Below are positions 1 to 64,000 of a stretch of 64,000 nt of DNA, piece by piece. How positions within the stretch are numbered: the first letter of the stretch is position 1; each line of letters begins with the position of its first letter. The translations under genes and the position numbers were made by a program. This DNA is from Lachnospiraceae bacterium (GTDB lineage: Bacteria; Bacillota; Clostridia; Lachnospirales; Lachnospiraceae): the NCBI GenBank assembly GCA_017626095.1, contig JAGAJL010000011.1:27250-91249 (forward strand). Reading direction: 5' to 3'. Under the pieces are notes generated by a model that had not been told where the DNA came from, did not search any database, and worked only from the letters and a program-made list of their open reading frames with translations.

Positions 1-773
1 GAGAATTTCAATCCGCCGTCCTTTTCCGCATATACCACGGAAACCGTAACTGCATCCAGTTTCAAAATAAAATCAGAAATCATGGCAACCAAAGCATCCT
101 GACAATCAAATGGAATATAGGCAATTCCGGTTTTCTCATATATCTGGATATTTTCAATCGCTGCTCCATAGGCTCTTAAATCTGCCAATTCGATATTATC
201 ATTTACCATTCTGTCCACTAAAGAAACCTTTGCATAAGAAAATAAATATTCAAACATCTGAATATCCAGACGTGTCACCCCTCTTCCAAAGGAATCGGTA
301 TCCATGCGTATTCCATACATTAAGGCAGATGCCGTATTTTCATCAATCGGCGTTTTACTTTCACAAAAATATTCCGCTACCAACGATGCGCAAGCCCCAA
401 CCATCCGAATATCCTGATACAAATAATCACATTCTTTTACTATCGGATGATGGTCAATACATGCCACTTCATCTCCCGGTATATCCGTCAGATTAGCATT
501 ATATTTCTGTCCGTCTACTAAAAGCACATAATCCGTTTCCTTAATCTCCAGCTCGTTATAAGGATGCATCTCTATATGAAAATTATCCAACATCTTTACT
601 ATGCTAATCTTGTCCACATTTCCGTTATAACAAATGGCTGATTCTATCCCATGATATTTCAGAAACTTCTGCATTCCAAACGCACTTGCAATCGCATCCG
701 GGTCCGGAAAATTATGAGTCTGAATAAAAACCTTGTGTCCATCCAGTATTTCTAACAATCTCTTCCATTCCAC
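1..773 (-). CDS. DHH-family phosphoesterase (nanoRNase/pAp phosphatase type), 3' end outside window
   Basis: This gene is open at the left edge, so only the N-terminal ~257 residues are visible. DHH-superfamily metal-binding motifs are clear: THNFPDPDAIAS near residue 20, then VDGQ, CIDHHP and GIRMDTDSFGRG. The family hydrolyses short oligonucleotides, pAp or related phosphodiesters using Mn2+. The start is a GTG at 773: a GGAGG lies 9 nt upstream, and the nearby ATG codons are out of frame or give a two-codon ORF. The DHHA1 substrate domain lies partly beyond the edge, so the exact substrate cannot be fixed. Confidence 0.88.
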   Translation of the reverse strand, partial: MEWKRLLEILDGHKVFIQTHNFPDPDAIASAFGMQKFLKYHGIESAICYNGNVDKISIVKMLDNFHIEMHPYNELEIKETDYVLLVDGQKYNANLTDIPGDEVACIDHHPIVKECDYLYQDIRMVGACASLVAEYFCESKTPIDENTASALMYGIRMDTDSFGRGVTRLDIQMFEYLFSYAKVSLVDRMVNDNIELADLRAYGAAIENIQIYEKTGIAYIPFDCQDALVAMISDFILKLDAVTVSVVYAEKDGGLKF

Positions 774-817
774 TATTTCATTCCTCCAATATATAAATCA
801 ATATGTTGGCAATTCCA

Positions 818-984
818 TTATATATAATACACCATGATATATTCTTCCTCATTCTCGTCACAGATTTCGAATCCAACATACTTTTCATAAGCTCTGTTCC
901 AATCCCAAATCCCCGATAGTCTTTATATAACGAGATTGCAAGCGATGGCGTAGTATCATCTATATTCCATTTGGATTTTTTACC
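818..984 (-). pseudogene. Remnant of a GNAT acetyltransferase
   Basis: Between the DHH gene and pfkA the minus strand encodes two pieces of a GNAT in different frames. One frame holds the acetyl-CoA loop (LYKDYRGFGIGTELM). The other resumes at RAYEKYVGFEICDENEEEY and ends MVYYI-stop, the usual GNAT C-terminus. The N-terminal part and the roughly 30 residues between the two motifs are missing. There is no start codon and no ribosome site. This is a decayed gene rather than a short functional one. Confidence 0.6.
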
Positions 985-991
985 TCAACTC

Positions 992-1966
992 TTACTCCGA
1001 CAACGTCAAACTAAGCTCATACTGGAACGAATCCAACGTATTATTTTCCATTGTTATTGCCTCTGTAATATCAAAATCTATCAAAATATCATTTTTGATT
1101 GCTACGATACGGTTCTTTCCACCATGAAGCAATATCTCGATAGCATAGGCACCCATCAATGAGCCATACATTCTATCCTTCGCCGTAGGCTGTCCGCCTC
1201 TTTGAATGTAACCCAAAACGGATACCCTTGATTCAATTCCTGTTTTATCACGAATCATCTCTGCCAGTTCAGGAGCATCAATTACACCTTCTGCCACAAC
1301 AACAAGATAGCTGTTTCTGCCATCCGCATGACGTCTTTTAATTGCATCCGTTATACTGTCAAAATTACCATCCCACTTCTCAGGAAGAACAATCGCATCT
1401 GCCGAGGTAGCCATGCCTGCCCACAATGCAATATAACCGCGCTTTCTTCCCATAACTTCAACAACGCTGCATCTGCCATGAGAAACGGAGGAATCCCGTA
1501 TTCTGTCTATCGCTTCCATCGCCGTATTTGCCGCAGTATCAAAGCCCAACGTATACTCTGTACAAGACACGTCTCTATCTATTGTTCCCGGAATACAAAT
1601 CATATTGATTCCCTCTTCCCGAAATGCAATTGCACCTCTCAAGGTACCGTCACCACCGATGGCTACGACTGCATCAATATGATTTTCTCTCAAATTATCT
1701 GCTGCCTGTTTTCTGTACGCAGGCTGTAAAAAACGTTCGCTTCTGCTGGTATAGAGAACCGTTCCGCCTTGATTATTAATATTCCGCACATCTTCCAAGT
1801 CAAGATTTTTTGTCTCCCAGTCAATCAAGCCTTCATATCCACGAAGAATACCTACCACTTCAATCCCTGCATTAAACGCACTAAAAACTACTGCCCTGAT
1901 TGCCGAATTCATACCCGGTGCATCTCCACCACTTGTCAATACTGCTATCTTTTTTATATTACTCAT
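992..1966 (-). CDS. pfkA: ATP-dependent 6-phosphofructokinase
   Basis: This 324-residue cytoplasmic enzyme would phosphorylate fructose 6-phosphate to the 1,6-bisphosphate (glycolysis). Visible motifs are TSGGDAPGMN (11-20), GGDGTLRGA (104-112; the glycine after GGD favours ATP over PPi), PGTIDRDV (126-133), VEVMGRKRG and LGYIQRGG. In E. coli PfkA the catalytic loop reads GTIDND; here Arg replaces Asn, while both aspartates are kept. The length matches short bacterial PFKs. Its ATG overlaps the stop of the upstream GNAT (ATGA), so the two are translationally coupled. It may be a second PFK paralogue rather than the main one. Confidence 0.9.
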   Translation of the reverse strand: MSNIKKIAVLTSGGDAPGMNSAIRAVVFSAFNAGIEVVGILRGYEGLIDWETKNLDLEDVRNINNQGGTVLYTSRSERFLQPAYRKQAADNLRENHIDAVVAIGGDGTLRGAIAFREEGINMICIPGTIDRDVSCTEYTLGFDTAANTAMEAIDRIRDSSVSHGRCSVVEVMGRKRGYIALWAGMATSADAIVLPEKWDGNFDSITDAIKRRHADGRNSYLVVVAEGVIDAPELAEMIRDKTGIESRVSVLGYIQRGGQPTAKDRMYGSLMGAYAIEILLHGGKNRIVAIKNDILIDFDITEAITMENNTLDSFQYELSLTLSE

Positions 1967-2472
1967 GATACGCTCCTTTTCTCAACTGAATATAGATAAG
2001 CAATTTCCCGAAGCTGTTTTCCGCCAATATTGTCCTCCAGAATATGCTCATCCTGCACAAAGCCGACCTTTTCATAAAACCGCCTTGCTCTGTGATTTTC
2101 TTCCAAAACCCATAAAAATATATTACGATATCCCTGCTTTGCCAGCTCGTCAATTACCTCATTTATCAGCAGCTTTCCATATCCTTTCCCCATATACTCC
2201 GGTAAAAAATAAATGGAAATGATTTCACCAAAGCCGTCAAAATCAGCAAATCTGGATTTTCCATATGCTGAAGTACCAATAAATTTACCGTTTTCAATCA
2301 TAACAAGGTGGTTCATGTCCTCTTGGTCTAAGTTTGAAATCCAACGTCCTTCCGAAATATGATTGAGCCAGCTTTCGGGAATGATATCCTGATATGCAAA
2401 TTTCCAACTTTCCTCATAAATACGGCTAATTGCAAATCGGTTATCCTCTTTTTTGATATGTCTTATTTCCAT
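1963..2472 (-). CDS. GNAT-family N-acetyltransferase
   Basis: A 169-residue protein with the GNAT fold: ISIYFLPEYMGKGYGKLLI is the beta4/acetyl-CoA pyrophosphate loop (Q/RxxGxG/A type), followed by LWVLEENHRARRFYEKVGF. It should transfer an acetyl group from acetyl-CoA to an amine, but the substrate is unknown. AAAGGGAACTGTT precedes the ATG. Its stop overlaps the start of pfkA by four bases, placing both in one transcript. No membrane or secretion signal is seen. Confidence 0.85.
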   Translation of the reverse strand: MEIRHIKKEDNRFAISRIYEESWKFAYQDIIPESWLNHISEGRWISNLDQEDMNHLVMIENGKFIGTSAYGKSRFADFDGFGEIISIYFLPEYMGKGYGKLLINEVIDELAKQGYRNIFLWVLEENHRARRFYEKVGFVQDEHILEDNIGGKQLREIAYLYSVEKRSVS

Positions 2473-2496
2473 AACAGTTCCCTTTTCTGCTGCAAT

Positions 2497-3180
2497 TTAT
2501 TTCTCAACGGCATATTTTACAGCCACATCATCAAGTGAAGTACCATTTTCCCACGCTCCGCAATATCGGATGTATTCTGCCTCTGCATTCAGAAAATTCT
2601 CGGCATTCCGCGGAAGAATAATGGGCTCTATTGTGTTTTTAATATAATCACATACATATATCGTCTTTACACAATTTAAAAATACCCAGTCAAACCGATA
2701 CTTTTGCTCCTGCTGCCGATACCGCATATATTCAAATAACTGACCTGCATCAATGTCATTTCCTTCTGTCGGATGAAGAAACAGATACAGTCCATTATAC
2801 TTTTTATGCTGATAATTACTATTCAGCTTTTCTAATTTTCGGTCAAATCTGTATTTTGCTTTGGAGATATAATCCTGCTCTACACGACTGTCCGGCAATA
2901 CCGCCCAGAACCGCCCGTTATAAAAATGCAGCCGCTCTCCGTATCTCGCAAAAGCCTGTACAGGAAGCTCCTCCTTCAGGCATCCCAGATACTGCTCAAT
3001 AAAGCTCTCCTCCTGTCCGTCCTCCGGCAGAAGTGCCTGACTGACCTCCAAGCCTAAATCCATTCTATGATTAATCCAATCGGGGGACTCACTTTTGATA
3101 AAGCATGGCTGATATTCCGGCCATAAATATTTTAATGACAATGCCGCATATATTTCATTCAAAAGCTTCTCATATGCCAT
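2497..3180 (-). CDS. Conserved hypothetical protein
   Basis: A 227-residue soluble protein of no family I can name. It begins MAYEKLLNEIYAAL and has an acidic/aromatic central part (DLGLEVSQAL, FWAVLPDSRVEQDYI, KYRFDRKLEKLN) and a second block (HPTEGNDIDAGQLFEYM). The E(V)-centred N-terminal strand and scattered Lys/Asp invite a nuclease-like fold guess, but no complete catalytic motif is visible. A GGAGG lies 9 nt before the ATG, so it is a real gene. It probably heads the operon with the GNAT and pfkA (24-nt gap). Confidence 0.7.
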   Translation of the reverse strand: MAYEKLLNEIYAALSLKYLWPEYQPCFIKSESPDWINHRMDLGLEVSQALLPEDGQEESFIEQYLGCLKEELPVQAFARYGERLHFYNGRFWAVLPDSRVEQDYISKAKYRFDRKLEKLNSNYQHKKYNGLYLFLHPTEGNDIDAGQLFEYMRYRQQEQKYRFDWVFLNCVKTIYVCDYIKNTIEPIILPRNAENFLNAEAEYIRYCGAWENGTSLDDVAVKYAVEK

Positions 3181-3355
3181 TTTCTTTTACCTCCATATTC
3201 CACACATCCTTTATCGGACAATCAGAGACCTCAAAACAATAATAAAAACCCCCATTTCAAATTCAGGTTTTCATTTCAATATATAATGATATTATATATC
3301 ATAACTACTTATCATGCACCTTTTTCTTGTCAACTATAATTTGACTTTATGTTTC

Positions 3356-3811
3356 TCACATCAGTTCCCCAAGCATTTGTGATGGATTTTCTGCTGCCTT
3401 TACCTTTCCAAATACTTTTTCAATCATCCCATTTTCGTCAATCAGATATGTGGTTCTTACCACCCCCATGGAGACCTTTCCATAATTTTTCTTTTCCTGC
3501 CATACATCATAGGCCCGAATTGCATCCAGCTCCGTATCAGACAATAACGTAAATCCCAACTGATACTTTTCCTCAAACTTTTTATGGGATGCCACCGAGT
3601 CCTTGCTTATGCCAAGGACTACTGCATTTTTCTCCGTAAACTGCGGATACAAATCACGAAACCCACATGCCTGCTTTGTACATCCCGGTGTATTGTCCTT
3701 TGGATAAAAATATAAAATAACCTTCTTCCCTGCATATTCACTTAACGTATGCCAAACTCCATTTTGGTCCTGCAATGAAAATTCAGGTGCTTTGATTCCT
3801 TCTGCTAACAT
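3356..3811 (-). CDS. bcp: Thioredoxin-dependent thiol peroxidase, Bcp-type peroxiredoxin
   Basis: A 151-residue AhpC/TSA-fold protein. It reduces hydroperoxides with thioredoxin as the electron donor. FYPKDNTPGCTKQACGFRD (residues ~35-53) carries the peroxidatic Cys of TPGCT and a nearby resolving Cys five residues on, as in Bcp/PrxQ. The start has a strong GGGAGG ribosome site. It stands alone, with intergenic DNA on both sides. There is no sign of secretion, so it acts in the cytosol. Confidence 0.93.
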   Translation of the reverse strand: MLAEGIKAPEFSLQDQNGVWHTLSEYAGKKVILYFYPKDNTPGCTKQACGFRDLYPQFTEKNAVVLGISKDSVASHKKFEEKYQLGFTLLSDTELDAIRAYDVWQEKKNYGKVSMGVVRTTYLIDENGMIEKVFGKVKAAENPSQMLGELM

Positions 3812-3876
3812 ATGTCATCCTCCCAAAATTATTAATAAATTTAATACTTAATGTCCCAACACAAACATCACAATAA

Positions 3877-4449
3877 TCATATCAAATAATCAATCATATA
3901 ACCAAATAAAATTCCAAGCACAGCCGATATGCAGATAATCAGTATCGGATGTACTTTTCGAAATACTAAAAAAACGGAGAAAAGAAATATAACCAACGCT
4001 GCATAAAAAGAGACATCGGACAAAATAGCGGTATGGATACCGGCTGGTGCAAATACTGTACCGCCAATGGAAATCATGGCAGCGCCAATCAGTCCGACAA
4101 CCGCAGGCTTCAGTCCTGCCATACACCCTTTTACCATTTTGCTGTTGCTAAATTTTGCAAAGCATTTTGCAACGATGAGAATGATGATGAAGGACGGCAG
4201 CACAACACCAAATGTTGCACAAAACGCTCCTAATATGCCGCCAACCTCTGCTCCCACATAGGTTGCTATATTGACTGCAAATGGTCCCGGTGTACTTTCG
4301 CTGACAGCAATAAAATCAACCAGTGACTTGATATCCAGCCAGTCATGAGCAATAACTTCCTCCTGTATCAGCGGAAGCATCGCATAACCACCACCAAAGG
4401 TAAAAGCTCCGATTTTGAAAAATGTCCATAACAATTCCAGATAAATCAT
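3877..4449 (-). CDS. chrA: Chromate transporter half-protein (second gene)
   Basis: A 190-residue integral membrane protein of the CHR family. It starts with the hallmark FFKIGAFTFGGGYAMLPLIQ and a later ESTPGPFAVNIATYVG motif. CHR proteins export chromate (probably by proton-coupled antiport). The ORF is open further upstream, but the true ATG is at 4449, preceded by AAGGAGGG and overlapping the stop of the partner (ATGA). The two CHR halves are separate genes, as in short bidomain pairs, and should assemble as a heterodimer of opposite topology. Confidence 0.85.
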   Translation of the reverse strand: MIYLELLWTFFKIGAFTFGGGYAMLPLIQEEVIAHDWLDIKSLVDFIAVSESTPGPFAVNIATYVGAEVGGILGAFCATFGVVLPSFIIILIVAKCFAKFSNSKMVKGCMAGLKPAVVGLIGAAMISIGGTVFAPAGIHTAILSDVSFYAALVIFLFSVFLVFRKVHPILIICISAVLGILFGYMIDYLI

Positions 4450-5009
4450 TGTCTTTCCCTCCTTGAAATCACTGCGGAGGAGATCAGACCAAATACCGCA
4501 CATCCGATAATGACTATCAGCACATCCACATTCAAAAATGCAGTCAGTACAAATGCAGATGCCATAATAATATAGGCAGTGGTATTTTTCGGACACTGCC
4601 GGTACATGGACCAGAGTGCCTTCAGAATCAGCGCAAGTACACCGGCTCTGATACCATGAAATGCATACCGAACAGCCTGAATGCTTTGAAACTCTTTCAG
4701 AACAAAGGATACGACAAGGATAATAAAAAAAGAAGGGAAAACTACGCCAAGCGTTGCAAACAACGCTCCCCAAAAGCCACAAATACGAAATCCTACAAAT
4801 GTAGCTGCATTGATTGCAATCGGTCCCGGTGTTGATTCCGCAATGGCTACGATTTCCAGTATGTCAGCATCACTAATCCATTTTCTTTTCTCAACAATTT
4901 CCTTTTGAATCAGCGGAATCATTGCATAACCGCCGCCGAAGGTAAATGCACCGATTTTCAAAAAGGTAAGGAATAGCTGCCATACCTTTTTCATTTTACC
5001 GCTCGCCAT
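4446..5009 (-). CDS. chrA: Chromate transporter half-protein (first gene)
   Basis: A 187-residue CHR-family membrane protein. The N-terminus carries FLKIGAFTFGGGYAMIPLIQ, then AIAESTPGPIAINAATFVGF, followed by several hydrophobic helices. It is clearly a paralogue of the next gene, with which it shares the ATGA overlap. The pair would form one chromate (or related oxyanion) transporter. AAGGAG stands 7 nt before the ATG. The upstream region (5010-5100) is AT-rich and contains a short TTACATGTAA palindrome that could be regulatory, though nothing decisive is seen. Confidence 0.86.
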   Translation of the reverse strand: MASGKMKKVWQLFLTFLKIGAFTFGGGYAMIPLIQKEIVEKRKWISDADILEIVAIAESTPGPIAINAATFVGFRICGFWGALFATLGVVFPSFFIILVVSFVLKEFQSIQAVRYAFHGIRAGVLALILKALWSMYRQCPKNTTAYIIMASAFVLTAFLNVDVLIVIIGCAVFGLISSAVISRRERQ

Positions 5010-5179
5010 ATTCTGTCTCCTTATCGTAATGCTCTATATCGATATTATAACAATATCGGCTTGCACTATAACTGCATTATTTTACATGTAACAATATCAT
5101 TTTACGCATCAGCCTTAGATAAGTCAATTTTTATCATACGACAAAACGGAGCAGACACCATTTGTCCGCTCCGCTCTAA

Positions 5180-5523
5180 AATAAAACACTTCCTTCAAGC
5201 CTTCCAAAAGCAGCATGGTCTGATTCATCAGCTCATATTGCTTTGTCACATCCAGATAATATTCATAATCATAAAAGCTGAAATAATTTCTTTGTTCTAT
5301 CTCACCGGAAACAGAAACAAATTCCGGTTTTTTTGCGACAATCGAATAGCAATCCGTTACCCAATCCCTGATGCTGACGGTCCCCTTCTATCAGTCTGAC
5401 TCCTTCTGACTGCCTTCTGGTATTCCGATTCAAAACATATACTTCATAGCCATGTTTCACATAATATTCAGCAACATATCTGCTTACAAATACAGTTTCT
5501 CCGGTAACTAATGCTTTCTTCAT
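5180..5523 (-). pseudogene. NAD-dependent epimerase/dehydratase, internally deleted
   Basis: The 73-codon ORF at 5302-5523 begins MKKALVTG-TVFVSRYVAEYY, the Rossmann N-terminus of an SDR epimerase, but with GET where families have GGT. It loses homology after RLIEGDR. Further downstream, in another frame, NYFSFYDYEYYLDVTKQYE and LLEGLKE are the usual C-terminal epimerase segment. Most of the catalytic middle (including YxxxK) is absent. This is the same kind of internal deletion as in two GNAT remnants nearby. Confidence 0.7.
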
Positions 5524-5547
5524 AGTGCCGTCTTCTCCCTTCCATAA

Positions 5548-6228
5548 CTAGATAAATCTATTTTTTATCGGATGTCTTATTACCGTCTTCAATTTTTCAG
5601 GAGCTACCCTTCTGGCATCACTCAAATAAATCTCGTGATGAAGCCTTGTACCAGTAATATCCAATTCGTACCCCTGCGCAGTCATGAATTCATGCATTCT
5701 TTCAATGGTTGCCGGCTCATCATCATAAGGTCCAATATGCATGCACTGAACGCATAAGCCTTCCTCGTATGTCAGAAATTCCACCTTGGAAAAGTCCTGC
5801 TGCTTTTTCCTTGTTGCTTCCTCTATCGCCCAATCAAACTCCTCTTTCGTCACAAAATCCGGTAGTCTGATAACAGAAAGAAACTGAAAATCCTCTTTGC
5901 GGCTATAATCAATCCCCTGTGTTATTCTCTGTTTGCCCGAAGTCAGTTCCTGATTCACTGTCTGCGCCTCCTGCCACCAAAATCCCTCCAGCGGTGGAAC
6001 AACATAATCGAAATATCCTTCTATCTGATGATTCCCTTTTTTGCTCATTTTAATGGTAAATGCAATTCCATAAAGCAATCCGATGGAGTTCTTGTACTCA
6101 CTCCCCTCTACATTGGGATTGCCCTTGCCACGAACCGCAATATAATTCATTGGCGGTACTTCCACAATGCCCGGTTTGTTTTTTGGCAGATAAAATTCCT
6201 TATACTCTTTTTTATAATCAAATGCCAT
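5548..6228 (-). CDS. GyrI-like small-molecule-binding domain protein
   Basis: A 226-residue protein of the GyrI-like/SOUL-type superfamily. It begins MAFDYKKEYKEFYLPKNKPG, followed by VPPMNYIAVRGKGNPN, LLYGIAFTIKMSKKGN, and a C-terminal LHHEIYLSDARRVAPEKLKT segment typical of this family. Members bind hydrophobic or cationic small molecules. Some are stand-alone ligand binders and some hydrolyse cyclopropanoids. No DNA-binding part is attached. Gaps of about 20-60 nt to its neighbours suggest co-transcription with the upstream GNAT-YoaP gene. Confidence 0.8.
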   Translation of the reverse strand: MAFDYKKEYKEFYLPKNKPGIVEVPPMNYIAVRGKGNPNVEGSEYKNSIGLLYGIAFTIKMSKKGNHQIEGYFDYVVPPLEGFWWQEAQTVNQELTSGKQRITQGIDYSRKEDFQFLSVIRLPDFVTKEEFDWAIEEATRKKQQDFSKVEFLTYEEGLCVQCMHIGPYDDEPATIERMHEFMTAQGYELDITGTRLHHEIYLSDARRVAPEKLKTVIRHPIKNRFI

Positions 6229-6251
6229 TTTTTCTTTTCCCCTTTAAAAAA

Positions 6252-7013
6252 TTATAGTCCCCTGTCTGCCAGCACTTTTTCAAATTTCTTTTCTGACAGT
6301 ATTTCATGCGTTACAAATTCTCCATTATAAAACAGACTGAATGTTGTAAATGGTGTAGGCGCTTTTTGTGCCTGTTCTCTTGTCGTTATGTGAATTGATT
6401 GGAAATCAATATTTTTATTTTTTGCCATATTTTCAAGAATCGGAACATACTTCGCTGTAAAAGGGCATTGGCTTGTATAATATAAGGTAAAGCCCTGACG
6501 TACATCCGCCGGACTTACTTGTTTTACGCAGGACTTAAAATGCGGTTTTTCAATATCCTTATCAAATGGCAGAGCCATCAGTTCAAAATATGGTCCTGCC
6601 GTATCAATCGTTTCAAAGCCTTTGTACTGCAAGTATTTTTGTTCTGATAAAAATCCCCGTTTCTTCTTTGAAGATAAGATAACAAGTCCCTTTTTCCCCT
6701 TCGCTCTGCTATCGCTTATACATGCTTCCAGCAACAGGTTAGAAAAACCCTGCCCCTTATATTTTCCTGCTACCCATAAGCAATCAATATACATATAATC
6801 TCTTGCTTCCATCGGTATCCATGCATATTCAGCCGGGATATACTCAATAAAGCATTTTCCCCTGACATTCCCTTTTAAAAATACCAGTCCTTCGTCGAAC
6901 CGCTCCTTCAACCACATTTTTTTAGACATCACCTGTATATCCTTGTTATTTGCAATTGCACAGCAAATATGTTCGGCTTCAAGATTATCATGTGTTAATT
7001 TTATCAGTTCCAT
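6252..7013 (-). CDS. GNAT acetyltransferase with C-terminal YoaP-like domain
   Basis: A 253-residue two-domain protein. Residues ~1-150 are a GNAT fold (DCLWVAGKYKGQGFSNLLLE is the acetyl-CoA loop). The C-terminal ~90 residues (FTLYYTSQCPFTAKYVPILE, then TTFSLFYNGEFVTHEILSE) match the YoaP-like thioredoxin-fold domain, with a lone Cys in SQCPFT. The ORF is open 14 codons further upstream, but the ATG at 7013 is the one followed by the conserved MELIKLTHDNLEAEH start. Its ribosome site (CAGGG) is weak. The substrate is unknown. Confidence 0.82.
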   Translation of the reverse strand: MELIKLTHDNLEAEHICCAIANNKDIQVMSKKMWLKERFDEGLVFLKGNVRGKCFIEYIPAEYAWIPMEARDYMYIDCLWVAGKYKGQGFSNLLLEACISDSRAKGKKGLVILSSKKKRGFLSEQKYLQYKGFETIDTAGPYFELMALPFDKDIEKPHFKSCVKQVSPADVRQGFTLYYTSQCPFTAKYVPILENMAKNKNIDFQSIHITTREQAQKAPTPFTTFSLFYNGEFVTHEILSEKKFEKVLADRGL

Positions 7014-7076
7014 ATAACCCTGCGTCTCCATTTCTGTTTCATCTATTGAAACCAATTTTTCTAATCAAACGCTATC

Positions 7077-7733
7077 TCATTTTTGCCCTTTTAGTAATCT
7101 AGCTACACGTTCCCTGATATTCTGTTCAAATTCCTCCTCTGAAAAAGACGGATCCTTTGTCTTTTTCCAAATATCGCAGGGAATATGGCTGCAAGCTCTA
7201 CAATTTTTATATTGATTCCGGTTGACAGAACATTCATAGATTGGACATGCCTGTCCTTCCGGCGCATGAAACACCTTACCCAAGCTCTCATTACAGCCCT
7301 TACATATATTTCCGTAGCATCCACACTTTGTACATTCCGTACCACAGCAGCTTACCGTATTTGAAGAAGCAGACTGTGCCAAAAGCTCCTGCTGTTTTTT
7401 CTTACTGAAGCCTCCAAGTACCAGCGCATAGGACTTGTCCAGCAAATCCTTTAACAAATCATCAGGCACATTACCGTCAGCCTTCACCGAATTCCAATGC
7501 ATTTTGTTCATATAATAACCGGGAATAATGTCCTCATACTGTTGCCTTAAGAAATCTCCTTCCGTCGGCTCCAACTTCAATGTAATATAGTACGGCTCAT
7601 TATCTTCTCCCAGACAGACCGCCACAAACATTTTGCCGCCAATCTGATAGCGAATCCAATTCCAATCCTTCTGAAGGTCTTTCGTAACACCTGCTTTACT
7701 CATTAAATAATTGTCAATCCACACATATTTCAT
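7077..7733 (-). CDS. MmcQ/YjbR domain protein fused to Cys-rich DUF3795
   Basis: A 218-residue fusion. The N-terminal half has the MmcQ/YjbR (CyaY-like fold) signature: WIRYQIGGKMFVAV, YYITLKLEP and HWNSV...LLDKSYALV. The C-terminal half is DUF3795, a putative zinc-binding domain with CCGTECTKCGCYGNICKGC and CRACSHIPCDIW. No enzyme activity is established for either part. The start was moved to ATG 7733 because GGGAG is 10 nt upstream; the in-frame ATG at 7742 sits too close to it. Confidence 0.8.
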   Translation of the reverse strand: MKYVWIDNYLMSKAGVTKDLQKDWNWIRYQIGGKMFVAVCLGEDNEPYYITLKLEPTEGDFLRQQYEDIIPGYYMNKMHWNSVKADGNVPDDLLKDLLDKSYALVLGGFSKKKQQELLAQSASSNTVSCCGTECTKCGCYGNICKGCNESLGKVFHAPEGQACPIYECSVNRNQYKNCRACSHIPCDIWKKTKDPSFSEEEFEQNIRERVARLLKGQK

Positions 7734-7812
7734 AGATACCATTCTCCCTGCGCATTTCTATTATCGGTATTCAAGCCAATCAATTTCTTCTAAAATAATG
7801 TTTCAAATTGAT

Positions 7813-8721
7813 TTATTCCGCATATTTTCTCCTCATACCTTCTATACCGGCTCTTATTTCTGCCCGAATTTCTTGTGGCTCTATCAGCTCCACCTTATCT
7901 CGAAAGGACATCAGCCATGTAATCAAATTTTCCCTGTCCGTATAGTCTGCCTGAAATAAAAGCCTTCCGTCTTCCTGCTCCCTAAAGCTTCCACTGCCAA
8001 ATTCTTCAATTAACCGCCATTTACATTCTGAATCAAAAAGAGCTTTTACCTTTATCCCACCGGGAAATATGCATTCATTGCTCAAATCCGGCATCGGCAC
8101 CTGCCGCCGCACAAAAGCCTGCGTCAATAATTGTAACTCTTCCATACGATTCAGCTTAAACAGACGAAAGTCCTCTCTCGCTTTACACCAGCCCCATACA
8201 TACCAGCTCGACCAGCGGAATATCAGATAGTACGGCTCTATACAGCGAACGGACTCCCCTTTGGGAGAATAGTAAATAAATTTAAGCTCCCGATGCTGTT
8301 CAATTGATGTGCGTATCAGCTCAATTTTAGGAGCAAGGGAAGCTTTGTACCATGAGGATAAATCAATTAATATAAACTGGTTTCCCACCATAAATTCAGA
8401 AGAGCCCGCCGACAGCTTCTCCATTAACCGCCCATAACGATTGGTCCCGTTAACACTATCCAAGCTGCGAAGTCCTGCAAGAATATCCTGCATTTCCGAA
8501 TTTGTAAAGAGTGTTCTATCCATTTTGTACGGTTCCATAATGGAAATGCCGCCATTTATTCCCTGTTTCGTAACAATCGGGATTCCTGCTTTGCACAAAT
8601 CTTCAATATCCCTGCTAATGGTTCGTTTGGAAACCTCAAACTGCTCTGCAAGATAAGGTACCGTAACCATATCCTTTTGCAGCAATATGGACAAAATTCC
8701 CATTTGTCTGTCTATTTTCAT
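7813..8721 (-). CDS. WYL-domain transcriptional regulator (YafY family)
   Basis: A 302-residue regulator. The N-terminal winged HTH (MGILSILLQKDMVTVPYLAE, then FEVSKRTISRDIEDLCKAG) is followed by a WYL ligand-sensing domain (RCIEPYYLIFRWSSWYVWGW) and a WCX extension. Such proteins bind DNA and sense nucleotides or small effectors. The start at 8721 is fixed by AAAGGAG six bases upstream; the longer ORF lacks a site. Its upstream region (8770-8850) contains inverted AAACATG/CATGTTT copies that could be its own operator. It probably regulates the adjoining YjbR/GNAT group, but that is inference. Confidence 0.88.
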   Translation of the reverse strand: MKIDRQMGILSILLQKDMVTVPYLAEQFEVSKRTISRDIEDLCKAGIPIVTKQGINGGISIMEPYKMDRTLFTNSEMQDILAGLRSLDSVNGTNRYGRLMEKLSAGSSEFMVGNQFILIDLSSWYKASLAPKIELIRTSIEQHRELKFIYYSPKGESVRCIEPYYLIFRWSSWYVWGWCKAREDFRLFKLNRMEELQLLTQAFVRRQVPMPDLSNECIFPGGIKVKALFDSECKWRLIEEFGSGSFREQEDGRLLFQADYTDRENLITWLMSFRDKVELIEPQEIRAEIRAGIEGMRRKYAE

Positions 8722-8916
8722 GACTGCTCCTTTCGCTTGCAGCTTCATATGAAAATCCACTCACGCTTCATGAAGTATTCATATTCATATGATACTATAA
8801 AAAACATGTCAACTGTATGTCATGTTTTTATCATACATGTTCAAATAATTTTTTCATGAATGACATCCCGCTGAATCCGACAATTTTACCTCCGGCACCA
8901 AAAGCATCAAGGAATT

Positions 8917-9300
8917 CTATATCGTAATTTCAATCAGATTTCCCTCAATAGCCATAATAAGGCTCTCATAATATCCATCACCTGTTATTCGAGGTCCACT
9001 GATGACTTCATATCCATCCTGCTTTAATCCGGCCGTTATTAAATCAACTTTTTCTTTACTGCCTACACTAAATGCAATATGTATAAAACCCGTTCTTTGA
9101 AGTAATTTTTCGCCATCGTCCATATTGGGCTTATTCATAATCTCTAATCTTGCACCATCCTCAAAGGTTAAGAAATATGACTGAAAACCTGTCATTTTGT
9201 TATGGTACCTATGATTGGATACTGCCCCAAAATAATGTTCAAAAAATTCCCTTGCTTTTTCTAAATTCTTTACATACATGGCTACATGTTCAATTCTCAT
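8917..9300 (-). CDS. VOC-family (glyoxalase/bleomycin resistance-like) protein
   Basis: A 127-residue single-domain vicinal-oxygen-chelate protein: it begins MRIEHVAMYVKNLEKAREFF, has RLEIMNKPN and GFIHIAFSVGS, and ends GNLIEITI. Potential metal ligands are His5, Glu (LEI), His (IHIAF) and Glu (LIEI). This arrangement is common in dimeric lactoylglutathione-lyase-like proteins of unknown substrate. AAGGAG is 10 nt upstream of the ATG. It is separated by 39 nt from the MBL gene, and the two are probably co-transcribed. Confidence 0.85.
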   Translation of the reverse strand: MRIEHVAMYVKNLEKAREFFEHYFGAVSNHRYHNKMTGFQSYFLTFEDGARLEIMNKPNMDDGEKLLQRTGFIHIAFSVGSKEKVDLITAGLKQDGYEVISGPRITGDGYYESLIMAIEGNLIEITI

Positions 9301-9339
9301 ATAAATAACTCTCCTTATACTATTTTGTATTCCTCTTTG

Positions 9340-10146
9340 TTAAAATATCAAATCTCCTGAATGGATTTGCTGAAGCTGCTCGCCCATGATATGCTTCATA
9401 ATATCAAAAGCCGTCTGCCCTGTACAATGACCTGTATAAAATACTGTAGGAAGCTTTATAAGCTCATACGCCGTTTCCTTCATATTATTGATTTCATCTT
9501 CTGTATAGTCTGTCCTCTTCATCATATGGAAACCACTTATTACAACATCTGGATAGCCATGATAAATGCTCTCAAATCTGTTTAATATGTTTAAAATGCC
9601 ATTATGGGCACAGCCGGAAATAAGTATTTTCTCTTCCTCATGACAAATCACAAGATACTGCTCATGTAAAAAATAATCCTGAACGAATTTACCGTCAACC
9701 TTCTCCAAAAGAACAAGGTTACTTTTCGGCCAAAGGAGTCTGCCTGTTACTCCTGAAAATAAATGTAATTCATCATCTATCTTATAATCGCCCTCAATAA
9801 GGTGTAACCGTGGCAAATCCATTACATGTTTATCAATCCCAATATATTTGTTTCCATGGAAATATTCTCCTCCCGCAGATTGCTGCATATAAATATTTGC
9901 AATCGGATTCCGGTTGGCAAATTCCATCAACCCTCCTGTATGGTCGTAATGTCCATGGCTAATGATTACCGTATCGACCTTTGCGATATCTACATCCAAC
10001 TTTTTTGCATTTTCCCATGTTAAATCAGATGCTCCTGTATCTACAAGCAAATTGTGACTCTTCGTCTCTATATAAAAACTAAGTCCATGCTCTGCTTTTA
10101 CATTTGACATCCCATTTGTATCTTCCATTAATACTGTTATTTTCAT
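9340..10146 (-). CDS. MBL-fold metallo-hydrolase
   Basis: A 268-residue metallo-beta-lactamase-fold protein. LLVDTGAS, the metal-binding motif VIISHGHYDHTGG (residues ~60-72), LISGCAHNGILNIL and FYTGHCTG are present. This pattern (a late CAHNG and GHCTG) resembles the archaeal-type dihydropterin-linked ribofuranosylaminobenzene phosphate synthase-like subgroup rather than RNase Z or lactamases. It is cytoplasmic, with no signal peptide. The actual substrate is not evident. Confidence 0.85.
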   Translation of the reverse strand: MKITVLMEDTNGMSNVKAEHGLSFYIETKSHNLLVDTGASDLTWENAKKLDVDIAKVDTVIISHGHYDHTGGLMEFANRNPIANIYMQQSAGGEYFHGNKYIGIDKHVMDLPRLHLIEGDYKIDDELHLFSGVTGRLLWPKSNLVLLEKVDGKFVQDYFLHEQYLVICHEEEKILISGCAHNGILNILNRFESIYHGYPDVVISGFHMMKRTDYTEDEINNMKETAYELIKLPTVFYTGHCTGQTAFDIMKHIMGEQLQQIHSGDLIF

Positions 10147-10171
10147 TTTTGTTGCCGCAACGTCCTTCCAA

Positions 10172-12313
10172 TTATTCTTTCTTTAAAAATTCCGTTAACT
10201 CCTCCATCAGCTTTGTCACATCGATTGGTTTCGCAATATGTCCGTTCATCCCGACTGCAAATGCATGCTGTTTATCTTCTTCAAATGCGTTTGCAGTCAT
10301 GGCGATAATCGGAATATCCCTCTGGACCCCCGAAAGTTCACGGATTCTCTCCGTAGCCTGATATCCATTCATATTTGGCATCTGAATGTCCATTAAAATC
10401 AAATCATAATATCCCGGCTCCGCTTTCTGAAGCATATCAACACAAATGACACCGTCTTTTGCATGTTCCACTTCAAATCCAACTTCCTCCAGAATTTCCG
10501 TTGCAATCTCCGCATTGAGTTCATTATCTTCTGCAAGAAGAAGCCTTTTTCCCGTAAACTCATTGATGGCAAATTCCGCCGCCGATTCATAAGCTCTCTC
10601 CATACCTTCCTTATCTGCAATCCTGAACGAGAGCATTACCGTAAACCGGGTACCTTTGCCGACCTTACTCTCCACGGTAATAGAGCCGCCCATAATATCC
10701 ACAAGCTTTTTGGCTATCGGCATTCCAAGCCCTGTTCCGCCGATTTTACTTTGTGTGGTATTTCTTTCTCTTGTAAACTCATCAAAAATATAAGGCAGGA
10801 ACTCTTCCGATATACCAATACCGGTATCCTCAATCTCTGTTTTGTATGTAGCACATCCCTCTTTATCGGAAGGCATTTCCTGCAACCTCATTGTAATGGT
10901 TCCGCCCTCCGGCGTATATTTTACCGCATTGCTTATGAGATTAAAAAATACTTCCTGAACCTTTGTAGAATCACACCAGACATAGGAATGTTCCACATTG
11001 ATTTCTCGGTTAAACTTCAAGTTTTTCCGGTCAATTTCTTCTCTGAAAACAGACGTTAGTGTGTTATTAAATTGTTCCACGCTCCAGATTGACTCATCAA
11101 CAATCATCTCTCCGCTTTCAATGCGGGCCATTTCCAATATATTATTTATAAGTTCCAGAAGATACTCGCCCGATGCTTTTATCTTCGCAATATAATCATC
11201 CCGTTTCGGGGCATTGTTGACATGCTTTTCCAATAAATCTGTAAAGCCGATAATCGCATTCATCGGTGTTCGGATATCATGGGACATATTTGCAAGAAAT
11301 ACTGATTTTGCTTCATTTGCAGCATTTGCCTGTTCCAATGCCTTTTTCATCTGTTCCTGATGTTCCTTTTCCCTTACCCGTTCCTTCCGTGACATGAAGT
11401 TCAAAATGATAACAATTACCGTTGATGCAAACAGCAGATAAACGAACACAATCAGAGAGCCAAGATAAGTTCCACTGTATACATCTTTTCTTGTCTGACA
11501 AACACCAATCTCATAATTTCCACAGATTTTGAAAGACGCCAGATAAGTAACTCCTTCTATATCCGTTTGAAAATGGGAAGCCTTAATTTCAGATAAAGCG
11601 GAACGTTCAATACCTATTTTTTGCAAATTTTTCCCCTGATATCTGCCCTGTGTACATTCAACAATTTCTCCGGTTGAATGATCCGCAACGAAATAAATAT
11701 TATTATTAGTCGGAATTTCTAACAGAATGTTAGAAATCTTATTTCTTTCTATCTGCTCCAACAGCCTGGTAGGCGTAAGTCCTATCTGAACAAGACCTTT
11801 CCTGTCCTCTCGCCACACAAGTGCATACATCATCTGCTTTCCCTCTGCCGTATTCGGTGTGACATCCTGACAGAGAGAAAGATTATAATCCGTAAGCATT
11901 GGCTTAAAAAAGCTCATCTGTTCGCCCGAATCAAAATTGTAACCATAGTATTCAGGGTTTGTACCTGCATAAATGGAACCGTCCGTATCAAAAAGGTGAA
12001 TCTCATCCACCTCCAACAGCTCTGCAATCTTTTTCAGTTCCTGTACGTTCTGCTCGGAAATATTGCTGTTTTCAATGATATAGGAACACGCCTGCGCCCG
12101 AATGATATAATCATCCTTTAAGGAATCCCTTAGATTGCTTTCTCCCTCATCATTTCTTATCAGAATTTCTTTTATCTGATTAATCGAAATATCCGCAGAC
12201 TGGTAAAAATGTTTCCTGCTTGAAGATAATTGCATCATGCCCTGTAACACAAGAAGCAATATCATAAACAGCGACACAACTCCTATTACTCTACTCATAA
12301 ATAATTTTTTCAT
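10172..12313 (-). CDS. Hybrid sensor histidine kinase/response regulator
   Basis: A 713-residue membrane kinase. TM1 is at ~8-30, an extracytoplasmic Cache-like sensor at ~40-270 ([19 protein letters not shown]) and TM2 at ~283-306. HisKA carries the phospho-acceptor His345 in [20 protein letters not shown] HATPase_c follows (N, G1 and G2 boxes: [24 protein letters not shown]), then one receiver with [14 protein letters not shown] (~residue 625). No output domain is visible. ATG 12313 was chosen because GGGGAG is 7 nt upstream. It overlaps the stop of a GNAT remnant. Confidence 0.93.
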
Positions 12314-12513
12314 ATGTTCTCCCCTTTTTCCCTCTGCTGCCAAGCTAACTGAGCCATATCAGAAGCTGTAATCTGTACCGTACCACAACCATATTCTCTT
12401 GCTTCATTAACAACTCTTGATAATAATTCTTTTGCACCTTCTTCCCGTAACTGATTGATTCTCATATCAATAAAGGTGTCTAAATCTTGCTTGGTTAATT
12501 TTCTATATTCTAG
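12310..12513 (-). pseudogene. Collapsed GNAT acetyltransferase remnant
   Basis: In one open frame, CTAGAATATAGAAAATTAACC encodes the usual GNAT N-terminus but with CTA in place of ATG. It continues KQDLDTFIDMRINQLREEGA and then jumps directly to KELLSRVVNEAREYGCG, which in full GNATs follows the acetyl-CoA loop about 70 residues later. The tail after TASDM is also foreign to GNATs. The loss is in frame, leaving a 67-codon ORF that ends on the start of the kinase gene. It is unlikely to be functional. Confidence 0.6.
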
Positions 12514-12593
12514 TGATATCTTTGTTTTCTCCTATGCCCGAATCATAACACATGGAAATTCTATTTGCAATTCCACTCTTTCATCAGGAAAGC

Positions 12594-12635
12594 AAAAAAC
12601 CGGGAAGGGAAAATCATCTCCCCTCCCGGTCTTTT
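12594..12635 (-). terminator. Rho-independent terminator of the giant surface-protein gene
   Basis: Read on the minus strand, a 12-bp GC-rich stem (ACCGGGAGGGGA pairing with TTCCC and TCCCGGT) is followed by TTTTTTG. It starts just after the TAA stop at 12637. Confidence 0.85.
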
Positions 12636-12636
12636 C

Positions 12637-15600
12637 TTATCTGACTGTTACTTTTACTTTTACGTATGCACCACTATATGCCGTAACATAAACGTAACAG
12701 GTTCCCTTTCCTTTTGCTTTGATTACACCGTTTTTGGTAACCGTCGCAATCTTTTTATTCGTAGTCTTAAAGGTCACTCCCTCCATGTGATAAGAAAGCT
12801 TCTTCCGCTTGTTTTCATATACCAGCTTCACGGACAGCTTCTTCTGCTTTCCCTTTTTCAGTGACAGTTTTGATGTCGTCCTGACAGCTTTCACATTCGT
12901 GTTTTTTGTCGGTACTGCCAGATGAATTGTGTTCGACCGATTGCAGTATTGCTTCTTTCCATCCACCAGTTTGTATGCAAGCACGTAATACTTATAATCT
13001 GTGTTCGCTTTCTTCTTCGTATCAGTCCATTTCTGTACTGTATTTGATTTAACGGTCTTAACCTTAACGCATTTTCCACTGCATTTTCCACGGTAGATCT
13101 CATACCCTGAAGCACCCGGCACCCGGCTCCATGTCAATATGATCTTCTTTGTACCGGTTCTGCCTTTAAGACGGAAATCCACGTTTTTCATCGGAAGATC
13201 CTGCGTCTTTACATTCGTATACGTCTTTCCGTTAAATTGAACCTTCGCCGTATAGGTAATCGTATCCTTTCCGGTTTTTGAAGTCACGCTGCATGAAAGC
13301 TTCTTCACATTTCCGCAGCCATTCTTGCACGTGAACGTCGCTGTTGCCGATTTAGTTCCTTTCCATGTAAATACCGGATTAGCGTAGCTGTGCGGAATTG
13401 TCTCTTTCTTCGTATCAGTCCAGACCTTTCCATCGAATTTGGCTGTCGCTGTGTATGTGATTTCATCACCCTTCTGCTTCTTATCCACAGAACATGAAAT
13501 CTTCTTCACATCTCCACAGCCATTCTCACACGTGAATGCCGCTGTCGCCGAACCGGTTCCTTCCCATGTAAATACCGGGTCTCCATAGCTGTGCCCGTTT
13601 TGCATATCCTTTTCCAGGATGACGTCTCCTTCTGTCAGCGGTTTTCTTCCTTCCGCATCCTGAAACAGCTCTTTACAATCTTCTTTCCGGCACTGCCAGT
13701 ATTCAATATTTCCCTCTTCTATACAGGTCGCTTTCTTCGCTTCCACTTTTTCAAGCTCATGCGCTTCCACATTCACCGCAATCTCTCCGGTGACCTTGCG
13801 AACCGTAATCGTATAGCTGTTATCCTTATTCTTTGTTACAGTCAACTCCTCGCATCCCTGCGGTCCGCCTGCTGACTCATCTGCCAGTCTGCCTGCGATA
13901 CAGTCGTAACCGTTGACCGTAAGACTGCTCATGGCATTATAACCATTCTCCTCATCCAGTGCCACCCGGAATGTCAATGTTCCATCTTCCCGGATTTCGT
14001 TCTCAGGGGTCGTATCTGATGGTGTACGCTCAACATCTGTAATCTGATAGCCTGCGCCATCCACCGGGATTGCATACCCTTTGTATGCCGTATAGGACAC
14101 ATATACTGTTGTATTCTCGGTCATTTCGTCAATTACCAGAACATTCGAGCAATTATCTGCAACCGTTTCGCCGTTGACTGTCCATGCTTTTACCATCTGG
14201 TTATTCTGCGGCTCTGCGGTAAATACAAGTCTGCTGCCGCCGGTAACTGTCGTCGTCTGACCGCTCTCTAAAATCACAGCTTCTCCATCCGCGGTCGCTG
14301 AAAGACTGCCGCCCGTATTTCCTTCCACCGCATAGGACAGTTCAAACTGCAGTGCAGCCGCAAAGACTGCCTCAACGGTCATATCTGTCCGAATATCTGT
14401 TGCGTTAAACTCCATACGGTCCTTGCTGACGCCTTCGGTTACTACTACATCATTAACCTTCCATTCCTTCACGGTCCAATAATCCTCTGCCGCTGCTGTA
14501 AATGTCAAATTGCCACCGTAAGGAACCTGATAGCTTTCCTCCGATTTTCCATCCATGGTCACGGCTCCCTTTCCGGTCTTTTTCACCGTTACCGTGTACG
14601 TATCCGGAATCATCGTGACAGAAACCTTCGTTTCACTCGTAATCGTCACTTTGTGTGTATTTTCCTGACTGTCGATGGTCTCTCCGTTTACAATCCAGCT
14701 TCCAACCATCCAGCCGTCCTCCGGCGCCACCGTAAAGGTTACCACCGTATTACCCTTCACTTCGCTACCGCTTGGAAGAGACACAGCTCCTGCCTTTGCA
14801 GACAGTGTTCCGTGTTCCTCCGGCTGCTCATATGTCACCTGATAAGGTGCTTCTGTAAATATCGCCTGAATCTTGAAGGTGCTTATCTCCGGACTTGAGG
14901 CTTTCCCATTCGGAACAGTCCAGACAAATGTATCATCCAAAATCGTACCACTTTCCTCTGTCACCTTACTTCCATTCACTGTCCAATAATCCAGAATCAT
15001 ACCTGCATCCGGCTTTGCCGTAAAGGTTACCTCTGTTCCGCCACGAATCTGTGCACCATTGCCGTCATAGTCGTTTGCCTTTACTGCTCCGCCCTGGCCG
15101 CTCCATGTGACAGAATATTCTATCTGATGGAAGAATACCTTGACATCCGCACCTGTGCTGCCCGCATTGCCATCATAGGTGTATGTGGTGCCTGTATATA
15201 TATTGTCACCATCTTTTACAGTCTCATCATTCACCGTCCATTTTTCCACTTCATATCCGGTGTCCGCCTCAGCAGTAATCACTACCGACGCATACTCACC
15301 GAGCGTAAATCCGTTTTCAATGTTCGGAAGCTGCTCGATGGTTCCAACCTTTGCACTTACAATCTTTCCGTTCTCTCCCGCCTGAATGGTCATCTTATTT
15401 CCACGCGGTACGAACTGTACCGTGACATTTGTTGCCTCCTGCACATCGGAAATGGACAGCGTATTCTCTGTAACCGTCACGCCGGACTGCTTCTGCACCA
15501 CGCCGTTGACTATCCATTCTTTTACCCGGTAATTTTCATCCGGCTTCGCTGTAAAGGTAACTACTGAGCCACCATAGACCAAATCGCCGGAATTCAAAGA

Positions 15601-18600
15601 ATCAATTTTATATATCTCCATTCCCTTTCGGTCTGCTGATGCCGTAAGTGTTCCGTTTGGCTTTGCTGAGGTGTATATGACAGAATAGTCTACTGCGTGT
15701 TGTGCGATAGCCTTATAAGTTACCTCAATCGTCTGATCGGCTGTAATCTCTGCAAGTTCATAGCACTTTGTATCGGTTGTCTCTCCGTTTGCATCCGTAT
15801 AGATTGCTGCAACGACCTCGCCATTTACCTTGAGTTCATCTATCTCAAAGCCCTTATCCGGTGTAAAGGTCATAAAAATGTCTGTTCCCGGTTCAACAAA
15901 GTCTCCGCTTGCCACCACCTTTGCAGCATCCGCCGCATCCGTTACCCGGATGGTTCCATTTTCCGGCTTTTCATAAGTCACAACCGGCTTTCCTGCAATG
16001 TCAACCGTTACCGTCATATTCTGTGTGAGAGATGCAAGAAATGCCTTCGTAGGATCATCCGCATCCGCAGACACTTCATCACTCCATGCTTTCACATAAT
16101 AGTTCTCACCAAGTGTCAGTACAAAGTTTACCGGAATATATGCCGATACCATTTCATCGTCTGTAATCTTACGTCCATTGCTCTCTGCCGTAAGCTCTGC
16201 AATGGCTGTATCGGTGACCTCCACACCATTTAACCTTACTTTATAATTCAATCTATATTGCTGGGCAGTTGCCACAATAGCACGCACTCTTGTATCTTCG
16301 CTTATATTGTAAAGGGTCATGCTCTCCTGTCCGCCGGAACCTGCTATCGTTTCATAGGTGTTTCCGCCGTCGGTACTGATGCGCCACTCCTTTACCATAT
16401 TGTTACTTGGCTCGGTTACCAATGCCGTAAAGGTCAGAGATATTCCCTCCGGAAGCTTCTTCGAAAGATCAACGGAATTCTCCGTTCCGGCATAAACTGT
16501 CGTAATCCTTCCAAGGGATGCATCCGCTTCGCCATTTTCTGCTCCTACATCTGCAGATACCGTATAGTTCCCTGTCTGTTTCCTGAAAGCTACGGCAACT
16601 GTCTTCGCCTCACGAATATCTTTCAATGTCAGTGTTGTTTCCCGATAGGTCTCATCGGTGCCATCCCAGCACCAGGTCTTTTGATTCACGGTCCAGTGAT
16701 CAATGATATAGCCGTTCTCCGGCTTCGCCGTAAAGGTTACTGACGAGCCATTGTTTACCCTTGCACCGCTTTCCAATGTATGACCTGCCGCATTTACTGC
16801 CGTGATGGAGCCGTTTACACCGGCACTGTATGTAATCGTTTTCGATACGCTGATGAACTCCACATCAATCTGCAGGCTCTTTTCTCCACCGACCGTCTGT
16901 ACATGCTTATCGGTATTGAAGCGCTCGATTCGCAACTGTGTTCCACTGTCGTTCAATTCCATACCCTCCGGAAGGTTATCCTGTCCCGGCTGATATTTGG
17001 TTCCGTTAATCGTCCATGTGCCAACGGCATAACCGTCCTTCGGTCTTGCAAGGAACGTAAGCCGCGTACCCGCGGTCTTGCTGACACCGCTTTCCATCGG
17101 ATAATTATTGTCCGAATACTGTCCGGTCAGCGTACCATTCTCTCCACAGGTAAACCGAATTTTTGCACTTCCCGGCTTCTTGATAAAGCTATCGCTTAAA
17201 AGAGTCGCAGAAAAGTTGTTCCGGAAGGTGTTTACCTTCTCCCCGCTGTCCTTATAACTGAGCGTTACCATATAACGTCCGGAAGCCGCATCACGATCCT
17301 GCAAATCAAAATACTCACAGTTGATATCAAAGATCTCTTTTAATTTCTCTGATTCCAGCTCCTCATTTTCTAAATCTGCCACAATTTCCACTTCCGATTC
17401 ATTTTCCGGTATCGTATTTACCTGCCATACTGGAGAAATACTCACGGATACCTTTTTTACCTCCAAGGTTGCTGTCGCTACCTTATCGGAAGGTATAAGC
17501 TGCTCTACTGTGATGTCCGAGCTTCCGTCAGCGGTCTCCGGCTTCGGATACGCAGCAAAAATATATTTTCCTCCAGCCTCGGTCTTCCATGTCGAATCTT
17601 TTAGAACAGTCTCTTTTCCATCCGATGCTCTTTTCGTAAAAACAAATGCCGTGTTGTCAGAATTTTTCCACTCTTTCTCTGTGTCAGCAGCATCCAGGGT
17701 TCTCTCCTGCAGTACGAGACTGATAATATCTCCGTAACTCACCGTACCGGCAGTATCCTCTCCATTTTTCAGAATCGCCAGACGGTATTCTGTAGTCTCT
17801 TTTGCATAGGTCCCCGCCGCATCATAATACTTCGTTGTAGTCTCTGACCTCTGATAGCCGCCGCTCTGGCGCACCACTCCCTGCATCTTATAAAGTGCTC
17901 TTGTAGAAGCACACCAGCTTATAGATGCCTTTCCGTCATTTCCGACTGTGCCCGTCAGGTTTTGCACCGTTCCGGTCTCCGTATTCGTTATATAGAAATC
18001 CACTACCGCACCTTTTGCCGCCGTACCATCTGCAGCATCCTTTACGGTCGCCGTCAGTGTCAGGAATGTGCCCCTGGCAGTCTGCCAGATTGGAACCTCT
18101 ATTGTTTCTTCTTTCTTCTCTGTCACAGCAACCAGTCCACCCGAATTAAAATCCGTCAAAATGGTTTCGCCTGCCATATATACGTTCTCATGGCTCACCT
18201 GCATCAGCGTCACTGTGTAAGAATCCACACTTTTATCCAGCTTCGTGTACAGGTAATCTGACTCTTCCATATAGACTTTGTTTTCTTCGGTAGATTCCGA
18301 TGTATCCTCCTCTGTCCACGTCTCACCGCGGCCCAGTATTACCATACTGTCGTCCATATAATATATATCATAAAATTCACTTGTCTTATCAGCAGTCAGA
18401 GTCACCTCTGCACCCACAGAGCCATTCTCTCCGTAGGTATAATATTTGCTGCCGTTTCTCCAGTAATACGTAATATCTGTTGCAGATTGAAGGCGTGTGT
18501 CTACTGCATCCGGTGCGTCGCTGATTAAATCTCTTGTCTGTCCTTTCACCTCTGCCATCAGATAATACATCTTAGAAGAACCTTCTATGGTATTGCTTAT

Positions 18601-21600
18601 CTGTTCATCACCATTTAAGTTATCCGGAAGTCCTGTCACAGCCTGATTCGTATCATCCTTCCATGTCACAGTCTCAGTCTCTGTGACTTCTTCCCCTACT
18701 GTATATTCATCGCCGTTTTTTGCCAGCTGATAATAGATTCGTTTCCCTTTTTCATCCAGCCCGACTCCGTAATAGTCTGTCCTTGTTAATTCCCCCGCAT
18801 CCGTAGTTACATCATATTGATATACTGTAAGCTCAGGTCTGCCCATATCGGTATCAGCCGGAATTACAACCTCCTCTGTTACCAGCTGGGTTGTAGTTGT
18901 CGTTCCATTCTGCTTCTGATAATCGGATTTACCCTTGTATGGATCTGCAAGTGTTCCACCACCCGTATTATCATGCCCTGTTACCGCAAGCTCCGCATCC
19001 ACGCCTATTTCACCCACGTGAAGAGTTGCCGCATCACTATAATACTGTATCAGTGAAGCAGAACCTGCATAGCCCACCTTGAATACACAACGGTACTGAC
19101 TGCCATTATCCTCCGTTTTCACGTCGGTTACCCGCAGGGTACTGCTTTTCGCTCCGCTTATATCTTCCCAGCTTCCTCCTGTCACTTTCTTCTGCCACTG
19201 GAAATTTGTTGCCTGGTATACATCTGATACAACAGCAATATTAGACTTGAAGACTGCGTCTGTCCCCGGCTTCACGCTACAATCCTTTGGAGAAGTAATC
19301 TCTACAGAGGCAAGCCCCTCCGGAAGTGTCGTCACGGTAACCTCCTCACTCATGACAGATTCGCCCCGATTCTCTCCGAATTCGCTGTAAGCACTAACCG
19401 CATATGTATAAGAAGTGTTTGGAACCAGCTTTGACAAACCAAACTGATTTTCCGTACCGTCCACCACACCAATCTGTATCTTGGAGCCGTCCGGATAGAT
19501 TTGGTAAATCCGATATTCCTCCGGATTCCTACCACCAAATTCCCAGCTGAGCTCCGCTGTCGTAGATGTGATGTGATCCGCTCTGATATTCGTCGGCGGC
19601 GTCGGTGGCGCCGTCACATTCGTTAACACATACCCGAGAACCGGAATTTCTGTATCGTCCAACTTCGTCTTCCAGTGTGCAAACCGCCATGTAAAGTCAT
19701 AACCGTCCACCTTCTTTCCGGTCACTGCACCGGACTTGGAAATACTGCTCATATTGATAGTAGAATTTCCGCTGCTGGTGACATAGCCTGCCCCACCTCC
19801 AATCTTCGTTCCAAAAACGATTCCATAGGCGCTGAAGGATGCACTCATCTCATAGGAAAATGCACTTTCCTGCTCCTGACTGTAAGTAAAACCCTGGCTG
19901 ATTGTTCCTCCGCCGTTATAAGAGGCGCTCTGAGTGCTGGTTATCGCGTCCGTTAATCCTGCAGTGCTATTCCGATATGAAAATGGATTTCCCGGATCGG
20001 ACAATGTGACGCCCTCCACGATTTCAGAAAGGCCATACTGTCCCGCAACACGATTGTACTCCTCCACGGAAATCATACTCGTTAAAAGTGTTCCCTCCTT
20101 TGCAAGCACAAGGTCCGCATTACTGTTCTTTACCTCATAACGCCACACCGTCACCGGTCTCCGATATACAAGCACCATGTTTTCTCCGGTGTCATTGGAG
20201 TAATTCAACTCATACTCTATGGCGGTGCTCTCCGATGTCTCCCATGTAAAACTATTCTCAACTGTAGCCTCAAAACCTGCGCCGTTAGCAAAGCCTGCGG
20301 TCAAATCATCAACCTGATATTCAAAGCCTACTGTAATCTCCGTGGACAGTCCGTTGGATGTGGTCACACTTGTCCCAGAACCTTCAGATTTTCCGTAGGC
20401 CGTCTCGCTGTTCCCGGTGTCTCCTCCGTCCACCTCCTTGAAATACGGCGCTGCCTCCAGAAGTGCAAGAACCTCCGGCTCCGTATAGGTCAAAGAAGCG
20501 TCCTTGACCCGCGCAATTGTACTGTCATTATCTATATCCAACGGGCATAAAGAGACATAAGCATTACCAATCTGCTTAATTACATAATCCGTACTACTAC
20601 AACTCCAATTCCCGCTACCGTTCTTCTGATAAGTATAAATTTTGAAGAAATAATCATTTCTACTGTCTCTCTTTTGACATGTTGTAAAAATGGCCTGCTC
20701 CCTGCCCTCCACGTTGCCGTCGAAGTTGCCGCTGACTGCATCCTGTACGATATTGTTGGAAATGACACAACCACCGATTCCATTGTCATTGTCATTAAAA
20801 TAACTGTCACGGTAAACCTTATCCAGCGTTGCGCCGCTTTCTTTTAGCTCATATACCGTATCGGAAATCAGCACAGAAGCCTTCTTTCCTGCACCATCTG
20901 CCTCAAAGATTGTTACCGGAAGAAGACTGTGCACATCGTCCCCTTCCTTGTGACCGCCCTCCGTAAACTCACTGACTGCATTACCCGAGAGTGCCTGGTT
21001 CATACCCGCCTCATAGCTGCCGACCGTCGTCCCATACTCTGTTTTGGTCGCTCCTATGCATCGGGTAACATAGCTTCCGATGGCATCCGTCATGTTATCG
21101 CCATCACTTCCATGCTTATCAATCCAACCGGCCGTGAAAATCTCCGGATAATCCGTACCTGTAATGGATACGATGAGATTTCCCACATCAGAAGATGCCC
21201 ACCGGAGCCTCTTCGCATTATTGTAACCGCCGGTGTAGCCTGATGTCTCCAGACGGAACGACTGCTTCCATGCATATTTTGCTGCACCGCTGTCATCCTG
21301 TCCCTGATTCACATAATCATAGATAAACATCTGAGAATGACGCCTTTTTACATCGTTCGCCGAGCAGTTGTTCATTCCGGCGGTAATAATCAGCTCATCC
21401 ACATTGTCATTGTCCGTATCCGCTGTAAGAAGCTGCACCACCGGGGCGTTTTTTCGTACCTTTCCGTCGTCTTTGTTATCCCGGGATGCATCCTTCACAC
21501 CAAGAAGGCTGTATACCTTGCAGAATTCTCCTTTGTATGCAATCTGTCCGGATTCATCTACTGTATACTCCCAAATTCCCGGATACTTGCCCTCCTTCTC

Positions 21601-22263
21601 CATCTCCGGCACATACACAAGGACAGAATCCCTTCCATCGCCGTCAAAATCCCCTGCTGCAACGGAAAGAAATCCGGTATTGTTATGGGTCTCCGCACCA
21701 TTCAGGAAAGCAAGTGTGTCCTTGCTTCCAAGCTGCACAGTCTGACTTACCCGGGTACCGCTTTGATCCGTGATAAAGAGCTGGGCATACTTCTTATCTT
21801 TCCAGTAGCCTATGGTAGCCGTATACCGTTTCTGCCCCTCCCCCTTGAAATCACAGGGAGCCGAATGCACAATGGAAAAGCCGTCTTTATTTCCTTCATT
21901 CCTATTACCCACAACATTGCCGCTCGTAACCGCTTTTATGGAACCAACCTTTCCATCCTCATTGTAGTTGTATGTATTCCATGCTCGATTGTTGGAGTCA
22001 CCCTTTGCAACAAAGAGCTCAGACACCGTGTTAATCGGCACCCAGCCTTCCGTACCATACGGATTGCCCTTTATCGCTTCATCTTCATTAAACTCCTGAT
22101 CTGTCCGGATACCGAACGCATCCGTTTCATCCGTTGCTCCCGCTGTTTTCGCCGTTTCCTCTGTTCCCTCTGTTGCTTTCGCCGGTATGAAATCCAGTGC
22201 AAGCGGAATCACCAGACACACGACAAGTACGATACTGAGCAATTGCTTTTTTATTTTTCTCAT
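12637..22263 (-). CDS. Giant secreted multidomain surface protein (FG-GAP-like, FN3, Ig, InlB B-repeats, Big_2)
   Basis: A 3208-residue exported protein. A signal peptide (1-30, KKQLLSIVLVVCLVIP, cleavage near AKA) precedes a region with FG-GAP/calcium-loop-like motifs (DFDGDGRDS ~205, DTDNDNVDE ~282, NFDGNVEG ~513). Residues ~630-860 are rich in Ser/Thr/Gly beta strands. FN3 (~890-980) and Ig-like (~985-1080) domains follow, then a beta-rich middle and about twelve ~75-90-residue units with the VTFTAKP...WTVNG signature of divergent InlB B-repeats. The end has two Cys-paired repeats, an FN3 and a Big_2-like domain. There is no LPXTG or other anchor. A GGGAGG lies 12 nt before the ATG. It is likely an adhesin or matrix protein; a toxin-like role for 630-860 is speculative. 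Confidence 0.88.
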   Translation of the reverse strand: MRKIKKQLLSIVLVVCLVIPLALDFIPAKATEGTEETAKTAGATDETDAFGIRTDQEFNEDEAIKGNPYGTEGWVPINTVSELFVAKGDSNNRAWNTYNYNEDGKVGSIKAVTSGNVVGNRNEGNKDGFSIVHSAPCDFKGEGQKRYTATIGYWKDKKYAQLFITDQSGTRVSQTVQLGSKDTLAFLNGAETHNNTGFLSVAAGDFDGDGRDSVLVYVPEMEKEGKYPGIWEYTVDESGQIAYKGEFCKVYSLLGVKDASRDNKDDGKVRKNAPVVQLLTADTDNDNVDELIITAGMNNCSANDVKRRHSQMFIYDYVNQGQDDSGAAKYAWKQSFRLETSGYTGGYNNAKRLRWASSDVGNLIVSITGTDYPEIFTAGWIDKHGSDGDNMTDAIGSYVTRCIGATKTEYGTTVGSYEAGMNQALSGNAVSEFTEGGHKEGDDVHSLLPVTIFEADGAGKKASVLISDTVYELKESGATLDKVYRDSYFNDNDNGIGGCVISNNIVQDAVSGNFDGNVEGREQAIFTTCQKRDSRNDYFFKIYTYQKNGSGNWSCSSTDYVIKQIGNAYVSLCPLDIDNDSTIARVKDASLTYTEPEVLALLEAAPYFKEVDGGDTGNSETAYGKSEGSGTSVTTSNGLSTEITVGFEYQVDDLTAGFANGAGFEATVENSFTWETSESTAIEYELNYSNDTGENMVLVYRRPVTVWRYEVKNSNADLVLAKEGTLLTSMISVEEYNRVAGQYGLSEIVEGVTLSDPGNPFSYRNSTAGLTDAITSTQSASYNGGGTISQGFTYSQEQESAFSYEMSASFSAYGIVFGTKIGGGAGYVTSSGNSTINMSSISKSGAVTGKKVDGYDFTWRFAHWKTKLDDTEIPVLGYVLTNVTAPPTPPTNIRADHITSTTAELSWEFGGRNPEEYRIYQIYPDGSKIQIGVVDGTENQFGLSKLVPNTSYTYAVSAYSEFGENRGESVMSEEVTVTTLPEGLASVEITSPKDCSVKPGTDAVFKSNIAVVSDVYQATNFQWQKKVTGGSWEDISGAKSSTLRVTDVKTEDNGSQYRCVFKVGYAGSASLIQYYSDAATLHVGEIGVDAELAVTGHDNTGGGTLADPYKGKSDYQKQNGTTTTTQLVTEEVVIPADTDMGRPELTVYQYDVTTDAGELTRTDYYGVGLDEKGKRIYYQLAKNGDEYTVGEEVTETETVTWKDDTNQAVTGLPDNLNGDEQISNTIEGSSKMYYLMAEVKGQTRDLISDAPDAVDTRLQSATDITYYWRNGSKYYTYGENGSVGAEVTLTADKTSEFYDIYYMDDSMVILGRGETWTEEDTSESTEENKVYMEESDYLYTKLDKSVDSYTVTLMQVSHENVYMAGETILTDFNSGGLVAVTEKKEETIEVPIWQTARGTFLTLTATVKDAADGTAAKGAVVDFYITNTETGTVQNLTGTVGNDGKASISWCASTRALYKMQGVVRQSGGYQRSETTTKYYDAAGTYAKETTEYRLAILKNGEDTAGTVSYGDIISLVLQERTLDAADTEKEWKNSDNTAFVFTKRASDGKETVLKDSTWKTEAGGKYIFAAYPKPETADGSSDITVEQLIPSDKVATATLEVKKVSVSISPVWQVNTIPENESEVEIVADLENEELESEKLKEIFDINCEYFDLQDRDAASGRYMVTLSYKDSGEKVNTFRNNFSATLLSDSFIKKPGSAKIRFTCGENGTLTGQYSDNNYPMESGVSKTAGTRLTFLARPKDGYAVGTWTINGTKYQPGQDNLPEGMELNDSGTQLRIERFNTDKHVQTVGGEKSLQIDVEFISVSKTITYSAGVNGSITAVNAAGHTLESGARVNNGSSVTFTAKPENGYIIDHWTVNQKTWCWDGTDETYRETTLTLKDIREAKTVAVAFRKQTGNYTVSADVGAENGEADASLGRITTVYAGTENSVDLSKKLPEGISLTFTALVTEPSNNMVKEWRISTDGGNTYETIAGSGGQESMTLYNISEDTRVRAIVATAQQYRLNYKVRLNGVEVTDTAIAELTAESNGRKITDDEMVSAYIPVNFVLTLGENYYVKAWSDEVSADADDPTKAFLASLTQNMTVTVDIAGKPVVTYEKPENGTIRVTDAADAAKVVASGDFVEPGTDIFMTFTPDKGFEIDELKVNGEVVAAIYTDANGETTDTKCYELAEITADQTIEVTYKAIAQHAVDYSVIYTSAKPNGTLTASADRKGMEIYKIDSLNSGDLVYGGSVVTFTAKPDENYRVKEWIVNGVVQKQSGVTVTENTLSISDVQEATNVTVQFVPRGNKMTIQAGENGKIVSAKVGTIEQLPNIENGFTLGEYASVVITAEADTGYEVEKWTVNDETVKDGDNIYTGTTYTYDGNAGSTGADVKVFFHQIEYSVTWSGQGGAVKANDYDGNGAQIRGGTEVTFTAKPDAGMILDYWTVNGSKVTEESGTILDDTFVWTVPNGKASSPEISTFKIQAIFTEAPYQVTYEQPEEHGTLSAKAGAVSLPSGSEVKGNTVVTFTVAPEDGWMVGSWIVNGETIDSQENTHKVTITSETKVSVTMIPDTYTVTVKKTGKGAVTMDGKSEESYQVPYGGNLTFTAAAEDYWTVKEWKVNDVVVTEGVSKDRMEFNATDIRTDMTVEAVFAAALQFELSYAVEGNTGGSLSATADGEAVILESGQTTTVTGGSRLVFTAEPQNNQMVKAWTVNGETVADNCSNVLVIDEMTENTTVYVSYTAYKGYAIPVDGAGYQITDVERTPSDTTPENEIREDGTLTFRVALDEENGYNAMSSLTVNGYDCIAGRLADESAGGPQGCEELTVTKNKDNSYTITVRKVTGEIAVNVEAHELEKVEAKKATCIEEGNIEYWQCRKEDCKELFQDAEGRKPLTEGDVILEKDMQNGHSYGDPVFTWEGTGSATAAFTCENGCGDVKKISCSVDKKQKGDEITYTATAKFDGKVWTDTKKETIPHSYANPVFTWKGTKSATATFTCKNGCGNVKKLSCSVTSKTGKDTITYTAKVQFNGKTYTNVKTQDLPMKNVDFRLKGRTGTKKIILTWSRVPGASGYEIYRGKCSGKCVKVKTVKSNTVQKWTDTKKKANTDYKYYVLAYKLVDGKKQYCNRSNTIHLAVPTKNTNVKAVRTTSKLSLKKGKQKKLSVKLVYENKRKKLSYHMEGVTFKTTNKKIATVTKNGVIKAKGKGTCYVYVTAYSGAYVKVKVTVR
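13190..13600 (-). repeat. Two ~190-bp direct repeats encoding paired-Cys modules
   Basis: Within the giant gene, two consecutive units encode PVFTW(E/K)GT(G/K)SAT followed by FTC(E/K)NGCG(D/N)VKK, each about 63 residues long. The DNA is also similar (for example, CCATGTAAATACCGG occurs in both). They look like a recent internal duplication. Confidence 0.7.
13860..17140 (-). repeat. Array of about twelve InlB B-like repeat units
   Basis: Successive units share a (V/L)TFTA(K/E)P(E/D) strand, 12-16 residues, then (V/I)(K/G/E)xW(T/I/K)VN(G/D). Counted copies: GTWTING, DHWTVNQ, KEWRIST, KAWSDEV, IDELKVNG, KEWIVNG, EKWTVND, DYWTVNG, GSWIVNG, KEWKVND, KAWTVNG and SSLTVNG. DNA identity between units is low, so this is an old, diversified array rather than a recently expanded one. 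Confidence 0.75.
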
Positions 22264-22407
22264 ATCCGCAGAATACCTCCCATTTCTTTTTCTTTCATCC
22301 TGTAAATCCTCCTTCTATATGGGTACTATCCCACAGATTTGCTGCACTGAATGCCACGTAATCCACGTAATGACTGCTTCTGCCCGCATGAGTGCATATG
22401 TTATATT

Positions 22408-22435
22408 ATTATATCGGAGCGCCGCTTCTTTACAA
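22408..22435 (-). promoter_or_regulatory. Promoter of the giant surface-protein gene
   Basis: On the minus strand, TTGTAA (22430-22435) and TATAAT (22408-22413) are separated by 16 bp. This leaves a roughly 140-nt leader before the ATG at 22263. A tandem CCACGTAAT pair sits within that leader (about 22355-22373). Confidence 0.6.
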
Positions 22436-22448
22436 TGTGTCTGGCACG

Positions 22449-22478
22449 AATTGTTAAAATCCGTCCCAAATTGTTTTA
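22449..22478. promoter_or_regulatory. Candidate LytTR regulator binding direct repeats
   Basis: AATTGTTAAA (22449) and AATTGTTTTA (22469) are direct repeats spaced 20 bp start to start, close to the roughly 21-bp pitch used by LytTR regulators. They lie about 13 bp upstream of the -35 box of the giant gene, the usual activator position. The adjacent divergent gene encodes a LytTR protein. Binding is inference. Confidence 0.4.
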
Positions 22479-22557
22479 AAAATACAAATGGATATGTTAT
22501 ATGTTATATGTTAAAATATATTTTATATATGTATGAATGAAGAAAGGAAATAATGCC

Positions 22558-23277
22558 ATGCGGATTGCCATTGTGGATGATATTGCCTCAGAGCGTACCA
22601 TACTGCGGAACAGATTAAAGACACAGCTTTGTCGATGTGCCCTGTATGCTGAAATCCGGGAATTTGAAAGCGGTGAAGCTTTTCTTTCCGCAGCAAAACA
22701 GGAGCACTTTGAGCTTGTGTTTCTGGATGTTTATATGGAAGGGAAAAATGGGGTAGAAGCAGCAAAGGATCTGCGGCAGTTCAATTCAGACTGCATACTG
22801 GTATTTACCACCACCTCTATGGACCATGCCTTAGATGCTTTCCGGGTTCGGGCACTACAATATCTTGTCAAGCCATACACCGATGAAGAATTGGCAGTTC
22901 TGTTTGATGAAATTATGCAACTGCTTCCTTCCTTGGACAAATATATAGACGTAAATACTGTAGGCGGTGTTGTCCGTCTGTATTTTCAGGAAATCCTGTA
23001 TGCTGAACATTACCAACACCAGATTCATATATATACAGCAGACGGCAACACCACCGTGACACGCCAAACCTTTCGGGAATTTACCGGAAAATTAAACGAT
23101 GAATGTTTCTTCCTGTGCCGCAGAGGCATCGTCATCAATCTGGAATATGCAGCGGATTTTGACGGCACAGATTTTATTCTAAAGAATGGAAAAAAGCTCC
23201 CGGTCACCCGTGAACTTTCCCAAGCCGCCAATCTGGCTTTCGGAGATTTCCTGTTCAAAAGGGGGGCGAGACCATGA
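22558..23277 (+). CDS. LytTR-family response regulator (AgrA-like)
   Basis: A 239-residue regulator. The receiver domain (MRIAIVDDIASE, phospho-acceptor Asp in LVFLDVYMEGKNG near 59, Lys in YLVKPY) is followed by a LytTR DNA-binding domain (NTVGGVVRLYFQEILYAEHY, then FTGKLNDECFFLCRRGIVIN). The track-length ORF begins 21 nt earlier, but AAAGGA stands 9 nt before ATG 22558. Its stop overlaps the kinase start (ATGA). It is transcribed away from the giant surface-protein gene and is the likely regulator of that gene. Three ATATGTT repeats (22493-22514) lie in its own promoter region. Confidence 0.9.
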   Translation: MRIAIVDDIASERTILRNRLKTQLCRCALYAEIREFESGEAFLSAAKQEHFELVFLDVYMEGKNGVEAAKDLRQFNSDCILVFTTTSMDHALDAFRVRALQYLVKPYTDEELAVLFDEIMQLLPSLDKYIDVNTVGGVVRLYFQEILYAEHYQHQIHIYTADGNTTVTRQTFREFTGKLNDECFFLCRRGIVINLEYAADFDGTDFILKNGKKLPVTRELSQAANLAFGDFLFKRGARP

Positions 23278-24586
23278 ATGAATTTCTTTGTCCTACACTT
23301 GGGTTTCTGGCTCTTCTGCCAGGTATGCTGCTTGCCTACCTGCCCATGAAACAGTACCTGCGTATGTCCCCTGTCAAGCTTGTGACGCTAGCGCTTCCGC
23401 TGGTACTCCTGCTTTGCTTTGCAGGCGGTGCGCTGAGTTATTTTCTTTCCATCAATACCAGATGGTTGTTCTTTCCTCTTACAGCAACAGCATGTATTTT
23501 TTATGTCAATACCGTTAAAATCACACTTTGGAAATCCATCAGCGTCTTTCTTGCCGTATGCGGCGCCTTTACCTGTCTGGGTGGTGCGACAATAGCAATT
23601 AACAGCGTTCTCCATCCGGAGAATGCGACTCCATCCTCTTCTATTGGGGCAGCTCTGACCTACGACCTGATTTGCTGTGCATATGTCATAATTTTATGGT
23701 ATCCTGCCACCCATGCAGCAAAGGAGCTTCTGGAGGAAGAAACCGTTGCACAGACATGGTATGTATTCTGGATTCTGCCGCTCCTGTTTATCGGACTGAG
23801 TGTAAGCCTGATTTCCATCCAGCCTGAAATTCTGAACCAGGGACATATGATATGGATATATATTATCATCAACCTTGCACTATTGATTCTGCTCCTGCTT
23901 TTTTATATGTTGTTTTATTTTATGGCTGCCAGTCTGAACAAAAACGACCGACTCCGTCAGGAAAACCAGTTCCTCTCCATGCAGCAGGCACGATATGACA
24001 ATCTGTGCACCGTCATTGCAGAAACACGTGAAGCGCGCCACGATATGCGCCATCATTTTCACGCTTTGCAAAATCTCGCCACGCGAAAGGACTGGGAAAG
24101 TCTGGAAAAATATCTCTCTGATGCTTGTAATAATATTCCGGATGCAGAACTGAATTTGTGCGACAACTCCGTGGTGGATGGTGTTGCCAGCCATTACGGA
24201 CTGCTGTTTCGGAAGCAGAACATCCCGTTTTCCTTTGAACTCGACCTGCCCCCTGAGCTTCCGATACCGGAAATTGATCTGTGTCTGGTATTGTCCAATC
24301 TTCTGGAAAATGCGTTGGAAGCCAGCCTGAAAACCGACCCCCAAAAACGGCGAATCAAAGTACAGGCATATCTGCATTCCAAACACATGGTATTGCTAAG
24401 TGTAACAAATGCTTTTGATGGGGTATTAAGGAGAACGACGGTGTGTTCCAGTCATCGAAGCACCGGGGTGAAGGCGTGGGCATCCAGTCCATCCGACGCA
24501 TTGCCAAAAAGAACGGTGGATACAGCCGCTTTCTTTATGAGAACGGCATGTTTTATGCCAATGTCATGTTACGAGCAGGGAAATAA
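23274..24586 (+). pseudogene. AgrC-like GHKL sensor histidine kinase, frameshifted near the C-terminus
   Basis: Several transmembrane helices (residues 1-220) are followed by a phospho-acceptor segment EARHDMRHHFHAL and a GHKL ATPase N-box LSNLLENALEAS. After SVTNAFDG the frame is lost at GATGGGGTATTAAGG (about 24418-24430). One extra base would restore KENDGVFQSSKHRGEGVG and IQSIRRIAKKNGG, the normal G-box end, with a stop at 24584-24586. As written, the frame runs on to 24737 through non-homologous sequence. The cause is either a real mutation or a one-base sequencing error in a G run. It should sense an extracellular, probably peptide, signal. Confidence 0.85.
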
Positions 24587-24764
24587 ACGAGCCATAAGCG
24601 CTCGTTATAGTCTAACCCTGCAAATATATCCGCTAACAGGGTGGGTTCTTAGGAAAGTTCTTGGATTACCCACAAATCCTGTTCAAATGCTTTGGATATT
24701 TTTTATGAAATTGAATTTACATAGAGAGGAAATTTGAAACACAACACTTTAAAATACATAAAAT

Positions 24765-24785
24765 TGTAGGTTTGACAAACCTACA
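24765..24785. other. 21-nt perfect palindrome
   Basis: TGTAGGTTTG-A-CAAACCTACA has no loop beyond its centre base, so it looks like an operator or element end rather than a terminator. It lies in the 385-bp gap between the kinase pseudogene and the small P-loop kinase gene. Confidence 0.4.
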
Positions 24786-24791
24786 GTCTAC

Positions 24792-24830
24792 AAAAAGAAA
24801 AGGCATACGAAATCAACTTCCATATGCCTT
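24792..24830 (-). terminator. Rho-independent terminator
   Basis: On the minus strand, AAGGCATA pairs with TATGCCTT across a ~15-nt interval and is followed by TTCTTTTTG. It would end transcription coming from the small kinase gene at 24972-25454. Confidence 0.6.
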
Positions 24831-24904
24831 CCACACATCTTTATAAAACAGAATCCGAGTAGAACCAAAACCCTTTTCCAACTCCGCAAACCCTTGTAAC
24901 ACCA

Positions 24905-24949
24905 GTTTTTACTTCAATTACATCATTTATTATGGCTTGCTGATTTTCT
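24905..24949 (-). repeat. 45-bp dispersed repeat, copy A
   Basis: This differs at a single position from 32452-32496. On the minus strand it lies in an open fragment encoding ENQQAIINDVIEVKTGV, with no start codon; it reads on to VCGVGKGFWFYSDSVL-stop. It is probably the C-terminal scrap of an unidentified gene. Confidence 0.65.
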
Positions 24950-24971
24950 CCTAACCACCAACAAACCGAAA

Positions 24972-25454
24972 TTATGACACGAGATTATAAATCATATCAA
25001 CCGTATCCGAAATACTTAAGTTTTTGGTTATTATCTTTTCGGGAATAATATCAATGAAATCTTTTTCTTTCCACCATCTTCTCATATCTTGTTCGCCAAA
25101 ATCCTCTTTATTAGGTTTTGTAGCATGCCTTTGTAATGTTTCTTCAAATGACAAATCATAATAAAAAGCAAATATATCTTTGCCATATTCTTGAACAGCC
25201 ATTTCAAACAAAGGCATATAAGTCTCAACAGGCAGTATACCTTCCAAAATTGTAATATCTGAATTTTGTCTACCATACTTGAGCAACTGCATTATCAAAG
25301 GTAATGCTTCCACATCTTTAGCGTGCAATATTTGCATCCGTACCATATCATGCGATATTAACATAGTATTTCGTCCAAATTTTTCCTGTAATATTTTTGA
25401 CACCGTAGTTTTCCCACTACCCGAATTTCCTCTTAATATAATGAGCTTAGACAT
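24972..25454 (-). CDS. P-loop kinase/AAA-family ATPase-like protein
   Basis: A 160-residue nucleotide-binding protein. Walker A is at residues 8-16 (GNSGSGKTT), and SHDMVRMQI and ITILEGILP are further kinase-fold strands. It resembles small-molecule or zeta-toxin-like kinases (substrate unknown) rather than adenylate kinases. AGGAGAA lies 11 nt before the ATG. No antitoxin partner is adjacent, so a toxin role is not supported. It is transcribed alone, with a terminator downstream at 24792-24830. Confidence 0.75.
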   Translation of the reverse strand: MSKLIILRGNSGSGKTTVSKILQEKFGRNTMLISHDMVRMQILHAKDVEALPLIMQLLKYGRQNSDITILEGILPVETYMPLFEMAVQEYGKDIFAFYYDLSFEETLQRHATKPNKEDFGEQDMRRWWKEKDFIDIIPEKIITKNLSISDTVDMIYNLVS

Positions 25455-25624
25455 TAGCCTGTTCTCCTATCCATGACAAAGTTAATTTTTAATCTATCTG
25501 CCTGTAATGTAATGCAAACTATAATCCACACCTCTATTTTAGCATATCCTTCATTACTTTTATCTATATCTGTTTAAATTTTTTACAGACATACACTCTA
25601 TTTTACATCAATCATATATAATAG

Positions 25625-25858
25625 CAGCAACATGTCTTTCATATCGCCAAATGAAAAAATTATTATACTTTCATCATCACTTGTCATTACTTGATCAAAG
25701 AACGGTTGCAATTGTTTCACTCATCTCTAAGGCTTTCCGAATCAGAAAACAATCTATCATTACTCGAACCCTATTACATATATCACATGCCTTAGATATT
25801 AAGTATCTTTACAGACACCGCCTATCCTGTCGGCAGACAGGATAGGCATTTTTATTTT
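25625..25858 (+). ncRNA. Candidate small RNA convergent with the holin-like toxin
   Basis: A TATAAT lies at 25617-25622 and a very strong plus-strand terminator at 25820-25858, so a transcript of about 200 nt is plausible. Its 3' end reaches the toxin stop codon. Toxins of this type are commonly checked by convergent antisense RNAs. No good -35 box was found, and the 64-codon ORF inside shows no ribosome site. Confidence 0.3.
25820..25858 (+). terminator. Strong Rho-independent terminator
   Basis: A 12-bp perfect stem (GCCTATCCTGTC with GACAGGATAGGC) and GGCA tetraloop are followed by ATTTTTATTTT on the plus strand. In the minus direction there is no T run, so it mainly terminates plus-strand RNA. 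Confidence 0.8.
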
Positions 25859-25968
25859 CGCTTAGTTCTCTTATCGAGAAAGGTAATCAACGCAACAATC
25901 AAACTGCCGAAGGTAAATAACAAAGTTAAAATACCAAGGAAAATCGAAATGATTTCATAAGCTGTCAT
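25852..25968 (-). CDS. Putative holin-like toxin (type I toxin-antitoxin family)
   Basis: A 38-residue single-helix membrane peptide with an N-terminal MTAYEIIS, hydrophobic core FGSLIVALITF and basic tail LDKRTKRK. This is the pattern of the Firmicute Hol_Tox-type putative holin-like toxins, which damage the membrane when over-expressed. Its ATG is only 7 nt after the stop codon of the large kinase gene, and no Shine-Dalgarno sequence can be seen. The original leader therefore seems to have been replaced, and the gene may be silent. It was found by reading the strand directly; it is too short for normal ORF cut-offs. Confidence 0.65.
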   Translation of the reverse strand: MTAYEIISIFLGILTLLFTFGSLIVALITFLDKRTKRK

Positions 25969-25975
25969 GGGTGCT

Positions 25976-28900
25976 TTACAGATATTTTTTCAGAATCGAA
26001 CTGAGCATCTCAAAGTTGATGGGTTTGGCTAGATGCTCGTTCATACCGGCAGCCTTGGCGGCTTGAATGTCCTCTACAAAGGCATTGGCAGTCATAGCAA
26101 GGATAGGAACCCGCAGCGCATCCGGGTGCTTCATCGCACGGATGGCCGTAGCAGCGTCATAGCCATTCATGACAGGCATTTGAATGTCCATCAAAATCAG
26201 GCTGTAATAGCCGGCCTTGGCAGCGGAGAACATCTCCACAGCGATCTTACCGTTTTCAGCCTCCTCAACGGTAAGCCCGACCAGCTCCAAGACTTCTCGT
26301 GCAATTTCCCGGTTCAGATCATTGTCCTCAACCAGAAGAACCCGGTGACCAGAGAAATCATTTTGCAAAAGCGGTTCCAACGGGGAGGTCTGACCGGAAT
26401 CTTCCGGTGCCTCGTTTCTCAGGGATTTAAACGTCCGGATCAGCCCGGATTTGAATACAGGCTTGCTGAGGAACGCATCTACGCCGGCGGCTCGTGCTTC
26501 CAGCTCAATATCGGACCAATCATAGGCCGAGAGAATAATAATAGGAAGCGTGTCGCCAACCAGACGCTTAATAGCCCTGGCGGTGTCCAGGCCATCCATG
26601 CCAGGCATTTTCCAGTCCAGAATGGCAGCATAGAACGGGAGCGCCGTATTCAGCGCGCGCTGAACCGCTGCAACGGCATCCTGACCGGAGGTACAGCCTT
26701 CACTGCGCATTCCGATCTCATCAAGCATGGTGCAGAGAGATTGGCAGGCACAGTCATCGTCGTCCACCACCAGCACCGAAAGGTCCGCCAGTTCTGACGT
26801 ATCAATGTCCTGCGCATCCTGCAGTCTCAGGTAAATGGTCACGGTGAATTTAGAGCCTTTGCCCAGCTGACTTTCCACGGTTATGTTGCCGTTCATCATA
26901 TGTACGATATTCTGGGTAATGGCCATACCCAGACCAGTGCCCTGTATCTTGCTAGTACGCAGATCCTCCGCCCGGCTGAACGGCTCAAAAATGTGCGTCA
27001 AATACTCCTCAGACATGCCAATGCCGTTGTCCTCGATGATGAATTCATAGCAGCCCGTAGAGCTTGTGGACACCGCCTGCTCCCGTACAGTGAAGCTGAT
27101 CTCGCCGCCATCGGGGGTGTATTTTACAGCGTTGCTCATGAGGTTCAGAAATACCTGTTGAATACGCAGGCTGTCACCGATCACATTCTCGTGCTGAATG
27201 TCCTGAATATGAATCTGGAGGCGGTGTTTGTGGGCTTGAATCTGAGGCTGGATCATCAGTAGCATACTGTTAAGCAGATCGGACAGGCTGAATTCCTCCG
27301 CAGTTAGGCTGATGGTGCTGGATTCGATCTTGCTCATATCCAGGACTTCGTTGATGAGACCCAGCAGATGCCGGCTGGAGGAGGAGATCTTGCTGAGGGC
27401 GTCTCGCACACGATCAGAATTTTCGGCATGGGTAGCCGCAATGGCGGTCATACCGATAATGGCGTTCATAGGGGTGCGAATGTCATGGGACATTTTTGAC
27501 ATAAAGTCGGACTTGGCGGCGCTGGCCCGGTTGGCAGCCTCCAAAGCGTCCTGCAGAAGCTGCTTCTGCGTCTGCTCCTCGTGGACGGCTTCATCCACAC
27601 AGCGGATGCCCAGAACCATCGCGTGTTCCTGCCCGCTCTCGCTTACGTCCACAAAGTGCATCTCAAAGAACTCCTGATTCCGGTGGTTTGGAAGGATGCG
27701 ATAGCGGACAGTAAAGCCCTTTTCTTCCCGGAACCGACAGATAACCGCCTGGGGATCACACAGTTCCAGCAGAGGTCCCTTGGTATCCGGCTGCACATAG
27801 GTGTCAAGAAAGCTTTGCATTGCCTCAGAATACTGGCGGACGAGCGGAACGTCTTCATCCGGGGTATCTCGCAGCCCCTTCTCCTGCTGGACTGCCTTGC
27901 TTTGATTCCGATCCAAATCCACATAATAGATCACAGAATAATCCTGACTGAGGGCTGCTAGTATTTGCAGCTGATATTTTTCGCGCTTTTGAATGGTCTC
28001 CTCCGCAGTCCGTTGCCGCCGATGGGCAAGCCATATCACCACAAGGATGATGACAATAGCCAGAATGGAGATGGACACGGTGATGAGCACCATCCGTGAG
28101 GCGTACAGTTGATCTGCCAAGGTGTAAGAATCATACGGCATATTGAGGTAGTTGTTGATGATAGAGTTGGTGAACTCGGGGGAGAGCTGTCTGATTGCCT
28201 TGTTGACGATGGAGAACATAGGGCTGTCTGTATCCATCGTCGTGGCCAGACCCACTTCGGAGGGAAAGTGGAAATTCTGCCACTGGATCAGATTGGCAAA
28301 ACGGTCATTTTTGGATTGATAGTTAAACTCCAGATTATTGATCAGCGTTGCGTCAGCGTCACCGTGGGTCACGGCCAGCAGGCATTGACGTGCGCTGGTG
28401 TAGTATTGAATCTCAATATCCTTTTGCAAAAGCTCCGGCAGATATTCCGTCCAGTAGGAGCGGCCTTGGGTCAATGCAATCACAGGGACGTCCAGAGAGT
28501 CAAATGCACAGCTTCGCTGTGTGATAAGGATATTCTCATAATCCAGGATTGCGTTGGTGGAGTATATCTCATCATCCTGACGTACAATATTTTCTGAAGC
28601 ACCGATGTAGAAATCAATCTCACCGCTTTTCAGCAGCTTCTTCCAGTTCTGGGAGCGGTTGATGGGACACAGAGTCAGATTCAGACCGGCGGTGTCCCGG
28701 AGATGCTCCAGAAGCTTCACATAGATGCCGCTGTAGGTCCCGTCCTCCTGTATATAGGCAAGCGGTTCGGTTTCTTCATAAAAGCCTACCACAATCTCAG
28801 GATTCGAAGCCGCAAAGGCACGTTCCTCGTCAGTCAGTGCCAGCGCGTTGGTATTGTCGCCCACAAGGCATTTCTGGGCGGTTTCAGCCACCAGCTCAGG

Positions 28901-29626
28901 CTCGGTGGTAATCAGCAGCTGCATCCCACGGTTTAGCTCATTGAGCAGTTCTGTATTCCCCTTTTTGACAGTAAAATAGAAGGGGGACGCATCCAATACG
29001 GACAACAGAACCGTATCGGGGATGTCATTGGAAGCAGAGACCAGAATCATATCAATCTGACCTGCTTCAAGTGCCTGAATCTTTTCGTCCATAGAATTCA
29101 GATAGACGGGGGTATAGGTAAAGCCGTGGGTCTCAGCAAAATCAACCAGGGCCTGTTCGTTGGAAGAACCGGGGGTCACTGCTATGCGGGCGCCGTTGTA
29201 GGCGCTGAAATCGTCATAGCCATAGCTGGTGTCAGACCGGGCAAACAGACCGCTGGAGGTATAACCGCCCACCAATGTGGAGAAATCCATGGTGTTCTCC
29301 CGTTCCGGCATATAATTGGTGGGAAAGAGGATATCAATTTCGCCGCTCTCCAGCATAGTTATCGCATCGGACCAGGTGCAGTTGACGTACTCATAGGTCC
29401 AGTTGTTAATCAGAGCCAGTTCATTGAGATAGTCTACACAATAGCCTATAGGTTTTCCGTTTTCATCCAAACGAAGCAAATCATTGATTCCGCAGGGAAT
29501 CCGGATGGTTCGTTTCTCTGTCTGCTCCGCCTTGGCATTCAAACCAGGAACAACACAGAAGCAAAGAGCTACTGCCGTCAGCAAAACGACTGCGCGCCAT
29601 ATGTAAGATTTTATTGTCTGTTTCAT
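25976..29626 (-). CDS. BvgS-like hybrid histidine kinase with tandem SBP_bac_3 sensors
   Basis: A 1216-residue membrane kinase. A signal-anchor (1-33) is followed by two periplasmic-binding-protein-type domains (~40-255 and ~275-500, each with amino-acid-binding-protein features) and a TM helix (VLITVSISILAIVIILVVIW). Next come a PAS-like linker, HisKA ([17 protein letters not shown]), HATPase_c (NAVKYTPDGG, EDNGIGM, GTGLGM), and two receivers ([27 protein letters not shown]). The sensors presumably detect amino-acid-like ligands outside the membrane. There is no output domain and no linked regulator. Its DNA is visibly richer in G+C than both flanks, suggesting acquisition. AGGGGA precedes the ATG. 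Confidence 0.92.
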   Translation of the reverse strand: MKQTIKSYIWRAVVLLTAVALCFCVVPGLNAKAEQTEKRTIRIPCGINDLLRLDENGKPIGYCVDYLNELALINNWTYEYVNCTWSDAITMLESGEIDILFPTNYMPERENTMDFSTLVGGYTSSGLFARSDTSYGYDDFSAYNGARIAVTPGSSNEQALVDFAETHGFTYTPVYLNSMDEKIQALEAGQIDMILVSASNDIPDTVLLSVLDASPFYFTVKKGNTELLNELNRGMQLLITTEPELVAETAQKCLVGDNTNALALTDEERAFAASNPEIVVGFYEETEPLAYIQEDGTYSGIYVKLLEHLRDTAGLNLTLCPINRSQNWKKLLKSGEIDFYIGASENIVRQDDEIYSTNAILDYENILITQRSCAFDSLDVPVIALTQGRSYWTEYLPELLQKDIEIQYYTSARQCLLAVTHGDADATLINNLEFNYQSKNDRFANLIQWQNFHFPSEVGLATTMDTDSPMFSIVNKAIRQLSPEFTNSIINNYLNMPYDSYTLADQLYASRMVLITVSISILAIVIILVVIWLAHRRQRTAEETIQKREKYQLQILAALSQDYSVIYYVDLDRNQSKAVQQEKGLRDTPDEDVPLVRQYSEAMQSFLDTYVQPDTKGPLLELCDPQAVICRFREEKGFTVRYRILPNHRNQEFFEMHFVDVSESGQEHAMVLGIRCVDEAVHEEQTQKQLLQDALEAANRASAAKSDFMSKMSHDIRTPMNAIIGMTAIAATHAENSDRVRDALSKISSSSRHLLGLINEVLDMSKIESSTISLTAEEFSLSDLLNSMLLMIQPQIQAHKHRLQIHIQDIQHENVIGDSLRIQQVFLNLMSNAVKYTPDGGEISFTVREQAVSTSSTGCYEFIIEDNGIGMSEEYLTHIFEPFSRAEDLRTSKIQGTGLGMAITQNIVHMMNGNITVESQLGKGSKFTVTIYLRLQDAQDIDTSELADLSVLVVDDDDCACQSLCTMLDEIGMRSEGCTSGQDAVAAVQRALNTALPFYAAILDWKMPGMDGLDTARAIKRLVGDTLPIIILSAYDWSDIELEARAAGVDAFLSKPVFKSGLIRTFKSLRNEAPEDSGQTSPLEPLLQNDFSGHRVLLVEDNDLNREIAREVLELVGLTVEEAENGKIAVEMFSAAKAGYYSLILMDIQMPVMNGYDAATAIRAMKHPDALRVPILAMTANAFVEDIQAAKAAGMNEHLAKPINFEMLSSILKKYL

Positions 29627-29665
29627 ATTACATTCCCCTTACGTTTGAAGTATATATATCTTAAT

Positions 29666-29695
29666 ATTATATACCTGCTTCAAAAAACTCGTCAA
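29666..29695 (-). promoter_or_regulatory. Promoter of the BvgS-like kinase gene
   Basis: TTGACG (29690-29695) and TATAAT (29666-29671) lie on the minus strand with 18-bp spacing, about 40 bp upstream of the ATG at 29626. Confidence 0.6.
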
Positions 29696-29772
29696 TCCTT
29701 GTTTAAATATCAGATGGAGTAATTCAAAAATTCTAACATTATAATTATATTTGCAAGCATTTCACACGCACA

Positions 29773-29807
29773 GAAAATGGGAAGCCTTAATTTATAAGAC
29801 TTCCCAC
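29773..29807 (-). terminator. Terminator of the transglutaminase/Big_2 gene
   Basis: A 12-bp stem (TGGGAAGTCTTA with TAAGGCTTCCCA), 5-nt loop and TTTTCTG on the minus strand, about 35 nt after the gene stop. Confidence 0.75.
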
Positions 29808-29841
29808 TGTTTCTCGCTCATTCGAACTCTCGGCGTGTGCT

Positions 29842-32148
29842 TTACCGCACCGTCACCGTTATGGTCGCTTTTTTGCTTCCCACGCGCACTGTGATCTTCG
29901 CCTTTCCCTTTTTCTTCGCGGTAATCACGCCCTTTGCGCTCACGGAGGCCACTTTTTTATTGGACGAGTTGTAGCTTACCTTATCCGTGGCAGTCAACGG
30001 AAATATGGAAGTTCTAATCCTCAGCTTTTGGCCCTCTTTCAAAGATACCTTTGTAGGCGATACCTTTAACCTTGATACGGTGACCTTCTTTTTCTGTACT
30101 TTGATCAGACAGCGAGCTGACGCGCCGCTCTTCATGGTGACTGTCACATATGCCCTTCCGGCTTTCTTTGCGGTGATTTTTCCGTTTTTCTTGTTCACCT
30201 GAACGACCTTCCGATTCGATGATCGCCAGTACGCCACCTTATCTTTCTTATCTTTTGAAACCACCTTCAAAACCTTCGTTGACTTCTTTACCTGAAGCGG
30301 AAGTGTGGTCACATTCAGCTTTACCTTCACCCGCTTCTCTGACAGCACTTTTTTGCACACAGTACATATCGTCCGCTTCTTCCCATTGGCCAGCTTCTGT
30401 GTGGTGCGATGACTGGTCATGGGGATACTCTTCTCTTCCGCCACGCCGCAGACGCTGCAGGTTCTTCTCATTTTTCCCTCTTTCGTGCAGGTGGGAGCCA
30501 CTGTCTGCTTCCAACCCGCCGTAAACGAATGTCCCAGGGAGCACTCAGATGTGTTGCCGCTTCCCGTGCCGGTATTGTCACCGGTACTTCCGCTTCCTTC
30601 TCCTGTACTGCCACCGGTACTTCCACTTCCTTCTTCAGTACTGTCACCGGTACTTCCGCTTCCTTCTTCAGTGAAGGGGCTGACCGTGAAGCGTTTGTTT
30701 TCGCTGTCATACGCCACCCTGCACAGTTTTTCACCGTACAGCTTCTGATCCAGCGCATACGCGGCCATCGGGTAAATAATATGGTACACACTAGGATACG
30801 CATTATATTCGGCCTCTATCGTGAAAGCTGTCTCTCCAGCGGCCAGTTTTTCCCGAAGCGTTTTCTCCAGTGGATCTGTCCACCGGGAAATCTCTCCGGA
30901 ACGAATAAAATAATTTCTCTCATAGCTGGTACACGGACGGCTGTTCACCGGCTCATGATCTGAATGAACCTTCTTGATCATCTCGTCCGTCACGCCGAAA
31001 TACAAATGATTCATATAGTCCATACTTTGAGAATATTTGCCGCCGTCCCAGGTGGCATCGATCTGCGTCCACTCCCCGTCCAGCCGCACACAGCTCCACA
31101 CGTGTCCGTTTCCCTCCGCACGCTCGCTGGGGATTCCCACTTTTCCAAGCAGAAGAGCCAGTGCACGGTAATAGCTCTCACAGGTGCCTTTTCCCCGGAG
31201 GAGAACTCCATCCGCACCCATGTAGATTCCGCTGTTGTCATATTCTGAATGATTGATGATCCAGTCATGGAAATAGAGCGCCTTCTCATAATCTGTGCTG
31301 CATCCGGCCGCCAGACACTCACTCACGATGCCATCTGCCACCTCATCCAGTGACAGCGTTGCTTCATCTGAAATGGTAAAATAATATCTTTCACTGTCAG
31401 CCGTTTTCAGAGGCATCGTGCCAAAATCCATCACATATCCCTTGATGTAGTAATCTCCAGGAGATACAAAAGTAAAGGAAAACTGATTGCTTTCCACATA
31501 TTTGCATTTGACCGGATCTACAAGTGATGTATATCCTCCTGTAGTTTCATCCTTCATCATAACTGTGTTGACCAGAAACATATACCGGGGCTTTTGCTGC
31601 CCGTTAAACTCCACCACATCTCCCATGGCTCCGCTGCCGTTTACCGGCGTCATGGTGAAAGTGACGGGAACATTGCACCGCAATTCGCTCTCCGGCTTAT
31701 CAAGCGCCATAAGAAGCTGCAGTGTATCCTCCTGTGCAGAGAAGTATCCGGGCTCCAGCTCCACAGCCGACTCAATCAGCAGTTCCTCCTCCGGCTCCTG
31801 CACACCTTCCGATAACTGCACTTCTTCCGGTTCCTGCACACTTTCCGATGGCTGTACTTCCCCCAGCCCCTGTGTATCTTCCGATGAATGCGCTTTCTCC
31901 GTCCACTGTACGATCGGAGCGCTCACATTCTCCGTGACATCCTCAAATAATATCTCTTCTGCATCCTCTGCCCAAATATCTTCGTAACTCGTTTTCTCTG
32001 ATGACTCTGGATATGTCACAGATGCAGTATTTTCTTTATCATATTCCTCAAGCAGAACCTCCGCTTCCCACATTTTCTCCGTCATCGCCAAAGACGGTGT
32101 TTGCAGCGCCAGGCAAATTGCCAGGAAAATCGCACTTTTTCTCATCAC
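29842..32148 (-). CDS. Secreted transglutaminase-like protein with Big_2 domains
   Basis: A 768-residue exported protein with a signal peptide at 1-22. A Glu/Pro/Ser-rich repeat linker (~90-130) and a beta-sandwich (~155-260) come first. The transglutaminase/protease-like core has the catalytic Cys in RGKGTCESYYRAL, His in GNGHVWSCVRLDG and Asp in IDATWD, so the triad is intact. A Gly/Ser/Thr-Glu repeat linker (~500-540), a four-Cys module (CTKEGKMRRTCSVCG, CTVCKK) and two Big_2-like domains (~600-768) complete it. It probably acts at the cell surface, as a peptidase-like or crosslinking enzyme. The C-terminal architecture resembles that of the giant protein at 12637. Confidence 0.87.
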   Translation of the reverse strand: MMRKSAIFLAICLALQTPSLAMTEKMWEAEVLLEEYDKENTASVTYPESSEKTSYEDIWAEDAEEILFEDVTENVSAPIVQWTEKAHSSEDTQGLGEVQPSESVQEPEEVQLSEGVQEPEEELLIESAVELEPGYFSAQEDTLQLLMALDKPESELRCNVPVTFTMTPVNGSGAMGDVVEFNGQQKPRYMFLVNTVMMKDETTGGYTSLVDPVKCKYVESNQFSFTFVSPGDYYIKGYVMDFGTMPLKTADSERYYFTISDEATLSLDEVADGIVSECLAAGCSTDYEKALYFHDWIINHSEYDNSGIYMGADGVLLRGKGTCESYYRALALLLGKVGIPSERAEGNGHVWSCVRLDGEWTQIDATWDGGKYSQSMDYMNHLYFGVTDEMIKKVHSDHEPVNSRPCTSYERNYFIRSGEISRWTDPLEKTLREKLAAGETAFTIEAEYNAYPSVYHIIYPMAAYALDQKLYGEKLCRVAYDSENKRFTVSPFTEEGSGSTGDSTEEGSGSTGGSTGEGSGSTGDNTGTGSGNTSECSLGHSFTAGWKQTVAPTCTKEGKMRRTCSVCGVAEEKSIPMTSHRTTQKLANGKKRTICTVCKKVLSEKRVKVKLNVTTLPLQVKKSTKVLKVVSKDKKDKVAYWRSSNRKVVQVNKKNGKITAKKAGRAYVTVTMKSGASARCLIKVQKKKVTVSRLKVSPTKVSLKEGQKLRIRTSIFPLTATDKVSYNSSNKKVASVSAKGVITAKKKGKAKITVRVGSKKATITVTVR
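30570..30690 (-). repeat. Tandem repeat encoding a Gly/Ser/Thr/Glu linker
   Basis: Three to four imperfect copies of a ~36-39-bp unit encode (T)EEGSGSTG(D/G)S. A second tandem block encoding EPEEVQLSE-type units lies at about 31785-31870. Both are intragenic spacer repeats likely to vary in length between strains. Confidence 0.7.
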
Positions 32149-32328
32149 TCATCCCCTCCAACTTCCTTTTCTTCTATTGTAGTAAATTTTCTCGCCAGAT
32201 GCAATTACAATATTTAAAAACAAAAATCAACAGGCTGACAGGAATTTCAACGGAATTTGTCAGAACCTCTTTTGGGGTAGGAAAAGTAATTACTTTATTC
32301 TGACAACATCATATTAACATCACAGAGG

Positions 32329-32371
32329 AAAAAAAAGCTCTGAAACACCTATAAAATAAGCATTTCAGAGC
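32329..32371 (-). terminator. Rho-independent terminator
   Basis: On the minus strand, GCTCTGAAA pairs with TTTCAGAGC and is followed by TTTTTTTT. It would end transcripts from the membrane-protein gene at 32527-33441. Confidence 0.8.
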
Positions 32372-32451
32372 AAAATGTTTACTATTCGAACTCGGCGTGT
32401 CCTTTATTGCTCTTAACTATATTTGTTTAAGTTTTATGCAAATACACACCT

Positions 32452-32496
32452 GTTTTTACTTCAATTACATCAATTATTATGGCTTGCTGATTTTCT
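32452..32496 (-). repeat. 45-bp dispersed repeat, copy B
   Basis: 44 of 45 bases are identical to 24905-24949. On the minus strand it again encodes ENQQAII(I)DVIEVKTGV in an ORF without a start, stopping soon after. The neighbouring bases (about 32415-32450) also show weaker similarity to 25565-25600. Confidence 0.65.
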
Positions 32497-32526
32497 GTTG
32501 CCAAAATGTTGCCATAACTATACACC

Positions 32527-33441
32527 TCAATCATATCTAGGATCAAACTGTTTTATATAGTCATGAAAATCATTTATATCTGTAAATAAATATAATTTCT
32601 CATAATCACTTTCTCTCAATTCTCTTAATTTCCTTTCCTTAGCAGTACTAGTAGCTCCACCAATATATATCTGGTATTTTACATATTCTGGTGAAAATTC
32701 ATTATAATCACTTAACTGAATATACTTTAAGTGTGGATAATATCTTTTTGCTATTTTTATTACATTAATTGCCATGTCTAATGGTACTTTACACCCTAAC
32801 CAAATTGCCTCATGTTCTACATTACTAACAAACTTTTTATCACTTCCAAATCTATATATATCTGCAATATAATTTTGCTTAACCAATTCTTCAAGAAACT
32901 TATAACACTTGTACATAGGACTAATTTCGACTTTTAATATTGTTTCTTCCTCATCTTCGAAAGCTCCCGTTAAAAAGTTATCCATATTAGATAGATAATC
33001 TTCTTTATCATCTTCTGATATTATTGAATCTTCCATTGCCGGAATAATCTTCTTTTGTAATTGAACAATCTCCGCCAATGTATCCTTTAATATTGCAATA
33101 CTTTTATCATTATCTTCTCTTTGAGTCATAGTTTTATTATCAGTTATTACGTTTTCGTTTTTCTGTGTATTGCTATTATATGTATTAACAAAATTTTGCT
33201 CATCTTTATAGTCAGATGGTGAATACAACTTTTTATGATGTTTAGTGACAAGCAAATAAAATACCCAAAGAACAAGACACGGAAATAAAACAACAAATAT
33301 AACCAATATGGTATTTTGAAAATCATTTAGATTACTCTTCACTATTACAGTACTAGCTATTGCCTCTGTTAATACCAAAAATATTCCTATTACACCTATG
33401 GGATTTTTGAAGAAATTACCTTTATCACCTATATTATTCAT
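32527..33441 (-). CDS. Two-transmembrane protein of unknown function
   Basis: A 304-residue protein. Two TM helices (~15-36 IGVIGIFLVLTEAIAS, ~44-66 ILVIFVVLFPCLVLWVFYLL) are followed by a polar linker rich in Asn/Asp/Lys and a helical acidic stretch (~110-170). The cytoplasmic C-terminal domain (~175-304) contains HEAIWLGCKVPLDMAINVI, YPHLKYIQLSDY and IYIGGATSTAKERKLRELR. The architecture (short 2TM anchor plus soluble domain) resembles membrane effectors of phage defence, but I recognise no family. The gene is markedly AT-rich. GAAGGAGAAG precedes the ATG. Confidence 0.65.
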   Translation of the reverse strand: MNNIGDKGNFFKNPIGVIGIFLVLTEAIASTVIVKSNLNDFQNTILVIFVVLFPCLVLWVFYLLVTKHHKKLYSPSDYKDEQNFVNTYNSNTQKNENVITDNKTMTQREDNDKSIAILKDTLAEIVQLQKKIIPAMEDSIISEDDKEDYLSNMDNFLTGAFEDEEETILKVEISPMYKCYKFLEELVKQNYIADIYRFGSDKKFVSNVEHEAIWLGCKVPLDMAINVIKIAKRYYPHLKYIQLSDYNEFSPEYVKYQIYIGGATSTAKERKLRELRESDYEKLYLFTDINDFHDYIKQFDPRYD

Positions 33442-33778
33442 TTTTCTTCTCCTTCATAGTTAATTGGCAACGCTCTTTTATAAAAATCTAATAATTCATA
33501 TATAGCAGACAATCTTATAGACTACCTGCCATATAGAATGCTCTGTATTAACTTGCTATTATTCAAGCTTGACTTTTACTAACTAATTTTGCTTAGGAAT
33601 TATTCTCTGCCGAATATATAAATCCTTTGATTATTTGACTTATCCATATTATCCTGCCTATATAAGCTAATGCTATCATTTTGTTATCGCTGTTGATAAC
33701 ACCAACTCTATAACTGTGGATAATAACAATATGTTGTGATTTAAATTATAAGCGACTTTGCTTAACAAATCAATATGT
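33442..33778. other. AT-rich intergenic region, no gene seen
   Basis: This region is full of stops in all frames. It contains a GTTAATTGGCAAC (also present at 45834-45846) and short inverted repeats such as GTTATCGCTGTTGATAAC. It separates the MarR operon from the membrane-protein gene and presumably holds the promoter of the latter. Confidence 0.4.
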
Positions 33779-33988
33779 TTAGCAAATCTCATTTAATAAT
33801 TCTAATGACCTTTTATAAAGCGGGTCTAACTCACACCCACAACTGCCGCATTCTCTATCTGCTTGTTTGATAGATGCAATGAGTGTATCTTTATCATTTT
33901 CTCCCTTCAACCATGCATGTGCAGGAATAGAAATTAAGTCCCATCCAGATGCTGCAAATTTTTCCATAATACTTCTCAATTCTTCCAT
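33779..33988 (-). CDS. Small conserved protein with CGSCGCE motif
   Basis: A 69-residue protein. An N-terminal helix region (MEELRSIMEKFAASGWDLI) is followed by AHAWLKGENDKDTLIASIK and a Cys-rich ECGSCGCELD motif that could bind a metal. The function is unknown. AAAGGATG precedes its ATG. It is the last gene of the MarR-PNPOx-KTR operon, 6 nt after the (interrupted) KTR gene. Confidence 0.65.
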   Translation of the reverse strand: MEELRSIMEKFAASGWDLISIPAHAWLKGENDKDTLIASIKQADRECGSCGCELDPLYKRSLELLNEIC

Positions 33989-33994
33989 AATGTT

Positions 33995-34174
33995 TCATCC
34001 TTTCTGATTTTGATAATCTTTAATGACCCTTACATCTAAATCTTTCGCATCAACTAAACTTTCCTGTCTACACTTAGGACAATACAGCGGAAAATACTTT
34101 AGTTCTGTATCTTCTCTAATTCTATTTCATGTTTTATTGCCACAAACAGGGCAAAGTATCCATTCTGTTTCCAT
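33995..34174 (-). pseudogene. Cysteine-rich KTR domain protein with an in-frame stop
   Basis: The reading frame METEWILCPVCGNKT-stop-NRIREDTELKYFPLYCPKC and RQESLVD is the zinc-ribbon KTR protein found in many Firmicute mobile elements (two CPxC pairs). Codon 16 is TGA (34127-34129); a single C-to-T change from CGA explains it. The start overlaps the PNPOx stop (TAATG). Without suppression only 15 residues would be made, so the zinc ribbon is lost. Confidence 0.7.
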
Positions 34175-34602
34175 TACTCTAAGTCCTCAATGTTGAAACT
34201 TTCCGTTTTTAAATCACAATAGTGCCTGCCTTTTATTGCTGTAAATTTCAGTACACAATAGTCCGGGTCAGTTACACCCTGCTTATAATACATGGTATCT
34301 CCTGTACGCCATATTTCCTGCTTTATATCATCATCTTGTAGAACTTCCATTGTCCCTGTCAGCATAATGCCCTCATACTTAAAACGCCCTCTATGATAAA
34401 CATAGATACTTGCTTTTGGATTCTTCATAAACTGTTGTGAACGCATGGAAGATGTATTCGTGGAAAAATAAAAACAATTCCCCTCTATCTTTCGTGGCGT
34501 AAACATTGCTTTCATATTTGGAAAACCATCTTCATCTACAGAACCAACAAAAGCTGTTTTTTGTTTTTGAATAAATTCGATGATACTTTCTCTTGTTCTC
34601 AT
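34174..34602 (-). CDS. Pyridoxamine 5'-phosphate oxidase family protein
   Basis: A 142-residue split-barrel flavin-binding protein: KQKTAFVGSVDEDGFPNMKAM, NCFYFSTNTSSMRSQQFMKN, ASIYVYHRGRFKYEGIMLTG. It probably uses FMN or F420-like flavins for reductase or oxidase chemistry on an unknown compound. It lies 23 nt downstream of marR in the same operon, and its stop overlaps the start of the KTR pseudogene. A role in detoxifying the ligand sensed by MarR is plausible. Confidence 0.82.
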   Translation of the reverse strand: MRTRESIIEFIQKQKTAFVGSVDEDGFPNMKAMFTPRKIEGNCFYFSTNTSSMRSQQFMKNPKASIYVYHRGRFKYEGIMLTGTMEVLQDDDIKQEIWRTGDTMYYKQGVTDPDYCVLKFTAIKGRHYCDLKTESFNIEDLE

Positions 34603-34625
34603 TTATTATCCTCCTCGCTTTTGAA

Positions 34626-35066
34626 TTATTTGTTTTTATGCAAATTTTCTACCAAAGTTTCCAGTATTCGGGCAAGATACTGTTCAAATTGTTTTTGCTC
34701 CTTTTCCGAAAAACCTTGGTAAAACAACATGTTCATTTGCTGAGATACAACTTCATATTTTGCTTGTAATGATTTTGCATACTCCGTAAGCGACACAATG
34801 GTCTGGCGACGATTCTTAGGATTGATATTCCTTTCCACAATTCCCTTATTAACCATACCATTTATTACAACGGATACTGTATTTTTAGCAAGGGAGGTTT
34901 TTTCACTTATTTCACTGATTGTAAGATTATCTGTTTTCCACAAAATAAATAAGATTCTTCCCTGTCCGCCACTTATTTCAATGCCATTTTCAAGTAATAG
35001 CCTTTCAAAAATCCTATCTTGAAGCTGTTTTATCTGCGTAATATAAAATCCACCCTTTGTTTCCAA
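34626..35066 (-). CDS. MarR-family transcriptional regulator
   Basis: A 146-residue winged-helix repressor. An N-terminal dimerisation helix is followed by the DNA-reading region ISEISEKTSLAKNTVSVVIN and the wing IVERNINPKNRRQTIVSLTE, then a C-terminal dimer helix. It probably represses its own operon through the palindrome GTTCTATATAGAAC at 35094-35107, which sits immediately downstream of the -10 box. An aromatic or oxidising ligand would release it. Confidence 0.88.
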   Translation of the reverse strand: METKGGFYITQIKQLQDRIFERLLLENGIEISGGQGRILFILWKTDNLTISEISEKTSLAKNTVSVVINGMVNKGIVERNINPKNRRQTIVSLTEYAKSLQAKYEVVSQQMNMLFYQGFSEKEQKQFEQYLARILETLVENLHKNK

Positions 35067-35093
35067 TCCATCACCTCTAATCCTATTGGAACA

Positions 35094-35136
35094 GTTCTAT
35101 ATAGAACAATTATAAGTTTAGCATAATTTTGTTCAA
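35094..35136 (-). promoter_or_regulatory. marR operon promoter with operator
   Basis: TTGAAC (35131-35136), 16-bp spacer, TATAAT (35109-35114), then one base and the perfect 14-bp palindrome GTTCTATATAGAAC (35094-35107). A repressor bound there would block promoter clearance. About 27 bp separate it from the start codon. Confidence 0.75.
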
Positions 35137-35157
35137 AAAGCAACTTAAAATATTACA

Positions 35158-35183
35158 GCACTTCTGCAAAAGTACAGAAGTGC
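35158..35183. terminator. Stem-loop, possible terminator
   Basis: GCACTTCTG pairs with CAGAAGTGC around an 8-nt loop. On the minus strand it is followed by TGTAATATTTT, a poor U tract. It sits between the isochorismatase gene end region and the marR promoter. Confidence 0.5.
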
Positions 35184-35242
35184 CGCCATTTTATACATAA
35201 AGAATTTTTCTCACCACAATTTCTCCCACTCACATCCAAATA

Positions 35243-35361
35243 TTATTCATTTTCCTGATAATGATATTCTATCTCCAAATTTTTCATCACTTCATCCATA
35301 AACAATTTCTGCTCTTCCTCATCCAGCCACTTAAGCAAGTGCAAAACCTGCTCTCTTTCTC
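35243..35361 (-). pseudogene. Possible C-terminal gene fragment
   Basis: Directly after the isochorismatase stop, another frame encodes IREREQVLHLLKWLDEEEQ and then LFMDEVMKNLEIEY to a stop. It has a helical, acidic, protein-like composition but no start codon. It looks like the tail of a helical gene whose front was lost. I do not recognise the family. Confidence 0.35.
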
Positions 35362-35880
35362 TTATACTATCTTTGCAAAAACACCCTCTAAGGAAGCAAG
35401 AAAAGTCTTTTGAACAATCTCTGCCGGAATAATTTCACCTGATATTTCCAAATCCATAGTTGCACACCCATCAGCCACAAGGTCAACTTCATATCCATAA
35501 TCCATAGCCGCACGAACCGTTGTGTCAACACACATATGTGTCATCATTCCACATACAATCAGTTTCTTGATGCCTTTTTCTTTTAAATAAGAATCCAATT
35601 CAGTTTCGTAAAAACTATTTGGATAATATTTAACAATTACCTTATCATCAGGCAATGGTTTAATGCGTTCTGAAATCTCACAGCCATAGGTATTCTCAAG
35701 GAAAAATGTATCATCCGGCGAATTGATATGCTGGATATAAATAATAGGACGCTTTTGTGTGCGACTTTCTTGTATTAATGATTGAATTTTCTCTTCTGCC
35801 TCATATGCATGATAAAGCTCACATGTTCCACCCGGAAAATAATCATTCTGCACATCAATAATAACTAGCGCTTCTCTCAT
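35362..35880 (-). CDS. Isochorismatase-family cysteine hydrolase
   Basis: A 172-residue cysteine hydrolase: catalytic Asp in ALVIIDVQNDYF (residue ~9), Lys in the VIVKYYPNSFYET region, and nucleophile Cys in MMTHMCVDTTVRAA. The family includes nicotinamidases and isochorismatase-like amidases; the substrate here is unclear. ATG 35880 fits AGGAG at 9 nt; a TTG six bases upstream is too close to that site. It is cytoplasmic. Confidence 0.87.
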   Translation of the reverse strand: MREALVIIDVQNDYFPGGTCELYHAYEAEEKIQSLIQESRTQKRPIIYIQHINSPDDTFFLENTYGCEISERIKPLPDDKVIVKYYPNSFYETELDSYLKEKGIKKLIVCGMMTHMCVDTTVRAAMDYGYEVDLVADGCATMDLEISGEIIPAEIVQKTFLASLEGVFAKIV

Positions 35881-35892
35881 TTTCAAATTCTC

Positions 35893-36006
35893 CTAAAACT
35901 CAAATTTATTCTGTTCTGTAATTTCTCCATTATCCGCTTCCCACTCCTTGCCATAACAAATATAAATCTCACCATTCCATATACACACCCTGTATTTTAC
36001 TCGCAA
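35893..36006 (-). CDS. Possible 37-residue protein (TTG start)
   Basis: This short frame from TTG 36006 reads LRVKYRVCIWNGEIYICYGK and EWEADNGEITEQNKFEF. It overlaps no other gene and lies 2 nt after the GNAT stop. The GGAGAAGGTG at that gene's end could serve as a ribosome site. It could instead be a remnant. There is no recognised family. Confidence 0.3.
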   Translation of the reverse strand: MRVKYRVCIWNGEIYICYGKEWEADNGEITEQNKFEF

Positions 36007-36008
36007 TT

Positions 36009-36458
36009 TTACACCTTCTCCAAGTACACAAATCTCAATTCTTCCGTAACCTGTTCCTCGTCAAAAATTTTATAACCAAGCTTTCTATACAATGCTATAT
36101 TCTTTTCGCTCTTGGTACTGGTAAACAGCTCGTATCTTTGTTTTGGATATTGCTTTTCCATTGCAAGCAAAAGTTGTGTTCCTATCCCTTGTCCCTGTTT
36201 TGATGGATGAACCATCAATTTTCCAATATAAACAGTCCCGTTATCGCAAAATGCTCTCACAGAACCTATAATGGTTTTGTCTTCATCTAACGCTTTCAAA
36301 ATGAGACCTTTTTGATGTTCGTTTTCCACATCCGCCAAGGTTTGTTTTAATGGCGGAATATCTTGGTTATCAAAGAGCCTTGCCTCACTTTGATAGGCAA
36401 GATACTGCAAGTCTAGTATTTTCTGTAAATCTTCTTTTTCTGCTTTTACTATAACCAT
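36009..36458 (-). CDS. GNAT-family N-acetyltransferase
   Basis: A 149-residue GNAT. YIGKLMVHPSKQGQGIGTQLLL is the acetyl-CoA loop region and SEKNIALYRKLGYKIF the C-terminal motif. The longer ORF starts 15 codons earlier without a ribosome site, while ATG 36458 has GGAGA at a good distance. The substrate is unknown. It stands between the isochorismatase and EFR1 genes. Confidence 0.84.
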   Translation of the reverse strand: MVIVKAEKEDLQKILDLQYLAYQSEARLFDNQDIPPLKQTLADVENEHQKGLILKALDEDKTIIGSVRAFCDNGTVYIGKLMVHPSKQGQGIGTQLLLAMEKQYPKQRYELFTSTKSEKNIALYRKLGYKIFDEEQVTEELRFVYLEKV

Positions 36459-36551
36459 GATATATTCTCCAAAATATAATACACAAAGTTTTTCTTCATA
36501 CAAATCAATTATCTCTTTAATTTTTCAGTCACTATATATGAGCACTTATTC

Positions 36552-37259
36552 TCATAAATATTTTTCTATCGTCCCCTGCTCTACAACACTTTTCCCCAAC
36601 AATGTAATCGCTTGCTTTGGACAAATGTTTATACATCGATAACACATGGTACATCTATCCTCTGCTTTAGCAAAATTATTTTCAATATTTAGATTTTGCA
36701 TTGGACATGCCTCCACACATTTACCACAACCAATACACTTTTGTGTATCAACATTTACTTTGTCTGTATATTTCTTCGTTTTATTGTAAAACCACAGGCG
36801 TTGCCCAAACAAGCCGGCAAAATGATATAGCAAGCCTATACCTTCTTGTGGCGGTTTTCCATTTTTCATATCACGTACTGCATTGTTTATCTTCTTTTCT
36901 GCCACTTTCACAAGCTCCACATTTTTCTCTATCGGACGCTTCAATGCCTTTACATCAGCTATGCTGTCTGGCATCTTCAAATGTAAGCCGCCTGTAATTT
37001 GCGCTCCATACTTACGAAGCCGGCGAGCCAGAATACCTGCTCCATCTCCACTAAACAATCCCATTGTTGCTATTACAAAGATTTTTTTGCCTTGCCATAG
37101 ATGTTGATATCTGTCTACAAAATCCTTCAGCATTTTCGGAATATTACTATACTGTACAGAATAACTAAAAACAATTTCTTCATTGTTTTTTATATAACTG
37201 ACAAGCCACTCTCCAAAGAAAATATAATTCGGATATTTCTTAAACGGTTCCTTATTCAA
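36552..37259 (-). CDS. EFR1-family flavodoxin-ferredoxin protein, N-terminally shortened
   Basis: A 235-residue protein ending in two 4Fe-4S motifs: CIGCGKCVEACPMQN and CTMCYRCINICPKQA. The region FSYSVQYSNIPKMLKDFV to GLFSGDGAGILARRL is the flavodoxin-like part. Normal EFR1 proteins begin with a GTGNS phosphate loop for FMN. Here the first ~40 residues are replaced by MNKEPFKKYPNYIFFGEWLV, and only 25 nt separate it from the NUDIX gene. FMN binding is therefore doubtful, although electron transfer by the clusters remains possible. Confidence 0.75.
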   Translation of the reverse strand: MNKEPFKKYPNYIFFGEWLVSYIKNNEEIVFSYSVQYSNIPKMLKDFVDRYQHLWQGKKIFVIATMGLFSGDGAGILARRLRKYGAQITGGLHLKMPDSIADVKALKRPIEKNVELVKVAEKKINNAVRDMKNGKPPQEGIGLLYHFAGLFGQRLWFYNKTKKYTDKVNVDTQKCIGCGKCVEACPMQNLNIENNFAKAEDRCTMCYRCINICPKQAITLLGKSVVEQGTIEKYL

Positions 37260-37284
37260 ACTATGGACATATGTAAATAATCCT

Positions 37285-37686
37285 CTATATTTGCTTCCTT
37301 ATCTCATCCACTAGTGTAATATCTGCCGGCAACCAATCTACGGAATCTAATTCATTTTTAGAAAGCCATTTTGCATCTTCGTGTTCTTTTAATTCTAATT
37401 GTTCTGATTCTAATTCACACCAAAAACAATCCATAGACAAATGAAAATTCGGATAATCGTATTCTACAGTCTGAATTAATTCACCAACTTGAATATTCGC
37501 ATTTAGTTCTTCTTTTATTTCCCGAACAAGCGCCTCCTGTGGTGATTCTCCTTCCTCAATCTTTCCACCGGGGAACTCCCATCCACCTTTAAAATCTCCA
37601 TATCCTCTGGCAGTAGCAAAGATTTGCTTTCTTCCATTTTCATCCCGCCTTGCAATTACTGCAGCGACAACTCGTATTGTTTTCAT
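37285..37686 (-). CDS. NUDIX (MutT-like) pyrophosphohydrolase
   Basis: A 133-residue protein with a complete Nudix box: GGKIEEGESPQEALVREIKE, continuing with ELN (residues ~40-62). The N-terminal VVAAVIARRD and the short length match (deoxy)nucleoside-triphosphate pyrophosphohydrolases such as MutT/8-oxo-dGTPase, which clean damaged nucleotides. It is cytoplasmic, with no obvious operon partner other than the truncated EFR1 gene downstream. Confidence 0.88.
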   Translation of the reverse strand: MKTIRVVAAVIARRDENGRKQIFATARGYGDFKGGWEFPGGKIEEGESPQEALVREIKEELNANIQVGELIQTVEYDYPNFHLSMDCFWCELESEQLELKEHEDAKWLSKNELDSVDWLPADITLVDEIRKQI

Positions 37687-37779
37687 ATTTTTAGTCCTCT
37701 AATTTCTCAAACTATGTATAACCATTATACTATTCAGATAATGCAATCGCAAATAACATGTGGACGTAGGATATTTTCT

Positions 37780-40746
37780 TTATGACACTTCCCCAATACT
37801 ACTTTGCAAATAACAAAGCAAATCCTCACGTACCGGATGATGCATTTTTATAACCACCTTACTGATTGGTTTCATATTTCCCTTATTATCTTCTTTTTGA
37901 GATTCTCTAACATCCATTATATCAAATGTCCCCATATAATAAAAATTGCTTTCTGCATCACTCTTCTTAACAAGCAAATGCTTTCTTGGTGCAGTAATCA
38001 CATTTTTCATGTAAGCACTATTAATTCCCATTCCTATTTTTGAGTCCCATTTAAAAACCATATTACCTTCGAATGCATCTGCATAATCAGGCTTGCCTTC
38101 TACGTAATTTCGCTCATCCTCTGTCTGCTCTTTGTGATAGGTAATAAAGACAAAAACATCATCTACAATTCGTTTCATACCATACATAACAGACGATAAA
38201 TCTTTTCCACAATTCATCAATAAGCTAACATCACGTCTTGAATATTTTTCATACAAAACAAATGGCGAAACGATATCTGTTTTCTGCGAATACTTATCCT
38301 GATATCGAGAGAGACCCACACGAATAATATCCTCAACTTGTAATTTAAACTCATCGTGTCGTAATCGTTCCTCATAGTATTTCATTCTCCTTATTATACC
38401 ACTATTAGCAGATATCACTTCTATATTCTTAAATCTCTGATACTCTTCGTCCTTACTTACAAACTTACCCTCAAGGACATCAAGAGCATACTCAACCTGA
38501 GTATCCGTAATCTCTCTCGAATACTTATCGTTATATAGCTTCTGAAAATCTTTTACTGAAATGGTATCCTTTGTCGATAGCAAACGAAGAATCTCTAACT
38601 CCTCTGGACGCACCCCACTTAATATAGTTTTTGATAGGTATTCTAAAACAAGTTTCTCACTATCTGTCAGTCCACAGTTATAATTTCCTTTTTCAACATT
38701 TTCAATAAAAGCATAATAAGTCTTATACTCTTTGATAATAACCAACGGGTCTACTTCATTATTTTCATAAAAATCATATAATCTTGGCATTCTTCCCAAA
38801 CGATTTTTTAGTGTGATATAACTTTCCTTAATAATCGATTTCATACCACGAATTCGATCAATGGACTGAAAAATCTTATTCTTTGCCACCTCATCAAAAT
38901 GAACTGTAGATGCACCGGGAATAGTACGATTGCCGCTGATCACATATTTCCGAATAGTATCTGGGTTGTAAGAGCGATCTCCTGACAATGCAACAGGAAT
39001 CATAAAATTATTGTTGTAGTTGCCGATAAAATCAAGTATTACAACATACTCCTTACCCTCTGCCTTTCGTAATCCACGTCCCAATTGTTGAATGAATACA
39101 ATTGGCGACTGAGTTGGTCTTAGCATAATAACCTGATTAACTTCTACAATATCAACACCTTCATTTAAGATGTCTACAGAGAATATATAATCAAGAGGTT
39201 CATCGCAATCTGAACCATCCTCATTCATAGCTAAACGTTCAAATGCATTTTGCCTAACTTGCTCTGAATCAGCACCACTTAGTGCAACCGTGCGATATCC
39301 CAATTCGTTAAATTTCTTAGACAGTTCAATACACTCTTTGTTACGACTACAAAAGATTAATCCTTTTATGCGATCTCCACTATATCCATAATACTGGGAC
39401 TGCTCTAAAATATGTTTTACACGTTCATCGCAAACTAATTGATTAAAATCTTCCTCTGACAAACTCTTCGACTTTGCATCCTGAACCACAGACAAATCTG
39501 TGATTCCAAAATAGTGAAATGGACACAATAAGTCCTCTTCCATCGCCTGCTGCAAACGAATTTCATAAGCAATCTGATGATTAAAGATCTCATAAATATT
39601 GTCATTTATATCATTGTCATTTCGCTTATCCGGTGTCGCAGTCATACCTAAAAATAAACGAGGATTAAAATAATTCATCACCTTTTGATAGGTATTTGCC
39701 GAACTATGATGCGCCTCATCAAGAATAATACAATCAAATTCGTCTTGCTTATAGTTTTGCAAATGTGCATCTTTATTCAAAGTTTCTACCGTAGCAAATA
39801 CATAATCTTTATCATATTCGTGATAGCCTGCACCAACTAATCCAAACGATACAGAATTTCCAAATACTCTTTGGTAGGAATTTTTTGCTTGTACTGCCAG
39901 CGTTGCTCTATGCACTAAAAATAAAACTCTTTTAAATCCAAGTTCTCTCATAGCGAATGCAGATGCGTATGTTTTTCCTGTACCTGTCGCACTAATTAAT
40001 AGTGCTCGCCTTTCATTCTTCTCTAGTATTTCTTTGAGATTTGCAATAAAACGTACCTGCATGCTATTAGGTTTTAGTTTGTATCTTTCTAAAGAAGTAA
40101 CATTTCCCTCTGTGGCAAGTTTTCTCTGTGCTTTAATAATATCATATCTTTGTTTATATTCTTCATAAAATAAATCATATGTATATGCATATTCTGAATT
40201 CCAAAGTTCGTTAAATTCTCTTAGAATGTCATCTGCAACCTCACCTTGAGATGTAGACACCAGCTTCGTATTCCACTCTCGATTGGTGGTAAGCGCAGCA
40301 CTTGTCATGTTGGAACTACCAATGATAATTCGATAAATCTCTTGTTCTTTAAATATATACCCCTTTGTATGAAAACCGATATTTGCCAATTTTGTATCGA
40401 ACATTTTAATTTGAATATTTTTTAGAGAATGTAATTTTTCCAAAGCTCTCGGCTCACTAAAATCAAGATAATTCGAAGTTAGTATCTCCCCATGAACTCC
40501 TTTTTGTTCGAGCTCCTTTAGTGTTTGAAGGAGTGGGGTTACGCCACCTAATGTAATAAAGGCTACACTAATTTGAAATTTATCACACTTTAATAGCTCA
40601 TCTTCAATAGTGGAAATAACTTTCTTTCCTTCATTGTAATTATTTGAAACAAAATTGGGTTTATATGACAAATCAGAGGCAATACTTCCATTGATATATG
40701 CGGTTTCAAAACCACTACGAATTAGTTGTAATTTACCCTCTTGCAT
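37780..40746 (-). CDS. PLD-like nuclease/SF2 helicase/DUF3427 protein
   Basis: A 988-residue protein. The N-terminal phospholipase-D-like domain (~40-185) has one HKD-type motif, HTKGYIF...IIIGSSNMTSAAL (126-151). The SF2 helicase has Walker A SATGTGKT (252-259), IILDEAHHSS, LGMTATPDK and QQLGRGLRK. The C-terminal DUF3427 region spans ~700-980. Such proteins occur in defence islands and are thought to restrict or repair foreign DNA; no specific mechanism is established here. GGAGG six bases before ATG 40746 fixes the start. It is monocistronic with a terminator-like hairpin at 40848-40898 upstream. Confidence 0.88.
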   Translation of the reverse strand: MQEGKLQLIRSGFETAYINGSIASDLSYKPNFVSNNYNEGKKVISTIEDELLKCDKFQISVAFITLGGVTPLLQTLKELEQKGVHGEILTSNYLDFSEPRALEKLHSLKNIQIKMFDTKLANIGFHTKGYIFKEQEIYRIIIGSSNMTSAALTTNREWNTKLVSTSQGEVADDILREFNELWNSEYAYTYDLFYEEYKQRYDIIKAQRKLATEGNVTSLERYKLKPNSMQVRFIANLKEILEKNERRALLISATGTGKTYASAFAMRELGFKRVLFLVHRATLAVQAKNSYQRVFGNSVSFGLVGAGYHEYDKDYVFATVETLNKDAHLQNYKQDEFDCIILDEAHHSSANTYQKVMNYFNPRLFLGMTATPDKRNDNDINDNIYEIFNHQIAYEIRLQQAMEEDLLCPFHYFGITDLSVVQDAKSKSLSEEDFNQLVCDERVKHILEQSQYYGYSGDRIKGLIFCSRNKECIELSKKFNELGYRTVALSGADSEQVRQNAFERLAMNEDGSDCDEPLDYIFSVDILNEGVDIVEVNQVIMLRPTQSPIVFIQQLGRGLRKAEGKEYVVILDFIGNYNNNFMIPVALSGDRSYNPDTIRKYVISGNRTIPGASTVHFDEVAKNKIFQSIDRIRGMKSIIKESYITLKNRLGRMPRLYDFYENNEVDPLVIIKEYKTYYAFIENVEKGNYNCGLTDSEKLVLEYLSKTILSGVRPEELEILRLLSTKDTISVKDFQKLYNDKYSREITDTQVEYALDVLEGKFVSKDEEYQRFKNIEVISANSGIIRRMKYYEERLRHDEFKLQVEDIIRVGLSRYQDKYSQKTDIVSPFVLYEKYSRRDVSLLMNCGKDLSSVMYGMKRIVDDVFVFITYHKEQTEDERNYVEGKPDYADAFEGNMVFKWDSKIGMGINSAYMKNVITAPRKHLLVKKSDAESNFYYMGTFDIMDVRESQKEDNKGNMKPISKVVIKMHHPVREDLLCYLQSSIGEVS

Positions 40747-41070
40747 GATGTTCCTCCGTTTCAAAGCATGATAGAGTTATTGTAGCATATTTTCAGATGT
40801 ATCGTAAATCTTTTGATAAACAATATCTTCTTTTGCAACTGAAAACTCAAAAGTGCAGTATAAATAATATAATTTATCTCATACTGCACTTTATTTTACA
40901 TATTTATTATGCCTTAATTTTGTAAGCCACTAGTATTACTCAAACTCCTCGGCGGATGGCATTATACACTGCCTATGACCCCTGTATAGATAGCTTTGAT
41001 TCGAACTTATGTTTGTTTTTCGTAGTTTCCGTACCGCTAAAGGAAAAATAAACTCCAAAAAAACTCCAAA
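40747..41070. other. Intergenic region with a bidirectional hairpin and direct repeats
   Basis: No gene is seen. It holds the hairpin described at 40848-40898, a CTCCTCGGCGGATG sequence near 40945 resembling the CTCGGCGTGT motif of 29.8 and 32.4 kb, and two tandem AACTCCAAA units (about 41050-41069) directly after the ribbon-helix-helix gene. The direct repeats could be protein-binding sites. Confidence 0.4.
40848..40898. terminator. Bidirectional terminator-like hairpin
   Basis: AAAGTGCAGTAT pairs with ATACTGCACTTT around a ~20-nt AT-rich loop. It is followed by ATTTTA on the plus strand and by TGAGTTTTC on the minus strand. Confidence 0.6.
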
Positions 41071-41250
41071 TCAACTTGGGCGATCTTTTGCTTCCTCCTG
41101 CGCATAAAGAAGATCTAATGCCTGACAAATTACTCCGCTCATCGTCTGATAATGTCTTTCAGCATACGAAACTAACCGTTCTTTATCTTCTGCAGTCATA
41201 CGAATTCTTAAACTTGAATCCTTTCCATCCAATGACGGTTTTCTCGGCAT
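41071..41250 (-). CDS. Small ribbon-helix-helix (CopG/Arc-like) DNA-binding protein
   Basis: A 59-residue protein: MPRKPSLDGKDSSLRIRM forms the beta strand and TAEDKERLVSYAERHYQT with SGVICQALDLLYAQEE the two helices. It is likely a dimeric DNA-binding autoregulator or relaxosome accessory factor. The open frame extends 50 codons upstream through AT-rich DNA, but GGGGGAG precedes ATG 41250. It lies downstream of the helicase/62-residue operon. Confidence 0.7.
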   Translation of the reverse strand: MPRKPSLDGKDSSLRIRMTAEDKERLVSYAERHYQTMSGVICQALDLLYAQEEAKDRPS

Positions 41251-41425
41251 TTCAATCTCCCCCTTCCTTATATATTTTATTCTAATATGAATTGATACAA
41301 ATGTCAATATTATTATCACTATTGTACTAATAAAGATTTCACAAAAACTACAAATATTAATATCGTAAATGCATATCATACACTCCGCCGAAATAATCAT
41401 TTCAAACTACTAAAGGATATAACCC

Positions 41426-41614
41426 TCAATAATTCTCAATTTTAGACAATGCTAAATGAAGTTTATTAAATTCTTCTTGATCTAAAGTTACTTCATTAAT
41501 CATTTTTCCTTCTTCGTTGATCTCATTGATATGATATTTCCCAGTATCTTCGTTTTTCAAAAGAATTTTTGATACTTTTCCATTCTTATCAAATATTTCA
41601 CCCAGTTTTTTCAT
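41426..41614 (-). CDS. 62-residue protein coupled to the RNase III-like/SNF2 gene
   Basis: A small charged protein (MKKLGEIFDKNGKVSKILLK, then HINEINEEGKMINEVTLDQE and a C-terminal helix). No family is recognised. AAGGTG lies 9 nt before the ATG. Only 11 nt separate it from the stop of the large helicase gene, so it is almost certainly co-transcribed. It may be a regulatory or immunity partner. Confidence 0.6.
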   Translation of the reverse strand: MKKLGEIFDKNGKVSKILLKNEDTGKYHINEINEEGKMINEVTLDQEEFNKLHLALSKIENY

Positions 41615-41627
41615 ATATTCTTACACC

Positions 41628-44600
41628 TTACTTCACAAAAATGTTGTGCTCAGAAGCATCTTTTACAAGTAACTCAAATATTTCGGCATCTTCTTTTTTG
41701 TTTTGAACACACTCATAGAGTACTTCATCAATAGTCCCCTCTGCCTGCAAAAAGATAAAACTGCATATATTTTTCTGACCATATCTATATATCCGATCAT
41801 GGCTCTGGTAATATTCTTCAAAACTGTATGACAAAGAATAATAAATCGCATATTTGCAATTCACAAAAGTAACTCCATATTGTAATGTCTTAGGATGAGC
41901 AAGAATAACGTCTACAGTTCCTTCTTTAAACTGTTTAATACTCTTGTCTTTATCTTTCGTATCGCTATAAGCAGTAACTACTCTTTTCCCAATTTTCTCC
42001 AGAATTTTCTTCAAATTCTGTATTTCATATTTAAACTGACACCAAATAATAACCTGCTCATTACCTATTTCATCCAAAACTCTTAATAATTCCTCTTCTC
42101 TTTGTTTATGAATTTGCGTTACATTTCCGTCTGCATCCAAAAGGAAACCAGAAACTAATTGTCGTAATTTCATTAGAGAAGCCAATTTATTATTGACATT
42201 ATAGATTGTCTTGCTATTCTTGCTTGCCTTTTCCTGTTGCTCAATATTTATGAAATAATCACGATACATTGATTCGTACTTTGTCATAACATCTTTATCA
42301 AGAGTAATTTTTCTAACCATATGTACTGTATCAGGCAATTTCAAGCAATCAGATTTCGAAACAACAATAGAGTGTTTCCCAATCAAATCACTAACCTCTT
42401 TTTCCGCTTCTTCTGATTTACAAACAATTCTATTATTGATATTTACATAGTATTTTTTCTTATACGCTTCATACGACATTGGAAAGTCATTAGGTGCTAC
42501 CACTTTCATTTGTGAAAAATATTCCATTGTATTATTAGGTGCTGGTTTTCCAGAAAGTAAATATACATATTTGCAAGTATCCGCAAAATCTCTTACACAC
42601 TTTGATATTTTACTGGAATAATTTTTTAAAATTGAACTCTCATCGACTATTAGACCATTTACGCCTAACGACTTATAAAACTCAAGATTTCTGGTAAAGC
42701 TTTCTGGATTAACTATATAGTGTTTTGCTTTACCAATCATTATGGAACGTACATATTTTAACTGATTAGCTTTACTGCCATTTTGCCAATCTTCATAGTA
42801 CAAATAGTCATTAAATACTGATCTACCATCCATATCATTCCATCGTCTGTTAATATCCAAATATTGTCGTAAAGTAATATTATGACTAAGCGGATCCAAC
42901 TTCATTTCCGGATAAAAGTTATACTGATCATCCATCCAGGCAGTTAGAATAATTGGTTTTGAACAAATAATCAAAAAACTAGTATCATCTTGTTTCGTCT
43001 TACTTGTAATAATATCAAGTGCAAGAACTGTTTTTCCTGTACCTGTGTCATAAAAAAAGGCAAATTTATCAAACATTTCTGCTATTCTACAAGCAGCTTT
43101 CTGATGAGGTAATAATTTTTCATAATTACCTTCATATCCATCAAAGTTATTTCCAGCAATAAGTTCTGCTCTGATTATTTCCAACTTCTGTTCATTAGTT
43201 AATTTTTCTGAGAGCTTATTTTCTTTACCTTCTATCACTTCTTTTACTAAAGGATCTAATTCTTCTACCGAAATATCAATAGACTGTGGGACTCCTATTA
43301 CTTGCTTTTCTTCCGGAAATGGTGCAATATCATCAAGTAGCTTTGACAACTGTCTTGCCTCATCTGCGGAAAATACGATACCCTTCTTATTCTCATTTTC
43401 CCATGTGCTGATGTCATAAGCATTTTTGTGAATTGCATTTTGTATTGTAGCAAACCATTTTTTCTTTTTTCCTTCACTACTTAACAAACAAATATGCTTT
43501 TTTATTTTCCAAGAATCCTTTTCTAATTGCAGATATTCCTCTGGATATAGAACTTTTAAAATCGTCTTTTTTATTTTTAGGTTATCCTTAAAATATGGCA
43601 AAAGCTCATTCAAAACCTCATGAGCTGCCGCACCAATAGCTTTCTTTCGATTTGTGCCTTTTCCATATTTTTCTATATGAATTTCGTCATTCCAACAAAT
43701 CACTTTTGAACCGAAAACCGCATTATGATCCAAACTATCTGGATGTTGCTCACACGTTTTCTTGCAATGCATTCCATTAGCCTGAACAACTTCCTGTAAT
43801 GCTGTTGTATAATCTGGAATTTTGCTTTCTTTAACTTTATCAAAAAAATAGAATGAAATATTTGAAGCTTTTTCTTCTAACTCATCACTATTTCTTTTAA
43901 TTCCCCTAAGCACAAGTACCGCAATAATACTGTGAAAAATATCAATTTTTAATGATCCATGTCCTTCTTCATTTAAAGAGTTTACTGATTTGGAAGCCAA
44001 CAACATTTTCAACCATTCATCAGGCAATTCATTGTATAGATTTCTCGCATTTAGATATATTCCTCTTTCTCTTGTAACATCTAAATACTCCCAATCAGAT
44101 GTTGCATATAAATAATCAAGAACAAACAACTGCAGTATCTCTGCGCCAATTACTGACAATGCACTATTATCAGCAAATAAGTTCTTGTTCTTCACATCAT
44201 TTTGAATAGACTTATGGACAAACGCTGCATTAACATATTCTATTGGTAAGTCATTTGATTTTATATGTAATGCCGACAGCAACCTGTAAAGCTGTTTTTG
44301 CCTATCCATTGTGATTCTTATTTGTTCATCAATTGTCTTTCCTTTTTGAGAATTTTTAGATTTGAGCGGTATATTTTTTTGAATAATGTACTTCTGCGCA
44401 ACAGATCTCATTGCAGTTTTCTTGCTCTTCCCTTTTGCTGAACATTTATCTTTTCCAATAGTTAATTGGCAAGTAAATGTCAAATCATTATCTGGTCCTT
44501 CTCTATCTAAAATCTCATAAGAAAATGGTAACTTTTTGCCTTGTGCATATTCTTGTAAAATAGTCCTATAATCATAGTTATCGTTTTCTAAAGCTTTTTT

Positions 44601-45005
44601 CATATAAGGCAGTAAGAAATCATATGTGCTATTAAAACCATTTTGTCTATAAAATACAGCTAAAAATTTTGCCGCTATTTCTGTGTGTTTTTTACCTTCT
44701 TCCCCTTTGGAAATATATTGGTAATTTTCCAATTCATATTCATTATAAATTGCATCTGTCACCTGGATATAGGTTGAAGCTATCATTTTACTTATCTCAG
44801 AAGCACTAACAAAAATCTTATTAATATACGCATAAACAGCCAATGCTACTCTTGCAACTGAATGGCCATATACTATAAAATCTTTATTCATTTTTCTGAT
44901 ATTATCATCCTGCGGTTGATAGCTTGCATGATACAAAATTCTATCCAAATCATTTGGACTAATATTTAATTGAAGCTTTTGATAAAGTTCATAACCTTTC
45001 ATCAT
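41628..45005 (-). CDS. SNF2 helicase with two RNase III-like/dsRBD modules
   Basis: A 1125-residue protein. Residues ~15-140 follow the RNase III helical pattern (YGHSVARVALAVYAYI, ISKGEEGKKHTEIAAKFLAV) but lack the catalytic acids. Residues 143-212 are a typical dsRBD: DYRTILQEYAQ, EGPDNDLTFTCQLTIG, KGKSKKTAMRSVAQKYI. A second RNase III-like fold (~235-392; LSVIGAEILQLFVLDYLY in place of LEFLGDAVL) and second dsRBD (~397-470) follow. The SNF2 motor occupies ~620-1125: Walker A DTGTGKT (653-659), DESS (788-791), motif VI QSHDRIYRYGQ (~1067). It probably binds dsRNA or an RNA duplex and translocates. The start is ATG 45005, with GGAGG upstream. I know of no named system with this domain order. 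Confidence 0.82.
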   Translation of the reverse strand: MMKGYELYQKLQLNISPNDLDRILYHASYQPQDDNIRKMNKDFIVYGHSVARVALAVYAYINKIFVSASEISKMIASTYIQVTDAIYNEYELENYQYISKGEEGKKHTEIAAKFLAVFYRQNGFNSTYDFLLPYMKKALENDNYDYRTILQEYAQGKKLPFSYEILDREGPDNDLTFTCQLTIGKDKCSAKGKSKKTAMRSVAQKYIIQKNIPLKSKNSQKGKTIDEQIRITMDRQKQLYRLLSALHIKSNDLPIEYVNAAFVHKSIQNDVKNKNLFADNSALSVIGAEILQLFVLDYLYATSDWEYLDVTRERGIYLNARNLYNELPDEWLKMLLASKSVNSLNEEGHGSLKIDIFHSIIAVLVLRGIKRNSDELEEKASNISFYFFDKVKESKIPDYTTALQEVVQANGMHCKKTCEQHPDSLDHNAVFGSKVICWNDEIHIEKYGKGTNRKKAIGAAAHEVLNELLPYFKDNLKIKKTILKVLYPEEYLQLEKDSWKIKKHICLLSSEGKKKKWFATIQNAIHKNAYDISTWENENKKGIVFSADEARQLSKLLDDIAPFPEEKQVIGVPQSIDISVEELDPLVKEVIEGKENKLSEKLTNEQKLEIIRAELIAGNNFDGYEGNYEKLLPHQKAACRIAEMFDKFAFFYDTGTGKTVLALDIITSKTKQDDTSFLIICSKPIILTAWMDDQYNFYPEMKLDPLSHNITLRQYLDINRRWNDMDGRSVFNDYLYYEDWQNGSKANQLKYVRSIMIGKAKHYIVNPESFTRNLEFYKSLGVNGLIVDESSILKNYSSKISKCVRDFADTCKYVYLLSGKPAPNNTMEYFSQMKVVAPNDFPMSYEAYKKKYYVNINNRIVCKSEEAEKEVSDLIGKHSIVVSKSDCLKLPDTVHMVRKITLDKDVMTKYESMYRDYFINIEQQEKASKNSKTIYNVNNKLASLMKLRQLVSGFLLDADGNVTQIHKQREEELLRVLDEIGNEQVIIWCQFKYEIQNLKKILEKIGKRVVTAYSDTKDKDKSIKQFKEGTVDVILAHPKTLQYGVTFVNCKYAIYYSLSYSFEEYYQSHDRIYRYGQKNICSFIFLQAEGTIDEVLYECVQNKKEDAEIFELLVKDASEHNIFVK

Positions 45006-45202
45006 GTTCCATCCTCCATAATAATAATTATAGCAAATAATAATTCTTTGCAAAGTAATGAAAACGAAAAAATCCTTCATTTTTCCTGCTTTCTAAGGAT
45101 ACTCAAATATCTGTCTTAAATAAAAATGAACAGAATATTTTCTAAGATTTATTTTTTTCAATTTAGTTCAGTCTTGCATATGAACCATAATTTAAATCTC
45201 AT

Positions 45203-45241
45203 AAGAAACACCAGGGACTCAAAACGTCCCTGGTGTTTCTT
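45203..45241. terminator. Strong stem-loop terminator of the sigma-like gene
   Basis: A 16-bp stem (AAGAAACACCAGGGAC with GTCCCTGGTGTTTCTT) with a 7-nt loop lies just after the stop at 45250 on the minus strand. The following U tract is weak. Confidence 0.7.
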
Positions 45242-45249
45242 ACTCGTTA

Positions 45250-45807
45250 TTACTTTTTCACACTATCCGACGGCAATCTCACTGCCCCCATTCTCTTCCT
45301 CTGGATACTATTTTGAGCATCCATCTGCGTTGGTGCAAATCCACCATTATTCAGCAGATCCTTCTCCGCTTCCGCATAGGATCTATATCCGGCTGCCTTC
45401 ATACGTTTCAGCATTTTGCTTAAAGCACTCTTTTTATCTCTGCTTGCCTGACGATAGCAAATCTTTAAACTGTCCGCAACTTCTCCCAGGCTTTTTCCTT
45501 CTACAAGATTTTCGCATACAATCCGCTTTTCTCTTTCCGTTAAATCTGAAAACAGTTCTTTAAAGAAAATTTCGCTTGTGATCTGCTGGGCAACATCTGC
45601 ATTCCGATCAGCAAGATAATCTGTAAAATTTCCTTCTTCGGTTTCCAGTGAAGAAAAAAGGCAAATGTTCTGTCTGATGTACTGATCACGCATCAAATAT
45701 TTATCCTTATTATAAGACTTATTCAAAAAATCCAGCTCCTCTGAAGTTACGTTTTCATATCTTACTTTCTGGTATTTGTCATAAAATGTGTATATTCTTT
45801 CTTCCAT
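45250..45807 (-). CDS. Sigma-70-like/phage-type transcription factor of a mobile element
   Basis: A 185-residue protein. The C-terminal half (LTEREKRIVCENLVEGKSLG, EVADSLKICYRQASRDKKSA) is a sigma-region-4-type HTH. The N-terminal MEERIYTFYDKYQKVRYENV resembles sigma-like regulators carried by Lachnospiraceae integrative elements. It probably drives element gene expression. The ORF is open 62 codons further upstream, but GGAGG lies 8 nt before ATG 45807. The C-terminal tail (GGFAPTQMDAQNSIQRKRM) is not part of the HTH. Confidence 0.72.
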   Translation of the reverse strand: MEERIYTFYDKYQKVRYENVTSEELDFLNKSYNKDKYLMRDQYIRQNICLFSSLETEEGNFTDYLADRNADVAQQITSEIFFKELFSDLTEREKRIVCENLVEGKSLGEVADSLKICYRQASRDKKSALSKMLKRMKAAGYRSYAEAEKDLLNNGGFAPTQMDAQNSIQRKRMGAVRLPSDSVKK

Positions 45808-46135
45808 GATGTTTTCCTCCGATTTGTCGATTTGGTTAATTGGCAACAAATCGAAGTCATGGATATCTGGCATAGTGCCAGCCTTTTGCCTGCATGATGA
45901 TATGCCTTTCCTTTCCGGCATCTCTGCCGCAAATGTCATCAATGAGCTGATGTGCCTTTTGGGCATAAAAAAAGGCCATGCCCTTTCGGACACAGCCAGA
46001 TGCCTAAAAATCTTGAGAAAAGAAAATCCTCCGCAGGTTTCTACCTGCGAAGGACTATTTTTCTCAGCATATCAATTCTATCATCTACACATTTTCATTG
46101 TAATACCACTTACCTGCCAATGCTCTGCCAGTTCA
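45808..46135. other. Intergenic/leader region
   Basis: The frame of the sigma-like gene stays open into this region (to 45993) but lacks a ribosome site. It contains the palindrome TGGCATAGTGCCA (45868-45880), an inverted GGGCAT/ATGCCC pair around an A7 run (45959-45981) and the terminator at 46027-46056. The hairpins could form a regulatory leader for the downstream sigma-like gene. Confidence 0.4.
46027..46056 (-). terminator. Rho-independent terminator
   Basis: On the minus strand, TCCTTCGCAGGT pairs with ACCTGCGGAGGA around AGAA and is followed by TTTTCTTTTC. It ends the ArpU-like gene transcript. Confidence 0.8.
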
Positions 46136-46684
46136 CTACCTATTTACTTCCATTTTTCTTCCAGTCTTTTTTATATGTATTTCTTCCATCTTCGCCTCCA
46201 CTTTTTCTGGTCTTGTAAATGCCCATAGCATAGTAGCATATAAACGAATTGCTTTTTTCCGATTCCTGTAATATGTCGTACTTGGCATATCATCCAGCAT
46301 CAGCATCACATCATCATTTGTATTCCCGGACTCAAAATACCGATATTTCAAGAGTCTGTAATACAGTTGACCATTCTTCGGATAATCCCTTAATGCCAAA
46401 AGGGAGTCTCTCATAATCTCCAGCAGGCACAAATTCATATCATTATTCAGCAACTTATCCTGGATTCTTCGTTTCTCTGCCGTTGCATCGAAATCGACCA
46501 ATTCGTAAAGCATTTCTTTTAAATGCTTTCCTTCCACTACATATAACTCGTAATCTATATCTACAATATTTTTTTCAATACGGAACATCACCTTCGTATA
46601 TTGTTCAAGTAAAAGCTCCGTATTTTTATAGGCTTCTTCAGTCACCACTTCCATATTGTCAAAAATATTTTGAATTGTCTGCAT
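46136..46684 (-). CDS. ArpU-like/sigma-like helical regulator
   Basis: A 182-residue protein. A long helical N-terminus (NMEVVTEEAYKNTELLLEQY, EKRRIQDKLLNN) is followed by a C-terminal HTH-like part (YYRLLKYRYFESGNTNDDVM, LDDMPSTTYYRNRKKAIRLY). The latter resembles ArpU-type late-gene regulators of phages and integrative elements. It probably acts with the neighbouring sigma-like factor. GGAGG stands 6 nt before ATG 46684. Confidence 0.65.
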   Translation of the reverse strand: MQTIQNIFDNMEVVTEEAYKNTELLLEQYTKVMFRIEKNIVDIDYELYVVEGKHLKEMLYELVDFDATAEKRRIQDKLLNNDMNLCLLEIMRDSLLALRDYPKNGQLYYRLLKYRYFESGNTNDDVMLMLDDMPSTTYYRNRKKAIRLYATMLWAFTRPEKVEAKMEEIHIKKTGRKMEVNR

Positions 46685-46909
46685 AATTGTCCTCCTTCCC
46701 GACTGCACCTGCAGTCAGACCAATCATAAAGTATTTCTCAGCAATAACTGCTGTGCTGAACATCACTGTCATGCAGCTTCCGCAAAAATTTCTACAGTGG
46801 GATTGTTTTCATCTCTGGCTGACCGGAAACTATATGATATATGTAAAGCAGCCGGTTCTCACGGGAAAGGATGTATCCCCGACTACTGATGTTTTTGTTT
46901 TGACTATTT

Positions 46910-46945
46910 TTTATTTTTAAAGGGAGCCCTGTTTTAGGGCATCCT
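46910..46945 (-). terminator. Rho-independent terminator
   Basis: On the minus strand, GGATGCCCT pairs with AGGGCTCC around AAAAC and is followed by CTTTAAAAAT. It lies just after the 78-residue gene. The rest of the 46709-46909 gap shows no convincing gene. Confidence 0.6.
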
Positions 46946-46956
46946 TTTGGAATCGC

Positions 46957-47193
46957 TTATTTCCGTTCCATAAACCATTTATAATTTTCTTCATATGTGA
47001 GATGGCATATCTTACCTTCCACCATACAAGTATAGCGATAACCGGTACCACCAGCTTTCCTGCTCGCACATCTTTCCGGTTTTGAAATTTTATCAATTTC
47101 ATACCGATGTCCGTCTTCCCATACAAACGCTTTTGGAATCAATTCACCTTCCCGGCTAAACACTGCCAGGACATCAACATATACCTTATCCAT
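46957..47193 (-). CDS. Small mobile-element protein next to the Y-family polymerase gene
   Basis: A 78-residue protein: MDKVYVDVLAVFSREGELIP, VWEDGHRYEIDKI, KAGGTGYRYTCMVEGKICHL and EENYKWFMERK. This all-beta small protein is, as far as I recall, a regular companion of UmuC-like genes in Lachnospiraceae elements, but its function is unknown. ATG 47193 is 23 nt after the polymerase stop, so the two form an operon. An AAGGTG ribosome site is present. Confidence 0.65.
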   Translation of the reverse strand: MDKVYVDVLAVFSREGELIPKAFVWEDGHRYEIDKISKPERCASRKAGGTGYRYTCMVEGKICHLTYEENYKWFMERK

Positions 47194-47216
47194 CACTCAA
47201 AAACACCTTGCCTCCC

Positions 47217-48461
47217 CTATCCGTGGAAATAACCTTGCGGATGAACCGTATGCTCTCTTGCATTTAATTGTGCCAGGATCTTATCCTGATAAACGAAAGC
47301 TCTTTGAATGCTTTGGTATCCAAACCTGGCTCGGATTTCATCCACTACCCGATCCATCTTTTCCAACTTTTCTCTTTTCTGTTCACTCATAAATAAGTTC
47401 AACTGATACGGCATATCATCTGATATCAGATCACATCCCCGGACGCCAAGACTTCTAATAGGATGTTCCCATCTGTAATTATCTTTAAACAGTCGATACG
47501 CAGCCTGTACAATTTCATCCGTAATATTGGTTGGACGCTTCAATTTGCATTGTCTTGAAAAATGATATAACTCATTATCACGAATTGATATTTCAATCAC
47601 CTTACATTGAAATCCATTTTCACGTAATCTGGATGCTACACTTTCAGACAGAGCCGTCAAAATAATCTTTACATCCAAATCATTCACCAGATCTCTTGGA
47701 GTCGTTGTACTATTTCCGATAGATTTGATTGGAGCTTGATACCCTTCTACACAAACTGGAGTTTCGTCCCAGCCATTTGCAAATGTGTGTAATACCAATC
47801 CCATCTTTCCGAGGCGGCTCTCCAATATAGCTGGTTCCGTATTTGCAAGTTCACCAATTGTTTTGATTCCTAAAGTCTGCAGTTTTTTATTAGTGCTTCT
47901 CCCGACATAAATCAAGTCTCCTGCCGGAAGGTTCCAGGCAAGGCTTTTATAGTTTTCTCTTGAGAACTCTGTAATGGCATCAGGCTTTTTATAATCGGAG
48001 CCAAGTTTTGCAAATATCTTATTCCATGAAACACCAATGCTTACCGTAACTCCCAACTCATGCTTTATTCTTTTACTGATTTCATTTGCTATTTTTATTC
48101 CATCACCTTTTATCGAAGTGCTGGCAGATACATCCAGCCAACTTTCATCAATTCCGAATGGTTCTCTCAAATCTGTATATTCACTATAGATTTCTTGTGC
48201 CATTCTTGAAAATCGCAAATACAAATCCATTCTTGGAGGCACAAAAATGATTTCCGGGCAAACCTGCTTTGCCTGCCATAATGCCATTCCTGTTTTCACG
48301 CCAGATTTTTTTGCAATATAATTTGCTGTAAGAACAATTCCGTGCCTTGCTTCCGGATCCCCTCCTACCGCTAATGGCTTTCCCGCCAATTCCGGATGAT
48401 GCAGCATCTCTACGCTTGCATAAAAACAGTTCATATCAGAATGAAGTATTGTACGTTCCAT
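47217..48461 (-). CDS. Y-family DNA polymerase (DinB/UmuC-like)
   Basis: A 414-residue translesion polymerase. Catalytic motifs are HSDMNCFYASVEM (metal Asp at ~8) and REPFGIDESWLDVS (second acidic pair, residues ~105-108). An IKTIGELANTEPAILESRLG helix-hairpin-helix thumb and a little-finger domain with RSLGVRGCDLI follow. It copies across damaged DNA with low fidelity. It belongs to the mobile element rather than the core genome, and its promoter (48579-48607) is interwoven with that of the XRE/ImmA pair, implying damage- or stress-induced expression. Confidence 0.9.
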   Translation of the reverse strand: MERTILHSDMNCFYASVEMLHHPELAGKPLAVGGDPEARHGIVLTANYIAKKSGVKTGMALWQAKQVCPEIIFVPPRMDLYLRFSRMAQEIYSEYTDLREPFGIDESWLDVSASTSIKGDGIKIANEISKRIKHELGVTVSIGVSWNKIFAKLGSDYKKPDAITEFSRENYKSLAWNLPAGDLIYVGRSTNKKLQTLGIKTIGELANTEPAILESRLGKMGLVLHTFANGWDETPVCVEGYQAPIKSIGNSTTTPRDLVNDLDVKIILTALSESVASRLRENGFQCKVIEISIRDNELYHFSRQCKLKRPTNITDEIVQAAYRLFKDNYRWEHPIRSLGVRGCDLISDDMPYQLNLFMSEQKREKLEKMDRVVDEIRARFGYQSIQRAFVYQDKILAQLNAREHTVHPQGYFHG

Positions 48462-48483
48462 ATCATCACCGCCCAATCAATAT

Positions 48484-48631
48484 TAGCAACATATAGCAAG
48501 TTTATTATTGACTTTTTCTTTTGTTCATTCTATAATTTGCTTATAGTTACGACAGATTGCCACTTCTTGCTAATTCGTATTCTAGCAACTATTCGCACGA
48601 TTGTCAAGATACCATTCGCAAGAAATAGCAA
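48484..48631. promoter_or_regulatory. Face-to-face promoters with a TAGCAA operator array
   Basis: On the plus strand TTGACT (48508-48513)-17 bp-TATAAT (48531-48536) serves the XRE gene. On the minus strand TTGACA (48602-48607)-17 bp-TAGAAT (48579-48584) serves the polymerase operon. Their transcripts would overlap by about 30 nt. TAGCAA occurs at 48484, 48494, 48583 and 48626 and inverted (TTGCTA) at 48567, so one copy overlaps the minus -10 box. This layout suits an XRE repressor switch. Confidence 0.75.
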
Positions 48632-48651
48632 ATTAAGAATGGAGGCGCATT

Positions 48652-49107
48652 ATGAAACCCTTTAAAGAGAAAGTAAAAGAACATCGAGGACAACTTGGAT
48701 TAAGTCAAAAGCAACTGGCAGAAAAAGCCGGGATTGGATTCCGTACCATCGTTACTTATGAAGCTGGAGAACGATTTCCACAATCAGCACAACTCTATAA
48801 GCTGGCAAAAGCATTAAATGTATCAACCGAGTATCTGAAGGATGATTCCATCGAAGACCCGACCTATGGACTTGATCGGATGGACTATGTTGAAGAGATG
48901 CGTCAGATGACCAGTAAGCAAGATTCTCTTAATCTGGAAGAAATGCTAAGACAAAACCAGACACTTTTTGCCGGAGGCAGCATAAGTGAAGAAGCCAAAG
49001 ATCAATATTTTCAGGCTGTGATGGAAGCATATCTTGATTGTAAAAAAGCTGCGAAAGAAACTTTCGGCAGAAAAAAATCTGAAAACCTTGCATCTATTGA
49101 TAAGTAA
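48652..49107 (+). CDS. XRE-family repressor of the mobile element
   Basis: A 151-residue protein. The HTH domain occupies residues 5-65 (RGQLGLSQKQLAEKAGIGFR, TYEAGERFPQSAQLYKLAKA) and a C-terminal helical part ~90-145. It probably binds the TAGCAA array upstream and holds the polymerase operon silent, like ImmR of ICEBs1. GGAGG is 6-7 nt before the ATG. The metalloprotease gene follows after 92 nt on the same strand. Confidence 0.88.
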   Translation: MKPFKEKVKEHRGQLGLSQKQLAEKAGIGFRTIVTYEAGERFPQSAQLYKLAKALNVSTEYLKDDSIEDPTYGLDRMDYVEEMRQMTSKQDSLNLEEMLRQNQTLFAGGSISEEAKDQYFQAVMEAYLDCKKAAKETFGRKKSENLASIDK

Positions 49108-49199
49108 TCCTCCCGCTATCCTTTTTATAGGACAGCTTTTATACTACACTGATAGTGAGAAATCCTATCTACTATAAAACAGGGAGGATGTGAATTCGA

Positions 49200-49763
49200 T
49201 TGACCATTGAAACAATAGCTGACACAGTCAAACAGCTGCAAAACAAATATGATGAAACTAATCCTTTTCGTTTAGCTAAGGCAATGAAAATTACAGTAAA
49301 GTTACGCCCAATGGGAATCTATGAAGGATGCTGCAAGGGGTTTTTTCTAATTTCACGGAGAATGAAACATATCACAATCAACAGTGATCTTCCAGAACTA
49401 TTACAGAAAGTAGTTCTCTCTCACGAACTGGGGCACTGTGTATTACATGCAGACTCTGCAGCCAGTGCACCTTTTCATGAGGTAACTTTATTTGATAATA
49501 CGGACCATAAAGAATATGAGGCGAACATTTTTGCTGCCGAATTGCTCCTGCCAGATGAACAAGTTCTGGCTCTGCTCAATGATGATTTGTTTTTCTTTGA
49601 CGTCGCCAAAAAATTGTGCGTTCCATTTGAAATGCTGGATTTCAAATTCCGGGTTTTAAAGCGAAAGGGGTATAAAGTAGAATCTCCTGTAGTGTCACAG
49701 GGCGATTTCTTGAAAAAACTTGAAAGAACTGCTGACAAAATACCATATAACGATTCTTTTTAA
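49200..49763 (+). CDS. ImmA/IrrE-family metallo-endopeptidase (TTG start)
   Basis: A 187-residue zinc protease with the motif LSHELGHCVLHAD (HExxH at ~residue 80) and EYEANIFAAELLLPD, which supplies the third ligand Glu. In ICEBs1 the ImmA homologue cleaves the repressor after DNA damage; the same is inferred here for the XRE protein. The only usable start is TTG at 49200, since an in-frame TGA lies three codons upstream. GGGAGG is 12 nt away. Confidence 0.88.
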   Translation: MTIETIADTVKQLQNKYDETNPFRLAKAMKITVKLRPMGIYEGCCKGFFLISRRMKHITINSDLPELLQKVVLSHELGHCVLHADSAASAPFHEVTLFDNTDHKEYEANIFAAELLLPDEQVLALLNDDLFFFDVAKKLCVPFEMLDFKFRVLKRKGYKVESPVVSQGDFLKKLERTADKIPYNDSF

Positions 49764-49779
49764 TTTTTCTATAATCATG

Positions 49780-49801
49780 ACCACCGGTTTTAGCCGGTGG
49801 T
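49780..49801 (+). terminator. Stem-loop after the immA-like gene
   Basis: ACCACCGG pairs with CCGGTGGT around TTTTAG, 16 nt after the immA stop. It has only a TT following, so it is a weak intrinsic terminator. Confidence 0.5.
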
Positions 49802-50216
49802 TTGCTCTGCCCCTATAAAGATCTCATCCCTGCTTGCGCCCGGAAAACACACTGAAAGAGTCTCCATCTTCACTTTCCTCATTAGATAAATCGGAAAGCT
49901 GCTGTACAACAAATCATCCAATATAATACCATCCGCAACCTTAAATGTACGGGGCTTTTGCGCTATCCTATGCAAACAAACATATTTGAAGGATTTCCCG
50001 TTTGTCTATCGATCAGATTCAGAAATCACATTAAAACACAGTGAAATAACCCCCTCATGTTTGTCTACTACAATGAACCATTAGTTAATTAAATAGTTCC
50101 TCTTCGACACGGCTTGTGTAGGGAAGTAACTTTAACTTGAGGGCAACTTGGACAGAAGTTGGAAGTATAGTTTCGATAAATCAGTCAAGCAGTATTAACT
50201 GCTCGGCTAATTATAG
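49802..50216. other. Intergenic region without a recognised gene
   Basis: A 61-codon minus-strand ORF (49790-49975) lies here, but it runs into the stem-loop and has no ribosome site. Near the UvrD stop, AGCAGT/ACTGCT (about 50190-50205) forms a short hairpin that may terminate the OLD-UvrD transcript. The region looks like a boundary between the regulatory block and the Gabija-like cargo. Confidence 0.4.
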
Positions 50217-52070
50217 TTATTCAATAATCGTTGCAATCCCTGGTGTCCTTAACAAGTCAAAGAATTCGTTAATTTGATCATGTGATTGCTTAGGATATCT
50301 GCTTGTATAGCGATACTTACAAAAGGTAAATAATATTTCCTTTTTTGCTCGAGACAATGCCACAAAAAATGTACATCTGTCCTCTTCAGGTTGATTTTTA
50401 AAACTCCAAAACGCAGAATCTTCAAGTCCTACAAAATATACGACCTCATACTCTAATCCTTTGCTTTTATGGATTGTCATGATTGGAACTGAATGTAAAC
50501 CCTCAAAGTTTTCTATAGCCAACAACCAATCCATCTCTGTTGTATCGAGCTCCATCCACATATAGTTTTGAAACTTATTTAATAGATCATTTAGATATGT
50601 TCCTTGGCTATATATCGGAAACGTGGCTTTTATGCGCTTTCCTCCCCAGAATTGTATTGCGTGCTTCAGCAAAGCGTGAAAATCCTTCTTACACGTAACA
50701 TCTTGCATCATGCCACTTAATTGTTCTATTTCTTCACTAAGAGCATCTTGCATTTTGAAATAATCATCATTTGACTGCAGAGAACCTATATTCCAGAGAT
50801 CAGCTGTCGTTGACACAATAAATTCCCAGTCATGGGGGCGCTTTCTATCAATAACTAAACGTAGGAGCGAAATTAACATTTCTACGATTGGTTCTTTGAT
50901 TAAATCTTGATAATCATTTTCAATACGAGCAAGAATTTGATGATTTCTAAGTTCTGCAATAATCTTCGGAGCATAATCTTGAGGCTTTTGTTTACAGAGA
51001 ATGCACAACTTATTTGGTTCAATTCCTGACTCAATCTGTGCAGATATATGTTCAGATATTGTTGCCGCTTCGTTCTCCTCATCTTCAGCAATAAGTAATG
51101 TTACCATTCCATCATCTGGTTCCCATTTATCAGAGACACATATTGTACTGTCACTTTCATTTAGTGAAGCATACATCTTTCTTTGTAAATCAACAAGTCT
51201 CGGCGCTGAACGATGATTCATGGTTAGTTTGTGTGTCTCTGCATTAAACTCTGTTTTGAAATCATGAAAGACAGTTTTAAGTGCGCCAGCCCATACCATA
51301 ATGCGTTGTTTGTTGTCACCAACGGCTGTCATTATTGAACCCGAATTCAAAAAGCATTGTTTTACCAATTTGTATTGTAGATACGTTGTATCCTGAAACT
51401 CATCCAAGAAAACATATTTGTAGGTAAGTTGTAAGCCTCGCTTAATCTTATAGTTTGTCTTGATAATGAATTCTGCAAGAATACATATCATTTTAAATGA
51501 TAGAGTTGGTTTGTAGTTGTCAAAGCCTTTCAGCAATAGTTTCCAAACAGTCTCACCCAAATCATTTCGTGTAAAAGGCAATTCAACAGAATCAAGCACA
51601 CGTTCATAGTATGTTCTTAACTTATAAACGGGCAAGTTAAGTGGATTGTTGTATCCTGCTTTTTTAAAAGCCGCATCTATTGTATCCACATCATTAACCA
51701 GATATGCAGCATCAGGCCTTAAAACCTCTGGAAGAGCAAAACGGAAGTGATCCAGAATGCTTTTTGAAAATGCATCATAAGTCATTGATACAAATCGAGT
51801 TTCGATTTCTTTCCCACATCTCTTTATTACTCTTTTTTTTAGATTGTCCGCAGCGTCTTTCTTAAAACTTATTGCTAATATTTTTTGCGGGTCTCTACAA
51901 ATATTTGTCTGAAAAAGGTAGCTTGCTTTTTGTGCTAACAATTCAGTCTTTCCTGCACCTGGTCCAGCAATAACAAGAATATTTTTATTTGTCCTAACCG
52001 CTGAATTAGCACTATCTTCTAAAACAACACCATCACACGGCATCCACTTTTCTGGTACAACAATCTTCAT
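50217..52070 (-). CDS. UvrD/Rep-family helicase, GajB-like
   Basis: A 617-residue SF1A helicase: Walker A AGPGAGKT (35-42), motif II VFLDEFQDT, motif III/IV MTAVGDNKQRIM and LTMNHRSAPRLV, and late motifs PIMTIHKSKGLEYEVVYF and FFVALSRAKKEIL. Its start overlaps the 3' end of the OLD-family gene by 38 nt, so they are translated together. The class 2 OLD plus UvrD pairing is that of Gabija, where GajB responds to DNA ends and activates the GajA nuclease. It is somewhat longer than typical GajB. Confidence 0.88.
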   Translation of the reverse strand: MKIVVPEKWMPCDGVVLEDSANSAVRTNKNILVIAGPGAGKTELLAQKASYLFQTNICRDPQKILAISFKKDAADNLKKRVIKRCGKEIETRFVSMTYDAFSKSILDHFRFALPEVLRPDAAYLVNDVDTIDAAFKKAGYNNPLNLPVYKLRTYYERVLDSVELPFTRNDLGETVWKLLLKGFDNYKPTLSFKMICILAEFIIKTNYKIKRGLQLTYKYVFLDEFQDTTYLQYKLVKQCFLNSGSIMTAVGDNKQRIMVWAGALKTVFHDFKTEFNAETHKLTMNHRSAPRLVDLQRKMYASLNESDSTICVSDKWEPDDGMVTLLIAEDEENEAATISEHISAQIESGIEPNKLCILCKQKPQDYAPKIIAELRNHQILARIENDYQDLIKEPIVEMLISLLRLVIDRKRPHDWEFIVSTTADLWNIGSLQSNDDYFKMQDALSEEIEQLSGMMQDVTCKKDFHALLKHAIQFWGGKRIKATFPIYSQGTYLNDLLNKFQNYMWMELDTTEMDWLLAIENFEGLHSVPIMTIHKSKGLEYEVVYFVGLEDSAFWSFKNQPEEDRCTFFVALSRAKKEILFTFCKYRYTSRYPKQSHDQINEFFDLLRTPGIATIIE

Positions 52071-54138
52071 TAGGTTTCTCCTTTAATGCTTTTTCTGCAG
52101 CAGAAATCAATCGTTCGAATACAGGTGGAATAGTAGAAACCAACACCTCATTGCTAATATGGGAGAACGCCTCAATATGAGTTGATGGTTTTCCTCGGTT
52201 AAGGAAAAAATAAGTGTACCACACCATTAATTTCTTTTGTTCCTCAGAATACGTTTTTCCGTCACCACCACTTTCTTTCAAAGCGTGTCTCACATCATCT
52301 ATAACACGTGCGCAATACTCTGAACAAGGATTTTCTGAGTTTTCAATATCCTTAATATATTTCTGATGTTTCTGACCATTTTCCATAACCATCAGCCGAG
52401 GTCCCTCATCTTTACCCAGTAAACCTTTATACACAGTACCATAATGCTCTAACATCAGAAAATCTATATCCAACGGTGATGAAAAGAAAACATTGTATTT
52501 TTCTAAATAGTTAACCCAACTTTGTAAAATGCCGGAATCATCAACATCCCACTCGTGCATTCCATTGAATTCTTCGTCAGATAAAACCCCATGATTAGTC
52601 TTCAATAATTCCGCTTTATCGTAATTATTTTGAATTAACTGTTCGAGAACATATTTGATTCTACCCCAACCACCCCCTTCTCGTTCTTTATCCAAGTCAA
52701 GCAACGTAATATATGGAATACTCAGGTCATTAAGCAGTCTCCAAAAATGGTTTACATGTCTACCACCCAGAGGGACAACTGATATTCCGCTTGTATCAAC
52801 ATCACCATTTTTTGCATTCCAGATTTTCGGCAAAATGATTTCTTCACTATCACCTTCACCCAAAACAACAAGTTTGGCAAAATACAATTCAGGATAAGCT
52901 TTGACTGCCTCTTTTATAAACTTGTACTGATCTGCCAGTTTTTCTTTATCGGGCAACGTAATTGCACGAACTTTGGTTGTGCAATCATTCACATCAAGAC
53001 GGAAATATCTTAACTTTTCCGGATCGAAGCGTTTGATAATTGCTGTAGAATGAGAAGTTAAGACAGTCTGAGCGTTGTTTTTTGATGCTATTTTTTTCAA
53101 ATTTAAAACCAACTGTCCGATCAAATGAGGAGCAATATGATTTTCCGGTTCTTCTAAAGCAATAATTGTTAAAATAGGAGGCTTATGATTAAATGAAACG
53201 TGTTCAGGATCTGTGTCTATTTCTTTCTGAATTTTTGACTCAACATCGAGAATACTATCAACCAAAGAAATATAAAACAGAGAACGCAAACCATCACTCA
53301 TATCATCAATAGTGCATTCTTTTCCTGTTACTGTAGGTAAAAATACAACCTCCGATTTCTTGATAGAAGAATCAATATCAGTGCTATTAAAACGTAACTG
53401 AGCATTTGAATATCTTGTATCCGAATCATAAGATTCCCATTGTGTATGTATGGAGGTACCAAGAATTGATACGCCTCTTTCCTCTAAAAATTGGTCATTT
53501 AGCTCTTGAATTTTTACTTTAACTTTTTCCTGTGTGGTTGAGCTCCAATTGATGCTATTCATAATCTGATGCATCATTGTGCCAGAAGCATTTTTTAATT
53601 GCTTGGACGGATCTCTAACTGCAGGTACATATATTACTCGAATGCGATCCAGATCTTTTCGAGGTGCGGTGGTTTTACATTCTTCAGTAATTTCTTCTCC
53701 CTCAGGGCAAGTAATATAATAAATTTTACTTTCAATCGCACCCTCTACATTGCTACTTTTTTCCCAAGTAGCCTCTAAACGTATTCGCAAATATGGAGTT
53801 CCATCAGGATTGTCCACAACAAGACTCCTGAAAAAAGTTGGAATAGAAGAAGCACCTTCCTCTCCATTCTCTAATTCATCAAAAACAAATACCGCTTCAA
53901 TATAAAGTTCTTGTGAGTCCATTTCTTCTGGTTTCGTATCTTTCGGAAGATGAAAATCACTTCGCTTTAAAACTCGATCAGCACTATTATCCGAGAACAG
54001 ACAATTCAACGCTAATAATGCTGCTGTTTTTCCTGAACTATTATTGCCAATAAACGATGTAATATCATCAATTTTGATTATCTGTTCATCTTCACCAAAG
54101 CACCGATAATTATGCAGTTTAAGTTTTGAAAGCTTCAA
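52033..54138 (-). CDS. OLD-family ATPase with TOPRIM nuclease domain, GajA-like
   Basis: A 701-residue protein. The SMC/OLD-type ATPase has Walker A GNNSSGKT (31-38), signature SDGLRSL (281-287), Walker B IIALEEPE (325-331) and TSHST. It is followed by a TOPRIM domain: Glu428 in LVVLGEGDSEE and Asp481/Asp483 in LLDLDKE. It probably nicks or cuts phage DNA when nucleotides fall, as GajA does. The start TTG 54138 was chosen because GGGAGG is upstream and the promoter (54176-54204) rules out the longer frame. The C-terminal ~200 residues are extra relative to classical GajA. Confidence 0.85.
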   Translation of the reverse strand: MKLSKLKLHNYRCFGEDEQIIKIDDITSFIGNNSSGKTAALLALNCLFSDNSADRVLKRSDFHLPKDTKPEEMDSQELYIEAVFVFDELENGEEGASSIPTFFRSLVVDNPDGTPYLRIRLEATWEKSSNVEGAIESKIYYITCPEGEEITEECKTTAPRKDLDRIRVIYVPAVRDPSKQLKNASGTMMHQIMNSINWSSTTQEKVKVKIQELNDQFLEERGVSILGTSIHTQWESYDSDTRYSNAQLRFNSTDIDSSIKKSEVVFLPTVTGKECTIDDMSDGLRSLFYISLVDSILDVESKIQKEIDTDPEHVSFNHKPPILTIIALEEPENHIAPHLIGQLVLNLKKIASKNNAQTVLTSHSTAIIKRFDPEKLRYFRLDVNDCTTKVRAITLPDKEKLADQYKFIKEAVKAYPELYFAKLVVLGEGDSEEIILPKIWNAKNGDVDTSGISVVPLGGRHVNHFWRLLNDLSIPYITLLDLDKEREGGGWGRIKYVLEQLIQNNYDKAELLKTNHGVLSDEEFNGMHEWDVDDSGILQSWVNYLEKYNVFFSSPLDIDFLMLEHYGTVYKGLLGKDEGPRLMVMENGQKHQKYIKDIENSENPCSEYCARVIDDVRHALKESGGDGKTYSEEQKKLMVWYTYFFLNRGKPSTHIEAFSHISNEVLVSTIPPVFERLISAAEKALKEKPNEDCCTRKVDAV

Positions 54139-54175
54139 CAAATATCCCTCCCTCGTATCTAATATCTGTATCACA

Positions 54176-54204
54176 ATTATAATACCGATATCATTGTCAA
54201 ACAA
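54176..54204 (-). promoter_or_regulatory. Promoter of the Gabija-like operon
   Basis: TTGTTT (54199-54204) and TATAAT (54176-54181) with 17-bp spacing on the minus strand, about 37 bp before the chosen TTG start. Confidence 0.6.
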
Positions 54205-54306
54205 CTCTTTATATACTAATAGGTAGGAATAGTTTTTACCTATGATGTCTCTTTTTTCTTCTCCCAGTAGGTTATTTATAGGGATCTCTTTTCAAGAGGT
54301 ACTCTT

Positions 54307-54397
54307 CCGGCGGCTCCACCGCCGGTTAAATAGCAAGGACAGGAAGTGTATATACACTTCCTCAAAAATGGCAATTTAGGGAACCCTGCCCTAAATT
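54307..54397. other. Candidate origin of transfer (oriT)
   Basis: Three inverted repeats are stacked just upstream of mobC: CCGGCGG/CCGCCGG (54307-54325), the perfect 22-bp palindrome AGGAAGTGTATATACACTTCCT minus its ends (54341-54362) and AATTTAGGG/CCCTAAATT (54373-54397). Position and structure fit an oriT recognised by the following MobC/MobA proteins. The nick site is not identified. Confidence 0.5.
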
Positions 54398-54449
54398 AAA
54401 AACCTAGAAACAACCAAAATCGAATTACGTACAGAAAGAGAGAAACGAC

Positions 54450-54773
54450 ATGTCAAACAGAAAAAGAAACATTCAAATTTTATTTTGTGTTACTCCAGAG
54501 GAAAAGAAGCTGATCCGCCAAAAGATGATTCTGTCAAAGACCAGAAACATGGGCGCTTATCTTAGAAAAATGGCTATCGACGGTTACATCATCAATACCG
54601 ACACAGCCCCTATAAAGCAGGTTTATGAAGAGATGCACAAAATCGGTGTGAACATCAATCAGATTGCAAAAAAGGTAAATACCACCGGTGATTTGTACCC
54701 GGAAGAAATGGAAGAATTGAAAAGGATGGTAAGCGAGATATGGCGTATATTAAAATCTTCCCCATTAAAGTAA
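54450..54773 (+). CDS. mobC: Relaxosome accessory protein MobC
   Basis: A 107-residue MobC-family protein. The ribbon-helix-helix part (IQILFCVTPEEKKLIRQKMI, NMGAYLRKMAIDGYI) is followed by the helical C-terminus MHKIGVNINQIAKKVNTTGD, the family hallmark. It binds and opens oriT DNA for the relaxase. It overlaps the relaxase gene by 34 nt. AAAGAGAGAAACGAC precedes the ATG. Confidence 0.88.
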   Translation: MSNRKRNIQILFCVTPEEKKLIRQKMILSKTRNMGAYLRKMAIDGYIINTDTAPIKQVYEEMHKIGVNINQIAKKVNTTGDLYPEEMEELKRMVSEIWRILKSSPLK

Positions 54774-56107
54774 CTGACAAAAAAGCCCTGGACTATATTA
54801 TGAATCCGGACAAAACCGAAGAAAAATTACTAATTTCCAGTTTCGCCTGTTCCCCAGAATCTGCTGATCTGGAATTTGCTTTCACCAGAGAAGAAGGGAA
54901 AAAGAACGTGATGGACAAAGGTAACAATCTGGCATTTCATTTAATTCAATCCTTTAAGCCTGGAGAGGTTGATGCTGAAACCGCACATAAGCTCGGCAAA
55001 GAATTTGCTGACGAAATACTAAAAGGGAAATATGAATATGTCATCAGCACCCACGTTGACCAGAACCATATTCATAACCATATCATTTTTAATGCTACCA
55101 GCTTTGTTGACCATCATAAATATGTCTCCAACAAACGCAGTTATCATAAAATCTGCCGGATCAGCAACCGTATTTGTCAGGAAAACGGTCTGGTCACCAG
55201 TATGCCAACCGGCGAAAAAGGAAAATCTTATAAAGAAAATATGGAATACCATCGTGGAAACAGCTGGAAAGCAAAACTAAAAGTCGCTGTAGATAAAGCG
55301 ATCTGGTCATCCATAAACTATGATGAGTTTCTTCAAAAAATGAAGCTTGCCGGATATGAGATCCGTCAAGGAAAGAACCTAGCTTTCCGGGCACCGGAGC
55401 AAAAAAACTTTACAAATATGAAATCTCTGGGTAGCTATTACACGGAAGAAAATGCATTACTCCGCCTTGAGAAGAACCGGCATAAAACAAAATCTCCACG
55501 TAACGTCTCCAGAGAAGTACGGCTTTTTATCAATCTCTCTGCTTACGTGAGTACCGGCAATCGTGCCGGATTTGAACGGTGGGCACAACTCAATAATCTG
55601 AAAGAAGCAGCCCGAACCTTCAACTATCTATCCGAAAACAATTTGCTGAATTACGAAGACTTTAGGCAGCATATTGCAGATATTGATAATTCTATTATTG
55701 CTACGGAACAGCGAATTTCTGAATTAAGCTCTGAAATATCCCATCAGGAACTTATTCAGAAGCATTGTTTGTCCTATCGTACCTGCAGAAAAATCGTAGA
55801 GGATGCAAAAACAGCACCGGATCCTCAGAAATATAAAGCTGCTCACCAGTCGGAATACAAACTGCATGATTCCTTAAAACAGCAATTACAGGAGCTGGGC
55901 ATTACAAAATTACCTTCCCCAGAGAGGTTGCAGAAAAAAATTGATAATCTAAGAAATGAACGTTCCTCTGCTGTCAAGGAAAAGCAAGATTTAGAAAAAA
56001 GGCGCTCAACGATAAATACCATAACTGCCAATTTCAACACCTTGTTATCCAATGACGCACATTTCATGAACACTTCTGAACACCGACAAGCGGAACATGA
56101 TTTATAA
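54740..56107 (+). CDS. mobA: MobA/VirD2-family relaxase
   Basis: A 455-residue relaxase. The N-terminal domain has ALDYIMNPDKT, the His-rich metal motif HVDQNHIHNHIIFN (~residues 105-118) and a YHKICRISNRI region. The C-terminal ~150 residues are a coiled-coil-like helical stretch (ISELSSEISHQELIQK, LRNERSSAVKEKQDLE). It nicks oriT and pilots the strand into a recipient, using the conjugation machine of a co-resident element, since none is encoded nearby. The DNA between 50 kb and here suggests that the Gabija-like pair is cargo of this mobilisable unit. Confidence 0.9.
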   Translation: MAYIKIFPIKVTDKKALDYIMNPDKTEEKLLISSFACSPESADLEFAFTREEGKKNVMDKGNNLAFHLIQSFKPGEVDAETAHKLGKEFADEILKGKYEYVISTHVDQNHIHNHIIFNATSFVDHHKYVSNKRSYHKICRISNRICQENGLVTSMPTGEKGKSYKENMEYHRGNSWKAKLKVAVDKAIWSSINYDEFLQKMKLAGYEIRQGKNLAFRAPEQKNFTNMKSLGSYYTEENALLRLEKNRHKTKSPRNVSREVRLFINLSAYVSTGNRAGFERWAQLNNLKEAARTFNYLSENNLLNYEDFRQHIADIDNSIIATEQRISELSSEISHQELIQKHCLSYRTCRKIVEDAKTAPDPQKYKAAHQSEYKLHDSLKQQLQELGITKLPSPERLQKKIDNLRNERSSAVKEKQDLEKRRSTINTITANFNTLLSNDAHFMNTSEHRQAEHDL

Positions 56108-56121
56108 TAATCTCCCTATGC

Positions 56122-56168
56122 AATGAGCTAAGGTCAATTACTCTGTACGTCACTGACCTTAGCTCATT
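56122..56168. terminator. Bidirectional terminator between convergent genes
   Basis: AATGAGCTAAGGTCA pairs with TGACCTTAGCTCATT (15 bp) between the mobA stop and the oppositely oriented gene at 56171. Confidence 0.75.
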
Positions 56169-56170
56169 TC

Positions 56171-56545
56171 TTACTCTTCATCAATTTCAAAGACTTTCCG
56201 GTATTTCTTTCTTTGGCTTTCTAATGGCATCTGATCACAGAACTCTTGCAGCCATTCTTCGCATATAGATACCATTTCTTCTACAGGAAAATCATACTCC
56301 CCATATCCTATATCCAAATCGCAATCTTTACTTCGTTCTCCATACTCTACCAGCAACTCCGGAAACATTTCCATGGAGAAATAAATCGAATACTCGCTCA
56401 ATCCCAGCGCATCAAACAAGTACATAAATTTATTAAAATCCCCAACTGTCATCGGAATTCTTTTCTTGATTTTATCTCTGTATTTATCTCCACACAATCG
56501 TAAGAATTTGTTTTCCTGAGAAATAATACCTTTTGTTTTTTTCAT
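56171..56545 (-). CDS. Hypothetical protein
   Basis: A 124-residue acidic soluble protein (GISQENKFLRLCGDKYRDKI, DFNKFMYLFDALGLSEY, CEEWLQEFCDQM). No family is recognised. Its start overlaps the stop of the upstream lipoprotein gene (TGATG), so the two are coupled. The 'GDKYRDKIKKRIPMTVGDFN' part may be a small alpha/beta domain. A role in the mobile unit is inferred only from position. Confidence 0.55.
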   Translation of the reverse strand: MKKTKGIISQENKFLRLCGDKYRDKIKKRIPMTVGDFNKFMYLFDALGLSEYSIYFSMEMFPELLVEYGERSKDCDLDIGYGEYDFPVEEMVSICEEWLQEFCDQMPLESQRKKYRKVFEIDEE

Positions 56546-57231
56546 CAGCTCTCTTCACTCCCGCTATCCATTTTATCCTCTGGTGCATATATAGCCATTA
56601 TACTGCTACTGTCATCATCGTGATCAATATGTATCCAATAATCTCTTATCCAATACCCCGTGTGACTTTTACCCAGTGTATAAAGCTCATTTGTTTGAAA
56701 ATCCACAATACATACCTCCGGAAATCTCCGCTTGGAATCGCTCCACTTCATTTCATCCTGATACATGGAAAGTACCTTATCCAGACAATTCTGGCACAAG
56801 TATTCTTTTATCATTTCAAAATCTGGTGTACTCTTTTTTCCATAATTCACTTTACCTTCAAAAATTCCATGGTTTGGCATCCCGTTAATCCGGAAACTGC
56901 ACTCTTCCTCTCCATGTGAAGATGACGTAATACTTAATCCACCATCACTGATGATTTCCGTACCATCATCAGAATACACACGAGTATCTAATGTTGATAT
57001 TTCCAATGTATTCAAACATACTAAACCCAACATTCCCGATTTTCTGTAATATGACATCAAGCTTCTTTCATTATTTCCGCAAATGCAGCACTTTTCCTGG
57101 CTAATTTCAGATTTCACATCCGGAAGTTGAAAATTATTCTCTGCTTTTGTTGTTACCGCATTCAGACTGTGTACGCATCCCGTACAAAGCAGTGCAATCA
57201 CAATTGCACCAAGTAATCCTTTTTTCTTCAT
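56545..57231 (-). CDS. Putative lipoprotein
   Basis: A 228-residue exported protein with the lipobox LLCTGC at ~14-19 after a short hydrophobic signal (KKKGLLGAIVIAL). The mature part has two CxxC pairs (CCICGN and LCQNCLDK), suggesting metal binding or structural zinc, and a beta-rich end (LYTLGKSHTGYWIRDYWIHI). The function is unknown. ATG 57231 is used rather than the ATG five codons earlier, as the signal begins there. Confidence 0.65.
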   Translation of the reverse strand: MKKKGLLGAIVIALLCTGCVHSLNAVTTKAENNFQLPDVKSEISQEKCCICGNNERSLMSYYRKSGMLGLVCLNTLEISTLDTRVYSDDGTEIISDGGLSITSSSHGEEECSFRINGMPNHGIFEGKVNYGKKSTPDFEMIKEYLCQNCLDKVLSMYQDEMKWSDSKRRFPEVCIVDFQTNELYTLGKSHTGYWIRDYWIHIDHDDDSSSIMAIYAPEDKMDSGSEES

Positions 57232-57250
57232 TCCTACATTCTCCAACGCA

Positions 57251-57289
57251 CAAAAAAAGAACAGTCCAATTTTTTCTTGAACTGCTCTT
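57251..57289 (-). terminator. Rho-independent terminator of the XRE gene
   Basis: On the minus strand, AAGAGCAGTTCAA pairs with TTGGACTGTTCTT (two mismatches or wobbles) and is followed by TTTTTTTG. Confidence 0.65.
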
Positions 57290-57608
57290 ATTTCTTTAAA
57301 CTTCTCATAAGAGACAAAACGATCTCTCTTTCTTTAACTTCCAATCCATCCCATATATCCAATAACTCTGTTTGATCAGATGTCAAATCTAATTTGCCAC
57401 TGTCTCCTGCAAAAAACTGAGCTAACGATATTCCAAATGCATCACATATTTTCTCAAGCGTTGGAATCGTCGGAATGCTGTCTCTGGACATTATATTTCC
57501 TAATGCTGTCTGCGACATTCCCGTAAGCTGTGAGAGTCGATATTTAGAATACCCACGTTTTCTGCATAATTCAGAGATTCTTTTTGGAATATACTCTTCT
57601 ATACGCAA
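57288..57608 (-). CDS. XRE-family transcriptional regulator (TTG start)
   Basis: A 106-residue protein. The HTH (RGYSKYRLSQLTGMSQTALG, SRDSIPTIPTLEKICDAFGI) is followed by a short C-terminal tail. TTG 57608 is preferred because GAGGTG lies 8 nt upstream; the in-frame ATG at 57647 has no ribosome site. It is probably the repressor or immunity-type regulator of the 57-58 kb genes; its target is unknown. Confidence 0.8.
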   Translation of the reverse strand: MRIEEYIPKRISELCRKRGYSKYRLSQLTGMSQTALGNIMSRDSIPTIPTLEKICDAFGISLAQFFAGDSGKLDLTSDQTELLDIWDGLEVKEREIVLSLMRSLKK

Positions 57609-57749
57609 GTATTTTACACCTCTTCTCTGACCTATTTTTACATACATTGTAACTATAAATCAGCGAAAAGATTAGAACCATACCGCTTATCTAAATACTC
57701 TAGCAGACTTGAGTAGTGGGGTAAAAAAAAGAAAAGCAGCTCTTAATAC

Positions 57750-58049
57750 CTATTCAATTGTATTTTTTATCAAATCCATCTTCTTTAAGAAAGTAATGGC
57801 ATCTTCAATACCAGCCATATAAGAAATATCCGCATACCGGCAATCTACTGTTTGTAAGCAGGCAATATAATCATTGATTATCATTCTGTCATGCTCCGGC
57901 AAATCTAATTCCATAAATCTCACTGTCAATTCATCCAGATCTTTCTCATCCTGTTGGAATATCTCATCTTCCGCACAAATTTTTTCTCTGGTGGCGTCAA
58001 TAGCTTCCGCTATTGTCTGATTCAATACTTCTCTCGTAAGCAAATCCAT
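57750..58049 (-). CDS. Hypothetical helical protein
   Basis: A 99-residue acidic, all-helical protein (NQTIAEAIDATREKICAEDE, DKDLDE-type acidic centre, YMAGIEDAITFLKKM). No family is assigned. A strong AGGAGG precedes the ATG. Proteins of this size and composition are frequent single-gene passengers beside XRE regulators in Lachnospiraceae elements. The gap 57648-57749 shows no further gene. Confidence 0.6.
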   Translation of the reverse strand: MDLLTREVLNQTIAEAIDATREKICAEDEIFQQDEKDLDELTVRFMELDLPEHDRMIINDYIACLQTVDCRYADISYMAGIEDAITFLKKMDLIKNTIE

Positions 58050-58171
58050 TCTCGTTTCATCCTCCTGTACTTTACAATCACCAATTTCGTGATTAAATTG
58101 TACAAAGATATGAACTCAATGTCAAATAACAATGACTGACATGATTCGCCGGATTTCGACAAACATTTCTC

Positions 58172-59356
58172 TTATTTATCAAATTCTCTTTTCCTTTTAC
58201 ATATTTCCCTATACTCATCCCTTATCAGTGCATATGACAATAAATTTTCCACCAGAGTCATTATTTCAGGCGTATCCATATACAATAATTCATTATTATG
58301 TACCGTTCCCAGTTCTATTTTCCCATTTTTAATAATAACAGGATATAGATTTTCAAGCAATTCTTTTAGTTCAGAAGACTTGCCACTTCCAATTTTTCCA
58401 ACAGCAATTCTTCCATTATGGTAAAAATGATATGCTTCTCCAATCCGAACAATATTTTTGTCAACAGAGTATTGCAGGGCATTATGCGGTCTATGATTAT
58501 CCTGATCTACTGAAACTGTAAGAATTGTAGATGTTCCATAATCAAAAAAACTCAAATTCATAAAAAAAGTATTTTCGTGATATTTTACCAGGAATGATCT
58601 ATATGCTCCCTGATATGTTCCACCAGATGCATTTCCACATGACAACAGTCGAATACCATAATCCTTAAGTAGCGCGAAAATCTTATATTCCCTCTCAGGC
58701 AGGCTATGGCTGGTATCAAGAAAACATTCCCATAAATTTGTCAAAAACGCTCTCATTGGTACCGGAGTATTCGGATTAAATTCATAACCACAATAATAAT
58801 CTCTTTTACTCTCCAACTCATCATACGAAAAACGTGGTTTGGGCGGCTCTTCTAACAGCTCATCCCCTTCTCCCTTTAACATAGCTTCATATTCAGGGAA
58901 TAACTTCAGTTCTATGTACTGATTACGTTCTTCACAATACTTTGCAACAATCATATCTGTACCGTTTGTGACAGCAATATAATCTGCACCAAGGCAATCT
59001 GCATAATCACATACCTGCTGAATTTCCGCATCACCCAGCATTATTTCTGGTGCTTTACACTCAATAATCGCTAATGGTGAAATAACATCTTTGCTTTTTG
59101 TATATCTTTCGATTACCAGATCCGCACGCCTTATGCTGTCCACCCCATACTTTGATAAAAGCATTTCAACCTGCAGCATATTTGATGGCACATGAATCAC
59201 CTTTAACAGAAATTGTACCATCGTCTGCCGAATTATTTCTTCCGGAGTTTTTAATATCATTCTTTCACGCACCGGATCCAAAAAGTATTCTTTTCCATCA
59301 GAAACACAAGTATCCGGTAATTTCAAATTTTCCAGCTGTTTTTTAATCTCATACAT
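58172..59356 (-). CDS. Stand-alone HsdR_N-type PD-(D/E)XK nuclease-domain protein
   Basis: A 394-residue protein. Residues ~35-165 form a Type I restriction R-subunit N-terminal nuclease domain with the acid SIRRADLVIER and catalytic LAIIECKAPE. The rest (residues ~170-394) is not the HsdR helicase; it has the unknown FEYDELESKRDYYCGYEF-like region and a beta-rich end. No specificity or methyltransferase subunit is adjacent. It may be a defence nuclease or a restriction-like sensor; the function is unknown. Confidence 0.7.
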   Translation of the reverse strand: MYEIKKQLENLKLPDTCVSDGKEYFLDPVRERMILKTPEEIIRQTMVQFLLKVIHVPSNMLQVEMLLSKYGVDSIRRADLVIERYTKSKDVISPLAIIECKAPEIMLGDAEIQQVCDYADCLGADYIAVTNGTDMIVAKYCEERNQYIELKLFPEYEAMLKGEGDELLEEPPKPRFSYDELESKRDYYCGYEFNPNTPVPMRAFLTNLWECFLDTSHSLPEREYKIFALLKDYGIRLLSCGNASGGTYQGAYRSFLVKYHENTFFMNLSFFDYGTSTILTVSVDQDNHRPHNALQYSVDKNIVRIGEAYHFYHNGRIAVGKIGSGKSSELKELLENLYPVIIKNGKIELGTVHNNELLYMDTPEIMTLVENLLSYALIRDEYREICKRKREFDK

Positions 59357-59508
59357 ATCCTATTCCTATATGAATAACAAATACACATATCAAGCCATTA
59401 TTTGTTTTAGCCTATGCGTTCACCATATTCTGACGTTTCTGGCTTCCAATATGGTGTTTCTCATTTCATCTTCAATTTCAATTATAACAATTTCCATCCC
59501 AAATTGTA

Positions 59509-59545
59509 CCCAAGTAGTCACCATTATTGATACCTACTTGGGTGT
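59509..59545. terminator. Stem-loop between the HsdR_N and DUF1643 genes
   Basis: ACCCAAGTAG and CTACTTGGGT are separated by 17 nt. There is no clear U tract either way, so termination is uncertain. Nothing else was found in 59357-59561. Confidence 0.45.
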
Positions 59546-59561
59546 AATTAACATATTCTCA

Positions 59562-60092
59562 TCATTCAAAACTCCACAGATAATCCTGTACAGGAAACCA
59601 CTCCATTTTTTCTTCATAAGGGACATAAAGCGGATGCTTTGGATGACCATTTTTTGTTATGCCACGCACAAACCATTGGTCTGAGTGTATCGAATCTACT
59701 ATATCCTGACACTCATCTACTAAATATCCTCTCTTCTCAATATTTGTACCCCATGCAGCATATACACGACCGATTGGATAATTATGATCAATCCACTTTA
59801 TCACTTCTCTATTTCTTTTTGAAATTTCTTCATCCATAGCAGGGGGCAACTCACTTGGCTTTGGAGTCCTCATCGGATATAAATTTATCATAATCCAACC
59901 ATTTAGTTTCTCTTTATCAACAATTTTTCTAACTCGTTTTATTGTTGGATCTGGTTTATCCGGTGTTGCTGTACTGGGATTCAAACCAACTATTAATAAA
60001 TTACAACTGCCTGGTTCCCCCAATGCATAGCGTACTTTTTCATCTCCTATGTAAAGCCATCCTTCTGGTATATTCTGATTATTTTCAACCAT
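59562..60092 (-). CDS. DUF1643-family protein
   Basis: A 176-residue protein with the family pattern: RYALGEPGSCNLLIVGLNPS, DPTIKRVRKIVDKEKLNGWI, NLYPMRTPKPSELP and AAWGTNIEKRGYL. DUF1643 has a uracil-DNA-glycosylase-like layout in outline (GLNPST and a late KNGHPKHPLYV), but no activity has been demonstrated that I know of. It lies in the defence island, 48 nt downstream of the hypothetical gene. Confidence 0.85.
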   Translation of the reverse strand: MVENNQNIPEGWLYIGDEKVRYALGEPGSCNLLIVGLNPSTATPDKPDPTIKRVRKIVDKEKLNGWIMINLYPMRTPKPSELPPAMDEEISKRNREVIKWIDHNYPIGRVYAAWGTNIEKRGYLVDECQDIVDSIHSDQWFVRGITKNGHPKHPLYVPYEEKMEWFPVQDYLWSFE

Positions 60093-60140
60093 TTTATTTT
60101 CCTTTGCATAGTAGTTTTGATAATATGATTCTTTCGATCA

Positions 60141-60977
60141 TCAACTAGATTTTTTGGACTTTTTCTGACGAGCAGATTCTACCCATTTTCTAAACTCCCA
60201 GTCCAATGGTACCTCGTCTATCACTTCCATAAGCATTTGCTCATAATCCAAGTAAACCTGATAATCTGATATTCTGCTCCAAGCAGTAGTCAAAACAGGT
60301 ACCCCATACTGTTTCTTGGCGATATCCATAATATAATTGTCCAATGGAATATGTAAGAAACGGTAGAATGGTTCCACTACATCCGGCACAAGCACATATA
60401 AATACTTCAACGTCATATTCACCCATTTTTGTGCCTGTCCGATATAGAATTCTATTCCCTCTGCTTCATATTGGTCTACTATCAGCTTACAAATTGAATA
60501 ATGCCACTGTGTATATTTTTCCGAATTATCTACGTCAATCAGTTCTGGTATTCTTTCTTCCAAAAGAACATCAACAGACTTTCTCAAAGCGTCTCCATTT
60601 TTACCGTGAAACCGAATAGTTCTGCACATATCCGTATACGCACTCCGGCTGGCTGCCTCAAACGGATTATCAGTTACTCCGAAATATAGCATCTTCAAAA
60701 ACTCTAAAATATTACTATCCACAGTGACCTGATGGACCTGCATTATTCCTTCTTTTTTCGCAACAATTCGCCTGCAGAATTCATCCACTTTCTCCTTTCC
60801 ATAATAAGAAAAAGGATCTTCAATGGGATTTCCCTTCAAATCCAACCATGGGTTGAATATAGTCTGCTCTTTATGATAAAAGTACACGCATTCTTTCATT
60901 GAGAAGTATCCATTACGATGATCGATCCAATCAGATTGTTCCCATGCATACTTCTTTGCTTGTTCAATATTCTTCAT
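60141..60977 (-). CDS. Hypothetical protein of the Res-YdbC operon
   Basis: A 278-residue soluble protein with no recognised family: WEQSDWIDHRNGYFSMKECV, CRRIVAKKEGIMQVHQVTVD, AAYTDMC-type helical centre and KKQYGVPVLTTAWSRISDY. The start overlaps the YdbC stop by four bases (ATGA), so it is translated together with that gene. The charged C-terminal tail (ESARQKKSKKSS) is basic and may contact nucleic acid. It may be an accessory of the restriction operon. Confidence 0.6.
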   Translation of the reverse strand: MKNIEQAKKYAWEQSDWIDHRNGYFSMKECVYFYHKEQTIFNPWLDLKGNPIEDPFSYYGKEKVDEFCRRIVAKKEGIMQVHQVTVDSNILEFLKMLYFGVTDNPFEAASRSAYTDMCRTIRFHGKNGDALRKSVDVLLEERIPELIDVDNSEKYTQWHYSICKLIVDQYEAEGIEFYIGQAQKWVNMTLKYLYVLVPDVVEPFYRFLHIPLDNYIMDIAKKQYGVPVLTTAWSRISDYQVYLDYEQMLMEVIDEVPLDWEFRKWVESARQKKSKKSS

Positions 60978-61180
60978 AACAATTCTTTCAACTTCTTTGC
61001 TTCCTCATCTGTTAATGTAATGCCTTTTCCCATTTTTTCATGATCAGGAGACCAATCCCTAATATCATATTTCGGTGTGCTTCCATTCCAAGATATCAAA
61101 TTAAGTTCCTTCGTCCAACCTTTTGTGCTTTCTGACAATATCCCAAGTTTTTCTATTATTTCATATTTAATTTCGGACAT
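60974..61180 (-). CDS. YdbC/PC4-like ssDNA-binding protein
   Basis: A 68-residue protein: KYEIIEKLGILSESTKGWTK, ELNLISWNG and KYDIRDWSPDHEKMGKGITL. This is the YdbC family, which forms a PC4-like dimer that binds single-stranded DNA or RNA. It sits 15 nt after the truncated Res gene and overlaps the following hypothetical gene. A place within a Type III restriction operon is unusual and may help with the ssDNA made by the Res helicase. Confidence 0.85.
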   Translation of the reverse strand: MSEIKYEIIEKLGILSESTKGWTKELNLISWNGSTPKYDIRDWSPDHEKMGKGITLTDEEAKKLKELL

Positions 61181-61195
61181 TTTTTCTCACCTCAC

Positions 61196-63856
61196 TCAAT
61201 TACCTTCTGATACACCAAATTTTGTTCTGAAATCCTCATAACTATTTACCCAGTCAAATTTAATTTGGTCAGATACTGCTTTAAAGTGTAGCTTACCACA
61301 ATGAATCTTATTTCGCTCAACATCTTGCAGATTCGCTTCACGCTTTCCTGCTTTTGTCTCTACAATAAAATAAATGCCTAGAGAAGCATCCTCTAATGCT
61401 TCTTTTTTGCAAACCACTGCCCAGTCAGGGCTGTAATTTCCATATGGCGTATCAATCACAAAACCGCCCTTTTTTAACTTCGTGAACAATAATACATTTG
61501 TATTATTCTCAAGTTTATGTGCAAATTCTGCCTCACCTTCACTATCCATTTTATAGTACTCATTCATTGCTGAACTTCTATCAGATCTTGCTTGGAACAC
61601 TCTCCATTCTTGTTCAAAATCTTCAGCTGAAATCGTATCCAGTTCAAAAATATTACTCTCATCCAGCTCATAGCCATTGATAACTTCATAAGAAATAATA
61701 TTAGCCGCTTTTGTATCATTCAGTTTTTGCAAGATAAGCTGAGTAACCTCATCCAGAATATCCTGATTGTTCAATAACTCCCGTTTATCAATTCCTTGAA
61801 TTATCTTAAAAATAGCCAGTCGAGGTAGCATGGTATGATGCATAATATAATTTGCAATTTCAAAATCAGATTTTGGATCAGAACTTATTTCAATTTCCAT
61901 CTGTTTATCACCATAGACAGTTTCTTCCATTACAAACATCGCAGATGAATTAAATTTTGCTCTGCCTGTTTCCACTTTATATTCATTTTTTGCCTTTTTA
62001 AACAATAGTGTCTGATCAATATCAAAAATGCAATCCTCAATAAACTGATCTTTATCAATCTTGAACTTATATATGGTTCGCTTCATCAGATTCTGGCGAA
62101 GTGCCATATAGATCTTTTTAAACTCTCCTTCCGTCACATAAGCCCGCACTTTATTTTCATATGGGGCATTATCTCCATTCACAATTTCAATTTTCCTTGT
62201 ACCCTTCTGGATCATCATTTCTTTAAACTGCTTTTTGATAATTTCTGCATGTTCATTTAAGGTATCATTCACGAATATCATATTATCAAAAATTTTCGTA
62301 ATCTGGTCAGAAGAACCCTTCATCATATTATTTGAATTCATTACTCCTGCTGATACTAATTCTTGTTTAAAGATGTCAACCAATTCAGGTGTAATCTTGG
62401 AGGCTGGAACTCCTGCTGTTTTTAATGTAGTAATCAGTATTTCAGCAGTTACTTCATCTTTATCAAAATGCATATTATCATTGAAATCTTTCTGTAATGC
62501 CGCTGCAAAATGATCATAATAATCATTGGCAATGACTGTTAACTCATTGATTCTCTTATCTATGCACCTATTACCTGTAATATCAACCGGTAACCTCAAT
62601 CCTCGGCCAATCTCCTGTTTTTTGGCAATATCAGAGCCTCCGGATTTCAATGTGCAAAGAGTAAATACATTCGGATTATCCCAACCTTCTCTAAGTGCTG
62701 AATGCGAGAAAATAAATGCTAAAGGCTCATCAAAAGAAATCAATTCATCTTTCTTTTCCAAAATCAGACTAATTCCTCTATCGATATCCTCTTGTGACTT
62801 TTTCTTGATTTTCATATTGCTTTCATCAAGAGACGAATCCCAACCTTCGACTTCTACGGCGTTATTCTTTTTATCTCTGGCAAAATATCCCTCCCTGACA
62901 GCCTGGACATTCATATATTCCGGAAAGTATTCTTTATTCTGTTCCAATAGATGTGTATGAGTACTTACGTATTTCCTGTATTCCTCATCAAAAATTCGCA
63001 AGTATTCTCCTCGTCCATCTGGTGCAGTATCATCACGTACTTTATCGACTGCATCAATAAAGAACAGTGTCAACGCTTTAATTTTTTTACCCTGACGAAT
63101 TATATTAAACTGTTTTGAGAAATGATTTTCTATTGCCAGTCTAATCTGAATACGTACTGCCTCATTTTTTTCAATCTCATAATTACTATGTCCCTGATCT
63201 AAAGAAAAGAAGCCTTCCTTTGTTGCAATAGCCAGTGGCTTGAGTTTATGTGGTTCCTCTGCAATACGATAATCCTTGTATTGTGGTAATCCTCCAGAAA
63301 GTTCTTCAAGAGATACTCCTCCACCAACATTAAAAGTCCTGAAGCGGATTGTTCCGCCCTGCTTTTGAGAAAATATTTCTATCTTAGCTTTCAAATCACT
63401 GGTAAAAGACAAATATCGCACATACGGATAGTCTTTTGGAATTACCCCGTGAACTGTCTTCACCACAATCTTCTTTACAAGGTCTTTCTGATATGCAGCA
63501 TAAGAATCCAATTTGTAAATTTGATTGTATAACTGCTTATGTGTAGCAGAATAGCGCAAAGTAAACAAAGGCTGAAGTTCTTCAATCGCCTCTAATGATT
63601 TTGATTTTTTCTTTGCAGTTCCTTCAATCTTCTGTGGTTCATCAATAATTACAATCGGCTTGATATATTTAATATCTTCCCAAAGATTTTGATCATACTC
63701 ATCTGTTTTTCTAAGTATATTGGTATTTTTGTTAAATGCCTGGATATTCAAAACACAGATACTTAAATCGGAGCTCTCCACTAATTTAGAACTAATCTGC
63801 TTGGGATTATCGCTGTTATAAATAAAAATGCAAGATGAAATCAACGAAAAGACCAT
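61196..63856 (-). CDS. res: Type III restriction Res subunit, 5'-truncated
   Basis: The frame has 886 codons, but genuine Res sequence begins at about IYNSDNPKQ (~63815) after an alien start MVFSLISSCIF. Visible features are the DEAD-type IDEPQKIEGT, SATHKQLYN, FIFSHSALREGWDNPNVF and KQEIGRGLRLPVD. The C-terminal endonuclease region (YSPDWAVVCKKE, YFIVETKAGK) has the PD-(D/E)XK pattern. Motif I (Walker A) and the preceding ~150-200 residues are missing, so ATPase and restriction activity should be lost. The upstream Mod methyltransferase gene would have lain beyond the junction at ~63828. Confidence 0.82.
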   Translation of the reverse strand: MVFSLISSCIFIYNSDNPKQISSKLVESSDLSICVLNIQAFNKNTNILRKTDEYDQNLWEDIKYIKPIVIIDEPQKIEGTAKKKSKSLEAIEELQPLFTLRYSATHKQLYNQIYKLDSYAAYQKDLVKKIVVKTVHGVIPKDYPYVRYLSFTSDLKAKIEIFSQKQGGTIRFRTFNVGGGVSLEELSGGLPQYKDYRIAEEPHKLKPLAIATKEGFFSLDQGHSNYEIEKNEAVRIQIRLAIENHFSKQFNIIRQGKKIKALTLFFIDAVDKVRDDTAPDGRGEYLRIFDEEYRKYVSTHTHLLEQNKEYFPEYMNVQAVREGYFARDKKNNAVEVEGWDSSLDESNMKIKKKSQEDIDRGISLILEKKDELISFDEPLAFIFSHSALREGWDNPNVFTLCTLKSGGSDIAKKQEIGRGLRLPVDITGNRCIDKRINELTVIANDYYDHFAAALQKDFNDNMHFDKDEVTAEILITTLKTAGVPASKITPELVDIFKQELVSAGVMNSNNMMKGSSDQITKIFDNMIFVNDTLNEHAEIIKKQFKEMMIQKGTRKIEIVNGDNAPYENKVRAYVTEGEFKKIYMALRQNLMKRTIYKFKIDKDQFIEDCIFDIDQTLLFKKAKNEYKVETGRAKFNSSAMFVMEETVYGDKQMEIEISSDPKSDFEIANYIMHHTMLPRLAIFKIIQGIDKRELLNNQDILDEVTQLILQKLNDTKAANIISYEVINGYELDESNIFELDTISAEDFEQEWRVFQARSDRSSAMNEYYKMDSEGEAEFAHKLENNTNVLLFTKLKKGGFVIDTPYGNYSPDWAVVCKKEALEDASLGIYFIVETKAGKREANLQDVERNKIHCGKLHFKAVSDQIKFDWVNSYEDFRTKFGVSEGN

Positions 63857-64000
63857 AGCCCTTTACATCAAGACCGGGAAGCTGACCGCGCAGACACTTC
63901 AAAAGGCTATGAAAACGCTGCTTGCACAGATGAAGAAGCAGAAAGACAAAACGCCGCAGGGCAAGCAGACCTTAAAGCAGCTTATGAAGCAGAACGCGGG
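63828..64000 (+). CDS. PcfB-like (DUF3801) conjugation protein, 3' end outside window
   Basis: It begins MQDEINEKTIALYIKTGKLT, continues AQTLQKAMKTLLAQMKKQKD and is open at the right edge. This is the N-terminus of the PcfB/DUF3801 family found in Firmicute integrative and conjugative elements. Base composition is GC-richer than the res DNA to the left. No ribosome site precedes the ATG, because the sequence switches to res exactly there; the original leader has been lost. Confidence 0.75.
   Translation, partial: MQDEINEKTIALYIKTGKLTAQTLQKAMKTLLAQMKKQKDKTPQGKQTLKQLMKQNA

Follow-up and report, generated by a model that had tools for sequence, protein, structure and literature searches.

Dicers combine a helicase with a pair of RNase III domains in a single polypeptide. 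An excerpt of one source confines this fusion to eukaryotes (PMC4571572), and an excerpt of a second states that no Dicer ortholog occurs in bacteria or archaea (PMC5303251). Bacterial proteins of the types HEPN-RNase III-dsRBD and HEPN-SNF2 are reported in an excerpt of a third (PMC3710099). As far as that text goes, these share with the protein described here a linkage of other domains to RNase III-dsRBD or SNF2 and a restriction-modification context, but their RNase III is single, presumed active and placed in a separate chain from SNF2 (PMC3710099). In RIG-I-like receptors, an RNA-binding domain lies C-terminal to an RLR helicase. Another comparison is offered by mL44 of the mitochondrial ribosome, which we take to be a degenerate, inactive RNase III with a dsRBD. 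Here, the RNase III fold serves as a non-enzymatic RNA platform, presumably as a single ribosomal unit without a motor.

In a stretch of 64,000 nt from Lachnospiraceae bacterium (GCA_017626095.1, contig JAGAJL010000011.1, positions 27,250 to 91,249), which was analysed as a whole and is called the window below, one gene (P0001) encodes two RNase III-dsRBD modules ahead of an intact SNF2 motor. A sequence-only reading had proposed this arrangement, and Pfam, the NCBIfam model TIGR02191 and the layout of an ortholog (L050) confirm it. Judged from the sequence, the architecture is real. Like Dicer and Drosha, it carries a pair of RNase III domains and dsRBD in a single chain, and a structure model matches their core; like Dicer, it also has a helicase-type motor in the same chain. 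In contrast to both, every RNase III is followed by a dsRBD of its own, and the catalytic acidic motifs are altered in both copies of P0001 and L050. The Dicer motor is an N-terminal ERCC4/RLR-type helicase, whereas that of P0001 is C-terminal and of the SNF2-rel_dom / phrog_62 kind; the protein thus ends in the motor and not in an RNA-binding domain as RIG-I-like receptors do. The PAZ domain of Dicer had no Pfam match in P0001 at E ≤ 1, and residues 476-630 are without an assigned family. The Dicer/RIG-I plan suggested earlier therefore stands for the layout and falls for the motor: the resemblance to Dicer is one of plan only. The earlier statement that no named bacterial system has this order also holds in Pfam, NCBIfam, PADLOC and PHROGs, none of which has a family of this architecture, and among the matches listed in the literature searched, which lay mostly outside subscription papers. 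The reading that we favour, with a probability of roughly 40%, is a rare accessory defence protein in which a non-cutting RNase III pseudo-dimer would read duplex or structured RNA and be coupled to an SNF2 translocase.

Gene layout and full-length ortholog

The gene is a single open frame in the window translation (Table 1); the plus-strand translation of the same interval has stops throughout and offers no frame. By eye, a GGAGG lies immediately 5' of the ATG at 45005, and for this reason a longer frame from 45080 is less likely. Domain limits were set by us from Pfam, NCBIfam, the alignment and an AlphaFold model. No Pfam family matched the middle region at E ≤ 10. A PC4-like domain, suspected by eye in this region and in the small ORF downstream, was rejected, as neither had a Pfam match at E ≤ 10 and the two did not match each other.

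Table 1 Features of the gene and its neighbours (window positions)
Feature	Position	Strand	Basis and remarks
Whole gene, RNase III-dsRBD-RNase III-dsRBD-middle-SNF2, 1125 aa	41628..45005	-	frame, Pfam, TIGR02191, ortholog L050
RNase III-like copy 1, residues 1-143	44577..45005	-	alignment, model, hhalign, TIGR02191; both acidic motifs lost
dsRBD 1, residues 144-210	44376..44576	-	Pfam dsrm 146-205, alignment, model
RNase III-like copy 2, residues 236-397	43815..44300	-	Pfam, alignment, model (less confident), hhalign, TIGR02191
dsRBD 2, residues 398-475, more divergent	43581..43814	-	alignment, model, hhalign
Middle region, residues 476-630, conserved	43116..43580	-	57% identity to L050
SNF2 motor, residues 631-1125	41628..43115	-	motifs, Pfam, PHROGs, 80% identity to L050
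62-aa ORF, candidate conserved partner, 13 bp downstream	41426..41614	-	49% identity to L050:12381-12569
Small ORF, ribbon-helix-helix-like end	41071..41400	-	by eye; DUF6290 E 0.035 only
994-aa PLD nuclease-helicase-DUF3427 protein	37780..40764	-	Pfam; mREase_IV match
Nudix-like ORF	37285..37686		by eye; beside DUF3427 protein
GajB, Gabija	50217..52070	-	PADLOC, 727 bits
GajA, Gabija	52033..54204	-	PADLOC, 856 bits
HSDR_N_2 protein	58172..59356	-	weak MTase_I match in front part; between relaxase and restriction ORF
Type III restriction-like ORF	61196..63856	-	match from profile position 151 of 989

Only one full-length ortholog was found, L050 of the MAG Lachnospiraceae SIG304, which shares this plan and is 63% identical. 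Conservation differs by part: beside the values for the motor and middle region in Table 1, the RNase III copies are 51% identical, dsRBD 1 55% and dsRBD 2 35%. Overall, pN is 0.24 and pS 0.74, with synonymous change near saturation. Chance or misassembly was ruled out by the recurrence of this layout in a second genome and by these substitution values.

RNase III copies and dsRNA-binding domains

Pfam at E ≤ 1 places dsrm in two stretches of the protein (1.7e-14 for the whole protein); at E ≤ 0.01, one stretch is found in P0001 and two in L050. Ribonucleas_3_3 matches residues 257-370 with 34.6 bits, slightly below the cut-off of 35, and passes it in L050 (36.1 bits). The RNase III model TIGR02191 aligns with the whole protein in two stretches (9.9e-29, 100.4 bits). 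Taken alone, copy 1 reaches 62.5 bits (4e-17, model positions 13-216 of 219) and copy 2 50.3 bits (2.1e-13, positions 12-218 of 219), and each thus matches nearly the whole model of bacterial RNase III (rnc). The equivalog cut-off of 166.25 bits is missed by the whole protein and by each copy apart, and loss of the acidic motifs, the presence of two copies and fusion to a motor are further differences from rnc. Against nine ordinary RNase IIIs, hhalign gave 99% for copy 1 (E 2e-18) and 97% for copy 2 (E 1.1e-10). Compared directly, the two copies match only weakly (7.8%), so a recent duplication is not shown, and two separate captures of RNase III units may be the origin of the tandem. Among solved structures, Thermotoga maritima RNase III is the best match for either copy, and both therefore look bacterial; these sequence comparisons give no sign of a transfer from a eukaryotic Dicer.

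In ordinary RNase III, the motif NERLEFLGDAVLE carries the first catalytic acids. The alignment puts NKDFIVYGHSVAR (copy 1) and NSALSVIGAEILQ (copy 2) at its position in the window protein, and NKEYILWGNTILK and NATVSVIGSEITA in L050, so that the altered acids noticed earlier recur in the ortholog. The second acidic motif (SDxxEA) falls in an alignment gap in copy 1 of both proteins; in copy 2 of both, the D is retained and the E replaced by H or K. From their motifs, none of the four copies is expected to cut.

GPxH and the third contact region are RNA-contact sites of dsRBDs. In the alignment, dsRBD 1 retains the KK of the third region and has lost the His of GPxH, and dsRBD 2 has lost the GP. 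Basic residues of the third region are thus kept in the dsRBDs, while the GPxH contact is damaged in both. RNA binding is likely, not certain, and could be weak or altered because of this damage.

An AlphaFold model of residues 1-500 is of moderate quality (pLDDT 74.3, pTM 0.63), with stretches of copy 2 under pLDDT 50 and less confident than copy 1. It yields the RNase III/dsRBD folds that had been anticipated, with helix-three strands-helix for dsRBD 1 at residues 146-209, and matches bacterial RNase III structures as well as mitoribosomal chains. Across both copies, it aligns with the paired RNase III domains at the core of Drosha and Dicer, at a high rmsd. In the model, the two units probably pack as an intramolecular pseudo-dimer. 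Both the alignment and the model lend support to the proposal that the degenerate folds are a likely ligand or dimer platform.

The motor and the setting of the gene

The motor has all the marks of the SNF2 family: SNF2-rel_dom (56.6 bits) and Helicase_C (48 bits) above the Pfam cut-off, Walker A (GTGKT), DExx (DESS) and QxxxRxxRxGQ (QSHDRIYRYGQ). Together with SGKPAPN, these motifs are largely invariant across nine aligned motors. The best library match is the DNA helicase phrog_62 of PHROGs (306 bits). A general ResIII model also passes on the motor front (24.1 vs 22.5 bits), but HsdR, HsdM and HsdS domains of type I R-M subunits are absent from P0001 and L050, and neither the ortholog nor the motor relatives turned out to be restriction subunits. 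The DpdE model matches P0001 in the motor alone (65 bits, residues 770-1110), the whole model not being covered; in NCBIfam the match reaches 23.9 bits vs a cut-off of 500.

SNF2 helicases of the phrog_62 type occur in clostridial genomes, plasmids and phages. The nearer motor relatives are 40-46% identical over the motor and the others 33-34%; they sit in Butyrivibrio, Pseudobutyrivibrio, Bacillota and Clostridia MAGs, a Thermoanaerobacterium plasmid and viral contigs. Their front parts differ from the tandem RNase III front, and none of the seven scanned has a Pfam match to RNase III or dsRBD at E ≤ 0.05. In the motor tree, which kept 4 of 10 outgroup loci (6 dropped), was midpoint-rooted and has flagged long branches, P0001 and L050 form one group (100/99), nested with L051, L052, L053 and L055 (99/99). 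Most simply, an exchangeable motor would have acquired the tandem RNase III front a single time. In L051, L052 and L055, SNF2 proteins some 1100 aa in length, the shared motor is flanked on both sides by long stretches that are mostly unassigned; they perhaps represent a family with exchangeable front domains. L003 and L055 are the identical protein.

Complete relatives are rare. Matches to P0001 were found in 175 of 392 genomes of the order, and among the matches listed none but its own extends over the RNase III part as well as the motor. With residues 1-645, 66 of 397 family genomes gave a match, own included; the other 65 matches are frames of 336 aa or less and were taken as ordinary RNase III. 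A profile of residues 1-620 recovered only its own genome at 1e-25 among 391 genomes of the class and, at 1e-20 in 144 relatives, its own and one other with a 244-aa frame (G398). These genome sets overlap. A motif scan of 84,980 species genomes (A1), which requires short motifs and so may miss distant members, gave 225 pattern stretches and seven relatives: one full-length (L050), five with the motor only (L051-L055) and one ordinary RNase III (L056). The viral contigs held no fused relative and, in one search, motors only.

These relatives would also suit another function, namely that of a DNA helicase serving a mobile element in replication, repair or transfer. Its exchangeable front, here a degenerate RNase III pair, would dock to structured nucleic acid without any role in defence. 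Other front parts are joined to the closest motors, whose sources are a plasmid, viral contigs and clostridial genomes, the tree places the P0001-L050 pair inside them, phrog_62 is the best match, and MobC, relaxase and Y-family polymerase genes lie in the window region. However, the L050 gene stands 15 bp behind three type I R-M genes, and among 72,556 plasmid records nothing matched the N-terminal 500 aa, while 50,697 phage records gave a single weak, partial hit (residues 20-183, 29%, E 7e-6). We regard this explanation as unlikely.

The favoured defence reading draws on the surroundings in both loci. In L050, hsdR (2934-6173), hsdM (6189-7601) and hsdS (7603-8970) share the strand of the gene, which starts at 8986; an alternative start at 9001 is the Met aligned with the window start. 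In the window, the Gabija pair, with strong matches to PADLOC PDLC00103 and PDLC00090, lies about 5-9 kb from the gene and the type III ORF about 16 kb, with mobile-element genes between. Defence genes are thus near the gene in 2/2 loci, which lends support to the phage-defence setting proposed from the sequence. Still, only two full-length members are known, a small sample, and the neighbours may simply travel with the gene in a variable region. Among 5 genomes of the genus, own included, the only other match is a motor alone at 23% (G718). No clean empty site was found there; the flanks were partly matched in 3/5 genomes (own included) and 1/5 (own). The gene is accessory, and defence is the common theme of the two loci.

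The type III ORF lacks its front part in the frame and is near the window end. The small ORF at 41071 is situated between the gene and the DUF3427 helicase. GC content is 0.39-0.41 in the first 12 kb, 0.46-0.49 from 12 to 32 kb and 0.32-0.38 beyond 32 kb; the GC-richer part contains a 3208-aa open frame (12637-22263, minus strand).

Linkage to hsdRMS is tight in L050, and the window region holds a DUF3427 helicase and ORFs that resemble restriction genes. These would also suit a restriction accessory factor, which joins or replaces the translocating R-M part and is recruited through its RNase III pair. Yet Pfam identified no hsdM or hsdS among the scanned window ORFs, the HSDR_N_2 protein is only weakly MTase_I-like, and the neighbour that the two loci have in common is the 62-aa ORF rather than an R-M gene. 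Such a role is quite unlikely.

A putative sensor-motor

For the favoured accessory defence protein, the following sequence of events is proposed. The degenerate RNase III pseudo-dimer and the two dsRBDs would form a valley holding an A-form duplex uncut. The ligand might be dsRNA, structured RNA or an RNA:DNA hybrid arising from phage or mobile-element transcription. Its binding would switch on or position the SNF2 ATPase, the motifs of which are present; the motor could then translocate on nearby duplex, most likely DNA, and strip or stall the invader's transcription or replication complexes. The 62-aa protein, conserved in both loci, may act as regulator or subunit. The SNF2 motors known so far work mainly on DNA. 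Since they favour a DNA track, the most economical picture is that RNA duplexes at invading DNA are read and the DNA is acted on; a motor driven by dsRNA is not the simplest reading. An RNA-guided motor, also raised in the sequence-only reading, was set aside, as nothing points to an RNA guide. P0001 would then be a sensor-motor on a Dicer/RIG-I-like plan, apparently assembled separately from bacterial parts. A stronger version, in which a single-chain, non-cutting, Dicer-like pseudo-dimer drives the SNF2 translocase as a bacterial dsRNA-sensing immune motor of independently arisen plan, is tentative and somewhat doubtful.

RNase III acts as a dimer, and the host genome carries an ordinary RNase III. 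The copies might hence pair with the host enzyme and borrow its active site for motor-driven dsRNA cleavage. Two copies per chain and a model resembling the Drosha/Dicer core make outside pairing unnecessary, and this is very unlikely. A toxin-antitoxin pair, in which the active large protein would do harm and the 62-aa protein encoded directly 3' of it in both loci would restrain it, is highly improbable given that catalytic motifs are missing in both nuclease copies and that no toxin family was found for either protein in Pfam, PADLOC, NCBIfam or PHROGs.

The 62-aa ORF, which follows the gene by 11 bp in L050, has no Pfam (E ≤ 10), PADLOC or NCBIfam family and a weak PHROGs match (0.025); no relative was found in the viral contigs. 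Among 299 family genomes, 4 had a match at E ≤ 0.01, own included; the three others (E 0.003-0.009, frames of 214-574 aa) were taken as chance.

A bacterial tandem RNase III with dead nuclease sites and another type of motor looks like an independent assembly. If duplex RNA is sensed, bacteria would own a protein sensor of the viral pattern read by Dicer and RIG-I, and if this is dsRNA, the plan of tandem RNase III plus helicase, held to be eukaryote-only, would have arisen independently in bacteria. The two-gene cassette of the gene and the 62-aa ORF makes the question of duplex-RNA sensing directly testable. The carrier is a gut-type bacterium, in which this rare gene lies among antiviral genes. 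In L050, an HNH endonuclease ORF (12822-13334) stands shortly downstream of the 62-aa ORF.
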